64,000 nucleotides of DNA from IMG/VR virus record IMGVR_UViG_3300009009_000002, positions 62,001 through 126,000 of that record. The stretch is one strand, 5' to 3'. Below are positions 1 to 64,000 of the stretch, piece by piece. A program made the position numbers and the translations under genes. Source of the DNA: a virus. How positions within the stretch are numbered: the first letter of the stretch is position 1; each line of letters begins with the position of its first letter. The notes beneath the pieces are model-generated. The model saw only the letters and a program-made list of their open reading frames with translations. It made no database searches and had not been told where the DNA came from.

Positions 1-1640
1 GACACGCTATTAACATAATATATCTTATCTGAACTTACAGGGTCTAGCCAAACATTGAATCCGGGTCTTATCCATGGCATTGCTACAGTTGTAACTGGTG
101 CAGTTTCTACCCCTGAATTTAAAAATCCATATAAAAATTTTGCATATTTTTTAAGAATGTTAGTTGCACTATTTCTGTCAAAGGCAGCAGAGTTAGAGAA
201 TTTTATTAGTGGCTGTTGAGTACTGTAAACTGATAAGCCATATTTTCTTTCTTCTTCACTTGGCCTTAAAAGTGTATCATTATCAATATTATAGTAGTCA
301 GACCACTTTTCTTGACCTGGTGTCTTTGAACCTACTAGTGCTCCAGATGGAACTAGCATTGATTTTTGATAATCAGTTAAATCCTCCTGATATTCTTCTG
401 CTCCGCCAGTAACAACTACCCTTGTTACTTCATTTCCCCAGTCTGTATTTTCTGCTAAGCTTACTATGAGTAGAGGATCTATAACATGATCCTTTAAAAC
501 CTTCTGATTCCAGAAAGGGGGTTTTATTCTAATTAATCCGTCTCTATCTTGATAAAATTCAAGCATTAAGTTTAAGGCTATATCATTAATTGCTACATAC
601 ATGGAATTAACACTTGTATCAGAAGCAGAAACAACAAAATCTACTATTTTTTGCTGAATCAATTCATCACTAATATCACCCATAATTCTAACTCTATCAC
701 TAGCGTTATCCCAGTATCCAGCAGTGTTGCCTTCACTATAAATAGCATTTCCGTTTATGGTTCTCTCTAGCATTGAGCCTATAAATTCTTTTATTGTTTT
801 TCCCCTAAAAGCATTATCAGCTTCACTGCTAACGCCAGCTATTTTACCTATATTAACTCCTTGAGCTAACCACCTTAATCTGTTTCCACCTGTTAATGTG
901 TCTTGAAACCCAATAGCCAGTGGTACTAACGTTTTATTTAACCATGTCATATAATCAGTAGCAGAAAAACTCATAGTGTATCCGTGAGCAGTTCTACTCC
1001 TTCTTTTACTTTTTATATTCCCATCAAATACCATTACATATTTACCGTTGAACATATTTTTAATGAATATTCTTACATTTGTCATATGTTCAATTCCATC
1101 CATAGAAGATAATAACTTTCCATCTTCAGACCTTGTTTCTATCTTATAAAAGTCAGGTAAATAAATCATATCTATGTTAGCAGTTCCTATCGAACCATCC
1201 TTAGCTATTCTTGTGCTGAATGCAGTTACAAACTGATCGACTCTTATATTATCAAAAAATATTAAATATCCAGCATTACCCTCTATCTTTTTTTCTTTTA
1301 TATTAAAACTTCTAACATAATCATTAGATAGTTTATTTGATGTATTAATAGAAGTTGAACCTGTATCTTTTTTTGGTGGAGATGCATTGCTTGCAACGTT
1401 TAAAGCTTTTTTAAGTTCAGCTTTTGTTTGAGGTCCAACAATACCGTCTGTCGTTATACTTCTACTTTTCTGAAAATTAATAACTGCAGACCTAGTATTA
1501 GAGCCAAAAAAGCCATCGACTCCTTTTGTTGAAAAGTTTAATTTTGTCAAAATTGTTTGTAGCTCTTCTACATTTTTATTATATTTTTTACCATTTATAG
1601 TTTGACTAAGAAGACTTGGCCATGAATCTATATTGTACAT
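1..1640 (-). CDS. Baseplate hub / tail protein with N-terminal peptidoglycan-binding domain (C-terminus cut off by window edge)
   Basis: The frame is open from the ATG at 1640 to base 1, so about 546 codons are visible and the C-terminus lies outside the window. The start follows an AAGGATGG ribosome site and sits just after the stop of the upstream hub gene. Residues ~15-80 form a PG_binding_1 domain: a two-helix repeat with 'VDGFFGSNTRSAVINFQK' and 'TDGIVGPQTKAELKKAL'. The remainder is a long beta-rich virion protein without a motif I recognise. It lies last in the order tape measure, 213-aa protein, LysM hub protein, this gene, which is where myoviruses encode hub and baseplate proteins. 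Family knowledge: PG_binding_1 domains attach tail-tip proteins to the cell wall. Inference: a hub or spike component that contacts peptidoglycan during penetration. It could also carry a lytic domain in the missing part. Confidence 0.8.
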   Translation of the reverse strand, partial: MYNIDSWPSLLSQTINGKKYNKNVEELQTILTKLNFSTKGVDGFFGSNTRSAVINFQKSRSITTDGIVGPQTKAELKKALNVASNASPPKKDTGSTSINTSNKLSNDYVRSFNIKEKKIEGNAGYLIFFDNIRVDQFVTAFSTRIAKDGSIGTANIDMIYLPDFYKIETRSEDGKLLSSMDGIEHMTNVRIFIKNMFNGKYVMVFDGNIKSKRRSRTAHGYTMSFSATDYMTWLNKTLVPLAIGFQDTLTGGNRLRWLAQGVNIGKIAGVSSEADNAFRGKTIKEFIGSMLERTINGNAIYSEGNTAGYWDNASDRVRIMGDISDELIQQKIVDFVVSASDTSVNSMYVAINDIALNLMLEFYQDRDGLIRIKPPFWNQKVLKDHVIDPLLIVSLAENTDWGNEVTRVVVTGGAEEYQEDLTDYQKSMLVPSGALVGSKTPGQEKWSDYYNIDNDTLLRPSEEERKYGLSVYSTQQPLIKFSNSAAFDRNSATNILKKYAKFLYGFLNSGVETAPVTTVAMPWIRPGFNVWLDPVSSDKIYYVNSV

Positions 1641-1652
1641 AGTGCACCATCC

Positions 1653-3257
1653 TTATGTTGATAATGTATTATAAATTCTCTCAGGCATATTCTTTAGAAC
1701 GGGAATAGCCATTTTTTGATAGTATGGTATTAATTCAGTATTAGAGGATACAGCGTATTTATCATTATAAGTAAACTTTTCATCTAATGCTACATATGAT
1801 ATTGAATACTGATACAAGAATTTTTGTATAGCTGCTTTATTAAATGATATATTTTGAATAAAGCCATAATAAGTTCTACCCTCAATTACTAATTCAGTTT
1901 TATACTGACTAACATACTCAAAATTATTATTTTTAACATCTTCACTATAAGTTTTATAATTTGTTAAAAATTTATGTCTTTCAAGTTCATGTTTCATATC
2001 AAGCATAAATCCTGTAAATGATATGTTTATTGGGTTTTTACCTGTTCTCATTAAAAACCATCCGGCATTTGTTTTGTTCATTTGTTGAGTATTAGATCTG
2101 CTCTCTTGAAAAGATGATGGTGAAATTAAAAATGGTATTATTTTTTGTCCACCTCTTAAGTCTGTAAATCTTAAAATGCAGTTATGATAACCAGGCATTT
2201 CCCATGCCTGGTCTTTCCACTTAGGAGCTGCCTTTCCTCCGTAAGAACTAAAGTAAACATTAACATCGTCATAATCTGTTCTTACATCTTTAGTCTGCAA
2301 ATATCTTTCCTTCTCTATAAGTTCATAGTCTATTTTTCTCTCAATTGTTCTGGTTAAGTTTTGAATAAATAAAGATTGACTCTCACCTATTCTTTCTAAG
2401 ACTCTTGGAAGGTCGGGAGTAAAAACAACAGTATTAGGCTCTATATTTAAAGGATCAGTTATATGTGGATTCATAAGTAACAATGTATCATATGTATCCT
2501 TTGGATTATCGCTTATTGTCATTGCAATTTCTTCTAATGCATTCCAGTCTATACGCTTAAATTCAATATTATCAAAATCTCTTCTCATTATAGCTTTTTC
2601 AACCATAACTTCACCAACTACAAATTTATGATACTTAGTTATGTTTTTAGCTGCACCAATAGGCTCGTAATTTATTGTTTTATATATATTAATAAATTTC
2701 ATTTTTTCTACAACTTCATCTTTTACTTCTTCAAGGTTAGAAAAATTACCACCACCACTACCATTCATTTCTGCAAAAGATGATATGTTATCAACTTTTA
2801 AATTTTCTTGTTCTATTAAATATATACATAAATCAACTAAGGACTTTTTTTGAGAATCAGATAATGTGCTACCTTCTTTCCCTCCTAAGCATATAGCAAT
2901 ACTATTTCTTACCTCTCTTTTATTGGAGGGTAGTTCATTTTTTTGAAACAAAGGTCTGCACTCATAAATCAAACCATCATACTGCAGAGTAGGTTTACTT
3001 GACTCACCAGGGCCTTTTATTACATAATGATAAAATATACCTGATATAGCTGTTGTGTAAGAAGTTAATTGATTTTGATCTAATCTTTGGCCTCTCCACT
3101 TTTTATCTTCAGAGTGAGCAGTATTTAATAGACCAATATCTAAATATTCTTGGTTTTCATCACATATTATTATTTTTGTATCATTAAGATCCAAAAATTC
3201 CTTTTCTCTTAGTTGAGGCTTATACTTAAAAGCTTCTTTAACTTTTATTATTTTCAA
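1653..3257 (-). CDS. Baseplate hub protein with degenerate amidase_2-like domain and LysM-like domain
   Basis: 534 aa, ATG start, 12 bp before the next hub gene. Residues ~40-190 resemble an amidase_2/PGRP fold: 'NTAHSEDKKW' at the first zinc-histidine position, 'IFYHYVI', 'DGLIYECRPL', 'SIAICLGG'. At the place where active enzymes have GHxx...CPG, this protein reads 'SFAEMNGSGGGNF', so two of the three expected zinc ligands appear lost and the domain is probably binding-only. Residues ~230-280 look LysM-like ('YDTLLLMNPHITDPLNIEP', then 'VVFTPDLP'), as in many tail hub proteins. The C-terminal ~200 residues resemble hub protein cores but have no motif I can name. The position after the tape measure supports a tail-tip role. 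The amidase comparison is by eye and needs a structure search. Confidence 0.68.
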   Translation of the reverse strand: MKIIKVKEAFKYKPQLREKEFLDLNDTKIIICDENQEYLDIGLLNTAHSEDKKWRGQRLDQNQLTSYTTAISGIFYHYVIKGPGESSKPTLQYDGLIYECRPLFQKNELPSNKREVRNSIAICLGGKEGSTLSDSQKKSLVDLCIYLIEQENLKVDNISSFAEMNGSGGGNFSNLEEVKDEVVEKMKFINIYKTINYEPIGAAKNITKYHKFVVGEVMVEKAIMRRDFDNIEFKRIDWNALEEIAMTISDNPKDTYDTLLLMNPHITDPLNIEPNTVVFTPDLPRVLERIGESQSLFIQNLTRTIERKIDYELIEKERYLQTKDVRTDYDDVNVYFSSYGGKAAPKWKDQAWEMPGYHNCILRFTDLRGGQKIIPFLISPSSFQESRSNTQQMNKTNAGWFLMRTGKNPINISFTGFMLDMKHELERHKFLTNYKTYSEDVKNNNFEYVSQYKTELVIEGRTYYGFIQNISFNKAAIQKFLYQYSISYVALDEKFTYNDKYAVSSNTELIPYYQKMAIPVLKNMPERIYNTLST

Positions 3258-3272
3258 AAAAAATCACCTCAC

Positions 3273-3914
3273 TTAAATAATCTTTACATTTTTTTCATAA
3301 GTATCTAAAAATATATGAGTATCATCTGATATCATTAAAGTTAAAATATAGTCGCCTATGATACTTGGTGATGTAAATGAAACATCAAATATTTTAGCTT
3401 TACCAAAATCTTCACTTACATCTTCATTGCCAGGAACATTTATGTCATCAGTAATAATAAGTGGAAACTCTTCTTGTACTTGAATTATATCTGATACATC
3501 TTTAAATTGTATAATTAATTTAATGTTCTTATCATCTGTCCAGCTAAAAAAGGTACCTGCATTTGTAAATTCAATAGTTGCATTTACTTGTGAGTCACTT
3601 GCTATTTCAGTTAAAATGTCGTCTGATTTATGGCTTGCTCTTTTTAAGAAATTATTAACTGCATCAACATAATATTGATTATCTAATTTTGTTCTTGAAG
3701 ATAAATCTCTTATAGTTGAAACATTGTCTTTTATCTTTTTCTCTATTATTTTTAATTTACTTACTTGCTCTTTAAAAAACTTAACATCATTTCCCGAATA
3801 GTTGTCTGTATTCTCAGCTATCTTATTATCTATATCTGATTTTATTAATTCAGATTCAGTCATCATATCCTTATTTCTTTTTAATAATATATGTATCTTC
3901 TCTAAATAATCCAT
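3273..3914 (-). CDS. Virion-associated protein, N-terminal coiled coil plus beta domain, unknown function
   Basis: 213 aa, ATG start, between the tape measure and the LysM hub gene. Residues 1-100 are charged and helical with heptad-like spacing, consistent with a coiled coil. Residues ~110-213 are rich in beta-forming residues ('ATIEFTNAGTFFSWTDDKN', 'FDVSFTSPSIIGDYILTLM'), suggesting an immunoglobulin-like or other beta-sandwich domain. No catalytic motif or signal peptide is visible. Its place in the tail cluster and tight spacing to both neighbours (14 and 20 bp) argue for a small tail-tip or baseplate component co-expressed with them. I do not recognise the family. Confidence 0.6.
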   Translation of the reverse strand: MDYLEKIHILLKRNKDMMTESELIKSDIDNKIAENTDNYSGNDVKFFKEQVSKLKIIEKKIKDNVSTIRDLSSRTKLDNQYYVDAVNNFLKRASHKSDDILTEIASDSQVNATIEFTNAGTFFSWTDDKNIKLIIQFKDVSDIIQVQEEFPLIITDDINVPGNEDVSEDFGKAKIFDVSFTSPSIIGDYILTLMISDDTHIFLDTYEKNVKII

Positions 3915-3934
3915 GTTTCACCTCTTTGAATTTA

Positions 3935-6900
3935 CTAAAGTCCTGGAACCCAATTCCATAATTTCGGAACGTTTCTGTCAAACCAACTAGTACCTTCATT
4001 ATTAGGAGTAACACTGCTTGATGCAGTTCCAGCACTCTTACCTTCTATCTTTCCTAATCTTTCATCAAGGTCTTTTTGTAGATTTGACATTGAGTCTATA
4101 ACTGATTTAACTGATGTTTGCAAGTCAGTCCATCCACCCTTTAAATCTCCAGCTTCAGATCCTGGAGCGTCAACTGTTGTCATAACATTTCTTACTACAT
4201 CCATTAATATTTTTTTCTGTTCGTCACTTGAACTGTCGTGGTAAGACGCTTCAATTAAATCAGCCTTTAATGCTTCTCTTCTATGCTCATTACCTGGACC
4301 TAAGATTTTCTCAAAGAAGGCGTCTTGTTTTTGTGTCTTCTTTTCTATTGCCTCATTATCATCATCTTTGCCAACTACTAATTTTCCTAAATTTCCAGCA
4401 ATCAGTTTCTCTTGGTCTGTTAATAATGTCTCAAGATTTGGACTGTTTTCAATACTTTCACTAGTACCCATCAATGCAAGCTTTGCAATATCTTTTTGAC
4501 TACCTCCAAGGTATTTAAGCATGACTCCACCAACGCCCGATACAAGTTTTACTTGTTCTTCGTAATCCTTCATTACTTGAGGAAAAAGCTCAGCATCAGT
4601 ATATATTTTAGATTTTGCAAGTCTTGTTGCAGAGTCTAAAGTTTTACCCATTAGAGCTAGGGAACCCCTGCCTTTCTCGCCTTCTTTTGTAAATGGACCC
4701 ATACCCGTTTTTATATTTGGATTTTCTTTTTCAAAATTATCAATAAAATTCTTTAGGTTTTTAACGTCACCTTCATCTCCAGACATTGCTGCAAGTGTCA
4801 GGCTTTCAAACTCACGTTTTTGAGATGTATTTAAATATTTATCATCATTTATTTCGCTTATAATAGACACAAGCTCTCCTTGTGACTTTACCATTAATTT
4901 TTCTCTTTCTTCTTGAGCTTTTTCGGCCGCTTTCTTCATATCTTTAATTGACCCACTACCCTTTATTTTTTCATGGTTAGGGTCTTCTGTAAATTTATTA
5001 ACAGTGTCAATATCAACTGGCTTATATCTATCCCCTTCTTCTGCTCCAACTAAAGTTAACTTACTTCCAATTCCAAAGAATCCGCCTCTTTTTTGTATTC
5101 TACTAGCCTCTAATCTATCTTTATCTGTGAAGTACTGCTCTGTAGGCATTGCCCCTGAATAATTAGGGTCACTTGATGTTCTTAAATAATTTAACTCTAC
5201 TAAAAGATTACTCTTTTGATAAACATCCATTTTACCCCATTGAGTATTACCCTTATTATCTTTTTCACTATCATAATCCCTTAACATATTTTGAATTTCA
5301 ACTTGTCTTTCTGCAAACTTTTGATTTGCAGATAATTTAGAGCTTACACCTTTATCCATATCTATGCCATATGCATAAGCCATATGCTCTCTCATTTTAT
5401 TTAAATCCATTTCCTTGACCTTTGGATCATTTATTAAAGCATTAACATGATAAAGGTCAAAATGCTTCCTAATATTTTTAGCAGTATCGCCAGTTATATA
5501 ATCGCTTCTAGTGGCAAAGCTATAGTTTGATTTATACTCTCCTCTTGCTGTCTCAAATGAACTTATCATTTCATTACTAATATCAGCACCCTGTCTCTTT
5601 AAATCTTGCATTCCTTCTTTAACACCTTTTATTATTTCCTTATAAACTTCTTTGCCTGTCTCTCTAGCTTCTATAGAAAAGCTTCTTCCTTGACCTAAAT
5701 TGGCTGAGTCATACTTGGTGCCAGTTAACCAATCAGAAACCTTTGTAACTGCTCCTACAGCCATCTCTGTCACAGGAGTAAATCTATCCCCAACTGTATC
5801 CTTAAATTTTTCCCATGGGTCTCTTACAAATGTACGCCAAGCACCTTTCCTGTTAGCATTTATATCTGCTAATAAATCTTGCTGTCTGGTTAAGTTGGCA
5901 GCATCTCTTAGCAGTTTTCCATTGTCAGCTTCCTGATAATTTAAGAAGTTTCCAAATAATCTTCCGGCATCTGAATTATCACCAAATGCTAAACTTAATA
6001 TTTGCTCATATGATAAATCTGCATTTCTTAAAGATGGATCTCCTAGTTGCCTTTTGGCAGCTTGCGATATAGTTGTTGCAATCTTTGATTGCTCTGCTGC
6101 GCTAAGTCCACCTAGAATTTTACCTGCTCGATTTACCCATTCATTTGATGCAGCTATATTTCCTTTATCTCTTAACTCATTTAATTTAGCAGTACCTTTG
6201 TTTGTTAATTGTTCTAATGTTGAACCGCTGGCTGCAAAACTTTTAAATGATTCAGGATTAAATACAAAGCTTTTTGTATCTTCACTCCAGTCAAAGAAAT
6301 TAAGACCTGCGCCAATAACCTCGCCCCTGTTTAAGAATTGTTGCATGTAACTAATTGTCATAGAAGAAGCCTGATTAACTCCTCCAATATTAGAAATATA
6401 ATTAAATAGCTCTCTTTGTCTTGGGTCTGAGCCTTGCATAATTTTAGATTTATCATACATTGAACTCACATATGCTATAGTATCTCCGGCTACTTGCATA
6501 GAATTTGTAGGAGATAATGTTGTGCCTTGTCTTAACTGCTCCCCAAGTGCAAATGAAGACTGCATAAATTCGTCAGCACTTCTTCCGGTGAAAGAGCCAA
6601 GCACTTTACTCCTGGATGCAAAATAATCAAAATTTTGACTAGAAATACCTGACTTATTCATTTCACTCATAAGACCAGCTACATCTTCAAATGTCTTATT
6701 TAATATTAATGCACTCTTTTTAACGTAATCTGTTAATTTAGACATCTTATTTTGAAATGTCTCTAAGTCTTTAACATCTTTTAATAATCCGCCCTCTGTA
6801 AACTTAGCCATTAGGGTAGTAGTCTCTTGGTCTGTGATTCCTTTTTCAGTATTCATGTGTCTTAAAAATCTTGCAGCTCCCCATCTTTGAGACTGGTCAA

Positions 6901-7504
6901 ATCCTGCAATATCTCTTGTATTTGTAGATTCTCTTGGATTTATAAATCTATAAGATTCACGAAGTAAATACTGATTTATTGATGCATGCTGTTGGGCTTG
7001 ATTCAAACCTATATTAAATAAGCCTCCAACAGCTGCGCCTCCAACGACACCACCAGCTATCCCACCAACAAGTCCAGGAACTAAGGCCGTACCTAAAATA
7101 CTACCGGCTGCAGATGTTCCAAATTTAGCTCCTGATATTGCGGCATCACCAAGTCTAGATCCATAATCAGTTCTTATTTGATCCATTTGATGCTGATTAA
7201 CTCTGTTTCTATCTACAAATACAGAATCTATAAAACCCGCTTGAGGCATATTTAATTGACTAATGGAGCCCCTAAATTGTTGCCTTGCCGCCTGAGTCGA
7301 AGGAGAAAATGGAAACATTGGAGGTGCATACTCTGGCGAATAATTTACATAATCGCTCATATATTGAGCATTAGGCTGATGCCCAACATTTACAGAATTG
7401 TTCTTTGAAGTATTGGAGGCAATCGTATGTATAGCGTTTAATTGTTGTGCTTGTAGTTGTACTAATTTTTCCATACTATCTCTTAAAGATTGCTCCATGT
7501 TCAC
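3935..7504 (-). CDS. Tail tape measure protein
   Basis: 1189 aa, the longest gene of the tail cluster, directly downstream of the tail-chaperone pair as in most long-tailed phages. It starts at GTG 7504, two bases after the stop of the frameshifted chaperone; an in-frame ATG lies two codons on. The N-terminus is a Gln-rich helix. Residues ~115-165 are a glycine/alanine-rich hydrophobic stretch ('GLVGGIAGGVVGGAAVGGLF'), a membrane-active segment typical of tape measures. The rest is largely helical and charged, with Lys/Glu-rich stretches around residues 880-920. Role (family knowledge): sets tail length and is ejected to help DNA cross the envelope. The call rests on size, position and the hydrophobic stretch, not on sequence similarity that I could test. 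Confidence 0.78.
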   Translation of the reverse strand: MNMEQSLRDSMEKLVQLQAQQLNAIHTIASNTSKNNSVNVGHQPNAQYMSDYVNYSPEYAPPMFPFSPSTQAARQQFRGSISQLNMPQAGFIDSVFVDRNRVNQHQMDQIRTDYGSRLGDAAISGAKFGTSAAGSILGTALVPGLVGGIAGGVVGGAAVGGLFNIGLNQAQQHASINQYLLRESYRFINPRESTNTRDIAGFDQSQRWGAARFLRHMNTEKGITDQETTTLMAKFTEGGLLKDVKDLETFQNKMSKLTDYVKKSALILNKTFEDVAGLMSEMNKSGISSQNFDYFASRSKVLGSFTGRSADEFMQSSFALGEQLRQGTTLSPTNSMQVAGDTIAYVSSMYDKSKIMQGSDPRQRELFNYISNIGGVNQASSMTISYMQQFLNRGEVIGAGLNFFDWSEDTKSFVFNPESFKSFAASGSTLEQLTNKGTAKLNELRDKGNIAASNEWVNRAGKILGGLSAAEQSKIATTISQAAKRQLGDPSLRNADLSYEQILSLAFGDNSDAGRLFGNFLNYQEADNGKLLRDAANLTRQQDLLADINANRKGAWRTFVRDPWEKFKDTVGDRFTPVTEMAVGAVTKVSDWLTGTKYDSANLGQGRSFSIEARETGKEVYKEIIKGVKEGMQDLKRQGADISNEMISSFETARGEYKSNYSFATRSDYITGDTAKNIRKHFDLYHVNALINDPKVKEMDLNKMREHMAYAYGIDMDKGVSSKLSANQKFAERQVEIQNMLRDYDSEKDNKGNTQWGKMDVYQKSNLLVELNYLRTSSDPNYSGAMPTEQYFTDKDRLEASRIQKRGGFFGIGSKLTLVGAEEGDRYKPVDIDTVNKFTEDPNHEKIKGSGSIKDMKKAAEKAQEEREKLMVKSQGELVSIISEINDDKYLNTSQKREFESLTLAAMSGDEGDVKNLKNFIDNFEKENPNIKTGMGPFTKEGEKGRGSLALMGKTLDSATRLAKSKIYTDAELFPQVMKDYEEQVKLVSGVGGVMLKYLGGSQKDIAKLALMGTSESIENSPNLETLLTDQEKLIAGNLGKLVVGKDDDNEAIEKKTQKQDAFFEKILGPGNEHRREALKADLIEASYHDSSSDEQKKILMDVVRNVMTTVDAPGSEAGDLKGGWTDLQTSVKSVIDSMSNLQKDLDERLGKIEGKSAGTASSSVTPNNEGTSWFDRNVPKLWNWVPGL

Positions 7505-7506
7505 TT

Positions 7507-8444
7507 TTAATCACCAGCCTTTTCATCGTCTTTTAATTCTGAAATACCTAAATTTCTTTTTATATTATCTCTTTTATATTTAGGTAAGAAGAACTTAGTT
7601 TTATAATGGTCACTAAGATCAAGGGTTATTGTATCGGGTGTAGTTGCTTTTATTTCCTCTATAAAATCTTCTATCTCTTTATCTACTTCAGTCTCTTTAT
7701 CCTTATCTCTTTCTTTGATATACTCTAATCCAATCTTTGGATTAGCTAAAACTCCTACAACATCTAATCTATCCAGTATTCTATCTACTAGAACTTTATT
7801 ATCTTCATATTCATTTTTCTTGTTATTCATTATTTCCTGATAATGAAAAAGCCATTGAGCATCTGTCATCTTTTGAAATCTTTCTTCTGTGATAACGCCG
7901 TTTTTCTCGTACAAGACTGTTGATACAACCTTGCCGAACGGCGTTCCTAAAAATTTTTTATATCATCCACAATCTTGCCTTCATTTATATATATATTATT
8001 TTGCCTCTGGACACAATCTATATAAAATTGATATGTTTTTTGTATTACAATAGCTGGCATTCTTAATATTTGCTTATATAAGCTCTCTCTTTTTTTACTG
8101 TTTTCATATTTATCAAGGTTATCTCTTTCTATTGGAATTCCATTTATAGAAATAATAGCTTGAGATAATATGCTAGCTGCTCTTATCTTTTCAATTACAT
8201 CAATAGGTATGGTAGGATTTGCTGATAATAAAATCGCCTCTGAGATTAGAAGTTCTTCAGTATTTAAAACTTTTAACTTTACCTTAAACCCTTCAACTAT
8301 ATCTTTTTCATCTACCACAACTCCCTTTTTTAAAAAATCCTCAAAAAAAGTTTCAATATCAGAAGCAGATGAAAATGAATAATTTAATATCTTGTCCGTT
8401 GACTCATCTTTATTTTGCACATTAATGTTTTCATTTTGTTCCAT
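7507..8444 (-). CDS. Tail assembly chaperone, G-T fusion product made by -1 ribosomal frameshift
   Basis: The first reading frame (ATG 8444) ends at TAG 7949-7947. Immediately before that stop is A AAT TTT (7956-7950), a canonical X XXY YYZ slippery heptamer in the zero frame. In the -1 frame the message continues without interruption as 'LGTPFGKVVSTVLYEKNG' and on to TAA at 7509-7507, adding 147 residues for a product of about 312 aa. The T part has no good start of its own: the first TTG (7914) lies 36 bases inside the open -1 frame, and the codons before it read as convincing protein. The layout matches lambda gpG/gpGT and its equivalents directly upstream of the tape measure. Family knowledge: the short and long forms coat the tape measure during tail assembly. 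The frameshift is inferred. Confidence 0.75.
7947..8444 (-). CDS. Tail assembly chaperone, short form (gpG-like)
   Basis: 165 aa, ATG at 8444 preceded by AAAAAGGAGTG. Helical and acidic with no catalytic motif. It is encoded between the tail tube gene and the tape measure and stops at the slippery heptamer described for the fusion product, so it is the product of ribosomes that do not shift. A hairpin terminator upstream (8502-8536) and an AT-rich stretch at about 8460-8490 suggest that the chaperone and tape-measure genes start a new transcript here. Assigned by position and frameshift architecture rather than by sequence similarity. Confidence 0.72.
   Translation of the reverse strand: MEQNENINVQNKDESTDKILNYSFSSASDIETFFEDFLKKGVVVDEKDIVEGFKVKLKVLNTEELLISEAILLSANPTIPIDVIEKIRAASILSQAIISINGIPIERDNLDKYENSKKRESLYKQILRMPAIVIQKTYQFYIDCVQRQNNIYINEGKIVDDIKNF
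7950..7956 (-). promoter_or_regulatory. Programmed -1 ribosomal frameshift site
   Basis: Read on the minus strand, the zero frame is ATA AAA AAT TTT TAG. The heptamer A AAT TTT allows tandem -1 slippage (AAT to AAA in the P site, TTT to TTT in the A site), after which translation proceeds TTA GGA ACG CCG. The stop codon follows directly. Downstream, GAACGCCGTTCGGC could form a short stem (GCCG/CGGC) that may stimulate shifting. The overlapping -1 frame encodes the second half of the tail chaperone. Confidence 0.72.
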
Positions 8445-8501
8445 AGGTGTTCACTCCTTTTTATTTTTTTATATATTTATAGTATAACATTTTTTACACA
8501 C

Positions 8502-8536
8502 AAAAAAGAGAGGCACTATTTCTACCTCTCTTTTTA
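8502..8536 (-). terminator. Rho-independent terminator after tail tube gene
   Basis: Stem AAAAAAGAGAGG / CCTCTCTTTTT with an 11-base loop, just past the stop of the tube gene at 8545. The A/T-flanked stem would work in either direction but is placed for the minus-strand transcript. Confidence 0.7.
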
Positions 8537-8544
8537 TATTAAAA

Positions 8545-9114
8545 TTATTCTGTTGTTAAGGAAACAATTTCTTCATACATTATATTAACATTTTCAGCTA
8601 TCAATACTTGGCCTGCACTTATACTTTCGTTTCTTGATTGTATCCAGCAAGTACTAAATACTCTTGAATAACGAAGAGGATTCCCTTCTTCGCTACTATA
8701 AGCTGCAAACATTAAATTTATAGGTTTATCAATTTCTTTTAATGATGCTATTGCTGTTTTACCCTCATTTGAAGGGGTAACATTTGAGCCTGTTCCAGGT
8801 CCATAGTGTAAAAGATTTACTAGGTCTTTACCAAATACAAATAATCTTGCAAGTGATATTTGACCAGTCGCTCTTCCAGGTACTAGATATGGTCTATCTG
8901 AACCTAACTCAAATATCATTTCTATTTGTCTTTGCTCTCCCCAGTTATATCCCTGAATAACGCCTATTCTTTTAAAATCAGTTCTCTCTGCAGTTAAAGT
9001 TGGAGCAGCATAAATAATACACTTTGATGCACTTATAAAGCTACCTGGCTTTATATTGTCATCTATATGTCTTTTTTGATAATCCCAATTAGTTTCAAAA
9101 TTTGTATCAGCCAT
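8545..9114 (-). CDS. Tail tube protein
   Basis: 189 aa, ATG start, 21 bp downstream of the sheath gene. It is a compact, mixed alpha/beta protein with a size and composition typical of contractile-tail tube subunits: 'ERTDFKRIGVIQGYNWGEQR' and a 'SLARLFVFGKDLVNLL' helix. The order sheath then tube then chaperones then tape measure is the standard myovirus order. Role (family knowledge): polymerises into the inner tube through which tape measure and DNA pass. A terminator follows at 8502-8536, so this gene probably ends the head/sheath/tube transcript. Confidence 0.8.
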   Translation of the reverse strand: MADTNFETNWDYQKRHIDDNIKPGSFISASKCIIYAAPTLTAERTDFKRIGVIQGYNWGEQRQIEMIFELGSDRPYLVPGRATGQISLARLFVFGKDLVNLLHYGPGTGSNVTPSNEGKTAIASLKEIDKPINLMFAAYSSEEGNPLRYSRVFSTCWIQSRNESISAGQVLIAENVNIMYEEIVSLTTE

Positions 9115-9135
9115 TTTTAATTACACCCCTTTCTT

Positions 9136-10539
9136 TTATTCTAATATAAGAGTAATTTCAATGTAGTTACAAGGATATGGAGGAAGAACTGATAATGACA
9201 CTATTATGGTGTCAGGATTATTTTCATCCTGCATTATTAAGTCTATTCTTCCATCTACTATTACTCCTCTTGATTTTAAAGTATCCATAGTAGAATCAAG
9301 AGTTCCTTTAACCATGCTTATAAGTTCAGGAGTAATATTATATCTTCCTATATATACTTCACATGCATTTCTTAAAAGTTTAGCGCAATAATCTTCAATA
9401 GCTAGTATTGAATTTTCTTTAAATTGTAATGTTGACATATCAGTTGATAGTTGATGTCTAATTGTTATAGGAGATGTAGAGTTTTCTTGTGTTAAAATCA
9501 TAACTCCTTTTTCTGCTAATTGATTCATTTGAGTCCTTATCATTTTAACACCCTTTAATTCATTAAATCCATTTAAAGTCACTCTAGTTAATGACCTTTG
9601 TGGAGGATTAGCCCATTGTGCACCTGCAATTGCACAAGCTAAATAAGGAGCATCTAATTCTCTTAGAGTTCCATCGCCTAATAATCTAGTAGCTTTATCT
9701 GGATACATAACACTTACTCTTCTGTTATATATAAATTCAGATAAACCGCCAACCTTTGTCAATACATCACTGAAAACAGTACCTTCAGGATCTAGGTCAG
9801 TGTATGCTTTTCCGAGGATAGCACATCTTTCCATTCTCTCTTCAACAGAAGACATTTCAGTTATATGAGCTATTACAGCGTCTTGAATGTCTTTAGTGTT
9901 ATCCATTATAACTACTCTCCACATGTCTTTTATAAATCTAGCATGTGTTTCAATTGCAGCTATATAATCAGCAACAGTAACTTCTCCATCATAATTAACT
10001 TGTAATACATAAACTGTAGGAGCTCCTTGCTCTAGAACTATTCTTGCTCCTAATGATACAGGTGATAGTGGGTATCCACTTTCGTTTTCTTGTACCTCAG
10101 GACCGAATAAAGATGTTACATCAGCTATAGTTCTACATAACTTTGGTTCAAATTGAGAATCCTCAACATTATAAACTAAAGTTACATAATAAGTTGAACC
10201 AGCTTCAGGTCCACCTGAATTCCAAGTTATTTCATTTGAGTCAGCAACAAAAGTATAATTACCTGTATCAGGGTCAGGATCTGCACCCTCTTCAAAAGGA
10301 ATCCATTCACTGATAATTCCTCTTTTTGAGCTTCCTATATAAGCTATAGAAGCTACACTTGTAAAAGGAAATATATCTGTGTCGCCACTTTCCGCTCTAA
10401 CTATTGCAACAGTCTCTCTTAACTTACTTGCACCTGTTCCAATAACAAGTGGTATCATTGATACTTCACCTGGAATTAAAGGACCAGTTCTAGCGGTATT
10501 TTGCACTTCTAGGTATACGCCCGGTTCTCTGTAAGCCAT
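9136..10539 (-). CDS. Contractile tail sheath protein
   Basis: 467 aa, ATG start after GGAGGG. The N-terminus 'MAYREPGVYLEVQNTAR' and following 'IPLVIGTG' are typical of phage sheath proteins, as is the C-terminal 'PPYPCNYIEITLIL', which forms the strand exchanged between sheath subunits. Residues ~175-290 form the variable outer domain, with 'ARFIKDMWRVVIMDN'. Role (family knowledge): wraps the tube and contracts to drive it through the envelope. Its presence identifies the phage as a myovirus. Of the tail genes this is the most confidently recognised. Confidence 0.92.
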   Translation of the reverse strand: MAYREPGVYLEVQNTARTGPLIPGEVSMIPLVIGTGASKLRETVAIVRAESGDTDIFPFTSVASIAYIGSSKRGIISEWIPFEEGADPDPDTGNYTFVADSNEITWNSGGPEAGSTYYVTLVYNVEDSQFEPKLCRTIADVTSLFGPEVQENESGYPLSPVSLGARIVLEQGAPTVYVLQVNYDGEVTVADYIAAIETHARFIKDMWRVVIMDNTKDIQDAVIAHITEMSSVEERMERCAILGKAYTDLDPEGTVFSDVLTKVGGLSEFIYNRRVSVMYPDKATRLLGDGTLRELDAPYLACAIAGAQWANPPQRSLTRVTLNGFNELKGVKMIRTQMNQLAEKGVMILTQENSTSPITIRHQLSTDMSTLQFKENSILAIEDYCAKLLRNACEVYIGRYNITPELISMVKGTLDSTMDTLKSRGVIVDGRIDLIMQDENNPDTIIVSLSVLPPYPCNYIEITLILE

Positions 10540-10564
10540 TTTTCAATCCCTCCAATTCTCTTAG

Positions 10565-11143
10565 TTACAAAACTGTTTTTAAAATCTTTATCATATTTAA
10601 TAATTCTAAATCTCTAATCTTATTTCCTTCCCATTCTAAATTCCCTTGTACTGATAATGTTGTTTCAAATATATGTTCAGGATATTGTCTATGTGGGGAT
10701 GTAGGATTTTTTGATACACTGCCAACTTTTATATATATTGAATCAAAAAGCTCCTTTGCTGTAAAGGTGAGATAGCTTAAAGCCCTATTAGCTAAATCTT
10801 TGCTTACAAAATACTCTGATAAGCAAACAAGGCCAAGCGAATATGGTATGATATTTAAATATCTTTTCCCTATCTGCCTTCCTTCATCATCAAATATATC
10901 CATATAATAATTACTGTAAAAACTTGTTTCACAATTAAAGTTATACGTTATATTTGTAACGACAAGATGAGGCGTTTTTAAAGTTGCGTCTTTTTCGGGA
11001 AACTCTGGTGTTATTATGAGTTTTGTTAATTTATCATCTTCATTATATACGAAAGTATCATCTTTTTCAAATATCGCTTTAAATGCTTTAACATATCTTG
11101 CTTCTATCTGTTGCTCTATATCTATTAAATTAAGAGATCCCAT
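10565..11143 (-). CDS. Probable tail terminator / tail completion protein
   Basis: 192 aa, ATG start after AGGAGGTG. It sits immediately before the sheath gene, the usual place of the tail terminator in myoviruses. Size and mixed alpha/beta composition fit, with strands around 'HLVVTNITYNFNCETSFY' and a C-terminal segment 'EWEGNKIRDLELLNMIKIL'. No motif is diagnostic. Expected role: caps the tube and sheath and joins the tail to the head. Position-based assignment; it could instead be a second neck protein. Confidence 0.55.
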   Translation of the reverse strand: MGSLNLIDIEQQIEARYVKAFKAIFEKDDTFVYNEDDKLTKLIITPEFPEKDATLKTPHLVVTNITYNFNCETSFYSNYYMDIFDDEGRQIGKRYLNIIPYSLGLVCLSEYFVSKDLANRALSYLTFTAKELFDSIYIKVGSVSKNPTSPHRQYPEHIFETTLSVQGNLEWEGNKIRDLELLNMIKILKTVL

Positions 11144-11154
11144 TTTAACACCTC

Positions 11155-11922
11155 CTACACAGTAACTTTGTAAACTATATTTGACTTTGGAAGTCTATGA
11201 ATTTGTAGTGTTTGTCTTATAAGATAAAAATTTTTATGGCTCGGTTGACAATTAGCTACAATATATCTTGTATTGTCTTGTGAAACTAGAATATCATTAA
11301 TTTGTATAAAGGGATAGTTTAATGTCCAAAGCTGTAGTGGGCTATCTATTTCTCCAACATCACTTACTGTAAAGTTTTCGCTGACATTAGAAGCATTAAA
11401 ATAATTGACAAATATTTCATATGCACTATAATATCCGCCAACATATTTAGTTCCGTAACATATTTCGCAGCTAACGGGATTAGACCTTCTTCTTACATCG
11501 TCAAAACAAGTACATAATTGTCCTATCTTTTTCCTCTTTAATAACTTTAATTTTTCTGTTATTATATTTTTTAAATATATAGTGTGAATCTCTACAATTG
11601 CTTGAGCTTCAAGGTCAGGTTTTCTACCTTTATACTCACCGTAAATATCATGTAATATACTCTCGCTAGTCAATTTGTCTGTGACTTTAATTTTATAGTA
11701 ATAATTAATAGACACATCATATAAATTAACTAGCATATCTCTATGACTAAAATCTTTAATATCAGAGACCAATAAAGTATAAGCACCAGTTTGGTGATTA
11801 GATTTATATATATCAAATATATAGTTATCTAAATTATCATGAGTATCATTTATACTAAACTCAACATATAAAGAATCAAGCCCTAATTTATCTGAAACTA
11901 ATATATCTTTTATATAAATCAT
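11155..11922 (-). CDS. Neck / head-tail joining protein with Cys4 zinc-binding motif
   Basis: 255 aa from the ATG at 11922, which overlaps the TAA of the upstream gene as TAATG; a GTG three codons upstream is the less likely start. Residues ~130-165 carry C-x-C...C-x2-C ('LCTCFDD', then 'SCEICYGTKYVGGYYS'), a probable zinc knuckle of a kind I associate with conserved neck-region proteins of several myoviruses. The N-terminal ~95 residues look like an Ig-like domain ('SLYVEFSINDTHDNLDNYIF'). Neighbours on both sides are connector-type genes, and overlap with the upstream gene suggests translational coupling. Likely a structural joining protein; the exact role is unknown. Confidence 0.58.
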   Translation of the reverse strand: MIYIKDILVSDKLGLDSLYVEFSINDTHDNLDNYIFDIYKSNHQTGAYTLLVSDIKDFSHRDMLVNLYDVSINYYYKIKVTDKLTSESILHDIYGEYKGRKPDLEAQAIVEIHTIYLKNIITEKLKLLKRKKIGQLCTCFDDVRRRSNPVSCEICYGTKYVGGYYSAYEIFVNYFNASNVSENFTVSDVGEIDSPLQLWTLNYPFIQINDILVSQDNTRYIVANCQPSHKNFYLIRQTLQIHRLPKSNIVYKVTV

Positions 11923-12446
11923 TATCTCCACATCCTGTAACTAAATTCTGATCCAATGCCTATAAACCCTGAGTTTTCACTTGATGCAATAATAGCAGAT
12001 TTAAACTCCTTCTTATCTGACTCATATTGTTGAAGTAAGAAGGATACCCAACTTTGATACATGCCAGTTTTATTAAACATTGCTATACTAAGGCCTGAAT
12101 CATTATAGTCTATTTGATTTCTAAGCTGCAAGATTCCCTCTCTTATAAGTGCGAAAATCATAGCCCCATCTATTATAAGACCATCATCTATTATGGAGTT
12201 TTGAAAATTAAATAGTGTATATTTTGTTCTTGGATATCCTTTATTTATATCTGCAATTGCTGACTTTAAGAGAGCTACTATAGTATTGTCGGAATAGTGC
12301 AGTACTTTTCCGGATAAAATATTTTTTTGAGGATCATCATCCGCCATGTGAAGTCTAAAATCATCTACTAAGCCTTGAAGTGTAGATAGCTGTTCCTGCG
12401 TATAATTTCCAGTAATAGTATAAGTCTTTTTTAAAACTATAGGCAT
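11922..12446 (-). CDS. Probable head-tail connector / neck protein
   Basis: 174 aa from ATG 12446, which directly follows the upstream stop (TAATATG) and has AAAGGATGG as ribosome site. An in-frame ATG 51 bp upstream lies inside the preceding gene and is a poor start. The protein is mostly helical, with a C-terminal 'QIDYNDSGLSIAMFNKTG' segment and 'MYQSWVSFLLQQYESDKKE' that resemble neck proteins seen in other large phages (from memory, not checked). It lies between capsid genes and the tail terminator. Structural role inferred from position. Confidence 0.52.
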   Translation of the reverse strand: MPIVLKKTYTITGNYTQEQLSTLQGLVDDFRLHMADDDPQKNILSGKVLHYSDNTIVALLKSAIADINKGYPRTKYTLFNFQNSIIDDGLIIDGAMIFALIREGILQLRNQIDYNDSGLSIAMFNKTGMYQSWVSFLLQQYESDKKEFKSAIIASSENSGFIGIGSEFSYRMWR

Positions 12447-12447
12447 A

Positions 12448-13272
12448 TTATACCACCATCCTTTCAAAGCCAACGGATATGTATCCATTCTTCTCAAACA
12501 TAAAGTAGTAGTTCCCAGGCTTCAACATTAAATTCCATGCACCAACATCATTCGTAATTGTCTTAGCTATAACCTCTTTTGTTGTAGGATTAAAAATAGT
12601 TATTTGAGTATTAGGGATTGGAGACCCTTGCTCATCTAACACTTTAGAATCTGAACCGTCTAAACTTTTTAATGTATTACTTCCAACAAAGAGAGGCGGT
12701 ATATTATCTGCAGTATCAGTTGCATTTAATATGAAAAATATTTCATCTATTTCACTAAATACTGTTATAGAATATTCGCTAATTTCGTCTGGGGTAAAAT
12801 TATAAAGATAAAAATCTTCAACTGAATTCATATCAATTAAAAATATATCATTTACCCATTCTGTGCCGTTCCAAAAAGTATTGTCTTTTAATTTTATTAT
12901 TTTAGCCTTAGCACTATCTCCATCCCCTATAAACTTTATAGGATAAGACGTATTTACTAACCAATCATATTTTACTATATCATCATTATACGCAGTTAGA
13001 GATATAATTTTACTACAATTATATTCATCTGATCTTGATAATATAGTAAATACTCCTATTTTGTCAGGAGTAAAATTATAAGAATATACACCATTTCCAA
13101 TATGATTCATTATTATATGAAACTCATTATCCACCCATGACATTCCATTCCAATATTTAAAATCTTGTGAGTTCTTAATAATTGTAATAGGTGTATCATC
13201 TAATATTCTATTATTATTAATATCAGTAACGAGTAATGATACTACATATGTCTGACCTAATTTTAAGAACAT
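12448..13272 (-). CDS. Virion protein with carboxypeptidase-regulatory-like / Ig-like domains
   Basis: 274 aa, ATG start. Two similar halves precede the last domain: residues ~1-90 and ~95-180 each contain 'FKYWNGMSWVDNEFHI' or 'NTFWNGTEWVNDIFLIDMN' followed by 'YSYNFTPDKIG' or 'YLYNFTPDEIS', so the N-terminal part is an internal duplication of a ~90-residue beta domain. The C-terminal ~70 residues ('PIPNTQITIFNPTTKEVIA', then 'MLKPGNYYFMFEKNGY') match the CarboxypepD_reg-like beta-sandwich used as an adhesive or decoration domain. It is encoded among neck genes. It may be a surface decoration or neck-whisker protein that binds host or environmental glycans. The specific target cannot be read from the sequence. 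Confidence 0.6.
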   Translation of the reverse strand: MFLKLGQTYVVSLLVTDINNNRILDDTPITIIKNSQDFKYWNGMSWVDNEFHIIMNHIGNGVYSYNFTPDKIGVFTILSRSDEYNCSKIISLTAYNDDIVKYDWLVNTSYPIKFIGDGDSAKAKIIKLKDNTFWNGTEWVNDIFLIDMNSVEDFYLYNFTPDEISEYSITVFSEIDEIFFILNATDTADNIPPLFVGSNTLKSLDGSDSKVLDEQGSPIPNTQITIFNPTTKEVIAKTITNDVGAWNLMLKPGNYYFMFEKNGYISVGFERMVV

Positions 13273-13283
13273 ATTTTCACCCC

Positions 13284-13811
13284 TTATTCTGGAGCTTCTT
13301 TATTTATAACTTCTTCTATTTTCTTTTCCATTATTTCCTCTATTTTTTCTTCTGTTAATTTAATTTCTACTAGTTCTTCCTTAATTTCTACTGGCTCTTC
13401 TTTGATTTCTACTGGCTCTTCTTTGATTTCTACTGGCTCTTCTTTAGATTTTTTAGATTGTTTTTTATTTTTATTTAATCTTTCTGCAGCTGCTTTTTTT
13501 CTTTCTTCAATCTTTAATCTGTTATCTTCCTTCTCTTTTTCTTTCTCTGTTCTAGCTTTTATTTTTTCTTTTTCTTCTGTCGAAATTGATATTCCGTCAA
13601 AATCTCTTCTTCTACTTTTAAAGAAGTCATTATAGTTATGACTCTCTATTTTAAACCATCCATTTTGTTCTGCTGTTTTTAACTTCTCAAAAGTTTCTTC
13701 ACTAACTTCTGCATTAGTTAAATTATTGCTTCTAAAAACCTTTCCACCAATTAACATCTCACTATTTGTTTCGCTTATTAATTTTCCTGTTATTTTTATT
13801 GTATGTAGCAT
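13284..13811 (-). CDS. Small capsid-cluster protein with charged C-terminal tail of EEPVEIK repeats
   Basis: 175 aa, ATG start after GGAGGG. The N-terminal ~65 residues form a small globular domain ('MLHTIKITGKLISETNSEML', 'TNAEVSEETFEKLKTAEQNG') like the short head/neck proteins found next to capsid genes. The remainder is a highly charged Lys/Glu helix with four near-identical heptads (EEPVEIK, the last EELVEIK), encoded by 21-bp tandem repeats at 13380-13442. No enzyme motif is present. Probably a structural or assembly protein with a flexible tail. Repeat copy number could vary between isolates. Confidence 0.5.
   Translation of the reverse strand: MLHTIKITGKLISETNSEMLIGGKVFRSNNLTNAEVSEETFEKLKTAEQNGWFKIESHNYNDFFKSRRRDFDGISISTEEKEKIKARTEKEKEKEDNRLKIEERKKAAAERLNKNKKQSKKSKEEPVEIKEEPVEIKEEPVEIKEELVEIKLTEEKIEEIMEKKIEEVINKEAPE
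13380..13442 (-). repeat. Three tandem 21-bp repeats inside a coding region
   Basis: On the plus strand the unit is TTTGATTTCTACTGGCTCTTC, with the first copy slightly diverged and a fourth, more diverged copy just before it. In frame on the minus strand they encode the heptad EEPVEIK. Confidence 0.8.
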
Positions 13812-13827
13812 AAGTTACCCTCCTAAA

Positions 13828-14208
13828 TTAATTGTTTGTACCAGCTAATTGACTGCGCAATACTTCTGCTTCTAATTCATTTAATTTATTTTTATTTTGC
13901 AAGTATTGTGCTCCGAGTCTTATCCCTTGAACACCTGTACCTATGGCAGCTCCAATTAATGCAGGCTTTATAGCTCCTAATGCAGCTCCAGTTAATATTC
14001 CGCCTAATCCTCCAGCTATCGCTCCACCAGCCCCACCTGTTAGAGCGCCACCTAGAGCAGCTCCCCCAAGCCCACCTGCTAACCCTCCAAATGTTCCGCC
14101 TATACCTCCACCTATTCCTGCGCCAACTAAAGCACCTTTGCCTAAACTAATTTTATTCTCTTCAGCTATTTTATAGATAACCTCTTTATACATTGCCACT
14201 TTATCCAT
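13828..14208 (-). CDS. Glycine-zipper membrane-active protein in the head cluster
   Basis: 126 aa, ATG after GGAGGAAGAG. Residues ~22-95 are almost entirely Gly, Ala, Leu and Ile in a GxxxG pattern ('GGLAGGLGGAALGGALTGG'), a glycine-zipper membrane-spanning segment. Both ends are charged. The N-terminus 'MDKVAMYKEVIYKIAEENK' contains two copies of the K-x-A motif shared by other head-associated proteins here. It is encoded right after the capsid gene beyond a terminator. It could be a minor virion protein that inserts into the host membrane on ejection, or a holin-like protein. The composition alone does not separate these. Confidence 0.5.
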   Translation of the reverse strand: MDKVAMYKEVIYKIAEENKISLGKGALVGAGIGGGIGGTFGGLAGGLGGAALGGALTGGAGGAIAGGLGGILTGAALGAIKPALIGAAIGTGVQGIRLGAQYLQNKNKLNELEAEVLRSQLAGTNN

Positions 14209-14232
14209 TACTCTTCCTCCTTAATTTATATT

Positions 14233-14265
14233 ATAAAAGGGTAGGTATGATACCCACCCTTTTAT
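14233..14265 (-). terminator. Terminator downstream of the major capsid gene
   Basis: Stem AAAAGGGT / ACCCTTTT with an inner GGTA/TACC pairing, 15 bp past the capsid stop codon. It would end or attenuate the abundant capsid transcript before the glycine-zipper gene. Confidence 0.72.
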
Positions 14266-14279
14266 TATAACAATTAAAA

Positions 14280-15314
14280 TTACATTTCTTCAAGTGAGCC
14301 GTAACCTTTAATCTTTCCTTCTTCTTTAGCCATTGCGCCCTTAGTATCATCACTAAGAAGAATCTTGTCATCTCCAGGAGTGAAGTCTAAGATTAATTTA
14401 GCAACAGCTTTTTGTGATGCAAGATAAAGTCCTAAGAACTCAAACATGAATAATCCTTGCTCAAGTTTATTAGTAACTTCTGTTAATCTTACAGTTAAAT
14501 CTTTAAGTATAGGCATTCTTCCTACGAAATCTGGCTCTGAGAATGCATATATAGTATTCTTTCCAACAATTCTTGAAGTGATTAATTTAACACTTCCCCA
14601 AATTGAATATTTAACGCCTGACTCTAACATTTCTCTTTGAGTCAATTGGTCTATTTCATTTTGAGCCCAAACTAGAATATCATCTAATCTGTCTTGTTTC
14701 ATAACAAAAGCAGCTAGAGGAACATCATGTTGAGACATACATTTTTTTAAGCTAACTAAATGAGTTTTGTAAAGTAGAGTATCAGCGCTTGTAACTATTT
14801 GTGTGTCATGCTCAGGATTTACAGCGTCTCCGCTTCCCATAAGCAATCTATCAACTAAATCTAAGATTTTTCCATCTTCGATTTTAGCAACCGCTTGACC
14901 TGACAATTCTCTAACTCTTTCTAGATAGTTAAATTTTTGAACTAACATTCTTTTTAAATGAAGAGTAGTATCATCACTTGTAATAGTCATGATTCCTACA
15001 TTAACTCCATCGCCCTCGATTTGATATCTTGGCACTTGACCATCATCAGCATAAAAAGCTGCATGAGAATCGAAATCTTTTGGATAATAGAAGTAAGGTT
15101 CACCATTTATAAGATGAAGCTCTTCTGAAGTTACGTTGTGAGCTAATAATACTTGTCTTCCAAATGATTCATAGTCTCTTGTTTCCCTTATAAATGGAGG
15201 GAGCTTTTCAAGAGCTAATTTTTCTAATCCACCTGGGGACTCTAACAATTTTCCTAAGTTATAATCAGCATTTTGAGTTTCACTTGCAGTTTTAATTTTC
15301 ATAATTCCAGCCAT
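14280..15314 (-). CDS. Major capsid protein (HK97 fold)
   Basis: 344 aa, ATG after GGGAGGAC, followed by a strong terminator. Size, an N-terminal helical arm and the features 'EPYFYYPKDFDSHAAFYADD', 'ELSGQAVAKIEDGKILDLVD' and the C-terminal 'GLYLASQKAVAKLILDF' fit an HK97-type capsid protein of a myovirus. It sits between a decoration-like gene and neck genes, downstream of protease and scaffold. The N-terminal ~35 residues carry K-x-A sequences ('KIKTASE', 'GLEKLALEKL') that could be cut by the prohead protease. Identification rests on gene order and overall character; the fold needs confirming by structure prediction. Confidence 0.78.
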   Translation of the reverse strand: MAGIMKIKTASETQNADYNLGKLLESPGGLEKLALEKLPPFIRETRDYESFGRQVLLAHNVTSEELHLINGEPYFYYPKDFDSHAAFYADDGQVPRYQIEGDGVNVGIMTITSDDTTLHLKRMLVQKFNYLERVRELSGQAVAKIEDGKILDLVDRLLMGSGDAVNPEHDTQIVTSADTLLYKTHLVSLKKCMSQHDVPLAAFVMKQDRLDDILVWAQNEIDQLTQREMLESGVKYSIWGSVKLITSRIVGKNTIYAFSEPDFVGRMPILKDLTVRLTEVTNKLEQGLFMFEFLGLYLASQKAVAKLILDFTPGDDKILLSDDTKGAMAKEEGKIKGYGSLEEM

Positions 15315-15335
15315 TTTAGTTTGTCCTCCCTTCCA

Positions 15336-15752
15336 TTATATTACAGCTTTTATTCTAAGTTCGCCATTAACTGGAGCGCCCAAAGAATAAGCAGCTATTA
15401 ACCAAGGTGTAGCGTTTGCTGGATCGTATGGAGTTAATACTCCATCAGCATTAACACAAAGCGGAGTCATAGCTCCATATGTTTCTGCAGTATCAAAATT
15501 ACTTACTGTAACTTCGAAAACACCGAAATAATAAGTAACTTTTTTAACTGACTTTCCTGAAATCTGATCTCTTCCAGCTCTTTTTGAGCTTATGCAAAGA
15601 AACGATTTCTTTGTTCCATCTGAAATAACAACTTTACCTGAATCATTAATTGTTACCCATTGTCCTTCTTCAAGTTCTGTTACAGAATCATCAAGTGGTC
15701 TAACTGCAACTCTGTAAGCATACTCGTCTAACCTATTCTCAAATCTTATCAT
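15336..15752 (-). CDS. Probable capsid decoration / stabilising protein
   Basis: 138 aa, ATG start, 21 bp before the capsid gene. A compact all-beta protein ('EEGQWVTINDSGKVVISDG', 'KVTYYFGVFEVTVSNFDT', 'NGELRIKAVI') with the size and position of head decoration proteins, which lie next to capsid genes in many phages and bind the outside of the expanded shell. No signal or membrane segment. Assignment is by position and fold type only. Confidence 0.55.
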   Translation of the reverse strand: MIRFENRLDEYAYRVAVRPLDDSVTELEEGQWVTINDSGKVVISDGTKKSFLCISSKRAGRDQISGKSVKKVTYYFGVFEVTVSNFDTAETYGAMTPLCVNADGVLTPYDPANATPWLIAAYSLGAPVNGELRIKAVI

Positions 15753-15794
15753 GCTTAAACCTCCCTACTATGATTTTTAATTTAAAAAAATTTA

Positions 15795-16958
15795 TTAATC
15801 TGATAATGACTCTTCAAGAGTGATTCTACGATCACCTAAATCCATATTAATTTGTTTGTCAAGAAAAGTCAAATTATCAAGTCCTTCCTTGGTAAATGCG
15901 TCAGAATTGATGTTCTCAATTGTTGTTTTTAACATTTCATATCCAGACTCATCAAGTTGCATAACTTTCTCTATCTGGCTTTCAATGTCTGCTTTTTTTA
16001 TTAAGCACTTTTCATTCATTAAATGAGCAAGTTTTGTTGCACTGTCTAGTTTTTCTTTGTTATGTATTGTGGAATTTAGTTCGGCGTTTTTAGATATTAA
16101 CTCCTCATTTTCTTGTGCCAGTTTTCTATTTTCTTTAGCTGCGATTTTTAACATTTTGCTTGCGTTTAAAACGACTAGTGATATTTTTTGTATATCTATA
16201 TTTTTTTGTGATTCACTTTTAATTCTACCATATTTATCGTCGCAAAGAACAGATGATATTTTCTCAATTAATTCTTTTTTTCTTTCTGATTGATTTTTTT
16301 GCATTGCATCACCCTCTTTGCTCTCTTTTTTATCTCCATACAATTTAGATGTTATTGCTAGAGCTCCGACTGTTGGTAGTACCGCCTTCTTTACTTTACC
16401 TAAAGGTGCAGTTGCTAATGGTAAATCTATTTCGCTAAATGTATCAGGGACTCCAGCTTTTGATTCCCCTGTTGGAACTTGATATTTATTAATAAATGAT
16501 TTACCGCCCTCACTTCTTGCTCTTGATACATTATCTCTCACACTTTTTTTTACAGAATCCAATCTAGATTTAGCTTTAGTTATATCTTCGAGGGTCTTAG
16601 CTTTAGTTAAAGCTAATCTTGCTCCCTCTAAATCTTTTCTCCCAGAAGATACGGCTTTTTTAACGCTTCTTCTTCTGAAAAAATTATGTGCGGCTCTACC
16701 TCCTCTTATATCCCAATCAGTTAGTTTTTCTTGAGCTTTTGAAAACTGATTTCCAATAGCTTCACTAACTTTTTTGGGTACAAGCTTTGAGCCAATTCCA
16801 CTAAAGAAAGAACCTGAGCCTTTTCCTATTAAATGATCTCTAGCTATATCTTTAGCAGAAGATGTTGTACCTCTAAGATTTTGTTTCCCTATTATGTTGA
16901 CAAAATCTTGAAAATTCTTAGCTTTTATACCTGCGAATTTATGGAGTCTGTGAGACAC
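15795..16958 (-). CDS. Head-cluster protein, basic N-terminal half and coiled-coil C-terminal half
   Basis: 387 aa, starting at GTG 16958, which is preceded by AGGAGG at good spacing. Residues 1-215 are basic and Gly/Arg/Lys rich ('DIRGGRAAHNFFRRRSVKKA'), suggesting nucleic-acid or scaffold contact. Residues ~225-340 are a coiled coil ('LAQENEELISKNAELNSTIH'). K-x-A motifs occur repeatedly ('HKFAGIKAK', 'LKIAAKENRKLA', 'LIKKADIESQIEKV'), as in other head-associated proteins of this phage. It lies between the acidic scaffold-like protein and the decoration gene. Plausibly an inner core or assembly protein that is proteolysed during maturation. Confidence 0.5.
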   Translation of the reverse strand: MSHRLHKFAGIKAKNFQDFVNIIGKQNLRGTTSSAKDIARDHLIGKGSGSFFSGIGSKLVPKKVSEAIGNQFSKAQEKLTDWDIRGGRAAHNFFRRRSVKKAVSSGRKDLEGARLALTKAKTLEDITKAKSRLDSVKKSVRDNVSRARSEGGKSFINKYQVPTGESKAGVPDTFSEIDLPLATAPLGKVKKAVLPTVGALAITSKLYGDKKESKEGDAMQKNQSERKKELIEKISSVLCDDKYGRIKSESQKNIDIQKISLVVLNASKMLKIAAKENRKLAQENEELISKNAELNSTIHNKEKLDSATKLAHLMNEKCLIKKADIESQIEKVMQLDESGYEMLKTTIENINSDAFTKEGLDNLTFLDKQINMDLGDRRITLEESLSD

Positions 16959-16974
16959 AAAAGCTCACCTCCTA

Positions 16975-17766
16975 CTATTCTTGCAATAAGCTATATATAT
17001 TATAAATAATATCATCTGCTACTTGCATAGAATTTTTTTCTGCAATATAAGCTAGTTTCTCACTTTTATCAACTATTGTTTCAATTGCCACTTTATCTTC
17101 TATCTTTTGTGAAACATAGTCAGCAAGATCCATTCCTTCTTTTTCTAACTCTTGAGCAGCTAAATCATATGCATACTTAACAACTTCTTCGTCATATTCT
17201 GCTGCAGTTTTATTTTCTTCTTCTTCAGTCTCTTCTTCAGCTTCTTCAGTTCCTTCTTGAGTAGCTTCAGCCACTATTTTTTTAGCTATCTCTTGAGCTT
17301 TTTGAACAAGTTCTTCTTTATCTTGATTCTCTTCCGCTCTTTTTTCTACACCTTTAGCTAAAGCTGATTTTAGGAGTTTTTGTTCTGCTTCTGCTTCGCC
17401 TTCATCAATAACTTCATCTTCACTTTGAACTTCACTGTGATCTCTTTCTTCACTAGTATCAATTCTTTCGTCTTCACTCATTAACTCTTCTTCCATTGTT
17501 TTTCTTTTTGAGTGATTAACTTTGTCTTCTTTAGGTTGTTCAACAGTTCTGTTTTCTAATGAAGGTTCTTCAGCTACTTTTTCCATAAACATATTATCAA
17601 TTTCTTCAGCTAAAGCCTCTAGTTGATCTGGTGAAAAATTTTCTTCAAGTATTTGTTTTGCTTCATTTTTATCAATACTTGAAGCTGTCTTGTTAATATT
17701 ATTTTGATAAAAATCTTGGCTTATTAACTCTTCGTAAAAAGCCTCACTTCTTTTATTATCAGACAT
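16975..17766 (-). CDS. Acidic scaffold-like head assembly protein
   Basis: 263 aa, ATG 17766. Extremely acidic, Glu-rich and helical ('EEEETEEAEE'-type stretches), a composition typical of prohead scaffolds. It is encoded between the prohead protease and the capsid gene, where scaffolds usually lie. Several K-x-A motifs ('NINKTASSIDKNE', 'FMEKVAEEPS', 'SEKLAYIAEKN') could be protease cleavage sites for scaffold removal. No good ribosome site adjoins the ATG. Instead AAAGGAGAG lies on the far side of a perfect stem-loop (17775-17821) that would bring it to within about 10 bases, a split ribosome site. Confidence 0.6.
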   Translation of the reverse strand: MSDNKRSEAFYEELISQDFYQNNINKTASSIDKNEAKQILEENFSPDQLEALAEEIDNMFMEKVAEEPSLENRTVEQPKEDKVNHSKRKTMEEELMSEDERIDTSEERDHSEVQSEDEVIDEGEAEAEQKLLKSALAKGVEKRAEENQDKEELVQKAQEIAKKIVAEATQEGTEEAEEETEEEENKTAAEYDEEVVKYAYDLAAQELEKEGMDLADYVSQKIEDKVAIETIVDKSEKLAYIAEKNSMQVADDIIYNIYSLLQE

Positions 17767-17774
17767 TTTCTTGT

Positions 17775-17830
17775 AATCGCTACAACCTTTGATATTTTAA
17801 CAAAAATATCATATAGCGATTCTCTCCTTT
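17775..17830 (-). promoter_or_regulatory. Stem-loop that folds a distant Shine-Dalgarno next to the scaffold start (split ribosome-binding site)
   Basis: On the minus strand, AAAGGAGAG (17830-17822) is followed by an outer stem AATCGCTA / TAGCGATT (17821-17814 with 17782-17775) and a nested inner stem GATATTTT / AAAATATC with loop TGTT. After the hairpin come only ACAAGAAA and the ATG at 17766. Unfolded, the ribosome site is more than 55 bases from the start; folded, it is about 10. An alternative is a 10-codon leader peptide beginning at the ATG inside the hairpin. Confidence 0.55.
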
Positions 17831-17883
17831 CTTTTTTATTTTCAGCGATACTAAAAGCACTTGTTTATTTTAATTTTATATAC

Positions 17884-17970
17884 AAAAAACCTAAAAATCA
17901 AGTAATCATTATCATTTAAAAAATATCATGATTGTATTGTTTGATTTTTAATACTGTTTTTAGGTTTTTT
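17884..17970 (-). terminator. Terminator-like hairpin overlapping the end of the protease gene
   Basis: On the minus strand AAAAAACCT and AAAAATCAA pair with TTGATTTTT and AGGTTTTTT (9 bp each), enclosing the stop codon of the protease gene and ending in a T run. An internal asymmetric bulge of about 12 bases separates the two stems on one side. It probably ends the protease transcript ahead of the scaffold unit. Confidence 0.42.
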
Positions 17971-20295
17971 TGTCAACTTATGTCCTATATATGCAAATAT
18001 AGATGCGTCTACTAAATTTGATGGAAGAGCTGATAAGGCTGATTTTTTAGGATTGGTAAATAGTGAGTATGTGCCAACATCCTTTATTACCGAACCTATT
18101 GCTCCTGCAACTTTTTCTACAGTATAATTAAAATCTGTTTTTATAGCTTCTTTACATATATTTAAAAAATTATCTATATCATATTCGGATAATTTATTTA
18201 TGGATAATATTTCATCTGCAACATCTTGTCTTTTTAATTCATTTAAGACACATGCATATTTTATTGCACTAATTTGTTTGTCAGTGTATTTTTCTTTTAA
18301 AGTTTTATCTATAGATGCATTTTTAAATATATTATTATTTTCATCATCTGCTTTTTTATAATATTTAGATGATATATCTTGTAATTTTTTAGATACATCA
18401 AGTCCTTTACCTTTAAATGTTTTTACTATTTTTGGAGCAAATGCTTGAAGCACATATGCGTTAGCAGGATTTTCTGCCATGTATCTGTTAAACCCGCTTA
18501 AGTTTTCTCTATTTTTAAGTCTTGACCTTTGAATTGCAGAGTAACCAAATACAGCGGGTAGTCCATAGGCTAAGGCTTTTCTTGTAGTATATCCTTTACC
18601 TAGTAAAGCTGTTTTTTCTATAAACTCATTTGTTAAATTATCTATTGTGTCTCCCTCTATGTGTGATGCAAACTTTTCAAGCCCATATGTAAAGTTATCA
18701 GATGCTAAATGTTGAACTCTTTGCCCTTGGTAGTTGGCATATAATAGTGACGGTATAATATATTTTAAGAAGTCACCTATACCATCAGTATCATTTCTCA
18801 TTAACATTGCTGGCAAGAAATGAGGTGCATTATTAGTTAAAGGTTTGCTTGGCAAATTGGATATTCTATCAACAAAAAATCTTGGATGCATACTTCTTTG
18901 AGGCATCTCATCTTTTACAAAATCCATCATATCATTATATGCTAAATCTTCATTTAGCATAGGCAATCTTCTTTTTATTGTCACTATTATTGCTTTAACT
19001 TTTCCTAATGGATGTTTGCTTCCTCTTACTAAATCTTGTATATTATCTGTAATCGGAAGTATTTTTTCATTTAACGTATCAAACATTGAAGGGAAATTTA
19101 TTAATTTACTTATGTCGTTTCTTGCAACATTCTCATCTGCTATTTCAACACAATTTCCTGGAATATCAATATCTTTAAATTGTTCTCTAAAGTCAGATGG
19201 ACTTGACCCTATTAAAGAATTAAATATATCATTAAACTCTAATGGTGTAAGCTCTATTCCTGCAAAGTCTAATACTTTTAAAAATTGGTCGAAAGCATCT
19301 CTTAGTGGAAGCTCTTTTTTAATGGCAACTCTTTTTATATTTTCTGCAATCTCGACACATTTTTCTTTATTCCAATATTCATCATAAAATAATTTTAAAG
19401 AACTTCTTAGATTTTCTATATTTTTATATCTATCACTTAACACTTCACCTTCTGCTGAGTTTGTAATTTTCCCAACTATTTCTTTTTTTATGTCAGCTAT
19501 TTTTTGAAGATATTCTTTTTTATTGGATGCTATCTTCTCAGGGAAAATTTCAAGACTATTAAGTATAAGATTATCAACTTTATCATTCGCGCATTTTTCA
19601 ATGCCTATATCCTCGTTAAGAAAGTTTTCTTTTATGCTAGCAACCTTTTTAATATTAGCATCAAAGCAACTCTTATCAAGTTTTAAATCTAGAACTTTAG
19701 CTGATTTTTCAGCTCCATTTAAAACTGCAGATATATCATGAAATTTTGGCTCAATATTTATTTCAAAAATTTTAGTACCATCATCTAATACTTGATTCTT
19801 CATATTTCTAATATGGTTACAATACTCACTTCTTACTTTGGCTTTATTTCCACAATAAGAGCATACACTATGTTTTATTCTACATCCCATAGAAACATCA
19901 GTCATAAAACCTTTTTCAAATCCTCTAACAATAGTAGGGGCTAACTTTCTATCTACCCTTATTAGAAGTTTAACACATTTCATTTTATCATCCCATTGAG
20001 AATCCAAAACATCCCCAATAGCCTTTGATACATCTTTATTTTCGTGGTTTTTAAAAAAGTGAGCTGTTAAAAATGTCTTGTAATTTTTCTTTAATTCATC
20101 TTCCGGAAAATAATCTGCATTTTTATTCGATCCGTAAAACTCTCCCGCACTTACAGCTTTTACTACCATATAAAAGAAATCAGAGTCGTATTTAATTCCA
20201 TCTGGCAATTTAATTGCTGCGGTTTTTATTAAATTATCATCTAATATTTCAAAATTATCTTCATTTAAACTAAAAGTAGTTGTTTTGTAAAACAA
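17926..20295 (-). CDS. Prohead protease with long C-terminal extension
   Basis: 789 aa, ATG start, first gene of the leftward head operon. Residues ~25-205 resemble phage prohead serine proteases: His in 'FFKNHENKDVSKAIGDV' (H84) and Ser in 'GFMTDVSMGCRI' (S135), with a zinc-knuckle-like C145-x2-C148...C159-x-H161 inserted right after the serine. Family enzymes are usually ~200 aa, so the ~580-residue extension is unusual. It is rich in K-x-A motifs ('IKKVASIKEN', 'FPEKIASNKKE', 'GLEKFASHIEG', 'FIEKTALLGKG', 'TVEKVAGAIGS'), which suggests self-processing or that the extension is an inner-core protein. Family knowledge: the enzyme matures capsid, scaffold and core proteins inside the prohead. 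Catalytic residues are inferred by eye. Confidence 0.68.
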   Translation of the reverse strand: MFYKTTTFSLNEDNFEILDDNLIKTAAIKLPDGIKYDSDFFYMVVKAVSAGEFYGSNKNADYFPEDELKKNYKTFLTAHFFKNHENKDVSKAIGDVLDSQWDDKMKCVKLLIRVDRKLAPTIVRGFEKGFMTDVSMGCRIKHSVCSYCGNKAKVRSEYCNHIRNMKNQVLDDGTKIFEINIEPKFHDISAVLNGAEKSAKVLDLKLDKSCFDANIKKVASIKENFLNEDIGIEKCANDKVDNLILNSLEIFPEKIASNKKEYLQKIADIKKEIVGKITNSAEGEVLSDRYKNIENLRSSLKLFYDEYWNKEKCVEIAENIKRVAIKKELPLRDAFDQFLKVLDFAGIELTPLEFNDIFNSLIGSSPSDFREQFKDIDIPGNCVEIADENVARNDISKLINFPSMFDTLNEKILPITDNIQDLVRGSKHPLGKVKAIIVTIKRRLPMLNEDLAYNDMMDFVKDEMPQRSMHPRFFVDRISNLPSKPLTNNAPHFLPAMLMRNDTDGIGDFLKYIIPSLLYANYQGQRVQHLASDNFTYGLEKFASHIEGDTIDNLTNEFIEKTALLGKGYTTRKALAYGLPAVFGYSAIQRSRLKNRENLSGFNRYMAENPANAYVLQAFAPKIVKTFKGKGLDVSKKLQDISSKYYKKADDENNNIFKNASIDKTLKEKYTDKQISAIKYACVLNELKRQDVADEILSINKLSEYDIDNFLNICKEAIKTDFNYTVEKVAGAIGSVIKDVGTYSLFTNPKKSALSALPSNLVDASIFAYIGHKLTKKPKNSIKNQTIQS

Positions 20296-20319
20296 AAATC
20301 TCAGCTCCCTTCTTATCTT

Positions 20320-20336
20320 CTAAAGATATTATACTA
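20320..20336 (-). promoter_or_regulatory. Possible promoter of the leftward head operon
   Basis: On the minus strand, TAGTATAATATCTTTAG lies 24 bases before the protease ATG (20295). Its first eight bases equal the start of the repeated plus-strand motif TAGYATAAGRNATAAAA, and TATAAT alone would also suit a bacterial -10 box. No good -35 box was found. Weak evidence. Confidence 0.3.
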
Positions 20337-20492
20337 CATTGAAACTTGTATTTAAAACAACTTAAATTTTTAGTTTAAAAATATATATATTATTTCATTT
20401 TTTATATACAATTTACCGATAGAATTTCCAGTGTAAAAACATTACATTATTAGATTAGAATTACTGTAAATATAAACATATATAACCCCCTT

Positions 20493-20531
20493 CTCGGACA
20501 AGCTAACTTTTTTTTAGTTAGCTTGTCCGAG
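20493..20531. repeat. Perfect 16-bp hairpin with a T7 loop
   Basis: CTCGGACAAGCTAACT (20493-20508), seven T, then its exact complement AGTTAGCTTGTCCGAG (20516-20531). The T run is in the loop rather than after the stem, so it is not a normal terminator. It lies inside the gene-free control region. Confidence 0.8.
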
Positions 20532-20655
20532 TTGTAAAAGTCTGGGAAAATATGCATACTTGTGTTTATAAAAGTCTGAAAACCATTGATATAACTGTAT
20601 TGTAAGAAAATTTTTTTCAATATAATTACATAACTAGGTGGACACTTCCATGCTC

Positions 20656-20743
20656 GAAGTGTCCACAAGTGTCCAAATACATTTTTTTCCACCACCCTCA
20701 AAGTGGCTCTAGGACTACTCCCATTTTTTGAAGTGTCTGCCAG
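20656..20743. repeat. Left arm of an 88-nt imperfect inverted repeat
   Basis: Reverse-complemented, this arm runs CTGGCAGACACTTC ... CTAGAGCC ... TTTGAGGGTGGTGG ... TGTGGACACTTC and matches the right arm at 21070-21157 block by block with small gaps. Both arms are 88 nt and lie about 326 bases apart. Confidence 0.75.
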
Positions 20744-21069
20744 TCAATTAAGTGTCCAGACGAAATCGTTGTGCGAGTTGAGTTTTAATAATTTTGGACA
20801 CTTTTGACCCTAAAAAATATAAAGGGGGGTATAAAAAAATTTTTTTGTTTTTTTAAAAAAAAATTATAAAAATAAAAAAAAAAAAAAATTTTTTAGGGGG
20901 GGTTTATTTCGTATAAAAAGTGTCCAAGGTTTCTCTTATTATAATAATAATAATAATATAATATATATATATATATATATAGAACGTAATTGTCCGTAAG
21001 GCTTTCAGTTTTTACCTGTTTTTACCTTTTCCCAAATATTTGAAAAACTAGGTGGACACTGGGTGGACA

Positions 21070-21157
21070 CTGGAGGACACTTCAAAATTCCCCAAAAAAT
21101 GGGCACTAGAGCCAAGCGGGTTTGAGGGTGCTGGAAAATATTAGGTGTGGACACTTC
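21070..21157. repeat. Right arm of the 88-nt imperfect inverted repeat
   Basis: Runs CTGGAGGACACTTC ... AAAAAATGGG ... CTAGAGCCA ... TTTGAGGGTGCTGG ... TGTGGACACTTC, the mirror of 20656-20743. Conservation of AAAAAATGGG, CTAGAGCCA and TTTGAGGGTG between arms points to protein-binding sites beyond the GGACACT iterons. Confidence 0.75.
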
Positions 21158-21266
21158 ATGGACAGACGTGGACACTTTTATTTTTTCAACTGGAAATTAT
21201 GCTTACAAAACTATATATATAATTTGAGTTTTTCTATATATGTTATTTTAAAAAAATATGTTATGA

Positions 21267-21284
21267 TAGTATAAGATATAAAAG
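21267..21284 (+). promoter_or_regulatory. Conserved phage promoter motif, copy 1
   Basis: TAGTATAAGATATAAAAG, 49 bases before the TTG start of the first rightward gene. Same 18-nt motif as at seven other intergenic sites. No TTGACA-like -35 box at the right distance. Confidence 0.65.
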
Positions 21285-21332
21285 CAAATGATTTTTGCTT
21301 TTTAAATTATTTTTTTAAAGGGGGTAATTTTT

Positions 21333-21875
21333 TTGAATATCAATATTCCTGATGATCACAACCCAAAATACAATATTTCTAAAGAGGACCTAGAAAAGGC
21401 AAATGAGCTAATTAGAAATATGAGTTTAGAAAAGGGTGATGATTTAGTAATTAAAGATAATATGTTAATTAAAAAAACAAAGAACTATGATGCAATATGG
21501 AAAGCTTTTTTAGATCAGGAAGAAGAGGAATTCAAGAAAAAAATGAAGTATGGGAAAGAGGATATTGAGAGGATAGGAGTAAATGAATTTATTGATTTTT
21601 TAGATTGGAGGGATGAAAACGACATAAGTAAATGGAGAACTGATACTTTACATGTAATACCTTGTCTTAACTGTCAAGATGCCTTTGCTATATTTGAACA
21701 TCTTGCTTTGTGTAAAAAATGTGAAGGCTTATACGATTTAAGTAAATATTGGGAAGATGCAAGACAAGGAGAAATAAAAAAAGAAGGCGCATCATATGCT
21801 CAACTCCTTAACTTTACATTTAATAAAAGTGTAAGAAGTAAATATCTAAAAGGAGAAAAGGGATGCGAAAATTAG
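21333..21875 (+). CDS. Zinc-ribbon protein of unknown function, first gene of the rightward operon
   Basis: 180 aa, starting at TTG 21333 with AAAGGGGG eight bases upstream. It is charged and helical, with a C-x2-C...C-x2-C zinc ribbon at residues ~110-130 ('CLNCQDAFAIFEHLALCKKC'). It overlaps the start of the SpoIIID-like gene by 13 bp, suggesting coupled translation. Nearest promoter is the conserved motif at 21267. As the first gene after the control region it is a candidate regulator or replication accessory protein, but I do not recognise the family. Confidence 0.6.
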   Translation: MNINIPDDHNPKYNISKEDLEKANELIRNMSLEKGDDLVIKDNMLIKKTKNYDAIWKAFLDQEEEEFKKKMKYGKEDIERIGVNEFIDFLDWRDENDISKWRTDTLHVIPCLNCQDAFAIFEHLALCKKCEGLYDLSKYWEDARQGEIKKEGASYAQLLNFTFNKSVRSKYLKGEKGCEN

Positions 21876-22132
21876 AGAGAACTATTAAAGCTATAGGATT
21901 TTATATAGCTTCAACAAATTCAACAATAAGAGATGCAGCTCAAAAATTTGGCATATCAAAAAGTACAGTTCATACTTATATGAAGAATAAACTTTTAGAA
22001 ATAGATTATGGTTTATTTCTAAAAGTAAAAAGAGTTTTACAGCAAAATAAAGAGGACGCCCCAAGGAGAGGTGGCATAGCTTTAAAGGGGAGGCCATCAA
22101 ATCATAAAAAAGTGAGGAATTTAGTAGTTTAG
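21863..22132 (+). CDS. SpoIIID-like sporulation transcription factor
   Basis: 89 aa, ATG start with GGAGAAAAGGG upstream. The sequence follows SpoIIID closely: 'ERTIKAIGFYIASTNSTIRD', then the helix-turn-helix 'AAQKFGISKSTVHTYM' (residues ~22-42), 'FLKVKRVLQQNKEDA', and the basic 'RRGGIALKGR' tail corresponding to the SpoIIID C-terminal region that contacts DNA. Family knowledge: SpoIIID is a mother-cell transcription factor found in endospore-forming Firmicutes. It is encoded in the early-type operon between two zinc-ribbon proteins. Inference: the phage may use it to redirect or block host sporulation, or as a private regulator. The family call is strong. Confidence 0.85.
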   Translation: MRKLERTIKAIGFYIASTNSTIRDAAQKFGISKSTVHTYMKNKLLEIDYGLFLKVKRVLQQNKEDAPRRGGIALKGRPSNHKKVRNLVV

Positions 22133-22143
22133 GAGTGGTAGTT

Positions 22144-22806
22144 ATGAAGGTGATTTATGGATTAAAAATGATTGACTTGGAGGATATTATGAGTAACTTC
22201 AATGTCGGAAGACCATCTGGTATATGTAATTATTTAAAAAATGATATAGAAGAAAATCCAGATATAATAAATGAATTTGATAACAAACTCATAATAGATA
22301 CAAGCTTAGGTGGAGAAAATACAATCCACAATATTTTAAAACCATACAAATTAATATTTATCCCTTTAGATATTGTAGAAGAAAAAATAATAAGTAGTGG
22401 AATAATAAACTACTTAAAAGGTACAATGGGTAGTTTCTTAAACTTAAGAAGGATTTCTAAAATAGAAAAAACCATAGAGGATTATAATGATAGATATTTA
22501 TCGGTTTGTGAAAAATATAAAAATACGGATAAAATCTTGAATTCTACGTGTTGTATGTTAATATTTGAAGGAGATGATTTTTTAGATGTAAGAACCGTCA
22601 CACCTTCTATATTGTTAAAAGAAGTTATATTCAAAAAAGAAGCATATGTTTGTTCTATATGTAAGAAAAATATAATTGTTGATAATACTTCAATGGAAGA
22701 TTTTATACCTGATATGAACTATGAAACAAATGAGAAAAAAGAAATATTTTATTTTTGTAAAAAATGTTGCAAGGACAGGCCTAACGCAAAACAAGTTGGA
22801 AATTAA
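22144..22806 (+). CDS. Unknown protein with C-terminal zinc ribbon
   Basis: 220 aa from ATG 22144, preceded by AGGAG at eight bases; an upstream in-frame GTG is less likely. Residues ~1-145 form a globular alpha/beta domain without recognised motifs. The C-terminal ~60 residues carry C-x2-C...C-x2-C ('CSICKKN' and 'FCKKCCKDRP'), a zinc ribbon different from that of the operon's first gene. It sits 11 bp after the SpoIIID-like gene, so the two are probably co-transcribed. A DNA- or RNA-binding role is plausible but unproven. Confidence 0.55.
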   Translation: MKVIYGLKMIDLEDIMSNFNVGRPSGICNYLKNDIEENPDIINEFDNKLIIDTSLGGENTIHNILKPYKLIFIPLDIVEEKIISSGIINYLKGTMGSFLNLRRISKIEKTIEDYNDRYLSVCEKYKNTDKILNSTCCMLIFEGDDFLDVRTVTPSILLKEVIFKKEAYVCSICKKNIIVDNTSMEDFIPDMNYETNEKKEIFYFCKKCCKDRPNAKQVGN

Positions 22807-22865
22807 AGAATTTTAAAATAAAATAAAACTTATTTTAAAAATAAAAAAAGAGAGGGGTCAGTAAA

Positions 22866-23141
22866 ATGAATGCAAGTGATATTATTGAAAAAGTTAGCAA
22901 GGATTTAGGTTTACCAAAAACAACAGTAAAATCAGTATTAAAAGCAACAGAGGAAACAGTTTTAGAAGGTCTTAAGAGTGATAAGTATGTAAAGTTTGGA
23001 ACGTTAGGTGCATTTAAAAATGCTCACAGAAATGAAAAAGAAGGTATCAATCCAGCAACAGGTGAAGCTATTGTAATTCCAGCTCATAATACTATAACAT
23101 TTAAGCAAAGTGCAACAGCAAAAAGATACATCAACGAATAA
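22866..23141 (+). CDS. HU-family DNA-binding protein
   Basis: 91 aa, ATG after GAGAGGGG. The whole length matches HU/IHF: N-terminal helices 'ASDIIEKVSKDLGLPKTTVK', then 'VKFGTLGAFKNAHRNEKEG', the conserved 'NPATGEAIVIPA' turn at the tip of the DNA-binding arm, and 'NTITFKQSATAKRYI'. Family knowledge: binds and bends DNA non-specifically as a dimer. In this position, next to a probable SSB and a candidate origin, it most likely assists phage replication or genome condensation. Confidence 0.9.
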   Translation: MNASDIIEKVSKDLGLPKTTVKSVLKATEETVLEGLKSDKYVKFGTLGAFKNAHRNEKEGINPATGEAIVIPAHNTITFKQSATAKRYINE

Positions 23142-23160
23142 TTAAAAAGGAGATAATATT

Positions 23161-24048
23161 ATGGCGAAAAATAACGAATTAATAACAATTGAAGACAAAT
23201 TTGATAACTCTTTTGGATTAGATTTATTATCTGATTTAAAATCTGATGCATCTATGATAGGTCTTGAAAATTTAGATGCATCAGATGTAAAAATGCCTAA
23301 AATTAAACTTATGCAACCAACTTCATTAGAAGTTACAAAGGGTTTAGTTTCAGCAGGTCATTTTTATAACACTGTAACAAAAGAGTCATATGAGAGTCTA
23401 CCATGTATTTTATTATACATGGGTAAAACAAGGGTAAAATGGAAAGATAAATTTAAAAGAGGAGATGAGCCTCTTTGTAGGTCTTTTGATGGGGAGAAAT
23501 CCATAGATGGAGTTTTATGTGCAAACTGTCCTGATTCACATTGGGATAACTCTCCTGATGCAGAAAGTAAAAAATCATTATGTAACAAATCATTAGTATG
23601 GCTGGGATTAATGGATACACCTCAGAAAACTCCTTTTAGAATTATAATGTCTGGAATGAGCGTGTCACCAACTTTAGATTTTTCCAGTATGTTACTTATA
23701 AATAGATTAGAACCATTTTATTTTAAAATAAACTTAACCTCAGAGTTTAAAGAAAATGATAAAGGATCTTTTTATGTAGCAAAATATCCCGATATAAGAA
23801 ATTGCAAAACCATAATTCATGATACATTAGATTCATTAGGATTCACACCAGCAGATGCAAAAGACGCTGTAAATGGTCCTATATTCTTAGCAGAAAGAGA
23901 TAAAAGAATTAAAGAGTTTAAAGATATAGTAGTGTCTTTGAAAGAATTATTCTTCAAAGCTGCAGAGAAAGATACTGTAGATATATCAAATGCAATAGAA
24001 TTAAATCCAGAGCAAGAAACAGAAACAAAAGAAAATGCATTGTTTTAA
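23161..24048 (+). CDS. Probable single-stranded DNA-binding protein
   Basis: 295 aa, ATG after AAAGGAGATAAT. The N-terminus contains 'MPKIKLMQPTSLEVTKGLVS' and 'GHFYNTVTKESYESLPCIL', and a cysteine-rich insert follows ('LCRSFDG', 'VLCANCPD', 'SLCNKSLVWL'), a layout I associate with phage SSB-type proteins. The C-terminus is acidic and ends in a hydrophobic residue ('QETETKENALF'), like the partner-binding tails of SSB and T7 gp2.5. Neighbours are HU, dNMP kinase, RuvC and DinG-type genes, which supports a DNA-replication role. A terminator follows at 24058. Alternative: a recombination mediator. Confidence 0.55.
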   Translation: MAKNNELITIEDKFDNSFGLDLLSDLKSDASMIGLENLDASDVKMPKIKLMQPTSLEVTKGLVSAGHFYNTVTKESYESLPCILLYMGKTRVKWKDKFKRGDEPLCRSFDGEKSIDGVLCANCPDSHWDNSPDAESKKSLCNKSLVWLGLMDTPQKTPFRIIMSGMSVSPTLDFSSMLLINRLEPFYFKINLTSEFKENDKGSFYVAKYPDIRNCKTIIHDTLDSLGFTPADAKDAVNGPIFLAERDKRIKEFKDIVVSLKELFFKAAEKDTVDISNAIELNPEQETETKENALF

Positions 24049-24057
24049 TTAAAACTA

Positions 24058-24106
24058 ATTACCGTAGTACTTCTATAGAGGTACTACGGTAATATTTATT
24101 TTTTTT
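24058..24106 (+). terminator. Strong Rho-independent terminator
   Basis: 13-bp stem ATTACCGTAGTAC / GTACTACGGTAAT with a 10-base loop, followed by a T-rich tract. It ends the transcript of the zinc-ribbon/SpoIIID/HU/SSB genes. Confidence 0.88.
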
Positions 24107-24118
24107 AGGAGGTGGCAT

Positions 24119-24280
24119 GTGTCATTTGTAACTATAAAAAATAAAGAAAATGGTAATATGTATCACTGCATATTATTAGAGAGAAACGATAGTCACTTTT
24201 TTGTAGCTGTTAAGTTCCCGGATGAGATTAAGAATACTTGGTGTTCTTGTTCTTACGATTATTGGGAGCTAATATTATAA
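24119..24280 (+). CDS. Small protein of unknown function (53 aa)
   Basis: GTG start at 24119 with AGGAGG six bases upstream. It encodes 'VSFVTIKNKENGNMYHCILL' and continues to '...WCSCSYDYWELIL'. Soluble, with a C-terminal CxC and several aromatic residues. It lies directly after a terminator and before the dNMP kinase gene. The excellent ribosome site and uninterrupted frame argue that it is translated. No family recognised. Confidence 0.55.
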   Translation: MSFVTIKNKENGNMYHCILLERNDSHFFVAVKFPDEIKNTWCSCSYDYWELIL

Positions 24281-24300
24281 TGTGGAGGAGTATTTTTGTG

Positions 24301-24846
24301 ATGGATAGTATAAGACCTAAAGTTATAATCATTTCTGGAAATGCAGAACATGGTAAAGATGAACTTGCTAAAATTTTACAAGAGAAATATGAAGAAGATG
24401 GAAAAAGAGTTTTTACAGTAGCTTATGGAGACTATTTAAAATTTATAGCAGCTAAGTACTTTGATTGGAATGGGAAAAAAGATGAGAAGGGTAGAGGCTT
24501 ACTTCAACATTTAGGAACTGAAGTAGTAAGAGAAAGAAATCCTAATTTCTGGACAACTATTGTTAAAATGTTAGTAGATGTATTTCACGATAGTTTCGAC
24601 ATATTCCTGATAACAGATGCAAGATTTTATAATGAAATATTTGTATTTGCACTTGATGGCTATAATGTATCTACTGTATTAGTTGAAAGGCCAGGGCATG
24701 AAAATAGCTTAACTGAGAAACAAAGAAATCATAAGAGTGAAACAGAACTAAAAGATTTTAAATTTGAATATATTATTAAGAGTAACACTTTAGAAGAATT
24801 AGAGGAAAAAACTGATAAGTTATATGAGAGACTTGAAAAGGAATGA
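24301..24846 (+). CDS. Deoxynucleoside monophosphate kinase-like P-loop enzyme
   Basis: 181 aa from ATG 24301; the GTG immediately before it is an equally good start (GGAGGAG seven bases upstream). It opens with a P-loop 'IIISGNAEHGKDELAKIL', where GKDE replaces the usual GKST as in T4-type dNMP kinases. 'LLQHLGTEVVRERNPNFWT' and 'FLITDARFYNEIFVF' correspond to the substrate-binding and second acidic motifs of that family, and 'RNHKSETELKDFKFEYII' to the C-terminal conserved region. Reaction (family knowledge): ATP-dependent phosphorylation of dNMPs for phage DNA synthesis. Followed at once by the resolvase gene. Confidence 0.72.
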   Translation: MDSIRPKVIIISGNAEHGKDELAKILQEKYEEDGKRVFTVAYGDYLKFIAAKYFDWNGKKDEKGRGLLQHLGTEVVRERNPNFWTTIVKMLVDVFHDSFDIFLITDARFYNEIFVFALDGYNVSTVLVERPGHENSLTEKQRNHKSETELKDFKFEYIIKSNTLEELEEKTDKLYERLEKE

Positions 24847-24850
24847 TTTT

Positions 24851-25519
24851 ATGATAGTTATGTCTTTTGATTTATCTAGCTCATGTATTGGAGTTGTTTG
24901 TGCAAAGATTGAAAATAAAAAAATAAAAAGCATATTATCTTGCCCTATAATACCTCCTAAATTTGACCCTTCAAGTTTAGGATTTTTATCTAGTAAGAAA
25001 AAAATTAAAACAAGTAAAGGACAATTGATAAATGCTTATTTAAAACCTAACGAAGAAACCATATCAAGGCAAGTTAAAACGCAAAGAGACTCATATGTAA
25101 GGTCTCACAAGGACTTATTTGTATTAACTAAGATAAGTCAAGATATAGATAAGTTAGTAGGGGGAATTAAACCCGATATTATATTAGTTGAAAAAAATAG
25201 TATTTTTAATGGAGTTTTAACATCAGTACTTTTAGCAAAAGTAGCTGGAGTTTTACTCGGATTAGCAGGAAGGCTATCAATACCCGTTAAAGAATACCCT
25301 GTTAAAAAAGTTAGAGAACCTCACAATATAGGTAAGTTAATAAAAGACTTTACTAAAAAATATCATGAAGAAGAATTGAAAAAGATTCCCGATATAACAA
25401 AAAGAGCATTAAGTGAACTTATGGCATATAAATATAATATAAATTTTCAAACAGACGACGAAAGCGATGCCTGTGTAGTTTTTGACTATTGGTACAATAA
25501 AGAGTATTTACAAAATTAA
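24851..25519 (+). CDS. RuvC-like Holliday junction resolvase
   Basis: 222 aa from ATG 24851 (AAGGA eight bases upstream), four bases after the kinase stop. It has an RNase H-type fold signature: 'MIVMSFDLSSSCIGVVCAK' with the first catalytic Asp (D7), 'DIILVEKNSIFNG' with the conserved Glu, and the C-terminal 'TDDESDACVVFDYWY' with the paired acidic residues. This ordering matches RuvC-type resolvases of large phages. Role: cleavage of branched DNA during replication, recombination or packaging. The insertion between the first strands is longer than in bacterial RuvC. Confidence 0.75.
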   Translation: MIVMSFDLSSSCIGVVCAKIENKKIKSILSCPIIPPKFDPSSLGFLSSKKKIKTSKGQLINAYLKPNEETISRQVKTQRDSYVRSHKDLFVLTKISQDIDKLVGGIKPDIILVEKNSIFNGVLTSVLLAKVAGVLLGLAGRLSIPVKEYPVKKVREPHNIGKLIKDFTKKYHEEELKKIPDITKRALSELMAYKYNINFQTDDESDACVVFDYWYNKEYLQN

Positions 25520-25538
25520 AAAGAGAGGGAAAGCTGCT

Positions 25539-27563
25539 ATGCATGAAACTTTAGATACTATATTTCAAAAAGACGGCATATTAAATTCAATAAAAGATGA
25601 TTATATACCTAGACCCTCACAGATAGATGCGGCTCACCAGATACACAGTTCTTTAAATAATGTGGAGCACTTCATTTTAGAAGGCCCATGTGGATTCGGA
25701 AAAACACTTAGTTATCTGGTTCCGCTATTTGAGTATTTACATAATCATAAAAAAGAGTGTTTCAGAGCAGTTGTTGTTACCAATGGAATATCCCTACAGG
25801 AACAATTATTCCATAAAGATATTCCATTGGTACAAAAGATTTTTAAGAGTATATATTCTAAAGAATTAAATTTTTCAATGTTAAAAGGACGTCAAAATTA
25901 TGTATGTGTTAAAAAGATGGACAGCGTATTAGCTAAAGGAGGTCCTAGGTGGCAAGACATAGTTGATTGGTATAAAGATACAAAGACTGGAGATTTGTCA
26001 GAACTTAATTTTGTTCCAGATAAAGAATTATTAGGTGAAATGTCAAGTTTGAAAGATAAGGAATGTTCAGGAAAAAGATGTGTTTCATATGGAGAATGTT
26101 TTTATCAAAAGCAAAAAGTTAAAGCTCAAGTTTCAGATATAATAATTACTAATTATCATTTATTATTTACTGATTTAGAAATAGGAAATAATATTTTACT
26201 CCCCAAATACAATATCATGGTATTTGATGAGGCTCATGAAATCGCTTCTATTTACAGAGATTTCAATGAAGAGAAGATATCTTTAAGTATTTTAAAGGCT
26301 ATATCTAAAGACTATACAGAAAGTTATAACCTTTACAGGGAATACTTATATGATGGGTTTGATGAATTAGAATTTGAAACTAAATTACTATTTGAAAAAT
26401 TAACAGGGGAAGGCGAAAAATATTTTGAAAAATATTTTGATTTAAATTTTAAAGAAGATAAATTATCACAAATAAAGATTTTAAATGAAAACTTAAAAAC
26501 TCCTGATGATAATCTTTCGGGGCTTATATATGATATATCATCAAATATAGAGGATATAATAAATAAAAATTCTGAACTTTTAAATCTTCAGGACAATGAA
26601 TACATGACAAAACATAACAATAATTTATCGTCTATCTTAAGGAGACTTAAAAAGATAGATAAAGCTAAAAGTCAATATATGTCAGATAATGAGGTATGTT
26701 GGGTTGAGAAAATGCCATCCGAAGAAAATAAATCATCAAGAATATCTGTTAATAAAAAAATAGTTAATATAGGTAAAATTTTAAGTGAAAAATTATATAA
26801 AAGAGATGACTTAATGTGTATTTTTACCTCTGCAACTTTAAGTGCTGGTGGAAGCTTTGATTTTATAAAAGAGGAATTAGGCATTGATTTATGCGTTAAA
26901 TCAATCAATGAATTCATAGGTGATTCACCGTTTGATTTAACTAATCAACAGCTATGGTATCTCCATCCTGATTGTGTGGATGGCAATGATAGAGATTTTG
27001 ATAAGGTAATTCCTAACATAATAAAAGATATAGTAATGGCATGTAATGGTGGAGCTTTAACTTTATTTACATCAATTAAAAATATGAATGATGTGTTTTT
27101 AAAAATTAAAAAAGATTTAAATGGTAAAGGTATAACCGTATTAAAACAAGGCTTAAAACCAAGGATGAAACTTTTAGAAGAATTTAAAGAAAATGTAGAT
27201 TCTACATTATTTGCAACAAAATCATTTTTTACAGGTATAGATGTAGTTGGGGAATCATTAAGGTGTGTGATAATAGATAAATTGCCTTTCCCGTCTCCTA
27301 CAGACCCTGTAATGATAAAGCTAGGCGAAAAACCAAATGCATTTTTTAAATACTTTATTCCAATAATGATTATAGCATTAAAGCAAGCAGTAGGAAGAGG
27401 AGTAAGGTCTATAGACGACAAATGCATTGTAGCTATTTTAGATAATAGGTTAGCAACAGCAAAATATAAAAAGAAAATTAATAATAGCTTTAATTATCCA
27501 AAGACAGGTACTAGGGATTTAAACGATATAAAGAATTTTCTATTTAAAATAATGCCGGAGTAA
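25539..27563 (+). CDS. DinG / XPD-family iron-sulfur DNA helicase
   Basis: 674 aa from ATG 25539; an upstream in-frame ATG lies inside the resolvase gene. Walker A 'GPCGFGKTLSYLVPL' is at residue ~47, the DEAH box 'FDEAHEIAS' at ~229 and motif VI 'KQAVGRGVRS' at ~615. Four cysteines between Walker A and DEAH ('YVCVKK', 'ECSGKRCVSYGECFYQ') form the [4Fe-4S] cluster typical of the XPD/DinG group. Role (family knowledge): 5'-3' helicase unwinding D-loops, R-loops or flaps. It closes the replication cassette, overlapping a GC-rich hairpin at its stop codon. Confidence 0.88.
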   Translation: MHETLDTIFQKDGILNSIKDDYIPRPSQIDAAHQIHSSLNNVEHFILEGPCGFGKTLSYLVPLFEYLHNHKKECFRAVVVTNGISLQEQLFHKDIPLVQKIFKSIYSKELNFSMLKGRQNYVCVKKMDSVLAKGGPRWQDIVDWYKDTKTGDLSELNFVPDKELLGEMSSLKDKECSGKRCVSYGECFYQKQKVKAQVSDIIITNYHLLFTDLEIGNNILLPKYNIMVFDEAHEIASIYRDFNEEKISLSILKAISKDYTESYNLYREYLYDGFDELEFETKLLFEKLTGEGEKYFEKYFDLNFKEDKLSQIKILNENLKTPDDNLSGLIYDISSNIEDIINKNSELLNLQDNEYMTKHNNNLSSILRRLKKIDKAKSQYMSDNEVCWVEKMPSEENKSSRISVNKKIVNIGKILSEKLYKRDDLMCIFTSATLSAGGSFDFIKEELGIDLCVKSINEFIGDSPFDLTNQQLWYLHPDCVDGNDRDFDKVIPNIIKDIVMACNGGALTLFTSIKNMNDVFLKIKKDLNGKGITVLKQGLKPRMKLLEEFKENVDSTLFATKSFFTGIDVVGESLRCVIIDKLPFPSPTDPVMIKLGEKPNAFFKYFIPIMIIALKQAVGRGVRSIDDKCIVAILDNRLATAKYKKKINNSFNYPKTGTRDLNDIKNFLFKIMPE

Positions 27564-27577
27564 ACCGGCATTATTTA
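27549..27577 (+). terminator. Weak terminator at the helicase stop
   Basis: Stem AATGCCGG / CCGGCATT with a 6-base loop, spanning the TAA of the helicase gene. The following T tract is short (TTATTT), so it may attenuate rather than end transcription. Confidence 0.5.
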
Positions 27578-27599
27578 CAAAAAAGGAGGTTAGTAAATC

Positions 27600-27686
27600 A
27601 TGGATAATATTAAGAAATACTTATTTTTAATACCACTGTTACTAATAATAAAAGCAAGTGCTCATCTTAGCAAAGATAAAAAATAG
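27600..27686 (+). CDS. Small hydrophobic peptide (28 aa)
   Basis: ATG with AAAAGGAGG eight bases upstream, one of the best ribosome sites here. It encodes a short charged N-terminus, then 'YLFLIPLLLIIKASA' and a Lys-rich end. This could be a single membrane helix or a signal peptide-like leader. It lies between the helicase gene and a 48-bp perfect palindrome. Function unknown; small membrane peptides are frequent in this genome. Confidence 0.55.
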   Translation: MDNIKKYLFLIPLLLIIKASAHLSKDKK

Positions 27687-27734
27687 TTTAACTTGTATAT
27701 TAAATATTATATAATATTTAATATACAAGTTAAA
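27687..27734 (+). terminator. 48-bp perfect palindrome, probable terminator
   Basis: 24-bp arms beginning TTTAACTTGTATATTAAATA with no loop, centred at 27710/27711, directly after the stop of the 28-aa peptide. A GTTTTATT tract follows. Its perfect symmetry works in both directions; it could also bind a dimeric protein. Confidence 0.6.
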
Positions 27735-27847
27735 GTTTTATTGCACTAATTTTCACCTTACCTCTACATTTAACGCAAAAAGTCTTTTGCTGAAAGGAGG
27801 TTTCTTGAAAATTTTTTTTTAAAAAAAATAGACAAGGGGGAAAATTT

Positions 27848-28756
27848 ATGAAGAAAAAAAATAGTAAAATTAGTAGGTATGTTATTCTTATAACTATTTT
27901 AGTGGTTTTTGTTTTAATCTTATTAAGTTATTTTAATGTCTCTCATGGATATTTAGAAGTAGATGAAATGAGAAAAGAAATTAGTAAAAACAATTACTCT
28001 TTTAAGGTTGCAGAAAATCCAGCAATTACACGAAAAATAGGAAATCTTAATATTGAGAATTTTTCAAAAAGGTCAAAATCTTTAAAGAATAAAAAAGTAA
28101 GTATATTAGAAGATATTCCTGCAAAGTATGACTCGAGAGAATTAGGAGTTGTAACTCCAATAAAGGATCAAGGAGAAGTTGGCACATGCTGGGCTTTTTC
28201 GACTACCGCAGCAATGGAAGTTGCGATAGCAAAAAAAGATAATGTAATAGTGGATCTCTCGGAACAATTTTTGATGGCAGTAAATACTGAAGGGTATGGA
28301 ACTAATGGTGGATGGTTTGCTCATCATTATCATATAAATCCAGGTGCTGTTTTAGAAGAAGACTTCCCTTACCAAGGCAAAGATGGAATAAAATTTGATA
28401 TTCCAGATTACAATTATAAGTACATAGCAGATGATTGGGGTTATGTAGATGAGAATGTAGACATTCCAAATGTTAACATTTTAAAATCTGCAATATATAA
28501 ATATGGATCACTATCTGTTGCTGTATATGCGGATAGATATTTTCAATATTATAAGGGTGGTATATTTGACAGAAACAGAAAAGGTAATGTTAATCATGCT
28601 GTAAATTTAATAGGCTGGGATGATGAGAAAAAGGCCTGGATACTAGAAAATTCATGGGGCACAAAATGGGGTGAAAATGGTTTTATGTACATAAAATATG
28701 GAACAAATCAAATAGGTTATGCTGCATCCTATGTTACATATAGTGGTCTAAAATAA
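27848..28756 (+). CDS. Membrane-anchored papain-family (C1A) cysteine protease
   Basis: 302 aa, ATG after ACAAGGGGG. Residues 11-29 are a membrane-spanning anchor or uncleaved signal ('YVILITILVVFVLILLSYF'), then ~60 residues of propeptide-like sequence, then a complete papain domain beginning 'IPAKYDSRELGVVTPIKDQG'. All catalytic residues are present: Gln108, Cys114 ('GTCWAFSTT'), His250 ('NHAVNLIGWDD') and Asn268 ('ENSWGTKWGENGFMYI'). A single-gene unit, with a palindrome before it and a strong terminator after it. The anchor would place the enzyme outside the cytoplasmic membrane. Papain-type proteases of this completeness are rare in phages. Possible roles are attack on host surface or exported proteins, superinfection exclusion or help in lysis. 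The catalytic call is strong and the biological role open. Confidence 0.88.
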   Translation: MKKKNSKISRYVILITILVVFVLILLSYFNVSHGYLEVDEMRKEISKNNYSFKVAENPAITRKIGNLNIENFSKRSKSLKNKKVSILEDIPAKYDSRELGVVTPIKDQGEVGTCWAFSTTAAMEVAIAKKDNVIVDLSEQFLMAVNTEGYGTNGGWFAHHYHINPGAVLEEDFPYQGKDGIKFDIPDYNYKYIADDWGYVDENVDIPNVNILKSAIYKYGSLSVAVYADRYFQYYKGGIFDRNRKGNVNHAVNLIGWDDEKKAWILENSWGTKWGENGFMYIKYGTNQIGYAASYVTYSGLK

Positions 28757-28776
28757 TAGTGAGTTAATTAGTTATA

Positions 28777-28809
28777 AAAAAATCTGCCCTGATGGGCAGA
28801 TTTTTTTCT
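28777..28809 (+). terminator. Terminator after the papain protease gene
   Basis: AAAAAATCTGCCC TGAT GGGCAGATTTTTTT, a 13-bp stem with a 4-base loop and a T run. Confidence 0.92.
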
Positions 28810-28884
28810 TGTTTTCCATAATCTCATAAAGTCATATTAGGTTTTAAATTATACTACCAAAATTTTTTTTATTTGTAAAGAAAA

Positions 28885-28913
28885 TTGACACTTAAATTAA
28901 AATATATTAAAAT
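28885..28913 (+). promoter_or_regulatory. Sigma-A-type promoter
   Basis: TTGACA (28885-28890), a 17-base spacer and TAAAAT (28908-28913), 38 bases before the next gene's ATG. A host-type housekeeping promoter, in contrast with the phage-specific motif used elsewhere. It could drive both the 104-aa gene and the structured RNA behind it. Confidence 0.65.
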
Positions 28914-28950
28914 TTTTATATAAAACTAAATTATAAAGGAGAAATAAAAA

Positions 28951-29265
28951 ATGATACAAGAAAAATTCTCCGCACCACCAATTAAAGCAAGGCAGATAAT
29001 ATTAACTCAAAAAATAGAAGAAGCAAGAAATATAGTAATAGATGCAGACATAGAATTAGATTTTTTGAGGAGTATAAAAGATAAATTAGATAGTGAACAG
29101 TCAGAGCTTATTAATAGTGAAATAAATGAACTAGAAAGAAGACATGACTTTTATCTTGAGAAATTGAATCACTTGAAAAGAGTAAGAGAATTGAAAAGAG
29201 CGGATAGAACGGCTAGAATGATAGAAAATTCTACGCCTGACACGATAACGCTCTTAGATATTTAA
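28951..29265 (+). CDS. Small coiled-coil protein of unknown function
   Basis: 104 aa, ATG after AAAGGAGAAATAAAAA. Highly charged and helical nearly throughout, with heptad-like pattern in residues ~20-85 ('IDADIELDFLRSIKDKLDSE', 'INELERRHDFYLEKLNHLKR'). No enzyme motif or membrane segment. It has a host-like sigma-A promoter upstream and ends 7 bases before a strongly structured RNA. The layout suggests early expression by host polymerase. It might act with the RNA, but nothing in the sequence proves it. Confidence 0.6.
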   Translation: MIQEKFSAPPIKARQIILTQKIEEARNIVIDADIELDFLRSIKDKLDSEQSELINSEINELERRHDFYLEKLNHLKRVRELKRADRTARMIENSTPDTITLLDI

Positions 29266-29272
29266 ATAAAAG

Positions 29273-29391
29273 TTTGAACTGTACATGCGACTGTTGGCCG
29301 TGCACAGGCCAAGTCATATTCCTTTGGTGGCCACAAGGAAAGTCACGCATGTTAAAAAAATAAAAGATTTTTCTTTTATTAACAGTTTAAA
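29273..29391 (+). ncRNA. Candidate novel structured RNA: three-way junction with palindromic loops
   Basis: An outer stem pairs TTTGAACTGT (29273-29282) with ACAGTTTAAA (29382-29391). Inside, ACATGCG-ACT (29283-29292) pairs with AGT-CA-CGCATGT (29341-29352) and encloses two hairpins: TTGGCC / GGCCAA (loop GTGCACA) and TTCCTT / AAGGAA (loop TGGTGGCCAC). A further hairpin AATAAAAGA / TCTTTTATT (29359-29380) precedes the outer 3' strand. Each apical loop contains a self-complementary sequence (GTGCAC and GTGGCCAC), which could allow loop-loop dimers. A bidirectional terminator follows directly. The GC-rich, fully paired core stands out from the AT-rich surroundings. It is not a tRNA and does not match riboswitch or ribozyme consensus sequences I know. 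Reading frames through it are short. Confidence 0.6.
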
Positions 29392-29421
29392 AAAAAACAA
29401 GGGATTATCCCTTGTTTTTTT
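29392..29421. terminator. Bidirectional terminator between the structured RNA and the AbrB-like gene
   Basis: AAAACAAGGGA TTA TCCCTTGTTTTTTT, flanked by A and T runs on either side, so it can end transcripts from both directions. Confidence 0.9.
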
Positions 29422-29656
29422 ATTTAGTTAAATTTAATAAACATTCTTGGCATATTAATTTTTTTTTAAATTCTATCAAGTTTTCAGACTCATCACAAAA
29501 ATTACAACGAGGACAATACCTTCTAATATGTATAGCTTCATCAACTTTAAAAATTTCACATTCAACCTCATCTGAAAACCCAGATTCTTCTATCCATTTT
29601 TTGGGTAGCAATACTTTACCTCGCGCACCTACTTTTTTCACACCCATAGCTATCAT
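29420..29656 (-). CDS. AbrB/SpoVT-like swapped-hairpin regulator fused to a zinc ribbon
   Basis: 78 aa, ATG at 29656 with AAGGAGG seven bases upstream. Residues ~5-46 are a SpoVT-AbrB-type DNA-binding domain: 'KKVGARGKVLLPKKWIEESG' and 'VECEIFKVDEAIHIRR'. Residues 47-75 add a zinc ribbon with C48-x2-C51, C54 and C69-x2-C72. AbrB-type domains dimerise to bind DNA and are common in Firmicute transition-state regulators and antitoxins. The gene is alone on the minus strand, convergent with the structured RNA and sharing its terminator, with no toxin gene beside it. Likely a transcription regulator. Confidence 0.72.
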   Translation of the reverse strand: MIAMGVKKVGARGKVLLPKKWIEESGFSDEVECEIFKVDEAIHIRRYCPRCNFCDESENLIEFKKKLICQECLLNLTK

Positions 29657-29765
29657 ATTGTATCCTCCTTATTTGTTATAGCTTGATATTTTTTAGCCTT
29701 AACAATATAATTTTATTATATAGTTATAAAATGTCTACTATTTTTTGAAAATAAGGAGTGATATT

Positions 29766-30728
29766 ATGCCATCATTATTAGAAGCTTTATCTGGCGGACT
29801 AAGTTTTTCATCACCAGCAGTAAAAGATTCAGGGAGCTTCGCTCTTCAGTTAGGGCTTTATAAAGATTCAGTTGTTAACGATTATAATAAATACAGTACA
29901 CCACTAAACGAGAGCATTGCAAAAATAGCAAAAGAAAACAGCTTAAATGATAATCAGATACAAAGAATAGTTGAAGAAGTAAATAACCAAGTTTACCTTG
30001 TAAAATATGCTCAAGTAAAACAATACAAAGAAAGAGAAGTAATCTTTGATTTAGCATCTTTAAAAGTTGTTAAAGGTATACTAGAAGGAAAAGAAGCTAT
30101 AGAAGATAACGATTCTATTGAGAAAAAAGCTAGCTGGAAAGAAGGAGACGATTTAAATTTTTTAAATTATAATAAATGTAAATTGCCAGGAATGAGAGAA
30201 GATAAAATTAAACCATTATCAGAAATAATGGGGGAAAAATTAGCACACGAAATATCTGAGAAAAATAAAAATTTTGATAAGGCATTGGAAAAATTTGCAG
30301 AAACAACTTATGATATAGCTGAAGCATTAATAAAGTATGATAGATTTAATAAAGACCCTCAAGAAATTTTTAGTCATATATGTAAAGAGGCAAGTGTAAA
30401 TAAATATGACCAAATAATGATTAAAAAGGCTGTAACTCAAAAAGTTAATCAATTAAAAGAAGCAAGATATCTTCCGTCTGATTATAAGTTAGAATTAAAT
30501 ATAGTAGACTGTGCAAAGGAAGATAATTTTTCACTAGGCGAATATAGTTTAAATAAAAGAGCAAATGTAGCGCAAAGCAATGTTGAACTTCCTGTTATAG
30601 AAACTGATAGTAAAAAAGTAATAAAAAATATTCAAAGCCTTATAAATATGGCAGAGAAAATGCAAGAAGAAAAACAAAAAGTTATTAATTTAAATGAAAA
30701 TAAAAATATAATTAATAACTTAAAATAA
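29766..30728 (+). CDS. Probable inner-head protein with K-x-A motifs
   Basis: 320 aa from ATG 29766 (AGGAGTGATATT upstream), the first of a run of co-oriented genes leading to the portal. Helical and charged, without enzyme motifs or membrane segments. It contains many copies of the motif shared with capsid-cluster proteins: 'SIAKIAKEN', 'SIEKKASWKE', 'MGEKLAHEI', 'ALEKFAETT', 'ICKEASVNK', 'SLNKRANVA'. Gene order and the shared motif suggest a protein packaged in the head and processed during maturation. I do not recognise a family. Confidence 0.5.
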   Translation: MPSLLEALSGGLSFSSPAVKDSGSFALQLGLYKDSVVNDYNKYSTPLNESIAKIAKENSLNDNQIQRIVEEVNNQVYLVKYAQVKQYKEREVIFDLASLKVVKGILEGKEAIEDNDSIEKKASWKEGDDLNFLNYNKCKLPGMREDKIKPLSEIMGEKLAHEISEKNKNFDKALEKFAETTYDIAEALIKYDRFNKDPQEIFSHICKEASVNKYDQIMIKKAVTQKVNQLKEARYLPSDYKLELNIVDCAKEDNFSLGEYSLNKRANVAQSNVELPVIETDSKKVIKNIQSLINMAEKMQEEKQKVINLNENKNIINNLK

Positions 30729-30748
30729 AAATGGAAGGAGGAACCTTT

Positions 30749-31852
30749 ATGCCTCACGGTGCAGTCAAGACTCCCGAGCAAGAAGTGTTATGGGAAAAGG
30801 CAAAATTGCAAGCCGAAAAGCAGGGTCAAAAAGATAACTTTGCCTATATAATGGCTATATATAAAAATATGGGCGGTCTTAATAAAACTGCTATGGAAGA
30901 TATTTTTATGGAGAAAACAGCTAAAGTTGGTTTTATAGGAAGGGTATTAGGGAAAAATGTAGGCATTGCAAAAAAAGAATTAGGCTCAGCTCTTAAAGAT
31001 TTTCAAACAAAAAAAAGTTTATTAAGAAATAAAAAAGTCCAATCAGGTTTTAAATTAGGGCCACTTGATTTTAGAAAAGAAACTCCATTATACAATAAGT
31101 CTGAAATTAGAAAAATATTAAGTTCAGACATGAATAAACTGCAAGATCTTAGAACATTAAAAAAACTTGAAAATAAAGAAACTTTTAATGCTAGAGTTAA
31201 AGGTGCTTTAGGTTTGGGCGGATTAGCAGCTGCAACACCTTATTTAAAAGATAAAATAGTAAAAGGTAAATACACTTATCCACAAGAAACTTATACGGAA
31301 GAAACTATTGCGAACAGTGTAGTGCATGGTCTACTAAAGGAAGCTTCAATAAAAAATAAAACTCTCAACTTTTTAAAGGGAGTAAAAGATATTGGTACAT
31401 TTAAAGGATATAGTGCTGCAAAACAAAATTTAAAAAATATAGAGAAGGGAGTAAATCCAACTTATTCCCTAAAAATAAAAGAGCTTATAGGCCTTAAGAG
31501 GTCCATTAAAAACTTAAGCGGAAAAAATGAAGAGTTGAAAAAACAAATATTAAGAGAAAAAGGGTTGGATGAAAACTCTGTATCAAGAACAATAATAGAC
31601 AGAATAAAAGATGGCAATGATGTTTTAAATGCAAAAAGCAGAAGGGCGAAAGATTTAGAAAATTTATATAAAGGTAATCAAGATATTATTGGAACTGCAA
31701 ATAATAAATACCAAAAAGAATATAATAAATTTGTTGACGTTAAAGACAGGGAGCTCTCTAAATCACTTGGTCTCTGGAGCATTCCAACTGTAGGAGCCCT
31801 TTATGGTGGTAAAAAAATATTAGATAAACGAAAAGAAAAGGGTAGTCCTTGA
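30749..31852 (+). CDS. Probable virion protein, unknown function
   Basis: 367 aa from ATG 30749 with AAGGAGG seven bases upstream. The N-terminal ~45 residues ('EQEVLWEKAKLQAEKQGQKD', 'NFAYIMAIYKNMGG') resemble a short helical domain at the start of virion proteins in some large phages. It is followed by 'GLNKTAMEDIFMEKTAKVG', two K-x-A motifs in close order. The rest is basic and helical, with a hydrophobic stretch 'GALGLGGLAAATPYLKD' near residue 155 and another near the C-terminus ('WSIPTVGALYGGKKIL'). Possibly ejected with the DNA. Function inferred only from context. Confidence 0.48.
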   Translation: MPHGAVKTPEQEVLWEKAKLQAEKQGQKDNFAYIMAIYKNMGGLNKTAMEDIFMEKTAKVGFIGRVLGKNVGIAKKELGSALKDFQTKKSLLRNKKVQSGFKLGPLDFRKETPLYNKSEIRKILSSDMNKLQDLRTLKKLENKETFNARVKGALGLGGLAAATPYLKDKIVKGKYTYPQETYTEETIANSVVHGLLKEASIKNKTLNFLKGVKDIGTFKGYSAAKQNLKNIEKGVNPTYSLKIKELIGLKRSIKNLSGKNEELKKQILREKGLDENSVSRTIIDRIKDGNDVLNAKSRRAKDLENLYKGNQDIIGTANNKYQKEYNKFVDVKDRELSKSLGLWSIPTVGALYGGKKILDKRKEKGSP

Positions 31853-31915
31853 TTATTTTGTTTCAATAAATTAAAATAGTTTTATAATACTTATTCTTTG
31901 GGAGGTTTTTAAGTT

Positions 31916-32845
31916 ATGAATAATAATGAATATAACGTATTGGTTGAAAAGTTAGCAGAGGAAATTATAGTTGATACAGCAAAAAGATCGGAAGGTAATT
32001 TTGGGCAACCAGGAAGCTTTCCAAATATGCAACAAGAACCAAATGGTGGAGTGTCAGGTTTAGAAAGAGGCGGAGAAGAATCAAAGAGTATAGGGTCTAA
32101 GTTTTTAGATTTTATAAAAGGAACTAAAAAAGTAGAAGTTGGACCTAATGTTGTTGCTGATGCTTCAACAGGAGATTATGCGGTTAGTGAAACTAAAGTT
32201 GCTTATGAAGAATTAGAACTAGTTAAAACTGCAGCTGAAAAAGCTTTTAATGAAGCTGACAATTATGTTCACAGTGATTCAATAAAAGAAGCAGCTTATC
32301 AAATCTATGAAGAAGCAATAGAAAAAGAAGCTACTCTAGCTTATTCTGAATCTCAAATGTTAAAACAAGCAGCTGAAGAAGCTTTCTCTGAAGCTGATAA
32401 TTATGAAGATGAAGAATATATTAAACAAGCAGCTTATGAAATATTCATGGAAGCTGAAGAAGTTGAAAAGGCAGCATCAGAATATTTAGCAGAAAAAACT
32501 ATAGAAGAAGCTGCGGAAGCATTTGATTACTCTCAAATGTTAAAAAGTGCGGCTGAAGAAGCTTATGCAGAAGCTGACAATTATGAAGACAGCGAGTATA
32601 TCAAACAAGCAGCAGAAGAAATTTACGCTGAAGCTTTAAGTATAGAAAAAGAGGCTGGTAGCTTTTTAGTTGAAATAGAAAAAGTAGCCGAAGAAGCGGC
32701 AGAAGAAGCAACTAAAGAAGAAGAAGATGAAGAGGAAGAAGAAGATGAAAAAGAAGAGCCTAAAGAAGATAAAGAAGAGGCTTCTAATAGTATGGCTCAA
32801 AAAATAATAGAAGAAGCGGCAAAGAAAAAAATGAATAACGAATAA
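31916..32845 (+). CDS. Acidic Ala/Glu-rich repeat protein, probable core or scaffold component
   Basis: 309 aa, ATG after GGGAGG. Residues ~95-230 contain three imperfect helical repeats of ~45 residues, each with a 'AAEEAFSEADNYEDEEYIKQ' type core followed by 'AAYEIFMEAEEVEK'. The C-terminal 50 residues are almost all Glu, Asp and Lys. K-x-A motifs are frequent ('VLVEKLAEE', 'ELVKTAAEK', 'VEKAASEY', 'VEIEKVAEE'). In composition it parallels the acidic scaffold-like protein at 16975-17766, and it lies two genes before a WYL gene in the portal operon. Perhaps an internal core protein balancing DNA packing. Confidence 0.5.
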   Translation: MNNNEYNVLVEKLAEEIIVDTAKRSEGNFGQPGSFPNMQQEPNGGVSGLERGGEESKSIGSKFLDFIKGTKKVEVGPNVVADASTGDYAVSETKVAYEELELVKTAAEKAFNEADNYVHSDSIKEAAYQIYEEAIEKEATLAYSESQMLKQAAEEAFSEADNYEDEEYIKQAAYEIFMEAEEVEKAASEYLAEKTIEEAAEAFDYSQMLKSAAEEAYAEADNYEDSEYIKQAAEEIYAEALSIEKEAGSFLVEIEKVAEEAAEEATKEEEDEEEEEDEKEEPKEDKEEASNSMAQKIIEEAAKKKMNNE

Positions 32846-32924
32846 GCAAATCTTTAAAATCAGACATTTAAAAGGCATTTCTTTAATTTAAAGAAATGCC
32901 TTCTTCATAGAAAGGAGCATAGAG

Positions 32925-34346
32925 ATGGAGAAAAATTCTGGAGTAGGTAGCATATTAAGTACCGCATATGTTGGAAGTGAAGCTATTAAGGGAGCAAAGG
33001 AAAGTAAAAGACTCCTTAAAAATCCTAATGTAAATAAGTTTGATGAAATTTTAAAAAACACTCCACAAAAAACTATTTCAACTTTTAAAATGTCATCAGC
33101 AATTGACGAGCTGTATCTTGAGAAATTATCATACGAAAACAATCAAAATAATGAAGATAAAAAAAAGAAAAGAAATATAGCGCCTTACATAATTGGAGCA
33201 TCTATATTGGGAGCTGGCGCTGCTGAAGCTATAAAAACAGGAAATCCATTAAGGCCACTGAGAACTGCAGGTAAAGCCTTGAAGGAATTTGGGCACAAGC
33301 TACCTAAAGCTGTACTTGGCAGAAGTGGAAAACCTATATTTGAAGGTTTAAGAAAATCTAAACAGATAGTTCAGGATACCAAAAAGTTTGATAAAGCATT
33401 ACATGGAGGATCGCCACAAAATCTTCTCCATTATTATTTGCCAGGCGTTGTTTTTGGTGGAGGTATGGGTGCAAGCAATTTAGCGGTTCATTTGTTGGGA
33501 GATAAATACTTTGATAAAAAAGTTAATAGAAAATCATATAATAATTTCCCAAGCCCTAGTGTTCAAATATATAGAAAGAGAAAATCAGCATCAGATATGA
33601 TAGATAATAATTTCATGGAAAAAATAGCACAACTAAAAGGCAAAGCTTTTGCTAAAAAATTATTTGTTGAAGATTTTTTACAAAATAGTTTAAAAACAAT
33701 ACCTTTTGCACTAACTCCAATAGCTGTATCTCATGCAATGAATAGAAATTTAAAAACTGATTTTAGTCCAATAAGAGGAAGTAAAGCTCAAAATCATAAT
33801 GTTGATAAAATTATAATCGAAATGCCAAGAGAAAAACTTATTAAAACAGCAAACGTAAAAAAAAATTTTCAACTATATAAAAAATTAAAAGGTAAAAATT
33901 TTAAAGGGTTTACTTTCAGTAAATTTAAACCTAAAGCTGATTCAGGTATAGAGTCATGGGAAAATTTTGCAAAATATAGGGTGCCTGAAGGCATGGTCAG
34001 GTCTTTAAGTTGGTTTGGAGTTCCTGCGGCTATAACTGCGCTAACTGGAAGAAATATAAAAGGCTTAGGAGAAAAAGTTAAAAAACATGAAGATATAGAT
34101 CCTGATAAAGTCAGAATAACAGTTGATAGAGGTTCTGAATACGATGATGCAAATAAATTTATGGATGCATCTAGAATGTCAAGAATGGCAGATACTAATG
34201 AATTATTTATTGAGAAAAAATCAAGTGTGACAAAAGACATAGATAAAATAGTGAAAAATATTTTATCTGAAAATAAAAAACTTAAATCAATAAATCCAAG
34301 AGTTATAACTCAAGGTATTCAAAAAAACAAAAAAATGTTAGGATGA
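32925..34346 (+). CDS. Probable inner-head protein with hydrophobic segments
   Basis: 473 aa, ATG after AAAGGAGCATAGAG. Basic overall. Short hydrophobic stretches occur around residue ~90 ('PYIIGASILGAGAAEAI') and ~180 ('YYLPGVVFGGGMGASNLAV'), with another near 365 ('WFGVPAAITALTG'). K-x-A or near versions are 'LYLEKLSYEN', 'FMEKIAQLKGKAFAKKL', 'LIKTANVKKN', 'LFIEKKSSV'. Its last codons overlap the start of the WYL gene (ATGA), indicating coupled translation. Membrane-interacting inner-head proteins ejected into the host would fit, but the sequence gives no direct proof. Confidence 0.48.
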   Translation: MEKNSGVGSILSTAYVGSEAIKGAKESKRLLKNPNVNKFDEILKNTPQKTISTFKMSSAIDELYLEKLSYENNQNNEDKKKKRNIAPYIIGASILGAGAAEAIKTGNPLRPLRTAGKALKEFGHKLPKAVLGRSGKPIFEGLRKSKQIVQDTKKFDKALHGGSPQNLLHYYLPGVVFGGGMGASNLAVHLLGDKYFDKKVNRKSYNNFPSPSVQIYRKRKSASDMIDNNFMEKIAQLKGKAFAKKLFVEDFLQNSLKTIPFALTPIAVSHAMNRNLKTDFSPIRGSKAQNHNVDKIIIEMPREKLIKTANVKKNFQLYKKLKGKNFKGFTFSKFKPKADSGIESWENFAKYRVPEGMVRSLSWFGVPAAITALTGRNIKGLGEKVKKHEDIDPDKVRITVDRGSEYDDANKFMDASRMSRMADTNELFIEKKSSVTKDIDKIVKNILSENKKLKSINPRVITQGIQKNKKMLG

Positions 34347-34597
34347 TAATTTTGAATAATATAATAAGCGTAATAACTGAAGCTGCATCAAAGAAAAAAT
34401 TAGTTGAAATAACATATCAAGACTCAAAAGGTCTTGTTACAAACAGAGAGACAGAGCCATATGAAATAAGAGATAATTCTTATTATGGATTTTGTATTTT
34501 AAAAAACAGTATAAGAAAATTTAAATTATCTAACATTTTGTCAGCCAAAATGTTAGATAATGAGTATAGACCTAAGTGGTCAGTTAAAATTCCGTAA
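34343..34597 (+). CDS. Stand-alone WYL-domain protein
   Basis: 84 aa, ATG overlapping the upstream stop as ATGA. After a short helix with 'VITEAASKKKLVEITYQDSK' it is a compact WYL-type (SH3-like) beta domain: 'TEPYEIRDNSYYGFCILKNS' and 'IRKFKLSNILSAKML'. Family knowledge: WYL domains bind nucleic acids or nucleotides and often regulate anti-phage and phage systems. It is clearly paralogous to residues ~30-100 of the helicase at 52961-55093 ('TEPYEIRGDDYFGYCKLRNN', 'IRRFKIKNI'). No helix-turn-helix is attached, so it may bind RNA or DNA or regulate a partner. Confidence 0.75.
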   Translation: MIILNNIISVITEAASKKKLVEITYQDSKGLVTNRETEPYEIRDNSYYGFCILKNSIRKFKLSNILSAKMLDNEYRPKWSVKIP

Positions 34598-34670
34598 AGA
34601 TAGGCTGCTTTACTTTGATTGCTATTTATAATAAAATTTAAATTGAAAACATAATAAAGGAGGTTTAATC

Positions 34671-34814
34671 ATGGAATATAAAAATCATCCAGGATTTATC
34701 GCTTTTAAAGCTTCTAATGTAAAAGAAGATGTAAGCTGTAAAGAAGAAAATATTGATAAAGATATCGTTGAGCCTGAGAAAAAGAATGAAGGTGGTGACG
34801 AAGGCAAAGAGTAA
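34671..34814 (+). CDS. Small acidic protein (47 aa)
   Basis: ATG with AAAGGAGG seven bases upstream. Encodes 'MEYKNHPGFIAFKASNVKED' followed by an acidic Lys/Glu-rich tail ending 'EGGDEGKE'. No motif recognised except a FKAS sequence reminiscent of the head-protein motif. Its stop falls in a GGCAAAGA / TCTTTGCC hairpin just before the next gene. Unknown function. Confidence 0.5.
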   Translation: MEYKNHPGFIAFKASNVKEDVSCKEENIDKDIVEPEKKNEGGDEGKE

Positions 34815-34833
34815 AATCTTTGCCTTAATACTT

Positions 34834-36684
34834 ATGAGAAAATTATCTGATTCTATAATAAAAGAAGCATGTGAAGAACTAAATGTTGAAGGAAAGCTAG
34901 AAAAAAAGGCTTTAAACTTTGCAGATTTTTCTTTTTTGCCAGGATCTATATTGGGCTCAATAACTGGCTCAATTATAGCTGGGAATAAAGTTAAAGCTGA
35001 GAACCTTCAAAGAAGAATGGAAGAAGAGGACAGAACAGCTTTAAGCGGAAATTATTATAACCAGGCTCAAAATATAGTTAATAACTTAAAAGTTGTATTC
35101 ACGCCATTTGGAGTTATATATATAGTAAAAGATGGCCCTAAAGAAACTACGATTGAAAATATAAACACAAATGAAATGAATACAGCTATGTACTCTGCTT
35201 GGCAAGCTAAAGATGCAGAATACTTTAAAAATATACTATTAAACAAAATGCAAAGTGAGCTTCAATTTGTTGAACAAATGTTTGCAAAAAAAATGGTGGA
35301 AAAACAGCTTGGTATAAATAATACGATAAAACAAGAAAAGAAAGCATCTATAGATTTTAATGACTTAACTTTATATGAAACTTTAGAGTATGTATCAAAA
35401 ATGAAGGATATGTATTCTAAACAAAATGAAGCTACAGAGAAGATAGCATCTCTTTTAATTAATGAGATGGATGAAAGAGAAGATGATTATGTTATATCTT
35501 TAAAGTTAGAAAGACCAGTAGAAAAATATGCTTTCTTCGGAGAGGCTTTAAAATTTATGGGGCTTGAAGTAGGAAGTAAAGACATAAAATCATTACAAGG
35601 AAAATTTCTTAATCCATCACATTTAAATAATAGAGTTCAAGTAGGCTTTTTACCTGATAGAGTTGTTTTTATAGTTGATAATAAGGTTATGTCTTCTCTT
35701 CTTGCTATGGATATGAATGAGGAGGGATTTGAGAATTTTAATAAAAGTAATGAAGGTTACTTTAGAAACTTATTTAAAGAAGAAGCTAAAAAAGGAATGT
35801 TAAGAATTCAAGGTAAGATTCCGCCTAATTCTCCTTTAATGAAAATGCAAGAAAAAAAAGCATCTTTTGAGGATAATGACTTATCTCAAATCTTTAAAAG
35901 AAACGACATACATCCTTTAATTTATTATAAAGCTTTAACAAAAACATTCGGTGATACATGGATTTCATGGGACGGCAATGCACTTGTTAAAGCAATAGAA
36001 AACTCTTTTAATTTAAAAGATGGTGTACCTAGTATTCCACTAAATAAAATATTATCAATAGAAGTTTGTAATTCTAGCTATACTCCATATACAAGTAAGC
36101 ATGCTTTCGAGAAGATAATAAGAGGTTTTACTGAAAAATCAGTTAACTTTATGGAGAGAGAAATCTCAGATATAACTCCAGAAGATTTAGCTCTAGGTAT
36201 AGATGCTTTAGATTTAGTAACTCCTAATGATGATATATATGATAATTTCAATCATGAAGTCTTCTCTCATATAATTGAAATCTTATTGATAAATAATTGT
36301 AAAATATTTTATCCGTCAGAAATGACAGACTCTGTTTTAAAAGATGAATTTTATAGTCAATTAAATGAATATCTTTTAAATGCTACAAATAAAAAAGATA
36401 TTGAAGCTATAGACAATAAGAAGCTTGAGAGTAAAACCATAAGTAATAATACGATAATAAATAAAGTATCTTTATCTATACTTAACAATATAAGGAAAGT
36501 AAAAAAATCTTCTGATTTTGATAATATAAAATTCATTTCAGATGTACTAAATAAAACAAGTATAGAAGATAATATAAAAAGCATTATTGAAAAACAAGTT
36601 ACAAATAATATATTTTTAGATGAAGTATTGGTTATCAAAACAAGAGTATTAAAAGAGCAACTCGCTTTTCTTGAGCTAAATTAG
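34834..36684 (+). CDS. Large probable virion protein, unknown function
   Basis: 616 aa if translation begins at ATG 34834. In-frame starts further upstream (ATG 34786, GTG 34795) overlap the preceding gene, and the best ribosome site is not obvious, so the N-terminus is uncertain. A hairpin GGCAAAGA / TCTTTGCC (34803-34824) lies just before the chosen ATG. Near the N-terminus come 'IIKEACEELN' and 'GKLEKKALNF', then a hydrophobic segment 'SFLPGSILGSITGSIIAG'. Further K-x-A motifs are 'KQEKKASIDF', 'ATEKIASLLI', 'PVEKYAFFG' and 'MQEKKASFED'. It directly precedes the portal gene. Likely an internal head protein. Confidence 0.48.
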   Translation: MRKLSDSIIKEACEELNVEGKLEKKALNFADFSFLPGSILGSITGSIIAGNKVKAENLQRRMEEEDRTALSGNYYNQAQNIVNNLKVVFTPFGVIYIVKDGPKETTIENINTNEMNTAMYSAWQAKDAEYFKNILLNKMQSELQFVEQMFAKKMVEKQLGINNTIKQEKKASIDFNDLTLYETLEYVSKMKDMYSKQNEATEKIASLLINEMDEREDDYVISLKLERPVEKYAFFGEALKFMGLEVGSKDIKSLQGKFLNPSHLNNRVQVGFLPDRVVFIVDNKVMSSLLAMDMNEEGFENFNKSNEGYFRNLFKEEAKKGMLRIQGKIPPNSPLMKMQEKKASFEDNDLSQIFKRNDIHPLIYYKALTKTFGDTWISWDGNALVKAIENSFNLKDGVPSIPLNKILSIEVCNSSYTPYTSKHAFEKIIRGFTEKSVNFMEREISDITPEDLALGIDALDLVTPNDDIYDNFNHEVFSHIIEILLINNCKIFYPSEMTDSVLKDEFYSQLNEYLLNATNKKDIEAIDNKKLESKTISNNTIINKVSLSILNNIRKVKKSSDFDNIKFISDVLNKTSIEDNIKSIIEKQVTNNIFLDEVLVIKTRVLKEQLAFLELN

Positions 36685-36695
36685 GAGGGTAAACA

Positions 36696-38663
36696 ATGAG
36701 TGATATAAATAAAGACATAACAGAATTAGATGAACTTCCAATGAACGCCATAGATCTTGACAATCCTCTTGATGGTGATGATAAAAAAATTGCAATGTTA
36801 AGAGAGGAAAAAGATAAGGCTATAAGTATGGTGAAGATTGCATCTTTTGATGGAAGACTTCAAGACCCATACCCTACTCCATTTTTAAATTTATCCGATA
36901 CCAAGATACCTAGGACATCAACTGAAATTTTTAAATGGTGTAAATATTTTTATACTTTTGACCCGCTAATTGCAGGAGCCATTAATGCACTATCCACTTT
37001 TCCAGTTACTGAAATTTATTTAGAAGATGTAGATGAAAACGGAAAAGGCGATAAAAATGAAGATAGTGATACTTTAATTTTATATAAAAAAATCTTTTTT
37101 AAAGATTTAAATATATATAAAATGTTAATTGAAATAGGTATAGATTATTATTTGTATGGCAACTGCTTTATATTTGGAGAACTACATACAAATAAAGCAA
37201 CTGGTAGTGTTGAGTGGAAGAACATGGTGAGACTTGATCCTAATAGAGTTATTATAGATTATAACCCGGCTACAAAAGAAAAGAAATTTAAATGGAGAGT
37301 ATCTCCATCTATTGCTAAAATTATAAAAGATAAAAAGCCAAAAGATGAGTATAATAAAATACCAGATATAATGAAAGAGGCAGTACTTAAAAATAACTCT
37401 ATAGTATTAAATTCAAATAATATATATCACTTCCCAAGACCTACAGATTCAGCGGGAGATAATAATATTTGGGGAACACCTATTATTGCAAATGTACTAA
37501 AACTTTTAATGTATAGAAATATATTAAGACAATCTCAGGAGGCTATTGCGAGAGAACATATAGTGCCTATGAGAGTTTATTATTTAGATAGAACCAATGA
37601 TTATAATCCTACGGCTGATTGGAATAAAGTTGCATCTAACTTTGCTGCTGAACTTAATAAATCAGTAAAAGACCCTAATTATAAAGTTGTATCTCCTGTT
37701 CCTGTTAATTTGATAAAAGTTGGAGGTCAAGGAAGGGCTTTATTATTAACTCCAGAAATAGAGCAAATACAAGCTGAGATTTTGGCAGGAATGAATGTTC
37801 CAAGAGAGTTTATATTTGGTGGAGTTGGTTATTCTGGAAGTTCTATATCTTTAAAAATATTAGAAAATCAGTTTATAACTTATAGACTTTTACTAAAAGA
37901 CTTTATGCAAAACTTTATAATAAAAAATATGGCTAAAGCTAGAAAAGAATGGGTTAGTGAAAAGGATGATAGTTCATTAATTACAGTTAAAATGATGGAC
38001 TTAAAAATGCAAGATGACGTACAGCAAAAACAATTAGTAATACAATTAAATCAAGCTGGCAAATGTACTAATGAGTATATGTGGAAAGTTATAGGAATGG
38101 ACCCTGATAAAATGAGGGAGTCATTAAAAGATGAAGCAATAGAAGCTATAAAAACTGATACAGAAATAAAAATGGAGCAGTTAAAATCACAATTAGAACT
38201 TCAAAAGGTGCAGATGCAAGTAGATCAAGAAATAAGAAAATTCCAATTAGAGATGTATAAAAGTGACCCACAAATGAATCAGGAAGAAGCTCAAATGAGT
38301 CAGGAACAACAAATGATGCAACAGCCTATGCAAGGACAGGGTCAAAGTCAAGACCAAGGTATGCATCCAGCGGCACAAGGTCAAATGCAACCAGAGCAAA
38401 TGCAACCAGAGCAAAATCCAGCTATTGACGAATCTGATGTCGTCAATGAGGATGCTCAGATTCAAAATGTTGCTCTTCAATTAATTAAAACAGGGGAAAA
38501 AGGAAGAGATGCTTTCTTAGCTTCCTTGCCTGATAGATATAAACAAAAAGTTATAAAGAAAATGCAAGAATTAACAACATCTATGAATAATCAGCAAGGT
38601 GCAGGAATAGATATGAGACCTATGCCAGAACAAAAACCACCAAGAAGAGATAGCCTAAAATAA
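36696..38663 (+). CDS. Portal protein
   Basis: 655 aa, ATG after AGGAGGGTAAAC. It shows the usual portal layout: N-terminal arm, 'FYTFDPLIAGAINALSTFPV', 'DYYLYGNCFIFGELHTNK', 'LDPNRVIIDYNP', a long central helix region with 'LTPEIEQIQAEILAGMNVPR' and 'FIFGGVGYSGSSISLKILEN', and a C-terminal Gln/Met-rich tail (~residues 525-600) with repeats such as QPEQMQPEQ. Residues ~44-52 contain 'SMVKIASFDG', a K-x-A-S sequence that could be a maturation site removing the N-terminal arm. Role (family knowledge): dodecameric channel for DNA at the head vertex, partner of the terminase encoded at 47542-49158. Confidence 0.85.
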   Translation: MSDINKDITELDELPMNAIDLDNPLDGDDKKIAMLREEKDKAISMVKIASFDGRLQDPYPTPFLNLSDTKIPRTSTEIFKWCKYFYTFDPLIAGAINALSTFPVTEIYLEDVDENGKGDKNEDSDTLILYKKIFFKDLNIYKMLIEIGIDYYLYGNCFIFGELHTNKATGSVEWKNMVRLDPNRVIIDYNPATKEKKFKWRVSPSIAKIIKDKKPKDEYNKIPDIMKEAVLKNNSIVLNSNNIYHFPRPTDSAGDNNIWGTPIIANVLKLLMYRNILRQSQEAIAREHIVPMRVYYLDRTNDYNPTADWNKVASNFAAELNKSVKDPNYKVVSPVPVNLIKVGGQGRALLLTPEIEQIQAEILAGMNVPREFIFGGVGYSGSSISLKILENQFITYRLLLKDFMQNFIIKNMAKARKEWVSEKDDSSLITVKMMDLKMQDDVQQKQLVIQLNQAGKCTNEYMWKVIGMDPDKMRESLKDEAIEAIKTDTEIKMEQLKSQLELQKVQMQVDQEIRKFQLEMYKSDPQMNQEEAQMSQEQQMMQQPMQGQGQSQDQGMHPAAQGQMQPEQMQPEQNPAIDESDVVNEDAQIQNVALQLIKTGEKGRDAFLASLPDRYKQKVIKKMQELTTSMNNQQGAGIDMRPMPEQKPPRRDSLK

Positions 38664-38675
38664 GGATGTGATTAA

Positions 38676-38891
38676 ATGAAAAGAGGAATAAAAACATTTA
38701 TACTTCCTATGCAGGATAAAGAAGCTTCAATTTTTATGAATAATAAAGATATAGTTGTAACACTAAAGGAGAGACACTTTGCCCCAAAAGAGGGATTACT
38801 ATATTTATATATAGAATATGACGACTTCGCTCCTGAAGGTGAAGATTATGAAGATTGTGATGAAGGTGGGTGTTTATTAAATGATACATGA
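38676..38891 (+). CDS. Small protein translationally coupled to the RNA polymerase
   Basis: 71 aa, ATG after AAGGATGTGA, 12 bases past the portal stop. It overlaps the polymerase start by 11 bases, so the two are probably translated in tandem. N-terminal half mixed alpha/beta ('RGIKTFILPMQDKEASIF'), C-terminal quarter very acidic with two Cys. No family recognised. A small polymerase-associated subunit would be an attractive but untested idea. Confidence 0.5.
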   Translation: MKRGIKTFILPMQDKEASIFMNNKDIVVTLKERHFAPKEGLLYLYIEYDDFAPEGEDYEDCDEGGCLLNDT

Positions 38892-41800
38892 AAAAACTGA
38901 AGATTTAAAAAGAAGACTTATGAATTTTATGCAGAGGAATACACCCATTAAGGCTGATACTAGAAGTTTACATATTGAGAACTTAACTATAACAGAGCCT
39001 TCAGCAGTAAATGATTTAGACCAACAGCTTAACATGAAGTATTCTGAATCAGGAAATTTAAAGGGTTGGCTTAGGGGAAATGTTACAGTTACAGACAATA
39101 AAACAAATAAAGAAATAGCAAAAACTAATCCGATAAATTTAATACCTGTATATTATATGACTGATAGAGGTACATATATAAGTAATGGTATTGAGAAAAA
39201 TATTTTAACTCAAATGAGATTAAAACCTGGAGTCTATACTGAAAAAGGTGCTGACATAAGAACCAATCTTATGTTTGATATGACAAAACAGTATCTTCCT
39301 AGAATAGATATTATATTTGATCCAGGTGCAATGTCATTTAAAATTATTATAAAAAGAGGAAAAGACACTAAATTTGATGGCATTGGATTTTTAAGAGAAT
39401 TAGGTTTTTCTGATGCTGAAATAAAAAGAGCTATTGGTAACGATTCAGTTTCTGATATGCTATTTTCAGTAAGCAGAGAAAGAAAAAGTATATACGATAT
39501 ATTTAAAGCTATAACTGGTAAAACATCTAGTGATACGCCAGATAAAACAAGAGATATGTTATTTTCTTATTTTGATAATGAAATGACGTTTGGAGAAGAT
39601 GGTAAGGAGTCAGTTAAATCAACTATAAATTCAAGTTCTAAAAGTTTAAATAAAGATATAATATTAAGGTCTGTAAATAAAAACTTTGCGGTATTTAGAA
39701 ATGAAGTTGAAGAAGACGATAAAGATGATTTAAGATTTAAAGTTGTATCAGATGATAATGATTTGATAATGGAAGAAGTTGCACAAGACTTTGAGGTATT
39801 TAAATCATCTGTAATAAATACTTTAAATACAAGAGAAGTTTTAAATTCATCAGACTTAAGAGGATTAACTAAGTTAGGGAAAAATATTGATAAATTCATG
39901 AAAGAAAGTGATTTATCGCAAAATCCGGAACAGACTAATCCACTAGAAATAGCATCCATTGATAGAAAAGTTACTCAGATAGGTGGGTTTCAAGGTATAT
40001 CAAAAGACAATGCTGACAAAGTTATTAAACCAAGAAACTTAAAAGCTATGGCAATTAATAGATTAGATCCAGTTGAAACTCCAGAGTCAACAAAGATAGG
40101 ATTAATAGAACATTTAACTCAAAGTGCTGAGGTTAAAAATAAAACTATTAGTACAGAGTTTATAAAAGTAAAAGATGGCGTTGCCGTAAATACTCTTGCC
40201 AATGTAGTTAAATTAACTCCAGATAAAGAGTATGACTCTAAAGTTGCCTTTTATGATTTAAGATATATAAGAAAAGATGGTAACAAAATAATATTTACAA
40301 AAGATGTAATTCCAGGAAGATATAAAAGTAAAATTCAAGATATTCATATAAGTGAAATACAGTATGTTGATAGAGCTCCGCAAAACCTTTTAAATTATGC
40401 TGCAAATATGATACCCTTCGTAAGTCATGATGATGGAAACAGAACACTTATGGGTACTAATATGCAAAGACAGGCTGTCTCAATTATCAACAGAGAAGTT
40501 CCACTTGTTATGTCTGCGTCTGACGATAAAAGGACATATGAAGATGTTATAGGGGAAAAATATGGGAAGCCAGTAAATTCAACGACTAGTGGAGTTGTAA
40601 AAGATATAACTTCATCTAGAATAATAATTAAGGATGAAAAAGGAAAAGAGCATGCTCATAATTATTACGACCATTTTCCTGTCAATCAAAGTTTTATCAA
40701 TAATGAGCTATTAATAAAAAAAGGACAAGAAGTAAAAAAAGGTCAAATGCTTGCAGAAGGATGGCAAACTAGAGACGGTAAACTTGCCTTAGGTGCAAAT
40801 GCAAGAGTTGCTTATATGCCATTTAAAGGCTTTAACTATGAAGATGGTGTAGTTGTAAGTAAAGACTTTGCTAATAAAATGTCAAGCGAAGAAATGCATC
40901 AAGTAGAAATTGAAATTTATTCTGACTACTTAGGTGGTAAAGGTAGTAACATACGGGATGAGCTAAAAAAGTACACAGTTAACCAAGAAATTTTAACTAG
41001 GCTAGATAAAGACGGAATAATAAAAGAGGGCTCATACGTAAAGCCAGGCAATATACTAGTGGCATTCTTAGCTCCAGAAGATAAATATGAAACTTATGGA
41101 CTATCAGAAGTCTTAGGAATTAAAAAGAAAAATGTAACTTATAAGCTGGGCCAAAAAATAATAGAGGAATCTAGTTATTTAGAAGGTACAGTTAAAAGAA
41201 TAAATATAATAGAAAGTCCTGAAGCAGGAATAAAACAAAAAATAGTAGTATCTCTTTTAAGTGAAAAGTCATTAAAGCTAGGAGATAAAATTTCTGGTAA
41301 GCACGGAAATAAAGGAATAATAACAAAGATACTCCCTACATCTGAGATGCCTGTAGCTGAAGATGGCAAAAATGTTGACTTAATCTTTTCTCCATTAGCG
41401 GTACCTTCAAGGAAAAATTTAGGCCAATTATTAGAAGTCAATGCTGGATTAATAGCAGAGAAAAAGGGAAAACCTTTTATTGTAAATAATTTTGACCCTA
41501 AAGAAAAAGAGAGAGTTGAAAAAGAATTAAAAGAAATAGGTATTCCTGATGGAAAAATGAAAGTTAGCTTAAGAGAAAGACAAGACGATGACAGCATTAA
41601 AGAAATCCCTGTAGACAATCGTGTTACAGTTGGCAATATGTATATAATGAAATTAAAACACAAAATTGATGATAAAGTTCAATCAAGAAGTAACATTGAA
41701 GGTGTTGCTCCTGAAAGAAAAACATTTATGCCTGCTAAAAAATTAGGTCAGGCACAAGGCGAAAAGTACAATCCTCAAAGACTTGGTGAAATGGAAATGA

Positions 41801-44800
41801 GGGTATTGCAAGCTCATGGAGCTGTTCATAATATATTAGAGAGCTCCACTATAAAAGCTGACGGTGGAGGAAATGAACAAAATAGAATAGCAATATACAA
41901 TGCTATAGCCACAGGAAAACTAGATAGCTTAGATTTTTCTGCCACTCCAGAGACTATAAATGTAATGGCTGATACATTAAAAGGGCTAGGCTTAAATGTA
42001 AAACCTATCAATAATGGAGATGTAGCTAAATCATTTGATGAAGCTTATGATAGTTTAGCTGTTGTGCCTATGAAACCTAGTCAAATGATTAAAATGATAG
42101 GTAAGGATAACGAGGTTACTCAGCCAAAAATGTATGACGCAAAAGCTGGAGGAAGACAAGTCCCATATAGAAGGGGGCTTGCTGACCCTGAAATTTTTGG
42201 AGATGATAAGAGCTCAGATTTAGAGGATAGAAAAAAATGGGGTTATATAAAACTTGGCACTCCAATTCCAAACCCTATACTTATGTCCAATGCATCATAC
42301 AATCCATACTCTTTAATAACTGGGATGAAAGATAGTCAGTTGAAAGAGTTAATGGACGGTAAGAAAGTTATGGTAATTGACCCTGAAAAATATGAGGCTT
42401 TTAAGGGTAATAAAGAAAAGATAGAGGAAGTAAAAGCGAATATGGATAAGCTAGGTTTTAAGCCTGGTGATTTAGTTGATCCTCAAAAGCTTGAAAAATT
42501 AGATTTAGATAGTAATGTAATTTTATGGAAAGCTGGAGGAGAAGGCATTCAGCATTTATTAGATAATGTTGATCTGGAATCTGAACTGAAAAAATCAGAA
42601 CAAAAACTAAAAGATGCCAAGCCTAAAGATATAGATAAACATTATAAAAAATATAAATCACTTTTAACATTAAAAAATAACAACTTAAATCCTGGTGACT
42701 TAATGCTTCACTATCTACCTGTTACGCCTCACTACTTTAGACCCACTCAAATGCAAGGTAAAAAAGTAGTATTGTCAGATTTAAGTGAACTCTATGGTAA
42801 TGTTATAAAATCTAATAACTCTATAATTAATAACTATGAAAGTGGCTTTGACATGATAGGTGACTCAGACCCTGAACAGGCTGCAAGACTTACTAGGTCA
42901 CTTTATAAGACAGTGTCTTATGCAACTGGAGACAAGGAATATTATCATCCACGAAAGAAACGAAAAATGCTAGGAATAATAGAGAGTTTAGGTAAAAAAG
43001 AAGGCCTTATAAGAAATAAAATGCTAGGGAAAAGAGTAGATTTTTCTGGAAGGTCAGTTATTGGTGTTGATCCTAACTTAAAGTTAGATGAGGTTGGAAT
43101 TCCTCTTGATATGGCTAAAAATATTTACAAGCCTTTTATAGTTAAAGAATTAATGAGTAGAGGCTTGGCTAAAGACAGAAAAGAAGCTACTAAGAAGATA
43201 AAAAAAGGTGATAGTGATGTTAAAAAGATATTAGATGATTTAGCAAAAGACAGACCAGTATTATTAAATAGAGCTCCATCACTACATAAATTTAATATAC
43301 AGGCTTACACTCCCGTTATAAAAGATTATCAGGATGGCGAAGCTGTGAAGATAATACAATTAAATCCGTTGTCTGTATCAGGCTACAACGCTGATTTTGA
43401 CGGGGACACTATGTCTGTCCACCTCCCTGTAACTGAAAAGGCCAATGAGGAAGCTAAGAAACTAATGAGACCATCAGATAATTTAATAAATCCTACAAAT
43501 GGAAAAATGATAGTTGAAATACGTCATGAGATGGCATTAGGCATATATTATCTAACGATGAGCTCTGACAAGGTAAAAGGTGAAGGTAAAACATATAGCA
43601 ATATAGAGCAATTAAGAAAAGATTTTAAAGATGGAAATATAAATGTAAAAGATAAAGTTACTATCGGAGGCAAGACATCAACAGCAGGTCAAGCAATGTA
43701 TAATTTACTCTTACCTGAAAAATATAGAAATTATAGTTTAGCATGGTCCGCAAAAGATATATCTAAGATGTTTTTAGAGATGTATCAAGAAGCAGAAAGA
43801 ACTAATGGAAAAGCTATATCTATAAGTGAAGTTAGTAGAATATTAGATAATGTAAAAGATTTAGGTTTTGAAGCATCTACAAGGTCTGGAATTAGTATAG
43901 GTATTGGTGACTTTAAAAAGATAGAAGATGCAGATCAATTATTCGATTCACATGTGAAAAAAGAAATGAAGACAAATAAAAATCCTAATGATGCTAAAAT
44001 ACAAGGTTGGCTTAAAGCTGAAGGAGAAATACAGGATAGGCTTAAAAAAGGTGAAATTTTAGCATATGATAATCCTGTTCAAATAATGATGGCATCAGGT
44101 GCAAGGTCAAAACCTGACCAAGTAAGAAGAATGATGGTAAGTGTTGGTGTTGGTATGGATTTGACCGATAAATTAACAAGCCCAGTTAAACACTCTCACT
44201 TAGATGGATTATCTCCACAAGAGTACTGGACTCACAGTTACGACTCTAGAAAAGGTATGTATGATAGAACCGTAGAAACGAGAGAGCCAGGAGCATTCTC
44301 TAGAGAGGTATGGAGTGTAACTCAGGATATTGTGATAAAAGAAAAAGATTGCAAGACTCGTGACGGAATAAGTATACCAAAATCAAACCCATCAGCATTA
44401 GGAAGATTTTTATCTGAAGATGTTTTAGGTACATCTTCAATAATTGCAACGAGAGATTCGCTAATAACAAAAGAGGTATATGATAAAATTTATAAAGATG
44501 AAACTGTGAAAATGATAAAGATAAGGTCTCCATTAAAATGTAAGGTTGTAAATGGCCTTTGTCAGAAGTGTTACGGAACTATGCCTGGTACTATGCAAAC
44601 TGCAAGTATAGGCTCTCCAACAGGAGTTATAGCATCACAAGCATTATCTGAGCCTGCAACGCAGATGACAATGAATACATTCCATAGTGGAGGAACAGGG
44701 TCAGCTGCAACAGTTGGATTTCCTAGAATTAAACAAATACTTAATTTATCAAAAGATAGTGAGAGTAAAGCAGTCTTAGCTAGAACATCGGGCAATGTTA

Positions 44801-45711
44801 TATCTATCAAAAAGGGTGCAAAGGGAACATTTGATATAGTTAGAATAAGTAATGTTGACCATAACGTTCCTCACACAAAAGAAGGTGCTAGTCAAAAGAT
44901 TAAAGTTTCTATTGGTGATAATGTAATAAAGGGTGACTTTTTAACTTACGGAGATATAGATGATATAAATGCTGGAGAAAAATTAATATTATCAGCAGAC
45001 CCAAGAGAGATGTTTGCGTTGAAGAGTGAAGAGCTAGGTCAAGATAAGGCATGGGATTATACTCAGAACTATTTAACTAACAGCATACAAAGAGCTTATG
45101 AAGATACATTTGGAATAGGGGCTGTAGATAATAGGCATTTAGAAACAGTGGTGTCTAAAATGACTTCGAGAGTTACGATAATGGATCCGGGAGATTCAAA
45201 CTTTATAAGAGGCGATGTAGTAGAAAAGAATCAAGCAGACCAATGGAACTCTATCAATGCTGGTGAGTTTAGTGTTAAAACTAAGAATGTAAGTAATGCA
45301 GGTGAAATCTTAAACAGTGTTGCGCATGAAACATATAAAGATAGAGCTGGAAATACAATAGTTTCAAAAGGTGATATGTTTACAGAAGAAAATATTCCAA
45401 AATTAATGTTAGCAAATATAAGCCAAGTAAAAGTTAAACCAAAGCCAGTTAAATATAATATAGAATTATTAAGTAAGAATCAGGCGGTAACAAAAGGGCA
45501 TGATAATTGGCTTAGTAATATGGGTCATGAAAATGTAAAAGAACAATTAACAAGAGCGGTTGTTAAAGGACAAGTTGATAAATTAAATGACCCTAGAACT
45601 AGACTCATGACAGGAAAGCTGTTAAATATCGGTGAAGGGTTTAATGCTGTTAAACAGAAAGCTAACAGTATTGCAAATAGGATGTTCAACTTCTTTAGTA
45701 AAGATGATTAA
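38881..45711 (+). CDS. Single-chain DNA-dependent RNA polymerase, beta and beta-prime subunits fused
   Basis: 2276 aa with no stop between the halves. Beta region: 'LDPVETPESTKIGLIEHL' (~395), 'DDGNRTLMGTNMQRQAVSI', 'MPFKGFNYEDGVVVS' (~645), 'KISGKHGNKGIITKILP' (~803), 'PSRKNLGQLLEVNAG', and the beta C-terminal 'RLGEMEMRVLQAHGAVHN'. Beta-prime region from ~1085: 'LPVTPHYFRPTQMQGK', 'LGKRVDFSGRSVIGVDP', 'LLNRAPSLHKFNIQAY', the catalytic magnesium loop 'YNADFDGDTMSVHLPV' (~1500), a bridge helix/trigger loop region 'SGARSKPDQVRRMMVSVG', the zinc site with 'DCKTRDG' and 'CKVVNGLCQKCYG', and 'SEPATQMTMNTFHSGGTG'. The N-terminal beta-prime zinc domain lacks cysteines. No alpha, omega or sigma gene is visible here. 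It lies directly after the portal gene, so it may be a virion or late polymerase. A terminator follows. Confidence 0.95.
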   Translation: MIHEKTEDLKRRLMNFMQRNTPIKADTRSLHIENLTITEPSAVNDLDQQLNMKYSESGNLKGWLRGNVTVTDNKTNKEIAKTNPINLIPVYYMTDRGTYISNGIEKNILTQMRLKPGVYTEKGADIRTNLMFDMTKQYLPRIDIIFDPGAMSFKIIIKRGKDTKFDGIGFLRELGFSDAEIKRAIGNDSVSDMLFSVSRERKSIYDIFKAITGKTSSDTPDKTRDMLFSYFDNEMTFGEDGKESVKSTINSSSKSLNKDIILRSVNKNFAVFRNEVEEDDKDDLRFKVVSDDNDLIMEEVAQDFEVFKSSVINTLNTREVLNSSDLRGLTKLGKNIDKFMKESDLSQNPEQTNPLEIASIDRKVTQIGGFQGISKDNADKVIKPRNLKAMAINRLDPVETPESTKIGLIEHLTQSAEVKNKTISTEFIKVKDGVAVNTLANVVKLTPDKEYDSKVAFYDLRYIRKDGNKIIFTKDVIPGRYKSKIQDIHISEIQYVDRAPQNLLNYAANMIPFVSHDDGNRTLMGTNMQRQAVSIINREVPLVMSASDDKRTYEDVIGEKYGKPVNSTTSGVVKDITSSRIIIKDEKGKEHAHNYYDHFPVNQSFINNELLIKKGQEVKKGQMLAEGWQTRDGKLALGANARVAYMPFKGFNYEDGVVVSKDFANKMSSEEMHQVEIEIYSDYLGGKGSNIRDELKKYTVNQEILTRLDKDGIIKEGSYVKPGNILVAFLAPEDKYETYGLSEVLGIKKKNVTYKLGQKIIEESSYLEGTVKRINIIESPEAGIKQKIVVSLLSEKSLKLGDKISGKHGNKGIITKILPTSEMPVAEDGKNVDLIFSPLAVPSRKNLGQLLEVNAGLIAEKKGKPFIVNNFDPKEKERVEKELKEIGIPDGKMKVSLRERQDDDSIKEIPVDNRVTVGNMYIMKLKHKIDDKVQSRSNIEGVAPERKTFMPAKKLGQAQGEKYNPQRLGEMEMRVLQAHGAVHNILESSTIKADGGGNEQNRIAIYNAIATGKLDSLDFSATPETINVMADTLKGLGLNVKPINNGDVAKSFDEAYDSLAVVPMKPSQMIKMIGKDNEVTQPKMYDAKAGGRQVPYRRGLADPEIFGDDKSSDLEDRKKWGYIKLGTPIPNPILMSNASYNPYSLITGMKDSQLKELMDGKKVMVIDPEKYEAFKGNKEKIEEVKANMDKLGFKPGDLVDPQKLEKLDLDSNVILWKAGGEGIQHLLDNVDLESELKKSEQKLKDAKPKDIDKHYKKYKSLLTLKNNNLNPGDLMLHYLPVTPHYFRPTQMQGKKVVLSDLSELYGNVIKSNNSIINNYESGFDMIGDSDPEQAARLTRSLYKTVSYATGDKEYYHPRKKRKMLGIIESLGKKEGLIRNKMLGKRVDFSGRSVIGVDPNLKLDEVGIPLDMAKNIYKPFIVKELMSRGLAKDRKEATKKIKKGDSDVKKILDDLAKDRPVLLNRAPSLHKFNIQAYTPVIKDYQDGEAVKIIQLNPLSVSGYNADFDGDTMSVHLPVTEKANEEAKKLMRPSDNLINPTNGKMIVEIRHEMALGIYYLTMSSDKVKGEGKTYSNIEQLRKDFKDGNINVKDKVTIGGKTSTAGQAMYNLLLPEKYRNYSLAWSAKDISKMFLEMYQEAERTNGKAISISEVSRILDNVKDLGFEASTRSGISIGIGDFKKIEDADQLFDSHVKKEMKTNKNPNDAKIQGWLKAEGEIQDRLKKGEILAYDNPVQIMMASGARSKPDQVRRMMVSVGVGMDLTDKLTSPVKHSHLDGLSPQEYWTHSYDSRKGMYDRTVETREPGAFSREVWSVTQDIVIKEKDCKTRDGISIPKSNPSALGRFLSEDVLGTSSIIATRDSLITKEVYDKIYKDETVKMIKIRSPLKCKVVNGLCQKCYGTMPGTMQTASIGSPTGVIASQALSEPATQMTMNTFHSGGTGSAATVGFPRIKQILNLSKDSESKAVLARTSGNVISIKKGAKGTFDIVRISNVDHNVPHTKEGASQKIKVSIGDNVIKGDFLTYGDIDDINAGEKLILSADPREMFALKSEELGQDKAWDYTQNYLTNSIQRAYEDTFGIGAVDNRHLETVVSKMTSRVTIMDPGDSNFIRGDVVEKNQADQWNSINAGEFSVKTKNVSNAGEILNSVAHETYKDRAGNTIVSKGDMFTEENIPKLMLANISQVKVKPKPVKYNIELLSKNQAVTKGHDNWLSNMGHENVKEQLTRAVVKGQVDKLNDPRTRLMTGKLLNIGEGFNAVKQKANSIANRMFNFFSKDD

Positions 45712-45717
45712 AACTTT

Positions 45718-45742
45718 AAAAGAGCCGAGAGGCTCTTTTTTT
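45718..45742 (+). terminator. Terminator after the RNA polymerase gene
   Basis: AAAAGAGCC GAGA GGCTCTTTTTTT, 8-9 bp stem with T run. Confidence 0.92.
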
Positions 45743-45755
45743 ATTTTCCAAAAAA

Positions 45756-45773
45756 TAGCATTAGAAATAAAAT
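45756..45773 (+). promoter_or_regulatory. Conserved phage promoter motif, variant copy
   Basis: TAGCATTAGAAATAAAAT, 22 bases before the ATG of a 54-aa membrane protein and just after a terminator. One mismatch (T for A) in the TAGYATAAG core. Confidence 0.5.
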
Positions 45774-45795
45774 TAATGAAAGGAAAGTGAATAGT

Positions 45796-45960
45796 ATGAT
45801 TAAAAAGATGAAAGAATGTTGGAGTGAAATGGATAGAGGTGAAAAATTAAAAACAGTATTATATGGTGCCGCAGGAATTGGATTTGTATTTATGGTAGCT
45901 GGGACATATGGAGCTGTAAAATTATCAAAAGAATTATATGAAATTATGAAACCGCAATAA
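45796..45960 (+). CDS. Small single-span membrane protein (54 aa)
   Basis: ATG 45796 after GAAAGGAAAGTGAATAGT. Encodes a charged N-terminus ('MIKKMKECWSEMDRGEKLK'), one hydrophobic helix ('TVLYGAAGIGFVFMVAGTYG') and a short charged tail. It forms an isolated unit with its own promoter motif (45756) and terminator (45963). Topology and size would suit a holin-like or membrane regulatory peptide, but nothing identifies its role. Confidence 0.62.
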   Translation: MIKKMKECWSEMDRGEKLKTVLYGAAGIGFVFMVAGTYGAVKLSKELYEIMKPQ

Positions 45961-45962
45961 CG

Positions 45963-45989
45963 AAAAAGAGCCGAAAGGCTCTTTTTTTT
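45963..45989 (+). terminator. Terminator
   Basis: AAAAAGAGCC GAAA GGCTCTTTTTTTT, nearly the same stem as the polymerase terminator at 45718. Confidence 0.93.
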
Positions 45990-45996
45990 GCAATTA

Positions 45997-46014
45997 TAGC
46001 ATAAGATATAAAAG
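45997..46014 (+). promoter_or_regulatory. Conserved phage promoter motif
   Basis: TAGCATAAGATATAAAAG, 16 bases before the ATG at 46031 and 7 bases after a terminator T run, so transcription must restart here. Confidence 0.68.
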
Positions 46015-46030
46015 GAAAGGAGTGATTAAA

Positions 46031-46237
46031 ATGAGTGATAAAAATTCTAAAAAAACAAAAATACCATCTGATTTACATGAGGAAGATAAAGAAACTTTAA
46101 AGGAATTTATTGATTCTGGAGCTGATGTAGATATAAGAGATGAGGGAGATCATTTAGTTGCAAATATAACGAATTTAGACGAAGAAACAATAAAGTTTAT
46201 AAAAGAATATTTAGATATTCCTGATGATGAAAATTAA
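46031..46237 (+). CDS. Small acidic protein of unknown function
   Basis: 68 aa from ATG 46031, with GGAG and eight-base spacing upstream; the in-frame GTG at 46022 overlaps that ribosome site. Acidic and probably globular ('LHEEDKETLKEFIDSGADVD', 'EETIKFIKEYLDIPDDEN'). Own promoter motif and terminator. No family recognised. Confidence 0.58.
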   Translation: MSDKNSKKTKIPSDLHEEDKETLKEFIDSGADVDIRDEGDHLVANITNLDEETIKFIKEYLDIPDDEN

Positions 46238-46241
46238 TCTT

Positions 46242-46266
46242 GAGCTTTAATAAGCTCCTTTTTTTT
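46242..46266 (+). terminator. Terminator
   Basis: GAGCTT TAAT AAGCTC followed by CTTTTTTTT. Confidence 0.88.
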
Positions 46267-46291
46267 GTCGTTTTTTATTTCCATTTTTTGG

Positions 46292-46309
46292 TAGTATAAG
46301 GAATAAAAT
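46292..46309 (+). promoter_or_regulatory. Conserved phage promoter motif
   Basis: TAGTATAAGGAATAAAAT, 16 bases before ATG 46326. It contains an in-frame ATG (46308) that is therefore unlikely to be the start. Confidence 0.66.
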
Positions 46310-46325
46310 GAAGGGAGATGATAGT

Positions 46326-46808
46326 ATGAACTATGAAGAATTTGCAGGCTTGCAAAATAAAGTATCAGAGCTAAATGGAAATTTTAGATTTAAAATTATG
46401 CAAAAAGTATTTGAAGATTCAGGCATAAATTTTACAAAAAGAATGATGTTTTATTATATAGAAGATAATTTAATTCCACCAATTCATAAATTAAATAAAA
46501 ATCAAGCTTACTATACAAAGGAGCATATTTACAGATACTATCTTATATCTTTATTGAAAGAGTGTCTGAGTTACGAAGAGATAAAAATATTCTTTGTGCA
46601 AAATAAAGAAGATATAGATAAAATGGATTCAGAAAAGTTGATAGAGTTAAATTTTAAGATACTGCCTAAAATACACACTGAATTATATAATAGAATTCTC
46701 TTAAGTGAAGAAAGAGAGCAGTGCGATTTTAAGAATCTTTATGACAAATTTGTAAATCTATCAATTTTATATAACTCTAAAAAAATGCTTATAAATAGAG
46801 ATGAATAA
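46326..46808 (+). CDS. DUF1836 / MerR-like helix-turn-helix regulator
   Basis: 160 aa from ATG 46326, with GGGAG eight bases upstream. Residues ~30-75 resemble the DUF1836/MerR winged-helix segment: 'INFTKRMMFYYIEDNLIPP', then 'NQAYYTKEHIYRYYLISLLK' and 'LSYEEIKIFF'. Proteins of this group are small Firmicute DNA-binding regulators. The C-terminal ~60 residues are helical and could mediate dimerisation. It is first in a small operon of short genes with its own promoter motif. It may control expression of the neighbouring units, but its target is unknown. Confidence 0.6.
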   Translation: MNYEEFAGLQNKVSELNGNFRFKIMQKVFEDSGINFTKRMMFYYIEDNLIPPIHKLNKNQAYYTKEHIYRYYLISLLKECLSYEEIKIFFVQNKEDIDKMDSEKLIELNFKILPKIHTELYNRILLSEEREQCDFKNLYDKFVNLSILYNSKKMLINRDE

Positions 46809-46828
46809 AATGAAGGAGGATGATTGAT

Positions 46829-47029
46829 ATGTTTGTTAGCGTAGAGAAGGAGCGTAAAAAAAAATATTATGAAGAAAATAAAGATAAAATACTTGAGAGA
46901 CAAAGAGAGAATAGAAGAAAAAAAAGATTGAAAAATAAACCAAAAGTAAAGGCCCGTCAAATAAATCGTTGGGTTGAAAATGTTTTAAAATATGTTGCAA
47001 AAGCAGAGAATCATGAGAGTGAAGAATAA
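46829..47029 (+). CDS. Small basic protein
   Basis: 66 aa from ATG 46829; AAGGAGGATGATTGAT upstream matches the leaders of the next two genes. Strongly basic helix ('NKDKILERQRENRRKKRLKN') suggesting nucleic-acid binding. Co-transcribed with the DUF1836-like gene. No family recognised. Confidence 0.5.
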   Translation: MFVSVEKERKKKYYEENKDKILERQRENRRKKRLKNKPKVKARQINRWVENVLKYVAKAENHESEE

Positions 47030-47044
47030 AAGGAGGATGATAAT

Positions 47045-47404
47045 ATGACAAATTTAAATGATGTACTAAAATATGCAAAGATAATAAATAAAATAATTGA
47101 ACGATACACAAATGATAATGATATTGAAAAGTTTAAAAAGTCAATGGAAGGGATTGAAAGGAAATTAAAAAGAGATATAGCTAACAGTAAACCATTAGAA
47201 ATTGGACCTTCAAATTTCTGTATGGGAGCACTTGTAATTGAAAAGGCTATTTCGCATTTACTAGAAATAAAATCTAGGCATGAGCCTAAATCACAAAATA
47301 TTAAATTGGTGCCAACAAGAAAGATTATCAAAAAAGATTTAGAAAAAATTAAAGATATTAGCGCTAAATCTTTTAAAAGATATAAAGAGGAATGTGAAGA
47401 ATAA
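47045..47404 (+). CDS. Unknown helical protein
   Basis: 119 aa, ATG after AAAGGAGGATGATAAT. Charged, helical, with 'IGPSNFCMGALVIEKAISHL' in the middle. No motif or membrane segment. Third gene of the DUF1836-led operon, and its ribosome site is nearly identical to those of its neighbours. Confidence 0.52.
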   Translation: MTNLNDVLKYAKIINKIIERYTNDNDIEKFKKSMEGIERKLKRDIANSKPLEIGPSNFCMGALVIEKAISHLLEIKSRHEPKSQNIKLVPTRKIIKKDLEKIKDISAKSFKRYKEECEE

Positions 47405-47419
47405 AAGGAGGATGATTAT

Positions 47420-47509
47420 ATGAATTGGGATAAAATTACTGATATAGGCCTAGGAATAACTAGCATTATACTTGGAGTTGCATTAATTGCACTAAGAATA
47501 AAAAAATAA
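47420..47509 (+). CDS. 29-aa membrane peptide
   Basis: ATG after AAAGGAGGATGATTAT, the same leader as the two preceding genes. Encodes one hydrophobic helix ('IGLGITSIILGVALIALRI') with a Lys-Lys end. Last gene of its operon, followed by a terminator. The repeated ribosome site makes translation likely. Confidence 0.58.
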   Translation: MNWDKITDIGLGITSIILGVALIALRIKK

Positions 47510-47514
47510 TCTAC

Positions 47515-47537
47515 AGAGCTTCATAGCTCTTTTTTTT
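47515..47537 (+). terminator. Terminator
   Basis: AGAGCT TCAT AGCTCT followed by TTTTTTT. Lies between convergent transcription units, next to the terminase stop at 47542. Confidence 0.85.
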
Positions 47538-47541
47538 CGTC

Positions 47542-49158
47542 CTATAACGTCTGACCATAAGCACTAGAAAACGCAATACCAGTATCTCCAGCTTCAGGAT
47601 ATAAAAGTTGAGCTAAATATGCATATATGCAGGAGTGCATACCATCGTCAGGTTGACCCTCTGGATGAGTGTAAATTAAATCTTCAGATCTTCCATTCTG
47701 ACTTTTTCTATACTCTTTCATTTCAGCTAAGTGATGGTCAAACATCCACATAAATTTATCTTTATCATAACCTGCCCATGCAACTCTTTGTTCATATACA
47801 AATCTTACATAGTTAGTTATAACTTTACTTCTATTTACAACCCATTTTAAATCCTTTTGGTCCCACTTTGTTTCTTCTTTTTGATTAAAAGAATAATAAC
47901 ATGCCATAACTCTTAATCCAAATCTCTTTTGAAGTTCTTTATATTGAGTAAAACCAAAACCCCAGTCAACTATACAACATGCAATTTTAAAAATCTGCAT
48001 TAAGTTAGATATATCTCTTAACTGATAATCAGGCTCTATCTCTTCACTTCTATGATATTTTTTAGTATAAAGCATCTGATACTTTCCTTCTGCATTAAAA
48101 GAAAATATGCTAACTATAGTAAATGATTTTTCTCCTTTACCCCAGTCTACCCCCATGAAGTTTCTGGTGTTCGTAAAATAGCCTTCTGCTCGATTATAAA
48201 GCTTAAAGGTGTTATTAGATATCTGAGATAGAATTAAGTGGTTAAATGGCTTTTCTGCGTCCTCATAGCTACGTCCTAAAACCTCGTTATGAAACTTATC
48301 CATTGAGTATGTTTCATACTTATCCCAAATGTCTCCAGGTAATATCCATGGCACCATAAGTTGCGATATTCTAAACCCATACATTTTTTTGCCAGGCTGC
48401 AAGGGATACCACATTCCACATGATATAGATTCTTTAGGAATTTCCATTCTACATTTTCTACATAAAAAAGCATCAGGGGATAAATTCTTAACCCCTAATA
48501 TCTGATATTTATTACAATGAGGGCATTTTACGACCCACTCATTTTGATTACTTCTATCCCAATACTGCTGAATTGTATTTCCGAAAGTCTTAGGTGTTCC
48601 TGTGTACCATGTAACTCTTATTCCTGCACCTGTATCTAAAGCATGAGACTGTGTTTCTTTTATAACAGGAATTGCATCTATGTGTATATCTTGTATTTCA
48701 TCCCCCCAGATTCCGTTACAAGTTATACCCCTTATATTATCTCCATATTCAAAGCAATGCTTAAAATAATTAACAGAGCCATTTGTGAACTCTTTTAACA
48801 TAACAGCTTGAGCACAATTTTTATCTATGTAACTCTTTTTTATTATGCTCTCCTGACTATACTCATAAAGCTTTCCTATTCTCTCTCTTGAAAATGTTCT
48901 GACTTGCTCTGTGAGTGGAGCAAAATATAAAGCCCTAAAATGAGGTATTAAAAGAGTATGATTAGCCATATGTACAGAACTTGTCGTAGATTTCTCTACC
49001 TGACGCCCCGACATTATCATACCCTCTTCTATAATACTATTATATATTGGCAATAGATAACTTCTATTTTTAAGCCTAAAAGGTTTCCCCTCTAACATAT
49101 AGACGCTTTCTGCAAATGTTGAAGGAATAACCTCTAATTTTTTTTGCTCTTCACTCAA
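47542..49158 (-). CDS. terL: Terminase large subunit
   Basis: 538 aa, starting at TTG 49158, which overlaps the stop of the upstream gene (TTGA). ATPase half: Walker A 'SGRQVEKSTTS' (~50-60), Walker B 'GIWGDEIQDI' (~149-158), coupling motif 'YTGTP' (~185). Then a zinc knuckle C212-x2-C215...C233-x2-C236. Nuclease half: 'FMGVDWGKGEKS' (~334), 'CCIVDWGFG' (~394) and 'DDGMHSCIYAY' near residue 510 supply the three acidic metal ligands of the RNase H-like fold. Role: packages the genome through the portal using ATP and cuts the concatemer. Unlike the head operon it lies on the minus strand amid plus-strand genes, in a three-gene unit. Confidence 0.9.
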   Translation of the reverse strand: MSEEQKKLEVIPSTFAESVYMLEGKPFRLKNRSYLLPIYNSIIEEGMIMSGRQVEKSTTSSVHMANHTLLIPHFRALYFAPLTEQVRTFSRERIGKLYEYSQESIIKKSYIDKNCAQAVMLKEFTNGSVNYFKHCFEYGDNIRGITCNGIWGDEIQDIHIDAIPVIKETQSHALDTGAGIRVTWYTGTPKTFGNTIQQYWDRSNQNEWVVKCPHCNKYQILGVKNLSPDAFLCRKCRMEIPKESISCGMWYPLQPGKKMYGFRISQLMVPWILPGDIWDKYETYSMDKFHNEVLGRSYEDAEKPFNHLILSQISNNTFKLYNRAEGYFTNTRNFMGVDWGKGEKSFTIVSIFSFNAEGKYQMLYTKKYHRSEEIEPDYQLRDISNLMQIFKIACCIVDWGFGFTQYKELQKRFGLRVMACYYSFNQKEETKWDQKDLKWVVNRSKVITNYVRFVYEQRVAWAGYDKDKFMWMFDHHLAEMKEYRKSQNGRSEDLIYTHPEGQPDDGMHSCIYAYLAQLLYPEAGDTGIAFSSAYGQTL

Positions 49159-49613
49159 GGAGTGTCACTTCCTTTAATTATGTGGTCATATGCACGAGTA
49201 TATGAAAGCTCACCTTCTGCAGATAGATGTTCTCCCCAAGAAACTGTTGGTGTTGAAACTTCATCAATTGTAACTATCTTTTTATCTTTACTCATTATTT
49301 CAGTACTTTCAACGCCATTTCTATCTTTTATAATTAAATAGTTTTTTATATCATAGTCGAAATTTTCTGCATTAGTAATAATTATACCAGCATTAATGCA
49401 TTCTCCAAATTTAATGTACTTATCATTTAATGTAACGCCTACTCTTTTTCCTGTATATGATTTAACAAAATCAAAACAATCAGAGATATCATCATAAAAA
49501 TTAACAGTTTCTCTTTGCTGATTTATTATATGATCCATCTTACTGTCCGTTATAGTGAGGAAACTTTTTATCTCTTTTATATCATTTAAAAATTCTTTTA
49601 TTTTTCTAAACAT
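49155..49613 (-). CDS. Unknown protein cotranslated with the terminase
   Basis: 152 aa, ATG 49613, overlapping both neighbours (start inside the ribbon-helix-helix gene, stop overlapping the terminase start). N-terminal ~50 residues are helical, residues ~55-150 beta-rich ('GKRVGVTLNDKYIKFGECIN', 'TIDEVSTPTVSWGEHLSAEG'). Position suggests a packaging partner, possibly a small terminase equivalent, but the DNA-binding helix-turn-helix normally seen there is not visible. Confidence 0.45.
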   Translation of the reverse strand: MFRKIKEFLNDIKEIKSFLTITDSKMDHIINQQRETVNFYDDISDCFDFVKSYTGKRVGVTLNDKYIKFGECINAGIIITNAENFDYDIKNYLIIKDRNGVESTEIMSKDKKIVTIDEVSTPTVSWGEHLSAEGELSYTRAYDHIIKGSDTP

Positions 49614-49918
49614 AAGTCATCACCATCTAATAAGTCTTTTTTTCTTGCATCTATGCTGTGTTCAAATATTAATTTAATATTTGATACTGAGTCATCTTTT
49701 CTAGTATCAATAATTTGTTTAAAGTTATTTAACCTGCTAGCATATTTTACACTATCATTACTATGTATTATAATATTTATACAGTCCTCTTCACCAATTA
49801 ATAAATCACAAAATAACCTTAAGATATCTACTCTGTTAAGTTTATGCCTTTTTGCTAAATTACTAACTGCTGACTCTTGTTCTTCACTTAGTTCTAATAA
49901 TATTCTTTTTCTAAACAC
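49598..49918 (-). CDS. Ribbon-helix-helix-like protein, possible small terminase or regulator
   Basis: 106 aa, starting at GTG 49918 with AGGGTG eight bases upstream. The first ~45 residues read as a ribbon-helix-helix: strand 'RILLELSEEQESAVSNLAKR' then 'HKLNRVDILRLFCDLLIG'. The C-terminal half is charged. It heads the terminase unit and lies next to a 15-bp inverted repeat (49977-50022) that could be its operator. It may be an autoregulator or a DNA-recognition subunit for packaging. Confidence 0.5.
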   Translation of the reverse strand: MFRKRILLELSEEQESAVSNLAKRHKLNRVDILRLFCDLLIGEEDCINIIIHSNDSVKYASRLNNFKQIIDTRKDDSVSNIKLIFEHSIDARKKDLLDGDDLCLEK

Positions 49919-49976
49919 TATTTGATCACCCTACACCATCATAATATATATTTTTTTAAAAATCAATATATTATTC

Positions 49977-50022
49977 GTGCTTGATATATATATAAAGTTT
50001 TTATAGAATATATATCAAGCAC
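49977..50022. promoter_or_regulatory. 15-bp perfect inverted repeat between divergent genes, possible operator
   Basis: GTGCTTGATATATAT (49977-49991) and its exact complement ATATATATCAAGCAC (50008-50022), 16 bases apart. It ends 16 bases before the ATG of the next plus-strand gene and lies 58 bases from the start of the ribbon-helix-helix gene. No T run follows, so an operator is more likely than a terminator. Confidence 0.5.
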
Positions 50023-50038
50023 CGAGAAAGGTGATGAA

Positions 50039-50305
50039 ATGACAAAAAAAACGGTGGGAGCTATTGTTTTTAAATTAGGAGATAACAGTGAAATTATTGA
50101 AAGATTAGAAGACGCGGGATTTGAAATCACGAAATTAAGTGAAAATGATTTTTATGTATATAAAGATGAGAACGACATAACTCCGATAGATGTTCTATTA
50201 AAATTAAGAGAACTTGGAGTTTATGTATCAACTCAAAGTATAGTCAAGACATCAGTTTATTCCGGTGGAGAAGTATACAAAGAAAAAATAGAGTATTTAA
50301 TGTGA
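50039..50305 (+). CDS. Small protein of unknown function
   Basis: 88 aa, ATG after AAAGGTGATGAA. Globular alpha/beta ('GAIVFKLGDNSEIIERLEDA', 'IDVLLKLRELGVYVST'), no catalytic motif. Divergent from the terminase unit and downstream of the 15-bp inverted repeat. It appears to form a two-gene operon with the next gene. Confidence 0.52.
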   Translation: MTKKTVGAIVFKLGDNSEIIERLEDAGFEITKLSENDFYVYKDENDITPIDVLLKLRELGVYVSTQSIVKTSVYSGGEVYKEKIEYLM

Positions 50306-50312
50306 GGGAAAA

Positions 50313-50957
50313 ATGGCTAGAAAAAAAAGAAGTGTTAAGCAGATAGAAGAGTCAATCGAGACACTAAGTAATAAATTATTTGAAAGACTAAAAGAATTCA
50401 GAGATAGTGGAACTAAATTTTGTATAATTGATAGATTCAATGGATATGATTTTTTTGAAGTTTTTAAAGATGCGTTATATTCATATAGGTCAGATGCAGT
50501 TATTTGTGAAAGACTTTATTATGAAAAAAAATGTTATCTTGCAAAAAGAAAAACTTTTGACATCTCTGACGATGCAAAAAAACTTTATGAAAGCTTTATA
50601 AAGTTTTCTAAAAAAATAGAAAAAGAGAATATTAGCGAATTATCAGATGAAGAAGTAAAACAAAGAGAAAATAAAATAGAAGATTATAAGAAAAAATTAG
50701 AAGACAATCCTCCCGAAGAAAAAGATATTAGTCTGTTATCATATAAAACTGACTTTAATGGGGAGGGATATTTAGTAACAGAATTAAATAAAATTTCAGA
50801 TGAAATTTTATTACAGATAAGTAAAACGACAGTAAACTTTGTTTTTAGCTATTTTTCAACTTTTAAATATATGGCAATGGATGGATACTCAATTAGTATA
50901 ACGCCTATATTTAGTGAAGATTATATAGATATCATCGCCATAATGAAGGAAATGTGA
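50313..50957 (+). CDS. Unknown protein
   Basis: 214 aa, ATG after TGAGGGAAAA, 7 bases past the preceding stop. Basic N-terminus, then mixed alpha/beta with a coiled, charged middle (~residues 105-140). No recognised domain. Ends at a strong bidirectional terminator. Confidence 0.52.
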   Translation: MARKKRSVKQIEESIETLSNKLFERLKEFRDSGTKFCIIDRFNGYDFFEVFKDALYSYRSDAVICERLYYEKKCYLAKRKTFDISDDAKKLYESFIKFSKKIEKENISELSDEEVKQRENKIEDYKKKLEDNPPEEKDISLLSYKTDFNGEGYLVTELNKISDEILLQISKTTVNFVFSYFSTFKYMAMDGYSISITPIFSEDYIDIIAIMKEM

Positions 50958-50981
50958 TCACTATCCTGTAATTCTCCTTTT

Positions 50982-51019
50982 AATAAATAGACTAGGGTTA
51001 AACCCCTAGTCTATTTATT
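50982..51019. terminator. Bidirectional terminator between convergent genes
   Basis: 16-bp perfect stem AATAAATAGACTAGGG / CCCTAGTCTATTTATT with a 6-base loop. It overlaps the end of the minus-strand gene. Confidence 0.82.
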
Positions 51020-52258
51020 ATCCTCATCCACTTCAAAACTTACTCCTAATTCATCTATACCCTCAATATCTTCTGGTATTATTTTTTCATCTAATGGCTC
51101 TATGCCAGACTCTTTTAATCTCTCATTTGTTTTTTTGATTTGCTCATCTAAAATATCTTCTGTTCTTTGTTTATAAAGTTCCATGAGTATTGCATTCGAA
51201 TGTTTATCTGCATTACCCGTTGATACTCCTGTCTTTATATTCTCCACTTTATCATGAGCAAAACTCATGATTTTTGCAACTTTAAATAATGAATCAACAA
51301 CATCTCTATCTTTGTGTCCGTCTAACTGTAGGAATCTCTCATAACCTTTAGCCACAACATCTGTGAACATTTTTTCAAAATCACCCTGTTCTGCTTGAGC
51401 TGTTCTAAAGGAGAACTCGGAATACACCATGTTTAATGTTTTAATATTATCATCTAATTCTTTAACTCTTTGTTCTGATTGTTTTTTAATAACTAATTTC
51501 TCTCCAACCTCTAAATCTTTATACGCTGACAAATTATCTATATCTTTTAAAAGATTAACTAATGCTGCCTTTTCGCCTTCTAATGTCTTTATTTTAGATT
51601 CTATATCATGAGTCTTTATATTGAAGAACACTTTCTTATAAAGACCTATATCATAATTAAAGATTTTCATATCTAAATTTTTATTACAATACTCGCATAT
51701 TCTAGAATCTGGAACACATTCTAATAACATTTTATCTACCAAATATCTTTTTGGATGAATTAATATTTTTTCTATAGATTGTCTCGTAAATGTTGTATCA
51801 ATTAATCTTTCACCATTTTGGTCAACAGGGACATTTGTAGTTGAGCCATAAAATCTGACTATTTCATTTGCCCATAGAGCATCTACCTCTAAATCTTTTA
51901 CCATTTTGCAAAAACTTTCTTGATCGTCTGGTGCATCAGATAGTTCAAGATTAAAATTTAATATATTTTTTTGAAATGCTTTACTCTTTTTATTTGTTAA
52001 TATTTTATTCTTGTAATCACTATATACGTATCCTAAGTTATATTGTTTTATTACAGGGTCTATCACATTTAAGTAATATATAACAAGATTAGGCTCGTGA
52101 GGAGCTGAAAGTCCAAGTTTGAAAAGTTCTGCCTTTATAAAAGTTGGAGAGTATCTTTTTGTTAAAAGATATCTTATATATCTTACGTGTGGTTTTGACT
52201 CAATTGCCTTTATTATGTTTATGCATCTTTCTTTGCTAAAATTAAAATCTGTAGCCAT
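51011..52258 (-). CDS. Unknown protein with coiled-coil region
   Basis: 415 aa, ATG after AGGGGGTAGAC. The N-terminal ~130 residues are helical ('PHVRYIRYLLTKRYSPTFIK'). Residues ~205-280 are a coiled coil ('IESKIKTLEGEKAALVNLLK'), and a CxxC is present ('RICEYCNKN'). The C-terminus is acidic. It forms a two-gene unit with a 100-aa protein. The size and helical start recall packaging or DNA-binding accessory proteins, but I see no diagnostic motif. Confidence 0.5.
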   Translation of the reverse strand: MATDFNFSKERCINIIKAIESKPHVRYIRYLLTKRYSPTFIKAELFKLGLSAPHEPNLVIYYLNVIDPVIKQYNLGYVYSDYKNKILTNKKSKAFQKNILNFNLELSDAPDDQESFCKMVKDLEVDALWANEIVRFYGSTTNVPVDQNGERLIDTTFTRQSIEKILIHPKRYLVDKMLLECVPDSRICEYCNKNLDMKIFNYDIGLYKKVFFNIKTHDIESKIKTLEGEKAALVNLLKDIDNLSAYKDLEVGEKLVIKKQSEQRVKELDDNIKTLNMVYSEFSFRTAQAEQGDFEKMFTDVVAKGYERFLQLDGHKDRDVVDSLFKVAKIMSFAHDKVENIKTGVSTGNADKHSNAILMELYKQRTEDILDEQIKKTNERLKESGIEPLDEKIIPEDIEGIDELGVSFEVDEDNK

Positions 52259-52267
52259 GTCTACCCC

Positions 52268-52570
52268 CTACTTTATTGTCCTAATTTGATTATTTTTTAG
52301 TTCCTTCATTTTCTCTCCAGGCTTTTTAATTGTAACAAATGAAGTAAAAGAACTTTCGTCTGGAGCAATGCTTACATTTGTATAGTCCTTAACAATGTCC
52401 TCAACTAAGGTTCTAATTACAGGCATTAATTGTACAAGCTCTGGCATTACTTGCTCAGCTTCAATATTTAGCTTATCTTTCTTATTAAAAAATCTTTTTG
52501 CTGCCTCATAAATATCATCAAAAGGATTATTTTTAATATGCAAAATATATTTTTTAATTTGTGCGTTCAT
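52268..52570 (-). CDS. Small unknown protein
   Basis: 100 aa, ATG after GAGGGGTGAGTT. Helical N-terminus, 'MPELVQLMPVIRTLVEDIVK' in the middle, and a basic C-terminus. Transcribed first in a unit with the 415-aa gene, from a sigma-A-like promoter at 52587-52615. No family recognised. Confidence 0.5.
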   Translation of the reverse strand: MNAQIKKYILHIKNNPFDDIYEAAKRFFNKKDKLNIEAEQVMPELVQLMPVIRTLVEDIVKDYTNVSIAPDESSFTSFVTIKKPGEKMKELKNNQIRTIK

Positions 52571-52586
52571 AACTCACCCCTCTTTC

Positions 52587-52615
52587 ATTATTGCATATCC
52601 GCGTCTTGTTTTCAA
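52587..52615 (-). promoter_or_regulatory. Possible sigma-A-type promoter, minus strand
   Basis: TTGAAA, 17-base spacer, AATAAT, ending 17 bases before the ATG at 52570. Divergent from the phage-type motif at 52666. Confidence 0.42.
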
Positions 52616-52665
52616 GTAAGATGCAAATTATGATAGTTTTGCGTTTTAAGTTTTTTTTAAAAATT

Positions 52666-52683
52666 TAGTATAAGAAATAAAAT
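52666..52683 (+). promoter_or_regulatory. Conserved phage promoter motif
   Basis: TAGTATAAGAAATAAAAT, 27 bases before the ATG of a 71-aa membrane protein. Confidence 0.66.
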
Positions 52684-52710
52684 AAATTAATTAAAAGGGG
52701 AAATGAAAAC

Positions 52711-52926
52711 ATGAAATTTTTTAACTTTAGTGAGAAGGCAAAGAAGCGAATTAAAGTAGGAACGGCAGTTGGAACGGCTATTTTAGGGGTAGTACTTGTA
52801 GTTTTTGGATTCAATTCAAAAAGTAAAAATTCAGAAGAAGATTCAAATGACCAAGAAGACACAGAAAATGAAACTGTAGATAACAACAATGACGAAGATA
52901 ATGAAATAAAGATCACAGAGTTTTAA
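52711..52926 (+). CDS. Small membrane protein with acidic tail
   Basis: 71 aa, ATG after AAAGGGGAAATGAAAAC. Basic amphipathic start, one hydrophobic helix ('VGTAVGTAILGVVLVVFGF'), then a tail of ~35 mostly Asp, Glu and Asn residues. Isolated unit with its own promoter motif and terminator. Function unknown. Topology would put either the basic start or the acidic tail at the membrane's inner face. Confidence 0.58.
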   Translation: MKFFNFSEKAKKRIKVGTAVGTAILGVVLVVFGFNSKSKNSEEDSNDQEDTENETVDNNNDEDNEIKITEF

Positions 52927-52934
52927 ATTTAATA

Positions 52935-52960
52935 AAGGGCCTAACGGCCCTTATTTTTTT
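52935..52960 (+). terminator. Terminator
   Basis: AAGGGCC TAAC GGCCCTT followed by ATTTTTTTT. Confidence 0.9.
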
Positions 52961-55093
52961 TCATGCAGTTCCCTTTATGGAGTTATGAAACTTACTTATA
53001 GCACCTTTTAATGTGTCCGCTTTACCGCATGCTCTATGTGTATGAGTCACATATGTAGTTTTTCCATCCTTGTTTACACTTTTCCAAACTGCTGAGTCAC
53101 CATTACTCCATGTAGCTTTAGACTTATAAACTTCTTCTTTTTCTTCTTTTGATAATGGAACTTTATTATCTTTTAACTTTTCAAAATTTGATTTTGTCTT
53201 AGCTTCTTTATACATTCCATCTATATAGTCTGCAACTTTATTATTCTCTTTTAGCGTATCAAATAATAATTTATTTTGTTTGTCTTTATGTTGAGCGATT
53301 TCATATATAAATTCATCAGGTGTCTTATCTCTTGACTTAAATATACCTAAAAACTTTGGCATAGTAGCTATATATCTATTTACATTTACAACTCTATCTT
53401 TCTTAGGTCTATGACTTAACCCACCACTTCTTACACCTCTTGCCTCCATCTGCTTCATTTTTTCAGGATTATAATGAGGGTCCAATACACCTTCCCAAGT
53501 TGTATCATTTAATGATAAACCCTCTCCACCAGCAGAAGATATTATCATAACCTTTTTATTGCCTTTATTAAAATCCTCTATATCTTTTTGTCTTCCTTCT
53601 TCTGTAATTCCAAAATTACCTTTGCCTGTAAATTTACCATATTGAATACCTTTTGATTTTAACCCCTGTTCAATAGAATCTGTACCACCCTTTATTAAGT
53701 GACTAAATAATATTGCTCTTCCATCAGGAGTTTTCCCTAAATGTTCTTCCATATCGCGCAAAAGAGTGTTTAGTTTTGGAGTTAATTTTGGACCGTCTTT
53801 TGGTGATATCTTTGGGTTTATAGCACTTATATCGTTCATTAATTTTCTTGCTTCAACTAATTTTGAAAAAACTTGAGCAGCCTCTTCATCTTTTAAAGTT
53901 TCAAGCCTCTTTGTTCTTATCATTTTTCTAACTGCTGGATTATCCTTTAATATACCTTTATATAATTTTTTTTGCTCTTTACTGAGAGGTACCTTCGTAA
54001 TACTTACAGCTTTATCAGGCATTTTAGCTATTTCTTTTATATCATTAACATCTAAATAATCTACATATTTTTTTAATTCGTTTTGTAATAATCTTTTATT
54101 TTTAAAACCTAAAACAGGCTTTCTTTTTTCATGCAAGTCTCTATACTTCCAAGACCTATCTCTTTTTAGCCACATTTGCTCAAATTGTTTTTTATTTTTT
54201 CCTAATATATGTTTTTGTCCAGAGGCAACATCAACTAAAGGCTGAATATCAGCTAATGAGTTAGATACTACAGAGCCTGTTAATCCAATATAATTAGGAT
54301 AAAGTTTTCTTGTTTTCTTTAGAGCTTCAGTAACTGCTGTATCTTCATTTTTACCTTTGTGACTCTCATCTGTTATAACTGTGTCAGCTCCAGTTTCCCT
54401 TATATAATACTCAGGGTCTTTTTTAAATAAATCATAAGATACTATATTGTAATCTTTATTCTTGTCAGGTAGTCCATATTTGCTATTTTTCTTTGATAGC
54501 TCAGCTTTATTTCCAACAATATTGTATGAACTGTTTGTGAATTTTTTTATTCCAGATGAACCAAAATTCATTCTAAGTCCAGATGGTACGACTACCAATG
54601 CTCTATTGGCCTTTCCATCTTGTTTCATTTTTTCAAATTTAGCAATTGCAGTTAAGGTCTTTCCGCTTCCAACAGGATGCGCTAAAACTTTTTCTGTGCT
54701 AGGATCTTCTGCTACACGTTTTTGATGAGGGTAAAGCTGGATGTTGTCTCTTAAAGCAGCCTCTTTATACATTCCATCTATATAGTCTGCAACTTTAATA
54801 TCCCATCTAGGCTCATAAGTTTTCTTAGAAAGATTTGCTTGATTTATATTTTTTATTTTGAATCGTCTAATATTATTTCTTAGTTTACAATAGCCGAAAT
54901 AATCGTCTCCACGAATCTCGTAAGGCTCTGTTAATCTCATTGTGGAGTCACCTTTTTTATCAGTATACCAAATCTTTAAAAGATTTTTATTGTTGCCAGC
55001 TTTTTTTATTTTGCTTTTTACTTTTTCTTCAAGGGGTATAGCATGCCTCCCCATTGCATATTTATATATAATTTCTTTATATGAATCCTTCAA
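52961..55093 (-). CDS. WYL-domain / SF2 (Snf2-like) helicase fusion, probably virion-associated
   Basis: 710 aa, starting at TTG 55093 with AGGTGG nine bases upstream. Residues ~30-100 are a WYL domain paralogous to the protein at 34343-34597. The helicase core follows: Q-motif 'LYPHQKRVAED' (~120), Walker A 'HPVGSGKTLTAI' (~139), DESH box (~242), 'GLTGSVVSNS' (~270), 'ISSAGGEGLSLNDTTW' and 'QMEARGVRSG' (~550). The dodecamer VADYIDGMYKEA occurs twice, at ~101 and ~618, exactly flanking the core; the encoding 36-bp repeats are identical. Its K-E-A end matches the head-protein motif, so the core may be released by the prohead protease and carried in the virion. A ~75-residue C-terminal domain with 'TYVTHTHRACGKADTL' is unassigned. 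Confidence 0.8.
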   Translation of the reverse strand: MKDSYKEIIYKYAMGRHAIPLEEKVKSKIKKAGNNKNLLKIWYTDKKGDSTMRLTEPYEIRGDDYFGYCKLRNNIRRFKIKNINQANLSKKTYEPRWDIKVADYIDGMYKEAALRDNIQLYPHQKRVAEDPSTEKVLAHPVGSGKTLTAIAKFEKMKQDGKANRALVVVPSGLRMNFGSSGIKKFTNSSYNIVGNKAELSKKNSKYGLPDKNKDYNIVSYDLFKKDPEYYIRETGADTVITDESHKGKNEDTAVTEALKKTRKLYPNYIGLTGSVVSNSLADIQPLVDVASGQKHILGKNKKQFEQMWLKRDRSWKYRDLHEKRKPVLGFKNKRLLQNELKKYVDYLDVNDIKEIAKMPDKAVSITKVPLSKEQKKLYKGILKDNPAVRKMIRTKRLETLKDEEAAQVFSKLVEARKLMNDISAINPKISPKDGPKLTPKLNTLLRDMEEHLGKTPDGRAILFSHLIKGGTDSIEQGLKSKGIQYGKFTGKGNFGITEEGRQKDIEDFNKGNKKVMIISSAGGEGLSLNDTTWEGVLDPHYNPEKMKQMEARGVRSGGLSHRPKKDRVVNVNRYIATMPKFLGIFKSRDKTPDEFIYEIAQHKDKQNKLLFDTLKENNKVADYIDGMYKEAKTKSNFEKLKDNKVPLSKEEKEEVYKSKATWSNGDSAVWKSVNKDGKTTYVTHTHRACGKADTLKGAISKFHNSIKGTA
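53205..53240. repeat. 36-bp direct repeat, copy 1 (inside helicase gene)
   Basis: TCTTTATACATTCCATCTAT and the following 16 bases, identical to 54762-54797. In frame on the minus strand both encode KVADYIDGMYKE. Confidence 0.9.
54762..54797. repeat. 36-bp direct repeat, copy 2 (inside helicase gene)
   Basis: Identical to 53205-53240 over 36 bases, while flanking sequence differs. The copies border the helicase core on either side. Confidence 0.9.
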
Positions 55094-55120
55094 GAAAAAT
55101 CACCACCTTACCTAAGATTA

Positions 55121-55138
55121 TAGCATAAGAAATAAAAG
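55121..55138 (+). promoter_or_regulatory. Conserved phage promoter motif
   Basis: TAGCATAAGAAATAAAAG, 26 bases before the ATG at 55165, divergent from the helicase gene. Confidence 0.67.
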
Positions 55139-55164
55139 ATTTAAAAGAAGGGAAGGATGTATTA

Positions 55165-55743
55165 ATGAATTCAAAAATTTTAGATGTAGGATTTAAATTA
55201 TTGGTGTTAGTAGGAGTAGCTGTAGCTGGAGGAGCATTAGGAATTTATATCTCAGAAAAGAAAGAGAATATTATTATTGAAGATTTAAATGAGGAAGTTG
55301 AATTTAGAAATAATGAAATAAATGAGTTAACTGTTAAACTTGAATGTTTAGAAGAGGAACTTTTAAATAGAAGTATAGAGCTTCAAAAAAGTAATGATAA
55401 GATGAAAAGATTAAAAACATGGGAGGAAGACTTAAGTTTAAGAGAAAATTCAACATCATCTATAGAGGATAAACTTAATGGAGAGAAAAAGGAGCTTAGT
55501 TTAAAATCTCAACAATTAGATGAGAAAGAAGCTAAATTAAAAGCTATGGCTCTTAATGATTTAAAATATAAAATTGATACAGTAGAAGAGATTATCAAGG
55601 AAATAGATAAACTAAAAGAAGAAAATAGTGACTCGTCAGTATTAATAAAGGAAATAGACAGATTATTAAAAGATAAAAACGATTCAAGTATAGATAAATT
55701 TCTATTTAGGTCTGATATAAATTTAACATCAATAGAAATTTAA
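55165..55743 (+). CDS. Membrane-anchored coiled-coil protein
   Basis: 192 aa, ATG after AAGGGAAGGATGTATTA. Residues ~7-30 are a membrane helix ('LLVLVGVAVAGGALGIYI'). The rest is a long, charged coiled coil (~35-165, e.g. 'ELTVKLECLEEELLNRSIEL'). This resembles spanin-like or structural membrane proteins in shape, but Gram-positive phages lack spanins. Single-gene unit with its own promoter motif. Confidence 0.58.
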   Translation: MNSKILDVGFKLLVLVGVAVAGGALGIYISEKKENIIIEDLNEEVEFRNNEINELTVKLECLEEELLNRSIELQKSNDKMKRLKTWEEDLSLRENSTSSIEDKLNGEKKELSLKSQQLDEKEAKLKAMALNDLKYKIDTVEEIIKEIDKLKEENSDSSVLIKEIDRLLKDKNDSSIDKFLFRSDINLTSIEI

Positions 55744-55770
55744 AAAAATATTTTTAAAACGCATTTTCTG

Positions 55771-55788
55771 TAGTATAAGGGATAAAAG
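55771..55788 (+). promoter_or_regulatory. Conserved phage promoter motif
   Basis: TAGTATAAGGGATAAAAG, preceding a tiny open frame (55802) and the 140-aa membrane protein gene. Confidence 0.66.
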
Positions 55789-55801
55789 TAAAAGAAAGGA
55801 A

Positions 55802-55879
55802 GTGATAACAATAAGTGGAAGTGTAAAAACAATCATAGCAGTTTTAAGGTCTGTACTAATACGTATCTTCAAGTTTTAA
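55802..55879 (+). CDS. Possible 22-25 aa cationic amphipathic peptide
   Basis: Open frame from GTG 55802, or from a non-standard ATA at 55811, which has the ideal spacing to GGAAG and a leader nearly the same as that of the 46031 gene (GTGATAACAATAAGT versus GTGATTAAAATGAGT). It encodes 'SGSVKTIIAVLRSVLIRIFKF', hydrophobic with three Arg/Lys on one face. It may be a degenerated gene start or a real peptide. Low confidence. Confidence 0.3.
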   Translation: MITISGSVKTIIAVLRSVLIRIFKF

Positions 55880-55926
55880 CATAAATATAACTAATAAAAT
55901 TTTAAAAAATGAAAGGGTGTTGAATT

Positions 55927-56349
55927 ATGATGGAATTTATTAAAAACGAGGTAGTTAAAAAGGTAATGGAATATCTAGGGATAGCATTTGTTTCAGTATT
56001 TATATTGAAGATATTTGAAAAGATACTAGATATAATGAATGAGGCAAAACCGGCAGAAAAGAAAACAGCAGTAGACTTATTTAAATCCGCAACAAGAAGA
56101 GCAAAAAGAGGAGAAGGGTTCGATAATGTTGAAGGTGTTGCTACTGATGCAATAGTTAAATATAAGATTGAACTAGCAAAGAAAATAAAAGATAAAGAAA
56201 AAGAAGTTGAAAATAATAAACCTGCAGAACCTAAAGCTGAGGAAGTTAAAGCAGAACCTAAAGCTGAGGAAGTTAAAGCAGAACCTAAAGCTGAGGAAGT
56301 TAAGGCAGAAGAAAAGAAAACTGAAGAAAAGAAAGATAATAAAAAATAA
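55927..56349 (+). CDS. Membrane protein with KAEEVKAEP repeat tail, holin-like shape
   Basis: 140 aa, ATG after AAAGGGTGTTGAATT. A hydrophobic helix at residues ~15-37 ('YLGIAFVSVFILKIFEKIL'), an amphipathic helical region, then three identical 9-residue repeats (EPKAEEVKA) and a Lys/Glu tail. It shares its general shape with small phage membrane proteins such as type-LL-H holins, but no sequence signature proves that. The repeats are encoded by exact 27-bp copies, a sign of recent expansion. Confidence 0.52.
   Translation: MMEFIKNEVVKKVMEYLGIAFVSVFILKIFEKILDIMNEAKPAEKKTAVDLFKSATRRAKRGEGFDNVEGVATDAIVKYKIELAKKIKDKEKEVENNKPAEPKAEEVKAEPKAEEVKAEPKAEEVKAEEKKTEEKKDNKK
56227..56307 (+). repeat. Three tandem 27-bp repeats in a coding region
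   Basis: Units at 56227, 56254 and 56281, identical except for one base near the end of the third. Encode EPKAEEVKA. Confidence 0.92.
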
Positions 56350-56381
56350 GGCAGCTTAAGTCAGACACAATAACTAAAAAC

Positions 56382-56408
56382 AAAAAGGGGTGCAAACCTC
56401 TTTTTTTT
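56382..56408 (+). terminator. Terminator
   Basis: AAAAAGGGGT GCAA ACCTCTTTTTTTT, with one G-U pair in the stem. Confidence 0.7.
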
Positions 56409-56426
56409 CTTCTTTTTTTAAAATTT

Positions 56427-56444
56427 TAGCATAAGATATAAAAG
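56427..56444 (+). promoter_or_regulatory. Conserved phage promoter motif
   Basis: TAGCATAAGATATAAAAG, 49 bases before the ATG at 56494 and just after a terminator. Confidence 0.68.
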
Positions 56445-56493
56445 GAGAGACGGAATAGGTACAATAATAATAACAGTAAAGGAGAGTCAAATC

Positions 56494-56748
56494 ATGAAAC
56501 AAATTTTTACAGAGGTAGGAAAGAAAGTAGCAGTAATAGCTGGAGGTTATCTTCTAGGTAAGGGAATCGAGATGCTTGTAGATTGGGGAATCGATAAGTA
56601 TCGCAAAAAAAAAGAAAGTAAAAATATTTCAAGTTATGACGAAGACATTAGTACCGAAAATAGCACGGGGATTAATGACACAATCATCAGAAGAGAGACA
56701 ATAAGAAGTGAGTCAGTTAAAGGTGATGTGAAAAAGAAAGCAGCATGA
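56494..56748 (+). CDS. Small membrane-associated protein
   Basis: 84 aa, ATG after AAAGGAGAGTCAAATC. N-terminal hydrophobic helix ('VAVIAGGYLLGKGIEMLVDW') and a charged, Ser/Thr-rich tail. Isolated unit between terminators. No family recognised. Confidence 0.57.
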   Translation: MKQIFTEVGKKVAVIAGGYLLGKGIEMLVDWGIDKYRKKKESKNISSYDEDISTENSTGINDTIIRRETIRSESVKGDVKKKAA

Positions 56749-56752
56749 CAAG

Positions 56753-56776
56753 AGAGGGTAAAACCTCTTTTTTTTC
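56753..56776 (+). terminator. Terminator
   Basis: AGAGG GTAAAA CCTCT followed by TTTTTTT. Confidence 0.82.
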
Positions 56777-56907
56777 GATGTATTTTTAAGAAAGTCCTTC
56801 AAGTTAAGCCTTTTTGTTTTATTTTGTTAATTTTGATAAAATATAATTATAGATATTTTACTTCAAGTCTAACTAGAATCTCTTAAAATAAAAAGGAGGG
56901 ATTTAAT

Positions 56908-57792
56908 ATGGATGATTTGAAAAAGGATCAGGAAAGGCTTTTGAAGGAATTGTTTCCAGAGCAAGAACAAGAAAAACTGTTAGATGAAATATCTCCCGAG
57001 CAAGAAAGACTTTTGAATGAACTATTCCCCGAATCAGAATTTAAGGAATACACAAGACCGATACCAATAATTAAAAATTATAATCCAAAAATAAAAAATA
57101 CTATTATGGCACTTAAAACACTTAAAAAAATGGACTTATCATTAATCTTAAGTGTTGTCAGTATCTTATTTATTTTAATTTCATCAATTACTTTATACTC
57201 ACACTATAATAAATTGAAAAACGAAAATGATAAAATTAACAATGAAAATAATAAAATTAAAAATAAAGTAAATCTAATTGAGAATAAAATAAAAAAAACT
57301 GATGAAGATATAAAAAATATAAAAGATGAGACAAATGAAAGAATGGAAGATTTAAGTCGAAATATGGGCGTAATACAAAGTACACTGGAGACTATAAATG
57401 AATCTATAAAAAAACTATACACTATTGTAACCGGGAGACAAAGTGCATCCGTGGGAGGGGAGACACTTGATATGAGGGCAACAGTATATGATTTAAGTGT
57501 TGAGAGTTGTGGCAAAACAAGAGACCACCCAGAGTATGGGATTACTAGATCCGGTGTAAAGGCTACCAAAAATAGAACAGTTGCCGTTGACCCTAAAGTA
57601 ATACCTTTAGGGTCAAAATTATACATAACGTTTCCTGAGAAATATAAATTTATGAATGGTAATTATGTTGCTGAAGATACTGGCGGTGCAATAAAGGGAA
57701 ACAAGATAGATATATTTTTGGGCGAGTCAGTAGATAGAGATTATATGATGGAATTTGGGATACAGCCTGTAAAGGTTAAATTAATAAAGTAA
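56908..57792 (+). CDS. Membrane-anchored 3D-domain cell-wall enzyme (probable lytic transglycosylase-type endolysin)
   Basis: 294 aa, ATG after AAAAAGGAGGGATTTAAT. Residues 1-45 contain three copies of an 'ERLLKELFPE'-type sequence, then a membrane helix (~77-98), a coiled coil (~100-175) and a C-terminal 3D domain (~188-294) with the three signature aspartates: 'VAVDPKVIPLGSKLYI' (D228), 'YVAEDTGGAIKG' (D257) and 'KIDIFLG' (D268). Family knowledge: 3D domains have the MltA-like double-psi barrel and act on peptidoglycan. Membrane anchoring with the catalytic part outside suggests a role in lysis or local wall remodelling. It lies beside other wall and membrane genes. Confidence 0.8.
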   Translation: MDDLKKDQERLLKELFPEQEQEKLLDEISPEQERLLNELFPESEFKEYTRPIPIIKNYNPKIKNTIMALKTLKKMDLSLILSVVSILFILISSITLYSHYNKLKNENDKINNENNKIKNKVNLIENKIKKTDEDIKNIKDETNERMEDLSRNMGVIQSTLETINESIKKLYTIVTGRQSASVGGETLDMRATVYDLSVESCGKTRDHPEYGITRSGVKATKNRTVAVDPKVIPLGSKLYITFPEKYKFMNGNYVAEDTGGAIKGNKIDIFLGESVDRDYMMEFGIQPVKVKLIK

Positions 57793-57794
57793 AC

Positions 57795-57827
57795 AAAAAA
57801 AGACAATGCAATATAGTCTTTTTTTTA
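57795..57827 (+). terminator. Terminator after the 3D-domain gene
   Basis: AAAAAAAGAC / GTCTTTTTTT stem with an 11-base loop. Confidence 0.75.
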
Positions 57828-57861
57828 TATAAAAAAATAAAATAAAAAGGAGATTTGATTT

Positions 57862-58242
57862 ATGAAATTACAAGAAAAAGTGTGGAGTAAAATACCATAC
57901 TTAAAAGAGTTAGTAGAAAAAGGTGATGTTAAAAGATTCACAGATAATGAAATTTTAGATTTAACAGAGGGAAATAAGTTAAAGATAAAAGAGATGGAGG
58001 AGACAAATAAAAGTATAAATTTAAAAATTATAGCTGTATTAGATCAAACTGCTCATTTTCCTGATGAAAGTGTAAACATGACAAGCTATGTTTATATGGA
58101 TAGTCAAACTAAGCCATGGATAATAGAAGGTGACGCGATAGGCTTCTTTGCAAATGTAATAAATGAAGCATGGTTTGTAGAAGAAATAGGTAGCATTGGA
58201 ATAAAAGAGCTCCCCAGTGGTTTTATTCGAAGAGTAATGTGA
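57862..58242 (+). CDS. Unknown small soluble protein
   Basis: 126 aa, ATG after AAAAAGGAGATTTGATTT. N-terminal helices then a beta-containing C-terminal half ('IIAVLDQTAHFPDESVNMTS', 'WIIEGDAIGFFANVINEAWF'). No signal peptide or membrane helix. Between the 3D-domain enzyme and the LPXTG gene; could form an operon with the latter (37-bp gap). Confidence 0.52.
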   Translation: MKLQEKVWSKIPYLKELVEKGDVKRFTDNEILDLTEGNKLKIKEMEETNKSINLKIIAVLDQTAHFPDESVNMTSYVYMDSQTKPWIIEGDAIGFFANVINEAWFVEEIGSIGIKELPSGFIRRVM

Positions 58243-58279
58243 TAAAATGTTACTATAAAATAAAAAGGGAGGAATATCC

Positions 58280-58759
58280 ATGTTTAAAAAAGTAGTGTTC
58301 ACATTGGCGGTAGTATCAATACTTTCCATCAATGTATCTTTTGCTGAGGCTTGTATTTTTAAATTCAAGCCAGTTATCCCTAAGTGTCCTATAGTAATAG
58401 TTACGCCTACTCCTTCATCAACAGTAACTCCTGTGATTACACCAATACCTGTTAAGCCAAAACCAGTAATACCTGTACCTACAGTGCCTGTAATTCCTAA
58501 GACTCCTAAGCCTACAATTACCCCGATACCCACAGTAACACCTATACCAACGATAACACCTACAATTACTCCAAGACCTACTGTACCATCTCCAACGGGA
58601 CCAATAATTCCTAAAACGCCTGCACCAGAATATGAGGAGATAAAAGTACTTCCAAAGACAGGCGAGAAAAAATCTATGAATTTAGTACATATTTTTGCTG
58701 GAGTTTTATTATTAATGGCTGGTTCAACAATATTTTTATATAAGAAAATTGGAGTATAA
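58280..58759 (+). CDS. Sortase-anchored surface protein (LPXTG) with Pro/Thr-rich spacer
   Basis: 159 aa, ATG after AAAAAGGGAGGAATATCC. All parts of a Gram-positive wall-anchored protein are present: signal peptide (residues 1-22, 'VVFTLAVVSILSINVSFA'), a Pro/Thr/Val-rich spacer (~32-118, repeats of PTITPIP type), the sorting motif LPKTG (124-128), a hydrophobic helix (~134-154) and a short Lys-containing tail. Host sortase A would attach it to peptidoglycan on the infected cell's surface. There is almost no globular domain, so it may work as a brush-like coat, for example shielding receptors from other phages. A short head region with two Cys ('EACIFKFKPVIPKCP') is the only other feature. 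A perfect palindrome terminator follows. Confidence 0.88.
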   Translation: MFKKVVFTLAVVSILSINVSFAEACIFKFKPVIPKCPIVIVTPTPSSTVTPVITPIPVKPKPVIPVPTVPVIPKTPKPTITPIPTVTPIPTITPTITPRPTVPSPTGPIIPKTPAPEYEEIKVLPKTGEKKSMNLVHIFAGVLLLMAGSTIFLYKKIGV

Positions 58760-58760
58760 A

Positions 58761-58796
58761 TTTTAAAGTGGTGGCCATATGGCCACCACTTTAAAA
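58761..58796. terminator. 36-bp perfect palindrome, bidirectional terminator
   Basis: TTTTAAAGTGGTGGCCAT followed by its exact reverse complement, between convergent genes. Confidence 0.82.
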
Positions 58797-58863
58797 TGCT
58801 TGAATTTGCGGATAAGAACATGAACAGGATTATTTAAATTATATCATTTAATTTTATGAATCG

Positions 58864-59286
58864 CTACTTTAATTTCAATATGTAATATAATTCCTGAGGA
58901 CTATAAGACTTATTATCTATCTTTGTTATTTCTGATTGATTTAAACCATTAACTACAAACTCAACACAATTATCGGAATTAAAATTATCTGGAATAAATT
59001 TTAGAAGCCATCTTAATAATTCTCTGTAATCATATGGCTTTCTTGTTTCGGTTAAATATTCCATTAATAATTCATATTTATACATTTGATTTATAGGAAT
59101 TTTTACTTCCTCGAATTTTCCATCTAATTCTTTTATATCGTAGACTTTTACACTTCTAAAAATATCAGTATCTATTAAATAATCATTAATCCTAAAAGCA
59201 ACATGACTAAATTCACTATCAGTGAAGAGTTGGATTATTTTAGATATAAATCCAACTCCTTTATAAAATAAAATATTTATTACCAT
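58864..59286 (-). CDS. Permuted papain-like (NlpC/P60, YiiX-type) hydrolase
   Basis: 140 aa, overlapping the upstream gene by 7 bases. The circularly permuted NlpC/P60 order is visible: His first in 'TDSEFSHVAFRIND' (residue ~27), and Cys later in 'DNCVEFVVNGLN' (~residue 107). The N-terminus 'VINILFYKGVGFISKIIQLF' is typical of YiiX-like proteins. Such enzymes cut amide or ester bonds in cell-wall peptides or lipids. Encoded at the end of the tail-fibre operon, it may be a virion or lysis accessory enzyme. No signal peptide. Confidence 0.68.
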   Translation of the reverse strand: MVINILFYKGVGFISKIIQLFTDSEFSHVAFRINDYLIDTDIFRSVKVYDIKELDGKFEEVKIPINQMYKYELLMEYLTETRKPYDYRELLRWLLKFIPDNFNSDNCVEFVVNGLNQSEITKIDNKSYSPQELYYILKLK

Positions 59287-59819
59287 GTTATTGACATAAC
59301 ATCTTCAACTGTAGTTGCATTATTAACTTGAGTTTCTTTTGTTCTAAACTTTGTAACATTAGTTTGAACATGTGTTACAGAGTCCAAATATAATTGTATT
59401 ATTTGAGATTTATTGTGGGCTATACATTCTCTCGTATCATGTATTCTCCACTCTATAGTTGCATTTTCTGGATAATAAGGTATTGCATCAATTGCTATTG
59501 TTAAGTTACGTTGAGCTTCTGTATCATATGAGTATAAATGAGGAGTGCCTAACGCTGAAGATGTAAATGAACTATTTATTGTATTTGAACATGATACTTG
59601 TAACTCACTTATCTTTCTCTCTTTAGCTGCACTTAATTTTATACTTTCTATATTATTAATTATAGCCTGTATAGCTTCTTGATTTTCGTTATCATTAAAT
59701 GTAAATGTGCCTACTCCATTTGATACTGTAACTAGTAATGGAGTAATACCTTCTTTAATAAAATAATCATGTAATACATTTAAACTGCAATCAGCACAAT
59801 TATTAATATAAAAAATCAT
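59280..59819 (-). CDS. DUF4376-type tail-fibre-associated protein
   Basis: 179 aa, overlapping the start of its neighbour by four bases. The C-terminal ~110 residues match the DUF4376 pattern of tail-fibre assembly or accessory proteins: 'SELQVSCSNTINSSFTSSAL', 'GTPHLYSYDTEAQRNLTIAI', 'ATIEWRIHDTRECIAH' and the closing 'TTVEDVMSITW'. The N-terminal ~60 residues are a small separate domain with CxxC ('NNCADCSLNV'). Follows the fibre genes, consistent with a chaperone or distal fibre role. Confidence 0.65.
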   Translation of the reverse strand: MIFYINNCADCSLNVLHDYFIKEGITPLLVTVSNGVGTFTFNDNENQEAIQAIINNIESIKLSAAKERKISELQVSCSNTINSSFTSSALGTPHLYSYDTEAQRNLTIAIDAIPYYPENATIEWRIHDTRECIAHNKSQIIQLYLDSVTHVQTNVTKFRTKETQVNNATTVEDVMSITW

Positions 59820-60391
59820 CCTAGCACCTCCACTTGTAAATATGTATTTGAAGTTAAAATATTTCTAGATGAACCACTATTTTGATATAATCTAATTTGT
59901 AAATAATCGCTAGTAGACACATCTAGAATTCTACTTACAATTTTTAAATACCTGTCTCTAGAACTATTTTCCCATCCATATTCATGCTCTTCTATAACAC
60001 TACCGTTTAATAGTAATTGTATGTAGTGTATACGAACTTCTCTTAAATCATCTACATTTAATAGGCATGAAAGCCTTACTTTAGTTATACCGGATGGAAT
60101 AGTTATTCTATTATTCTGACTTGAATTCCAAAATCCATGAATATCACTTTGCGGATTCCAAGTTACCAGCGTAACTGAGCCAGAAGAGATAGATTGTGTA
60201 GATGTTTTATTAAAATTGCTAAACTCAATATTGGAATATAGTCCACCCGCAATTTTAATTAAAGGATTACCTAGCCCATTTCCTACATATAACTCTCTTG
60301 TATCTGTGCATATAAATGGTTCCCCAGTCAAACCTTCACTTGGAAGGTTTGACTTAAGGCCACGTTTTAATTTTATAAATGTATTCATCAA
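59816..60391 (-). CDS. Tail fibre / receptor-binding protein
   Basis: 191 aa, ATG ATG start. Residues 3-48 are the short domain common at the N-terminus of fibre proteins ('IKLKRGLKSNLPSEGLTGEP', 'ICTDTRELYVGNGLGNPLI'), used to join the preceding fibre segment. Residues ~50-191 form an all-beta, C1q/TNF-like head ('ITKVRLSCLLNVDDLREVRI', 'DYLQIRLYQNSGSSRNIL'), a typical trimeric receptor-binding domain. Encoded between the large fibre and the DUF4376 gene. Likely the host-range determinant at the fibre tip. Confidence 0.72.
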   Translation of the reverse strand: MMNTFIKLKRGLKSNLPSEGLTGEPFICTDTRELYVGNGLGNPLIKIAGGLYSNIEFSNFNKTSTQSISSGSVTLVTWNPQSDIHGFWNSSQNNRITIPSGITKVRLSCLLNVDDLREVRIHYIQLLLNGSVIEEHEYGWENSSRDRYLKIVSRILDVSTSDYLQIRLYQNSGSSRNILTSNTYLQVEVLG

Positions 60392-60409
60392 TTTTCACAT
60401 CCTGACATT

Positions 60410-63400
60410 TTATGCTGATACAACTTCTAAGTAAAATTCACCATCTTTAACTACAAACCTATATTGAACACCTGTGTAGTCTGGATTAGTACCTTCGTCT
60501 TCGTAACTGTGAGGATTAGCCATATTATCTAAGTGATTGTCTGTCTTTTTATCAGCTCTTACTATCATATCACTATTATCATTAATCTGTGCTTTAATAG
60601 TAGTACCGTAACTGTAAGTAGTAGTAGGTATAGTTCCTGTTCCACTTGAATATACAGTTCCTGACTTTTGAGCCTGTAATATTTGTGGGTCGTAAGTTGT
60701 TATAGTAGGAGTTGCTAGTTGATAATATACTTTAGTGCCAGCTAGAGCTGTTTTAGCTGCAGCTAAAGTTGCATATGTGCCTAACGCTACTACGAATCCT
60801 AACCTACCAGTAGTTGACACATAATATTTACCAATTTCACTTGTGGGAAGATTAGTTGGGTCTACATAGCTTGATGCATCTTTTCCAATAACTCTTGTTT
60901 TACCATTAGTTGCAGGAGATAATGATAGATCGCCAGTTAAAAAATTAGTGCCAGTATATGCAACTTGAACATTAGTCATATTCTCGATATTCGTAATATC
61001 TGCTTCAACTAAGCTGTACTCATTACTTACATTCTTCGTATGAACTCCAGTCTGAACATCAAAACTATCTGATATAGCAGGAACATTTCTTAATGCAACT
61101 GGTGTTTCTGCTACTGTTTCTTTGTATTCTTCGTATGTTGTAGCTGATGAGCCTTGTTCTAACTGTAATTCAATAGCTTCAAAATCCTCTCCTATATCCC
61201 ATGTTGATGAAGGATTTTTTCTAAAATTGAAAAATACATATTCTGTCTTAGTTAATGTAAATGTAGTTGTTAGTGGTTGCATACTCCCAAATATATCGCC
61301 ACTATTTTGAGTTATCGCTTTATAGTATATTGCTTGGCTGCTTGACATTATGTATGTTCCAGCACCTAATAATATATGATTAGTATGTCTATAAATTGTT
61401 GTGTCAGCACCTTCACCCTCATAAGGTGGATAAGTTAAATCATAACCAGTGTAAAAAGACTGATTTTGCAATAAATTCTTCCCAACACTTGTTATAGTTT
61501 GTGACTGTGTATGTGCTGTGTCTCTATGATAAGCGTATTTTTCGAGTAAAGCATTAGCACCTAAGGCATATTCTGTAGCTGTTATTTCTTGTACCATTAG
61601 TGCATCTATATATCCATATTGATTTTCTGCTCCATCAATATATCCCATTATAAATATTGACGATGAAGCATCAAAGTCTGTTGGTTGTACAACTACTCCA
61701 ACTCTAGTCCATGATGTAGAAGTTACAAAGCTGGATGCTACTGTATTATCTCCTATGGGAACAACTTGCATTCTAATTCCTGAACCTGATAAATTACCAT
61801 TTTTTAAATACCCTGACACAAAATAATATTTACCAGCAGTGAATATAGAAGAATTACTATAATTTGCATAACCATTTGTTTGACCAGCACTTAATGTCAT
61901 TTTAATACAATTATCGCCTTCATACTCATTACTACTATCTAATGACCTTACACATCTAGTATTTCCCCAAGAAGTAACATCTTCACAACCAGCTATTGTA
62001 TCAGGTAATTTATTAGTTACTGTATTACCTTTAACTACCATTTTAAGTTCTGATCTTTCTATATTATTAGAAGGTAAACTTATTATACTTTGTGTAACTT
62101 CAGTATTTGTTGAATAACTAGCTACTAATAAATTATCAATTCCATGAGCATTGGCTACATTATCAATATGACTTTCTACTTTATCATCTACCCTATCTAT
62201 CATTTCACTATTATCATCTACTTGTGCTTTAATAGTAGTACCATAGCTATAAGTAGTAGTAGGAATAGTTCCTGCTCCACTTAAATATACAGTTCCTGAT
62301 TTTTGAGCTTGAAGTATTTGTGGGTCGTAATTAGTTATAGTAGGTGTTGCTATTTGATAATATAACTTAGTTCCTGCTAGAGCTGTTTTAGCAGTGGCTA
62401 GACTTGCATATGTGCCTTTAGCCACTACAAAAGCAATTTCATTACTGAATGCAGTTAGCTTAAAAGTTCTAATATATGACACATTATCAATACTTGTTCC
62501 TGATGTTGTTTGATTTTCTGAGTAGCCAATTAATCTGTAAGTGTCATATATGGCAACTGCTGTACTACCATATGCTTTTGATAAAGCATTTTTATTAATT
62601 TTAACATAATCAACATTAGTTAAACTTGTTACTAATTCAACTATATCTGCTTCAACTAAACTATACTCATCACTTACATTCTTAGTATGAATACCAGTCT
62701 GTACATCAAAAGTATCACTTATAACAGGAACGCTTCTAAGTGCAATTGGTGTTTCTGCTACTGTATCTTTGTATGGTTCGTAAGTTGTAGCTGATGTGCC
62801 TAACTCAACTTGTTCTGTATTATGGTTATCTAATAAATCAGATATTTTAATCCAATATCCATTAGCAGGAATAGTGATTGTTGCACTATCTTGAGCGCCA
62901 CTTATAAATGTTTTATTTATATCGTATATTGCGTGTCTACGTTGAGCGCCTCCACTACCAGACCTTCTATAAGATGTGCTAGGAGTAACGGAAATCCAAT
63001 CAGAAGCATAATGTAATACATTCGCGGTTAAATTACCAGTAATAGATGATATTAAATAACCACTTGCTTTAGTATTTTTGTTAAACAAATTCTTCCCAAC
63101 ACTCGTTATAGTCTGTGGCTCGGTGTGTGCTGTACCTCTATGGAAAGCGTACTTGCTAAGTAAAGCAGTAGTACCTAATGCGTATTCTGTGGCTGTTATT
63201 TCCTGTAGCATTAGTGCATCAACAAAGGCGTATTGTGTTTCTGTGCCAGTTACTCTTGTTTGTAATCTTAGTTGTGTTGCACTTGCCATGTCACTAGGTT
63301 GTACAACTATACCAACTCTAGTATAACTTGTCGCAGTTATGTATGAAGATGTTTTAGTCGCACCACCGCTAACAAATTCAGTTTCTAGTCTTATCCCAGT

Positions 63401-64000
63401 TGTAGCATTTCCGTTTTTCAAACGAATTGATATTAAATAATACTTAGAAATATCCAAACTTGCTAATATGTTTCTATAATTGTATGAAGTTGTTTGTCCC
63501 GCACTTAAAGTCTGCTTAAGGCAATTAGTTCCTTCAAACTCGTTGTCACTATCTGTTGCTAATGTACCTTGTACTACACTCCACCCAGTAGTAGACTCAC
63601 ACCCTGCCACAGTATCTGCTAGCAAGTTAGTTACTGTATTACCTTTAACTGTTGTTTTAAGTTCACTTGTTTCAATATTAGTCGAAGGTAAACTTATTAT
63701 ACTTTGCGTTACCTCTGTATCTGCTAAATAACTAGCCACTAATAAATTATCCATTCCATGAGCGTCAGTTTCATTACCTAAATGAGATGCAAGATTTGAA
63801 GCTGTTGCATAGTGACTTCCTTCTTGACCATCAAGTAAATCGGCATCTAAACCTGAAGTAGTACCGTCTACTGTTTTAATGGCTGTCAATATTTCATTAG
63901 CTGTCATATCAGCAGTTGCATTTGATTCAACTCCATCCAACTTCGTTTTATCTGATGCACTCATTAAACCTGAGGCAGAAGTTGTAGCATTTGCTATAAT
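60410..64000 (-). CDS. Large tail fibre protein with two tandem ~540-residue modules (N-terminus outside the window)
   Basis: The frame is open to base 64000; upstream of the apparent ATG at 63964 it still encodes 'IIANATTSASGL', which with the following 'MSASDKTKLDGVESNA' is a standard tail-fibre shaft motif, so the real start lies outside the window. At least 1196 residues are visible. Two tandem modules begin 'HGMDNLLVASYLADTEVTQS' and 'HGIDNLLVASYSTNTEVTQS'. Each contains two jelly-roll-like beta domains resembling carbohydrate-binding modules, 'SVGKNL', and 'LYYQIATPTITNYDPQILQA'-type segments. Role (inference): long fibre binding cell-surface glycans. Duplication probably reflects lengthening of the fibre. 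Confidence 0.8.
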   Translation of the reverse strand: MIANATTSASGLMSASDKTKLDGVESNATADMTANEILTAIKTVDGTTSGLDADLLDGQEGSHYATASNLASHLGNETDAHGMDNLLVASYLADTEVTQSIISLPSTNIETSELKTTVKGNTVTNLLADTVAGCESTTGWSVVQGTLATDSDNEFEGTNCLKQTLSAGQTTSYNYRNILASLDISKYYLISIRLKNGNATTGIRLETEFVSGGATKTSSYITATSYTRVGIVVQPSDMASATQLRLQTRVTGTETQYAFVDALMLQEITATEYALGTTALLSKYAFHRGTAHTEPQTITSVGKNLFNKNTKASGYLISSITGNLTANVLHYASDWISVTPSTSYRRSGSGGAQRRHAIYDINKTFISGAQDSATITIPANGYWIKISDLLDNHNTEQVELGTSATTYEPYKDTVAETPIALRSVPVISDTFDVQTGIHTKNVSDEYSLVEADIVELVTSLTNVDYVKINKNALSKAYGSTAVAIYDTYRLIGYSENQTTSGTSIDNVSYIRTFKLTAFSNEIAFVVAKGTYASLATAKTALAGTKLYYQIATPTITNYDPQILQAQKSGTVYLSGAGTIPTTTYSYGTTIKAQVDDNSEMIDRVDDKVESHIDNVANAHGIDNLLVASYSTNTEVTQSIISLPSNNIERSELKMVVKGNTVTNKLPDTIAGCEDVTSWGNTRCVRSLDSSNEYEGDNCIKMTLSAGQTNGYANYSNSSIFTAGKYYFVSGYLKNGNLSGSGIRMQVVPIGDNTVASSFVTSTSWTRVGVVVQPTDFDASSSIFIMGYIDGAENQYGYIDALMVQEITATEYALGANALLEKYAYHRDTAHTQSQTITSVGKNLLQNQSFYTGYDLTYPPYEGEGADTTIYRHTNHILLGAGTYIMSSSQAIYYKAITQNSGDIFGSMQPLTTTFTLTKTEYVFFNFRKNPSSTWDIGEDFEAIELQLEQGSSATTYEEYKETVAETPVALRNVPAISDSFDVQTGVHTKNVSNEYSLVEADITNIENMTNVQVAYTGTNFLTGDLSLSPATNGKTRVIGKDASSYVDPTNLPTSEIGKYYVSTTGRLGFVVALGTYATLAAAKTALAGTKVYYQLATPTITTYDPQILQAQKSGTVYSSGTGTIPTTTYSYGTTIKAQINDNSDMIVRADKKTDNHLDNMANPHSYEDEGTNPDYTGVQYRFVVKDGEFYLEVVSA

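Follow-up and report, generated by a model that had tools for sequence, protein, structure and literature searches.

Natural cellular fusions of rpoB with rpoC are found in Helicobacter and Wolbachia. Among tailed phages, the two-barrel polymerases of the phiKZ/AR9 type do without alpha and omega and exist in a virion form, and their cores are distributed over at least four or five polypeptides (PMC7598289, PMC13282480). The same minimum of four or five polypeptides is given for phage multi-subunit polymerases in a 2026 review of jumbo phages (PMC13282480). Single-polypeptide two-barrel phage enzymes are also known, namely gp66 of the crAss-like phage phi14:2 and gp96/gp64 of P23-45; some of these are packaged, and they have been grouped with RNAi-type and other single-subunit polymerases (PMC10770324). 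In one report, the crAss enzyme showed no detectable homology to the COG0085/COG0086 models (PMC7481178).

Two further groups come closer to the polymerase described here. The first, and the nearest that bears a name, is that of the multi-subunit RNAP-encoding Caudovirales, or mReC (Weinheimer and Aylward 2020, PMC7481178). As far as the available text of that report goes, these are tailed phages with beta and beta' sequences that can be aligned to cellular homologues, retain NADxDGD and form a deep clade apart from cells; beta and beta' are treated there as subunits, fusion is mentioned for crAss-like phages only, and packaging, portal linkage and promoters are not discussed. The second group comprises the cultured Salmonella phage Arash (PMC10585845) and the Vibrio phages D69 (also cultured), D181 and D148, in which a portal gene and a small ORF are followed by a fused chain of beta and the N-terminal part of beta'. 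This chain is cut after the NADFDGD domain, and the C-terminal half of beta' (606-609 aa) is encoded by a second gene; the proteins are annotated plainly as "beta" or as hypothetical. In addition, one sentence of a 2024 study refers to derivatives of the cellular-type enzyme "with fused DPBB domains" (PMC10770324); relatives of the fused kind may therefore have been noticed already. A literature search, with most subscription papers and bioRxiv outside its scope, returned no report that joined a single chain, portal linkage, virion evidence and a promoter-like motif.

The DNA analyzed here, hereafter the window, is a 64,000-nucleotide stretch comprising positions 62001-126000 of a 152,620-base IMG/VR viral record (G000). 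Like the phiKZ/AR9 enzymes, its polymerase is of the two-barrel type and comes from a tailed phage that lacks alpha and omega; unlike those far more diverged enzymes, it consists of a single chain that shares about 29% identity with bacterial beta/beta'. It also differs from the crAss-like enzyme in being of the canonical bacterial type, with NADFDGD, the second beta' zinc site and Pfam matches with E-values down to 2e-64. It falls in the same clade as the polymerases of Arash and the Vibrio phages, to which it is about 27% identical.

The mReC phages probably belong to the same broad lineage as the window polymerase. Judging from sample numbers, two of our contigs (L029 and L044) appear to share a sampling series with two of the contigs that serve as mReC references; a dedicated scan for the named mReC contigs returned none of them. 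The mReC capsid and terminase proteins are given in the available text as matching PF07068 and PF03237, respectively (PMC7481178); the window capsid protein matches phrog_2522 and phage G. A PF07068 search of 19 records yielded no matches, and the controls were equally silent.

The fused chain, its relatives and its ancestry

An earlier note, made from the letters of the window alone, had proposed that complete beta and beta' subunits are joined here in one phage protein. The features of the gene are as follows.

38881..45711, plus strand: fused beta-beta' RNA polymerase, 2276 aa; a single ORF also in kin
38881..42012, plus strand: beta part, residues ~1-1044, with Pfam Rpb2_3/6/7
42040..45708, plus strand: beta' part, residues ~1054-2276, with Pfam Rpb1_1/2/3/5
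41296..41316, plus strand: GKHGNKG, beta active-site motif, starting at residue 806
43387..43407, plus strand: NADFDGD, Mg-binding catalytic motif of beta', starting at residue 1503
44203..44298, plus strand: trigger-loop region, located by alignment; Tyr where cellular enzymes commonly have His, a residue that is variable in kin
44350..44571, plus strand: second beta' zinc site, formed by C1824, C1887, C1894 and C1897
45718..45739, plus strand: terminator-like hairpin and T-run, 7 bases 3' of the polymerase stop

The translated frame is free of stops and does contain both GKHGNKG and NADFDGD, as had been claimed. The profile search that the earlier note had called for detected beta domains (Rpb2_3 at residues 350-418, Rpb2_6 at 568-937 and Rpb2_7 at 966-1042) followed in the bacterial order by those of beta' (Rpb1_1 at 1077-1379, Rpb1_2, Rpb1_3, and Rpb1_5 at 1776-2106). 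All of these calls exceeded the curated cut-offs, and no domain is inserted at the joint. When the whole chain was searched against the PDB, the top matches were bacterial beta' chains (E 8e-124); the first part of the chain matched bacterial beta chains (best E 1e-96). AlphaFold was applied to residues 511-1538, a segment that spans the junction; the resulting model had a mean pLDDT of 81.6 and a pTM of 0.65, and Foldseek matched it to bacterial beta in the PDB (E 1.6e-36).

The chain contains exactly four cysteines, all of which lie in the second beta' zinc site. Zinc ribbon 1 of beta', which is made by four cysteines near its N-terminus, is absent from every phage member aligned, the window protein included; the cellular sequences inspected in the same alignment retain it, even those that are fused. 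By sequence, the window protein therefore classifies as a variant within the bacterial-type two-barrel superfamily that has lost zinc ribbon 1, not as a standard member. The word "complete" must accordingly be softened to near-complete, while the description of the protein as fused and nearly full-length stands. Loss of the trigger-loop His was considered as a family trait and dropped, as the residue varies among the phages and in one cellular row. In the rifampicin region, the aligned residues are N, E, I, K and T in the window protein versus F, D, H, R and S in cellular enzymes, at positions corresponding to 514, 516, 526, 529 and 531 of the E. coli protein; the window polymerase is predicted from these substitutions to be insensitive to rifampicin. 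Inspection of the called genes for the DxDxD active site of RNA polymerases revealed no other convincing case, and no second two-barrel polymerase was seen.

Kin that likewise have the fusion in a single ORF, 42-52% identical from end to end, are carried by several viral contigs, including ones of 167, 161, 102 and 40 kb, and one such relative resides on a contig binned as Bacillus. An IMG/VR profile search added 80 loci from 250 candidates, some of them on contigs already found. The 119 viral loci compared lie on about 104 distinct contigs, and beta and beta' share one ORF at 111 of these loci. Of the remaining eight, six have frames truncated where the contig ends, and two (L033 and L047) are genuinely split, in each case after the NADFDGD domain; none of the 119 loci is split at the beta/beta' junction. 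The one-ORF fusion is thus the normal state of a large phage clade and not an oddity, so that the fused enzyme, which had been called unusual, is real but not rare. The recurrence of the same single ORF on different contigs argues against a frameshift or assembly artefact, and the level of identity over the full chain implies purifying selection. As far as sequence allows, no stop or frameshift separates the halves. Split rpoB/rpoC genes in "phage" records from Enterococcus, Listeria and Salmonella were set aside; the two that were examined (OR846602 and MT836236) group with bacteria in the tree and appear to be contamination from the host.

A joint tree of 71 rows united all phage polymerases, those of Arash and D69 included, at the end of a long branch (SH-aLRT 100); within this group, the window family was itself a supported group, sister to the remaining phages. 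A tree calculated with the LG+C20 mixture model (38 rows, 951 columns) recovered the phage group at 100/100 on a branch of 1.23 changes per site, with the window family at 100/100 and the other phages at 100/100. Both trees lack an archaeal outgroup, which leaves the root unfixed, and the long phage branch means that the exact placement should be read with care. The window protein and its kin do not nest within bacteria in the joint tree, unlike the fused cellular rpoBC sequences of Omnitrophota, TA06, Elusimicrobia and their relatives, which are placed inside bacteria. These cellular fusions share the order of beta then beta', as seen here in Omnitrophota, and keep zinc ribbon 1; their position indicates that they arose separately, from an independent bacterial origin. 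The phage lineage with this design, of which the window polymerase is a member, is large, old and for the most part uncultured.

Genome setting, other subunits and a promoter-like motif

The genes around the polymerase, together with the structural genes that identify the phage, are listed below.

34753..36684, plus strand: 643-aa protein upstream of the portal gene; a homologue (33-43% identical) occupies this position in L001, L002, L004, L018 and L051
36696..38663, plus strand: portal protein, 655 aa; phrog_16240, E 1.9e-18; 53-62% identical in kin, where it is also upstream of the polymerase
38676..38891, plus strand: 71-aa ORF that follows the portal gene and overlaps the start of the polymerase gene; a homologue or an ORF of like size holds this place in all five kin examined
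47542..49014, minus strand: terminase large subunit; phrog_675, E 3.7e-56
14280..15314, minus strand: major capsid protein, nearest that of Bacillus phage G; phrog_2522, tblastn
9136..10539, minus strand: tail sheath (contractile tail); phrog_2839

The record thus holds a contractile-tail set of tail sheath, major capsid protein, terminase and portal. Other products encoded in it are helicases, a toprim protein, a DNA ligase, a C-family DNA polymerase and amidases that bind peptidoglycan. A Gram-positive host is suggested by these amidases, by a 3D-domain protein and by the relative whose contig was binned as Bacillus. The 643-aa protein had no Pfam or PHROG match. The portal gene had been named in the earlier note as the neighbor of the polymerase, and this proved right, with the 71-aa ORF lying between the two. 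Comparison of that ORF with its positional counterpart in Arash and D69, also small, gave no support for homology (hhalign E 0.12). A portal homologue was found upstream of the polymerase in 66 of the 91 loci with enough sequence to judge and was not found in the other 25; in one subclade (of the L029/L038 type), no portal was seen upstream.

Alpha (PF01193) was detected in none of 19 records. In the 152.6-kb record of the window, neither omega nor sigma70 region 2 (PF04542) was found, and PF04545 gave sub-threshold matches only, the best of which, a 77-aa ORF, reads as a LuxR/GerE-type HTH protein instead of a sigma factor. BLAST and a small HMM built from the sigma factors of kin returned nothing convincing in this record. 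G001 and G002, two close kin, do have sigma70-type proteins, in which regions 2 and 4 are both present; sigma70 region 2 also occurs in Arash and D69. The G001 sigma gene is located between homologues of the window genes at 51011-52258 and 52961-55093; the syntenic interval in the window is short and holds no sigma. The earlier statement that alpha, omega and sigma are missing nearby is supported by these searches of the whole record, but the lack of sigma is not a family trait, given G001, G002 and the phage sigma in Arash particles. Candidates for the factor that guides the window enzyme are a host sigma, an unrecognized phage factor, or none.

Counting k-mers in the stretches 5' of genes yielded TAG(C/T)ATAAG-NN-ATAAAAG. 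A slightly shorter form, with at most one mismatch allowed, occurs 16 times in the window's record against 0.2 expected; 15 of the sites are intergenic, all are on the plus strand, and the intergenic ones precede plus-strand gene groups. In G001, GTATAAG-NN-ATAAAAG occurs 20 times against 0 expected (18 intergenic), with one copy about 70 bases before the sigma gene, and in G002 GTATAAG-NN-ATTAAAG occurs 13 times against 0.6 expected (12 intergenic). The form common to the family is (A/G)GTATAAG-NN-AT(A/T)AAAG. The following sites are in the window.

21267..21284, plus strand: promoter-like motif TAGTATAAGATATAAAAG
45997..46014, plus strand: promoter-like motif TAGCATAAGATATAAAAG
46292..46309, plus strand: promoter-like motif, one mismatch
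52666..52683, plus strand: promoter-like motif, one mismatch
55121..55138, plus strand: promoter-like motif
55771..55788, plus strand: promoter-like motif
56427..56444, plus strand: promoter-like motif

The motif has no separate or conserved -35 part, and it was not found before the portal-polymerase genes or before the capsid and tail genes. Matches to sigma70 consensus promoters around the polymerase gene were at chance level (72 versus 74.6 expected). The three phages retain the motif even though their polymerases agree in no more than about half of their residues, and the best explanation is that it serves as promoter for a transcription system specific to the phages.

Probable packaging and competing explanations

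The case for packaging, which the earlier note had raised from the position of the gene after the portal, is made by analogy with Arash. There, the portal (gp204) is followed by a 92-aa protein (gp205) and by gp206, the 1525-aa fused beta-beta' N chain; the C-terminal half of beta', gp216, is encoded further along the genome. The gene order of D69 is similar. In the Arash particle proteome, the portal-adjacent gp206 ranked first of all virion proteins with 3516 spectra, compared with 1210 for gp216, 467 for the sigma factor gp10, 877 for the portal and 1333 for the capsid protein (PMC10585845). Divided by length, these counts, which are a rough measure only, correspond to 2.3 spectra per residue for gp206, 2.0 for gp216, 2.0 for gp10, 1.5 for the portal and 4.3 for the capsid protein. 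They fit a roughly stoichiometric core with one sigma, at or above the level of the portal, and are as expected of a packaged holoenzyme. Because the Arash counterpart is the protein most detected in particles, the window phage probably injects its own polymerase together with its DNA.

The explanation that we favor, with rather more confidence than doubt, is that the gene encodes a single-chain, virion-packaged polymerase, free of alpha and omega, that transcribes early genes from the putative promoter motif. The intact fused frame, the conserved catalytic residues, the phage-only ancestry, the portal linkage, the conservation of the motif and the published virion abundance of the Arash counterpart are observations; we infer polymerase activity, packaging in the window phage, independence of alpha and omega, recognition of the motif by the fused polymerase, and timing. 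The product would be a catalytically competent DNA-dependent RNA polymerase of the bacterial two-barrel type. The beta-beta' link would render the assembly step that depends on alpha intramolecular, such that the core could fold without alpha or omega. The polymerase would be made late in infection along with the portal gene, packaged in the virion, and carried into the cell with the DNA. There, the injected enzyme would start the early genes at (A/G)GTATAAG-NN-AT(A/T)AAAG, probably without the host polymerase and aided by a sigma or an equivalent factor, which in some phages would be a packaged sigma; a sigma made early, as in G001, may then redirect it to other genes. Against this explanation, Arash is distant and has its chain in two pieces. 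Moreover, no sigma was found in the window phage, though its kin have one, and the motif is missing before the late genes; the host polymerase may thus be needed for at least one class of genes.

Of the competing accounts, the one that survives best holds that the polymerase is made after infection by host-driven transcription, remains outside the virion, and serves middle or late genes, its place beside the portal being inherited synteny. The block in which the gene resides is indeed mixed: besides the portal, it holds genes for a RuvC-like resolvase, a helicase and a nucleotide kinase. In addition, the motif does not precede the polymerase gene. Further, 116 proteins were detected in Arash particles, and the authors allow for contamination by abundant intracellular enzymes, which could carry a polymerase into particle preparations (PMC10585845). 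However, both Arash polymerase chains have more spectra per residue than the portal, and of the two annotated Arash sigma factors only gp10 is in the particles, gp196 being absent from the particle protein list (PMC10585845), a pattern unlike random carry-over. The portal linkage also persists across very diverged genomes. We consider this account unlikely, though deserving of weight.

A second possibility, which we view as quite unlikely, is that the fused core still works together with alpha, omega or sigma of the host, as a bacterial-type enzyme whose choice of promoter is altered. Its sequence is near enough to bacterial beta and beta' to retain the surfaces for such partners, and the failure to find sigma70 region 2 in the window's record agrees with a borrowed factor. 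Set against this are the sigma factors encoded by kin, the lack of a conserved -35 part in the motif, and the cultured enzymes of the phiKZ/AR9 type, which are not stably associated with host alpha, omega or sigma (PMC13282480).

Recent capture of a naturally fused cellular rpoBC, such as those of Omnitrophota and some other bacteria, is very improbable. Fused cellular genes encoding about 2500-2700 aa do occur in several MAG lineages, but they nest among bacteria and keep zinc ribbon 1, whereas the phage fusions lack it and stand apart as a clade of their own, whose branch measures about 1.2 changes per site; capture was rejected on the trees, in neither of which does the window protein, as far as sequence allows, fall inside a host rpoBC clade, the phage clade being apart from all cellular rpoBC sampled. 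That the gene is an inactive relic or an assembly artefact is scarcely credible, as its sole point is the variable residue at the trigger-loop His position, and the frame runs for 6.8 kb with no stop, keeps all catalytic motifs, and recurs as the same fusion on many contigs.

For this widespread lineage as a whole, the favored explanation would extend to a common design: the entire bacterial-type catalytic core made as one polypeptide, loaded into the particle beside the portal, set free along with the DNA, and self-sufficient in early transcription with its own promoter code, the single chain being ancestral and the two-piece forms of Arash and D69 later cuts. We hold belief and doubt in this extension to be evenly balanced. 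If these proposals are true, the family would provide a natural single-chain RNA polymerase core of the cellular type, free of alpha and omega and expressible from one gene, and the real need for those two subunits would become directly testable. The loading of a 250-kDa enzyme and its passage through portal and tail would likewise become testable, as would the kinship of phage and cellular polymerases, and the shared promoter-like motif is a ready template for in vitro assays. On the same condition, many phage genes now annotated as "beta" or "hypothetical" would be candidates for virion polymerases.

Small ORF and promoter-like motif around the polymerase gene

A small ORF occupies the interval between the portal gene and the fused polymerase gene:
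38676-38891, small ORF with an acidic C-terminal end

No family match was found for this ORF; at its position, kin have a homologue or an ORF of similar size. A promoter-like motif, (A/G)GTATAAG-NN-AT(A/T)AAAG, was common to the window and the kin genomes G001 and G002. In the window, its copies are located as follows:
21267, 45997, 46292, 52666, 55121, 55771 and 56427, + strand, promoter-like motif

Within the window's record, the copies were confined to a single strand, and almost all were intergenic.

Inserts, bacterial fusions and other gene orders

Inserts of 230–530 aa were present in the 2390–2870-aa fused polymerases of relatives:
L024, L028, L031, L032, L043, L050, L166, L192, L205, L207, L219, L222, L223, L225, loci of insert-bearing fused polymerases

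The inserts were located at conserved motifs (after NADFDGD, within AFH, within HTPE and after HGNKG). Because LAGLIDADG domains were present in all three of the relatives scanned, and an intein-splicing domain in one of them, the inserts look like inteins.

Fused rpoB-rpoC genes (products of ~2500–2800 aa) were also found in bacterial MAGs:
L058, L060-L063, L064, L065-L067, L071, L093, L112, L129, loci of bacterial fused rpoB-rpoC

The MAGs were those of Omnitrophota, TA06, Elusimicrobia, Vermiphilus and one proteobacterium, and the bacterial fusions occupied at least two separate positions in the tree.

In the phages collection, split rpoB/rpoC genes occur in several “phage” records that are marked UNVERIFIED and appear to consist of host DNA; both records examined (OR846602 and MT836236) clustered with bacteria in the tree. 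A distinct phage arrangement was observed in Cobetia phage Carin-5 (L133), in which a gene annotated as sigma is followed by a beta'-like gene and then a beta-like gene.

Sigma factors of phage Arash

Two genes of Salmonella phage Arash (OQ632216), gp10 and gp196, are annotated as sigma factors. Of the two, the published proteome of the particles includes gp10 but not gp196 (PMC10585845); this suggests that gp10 is an early sigma factor that is packaged together with the polymerase core.
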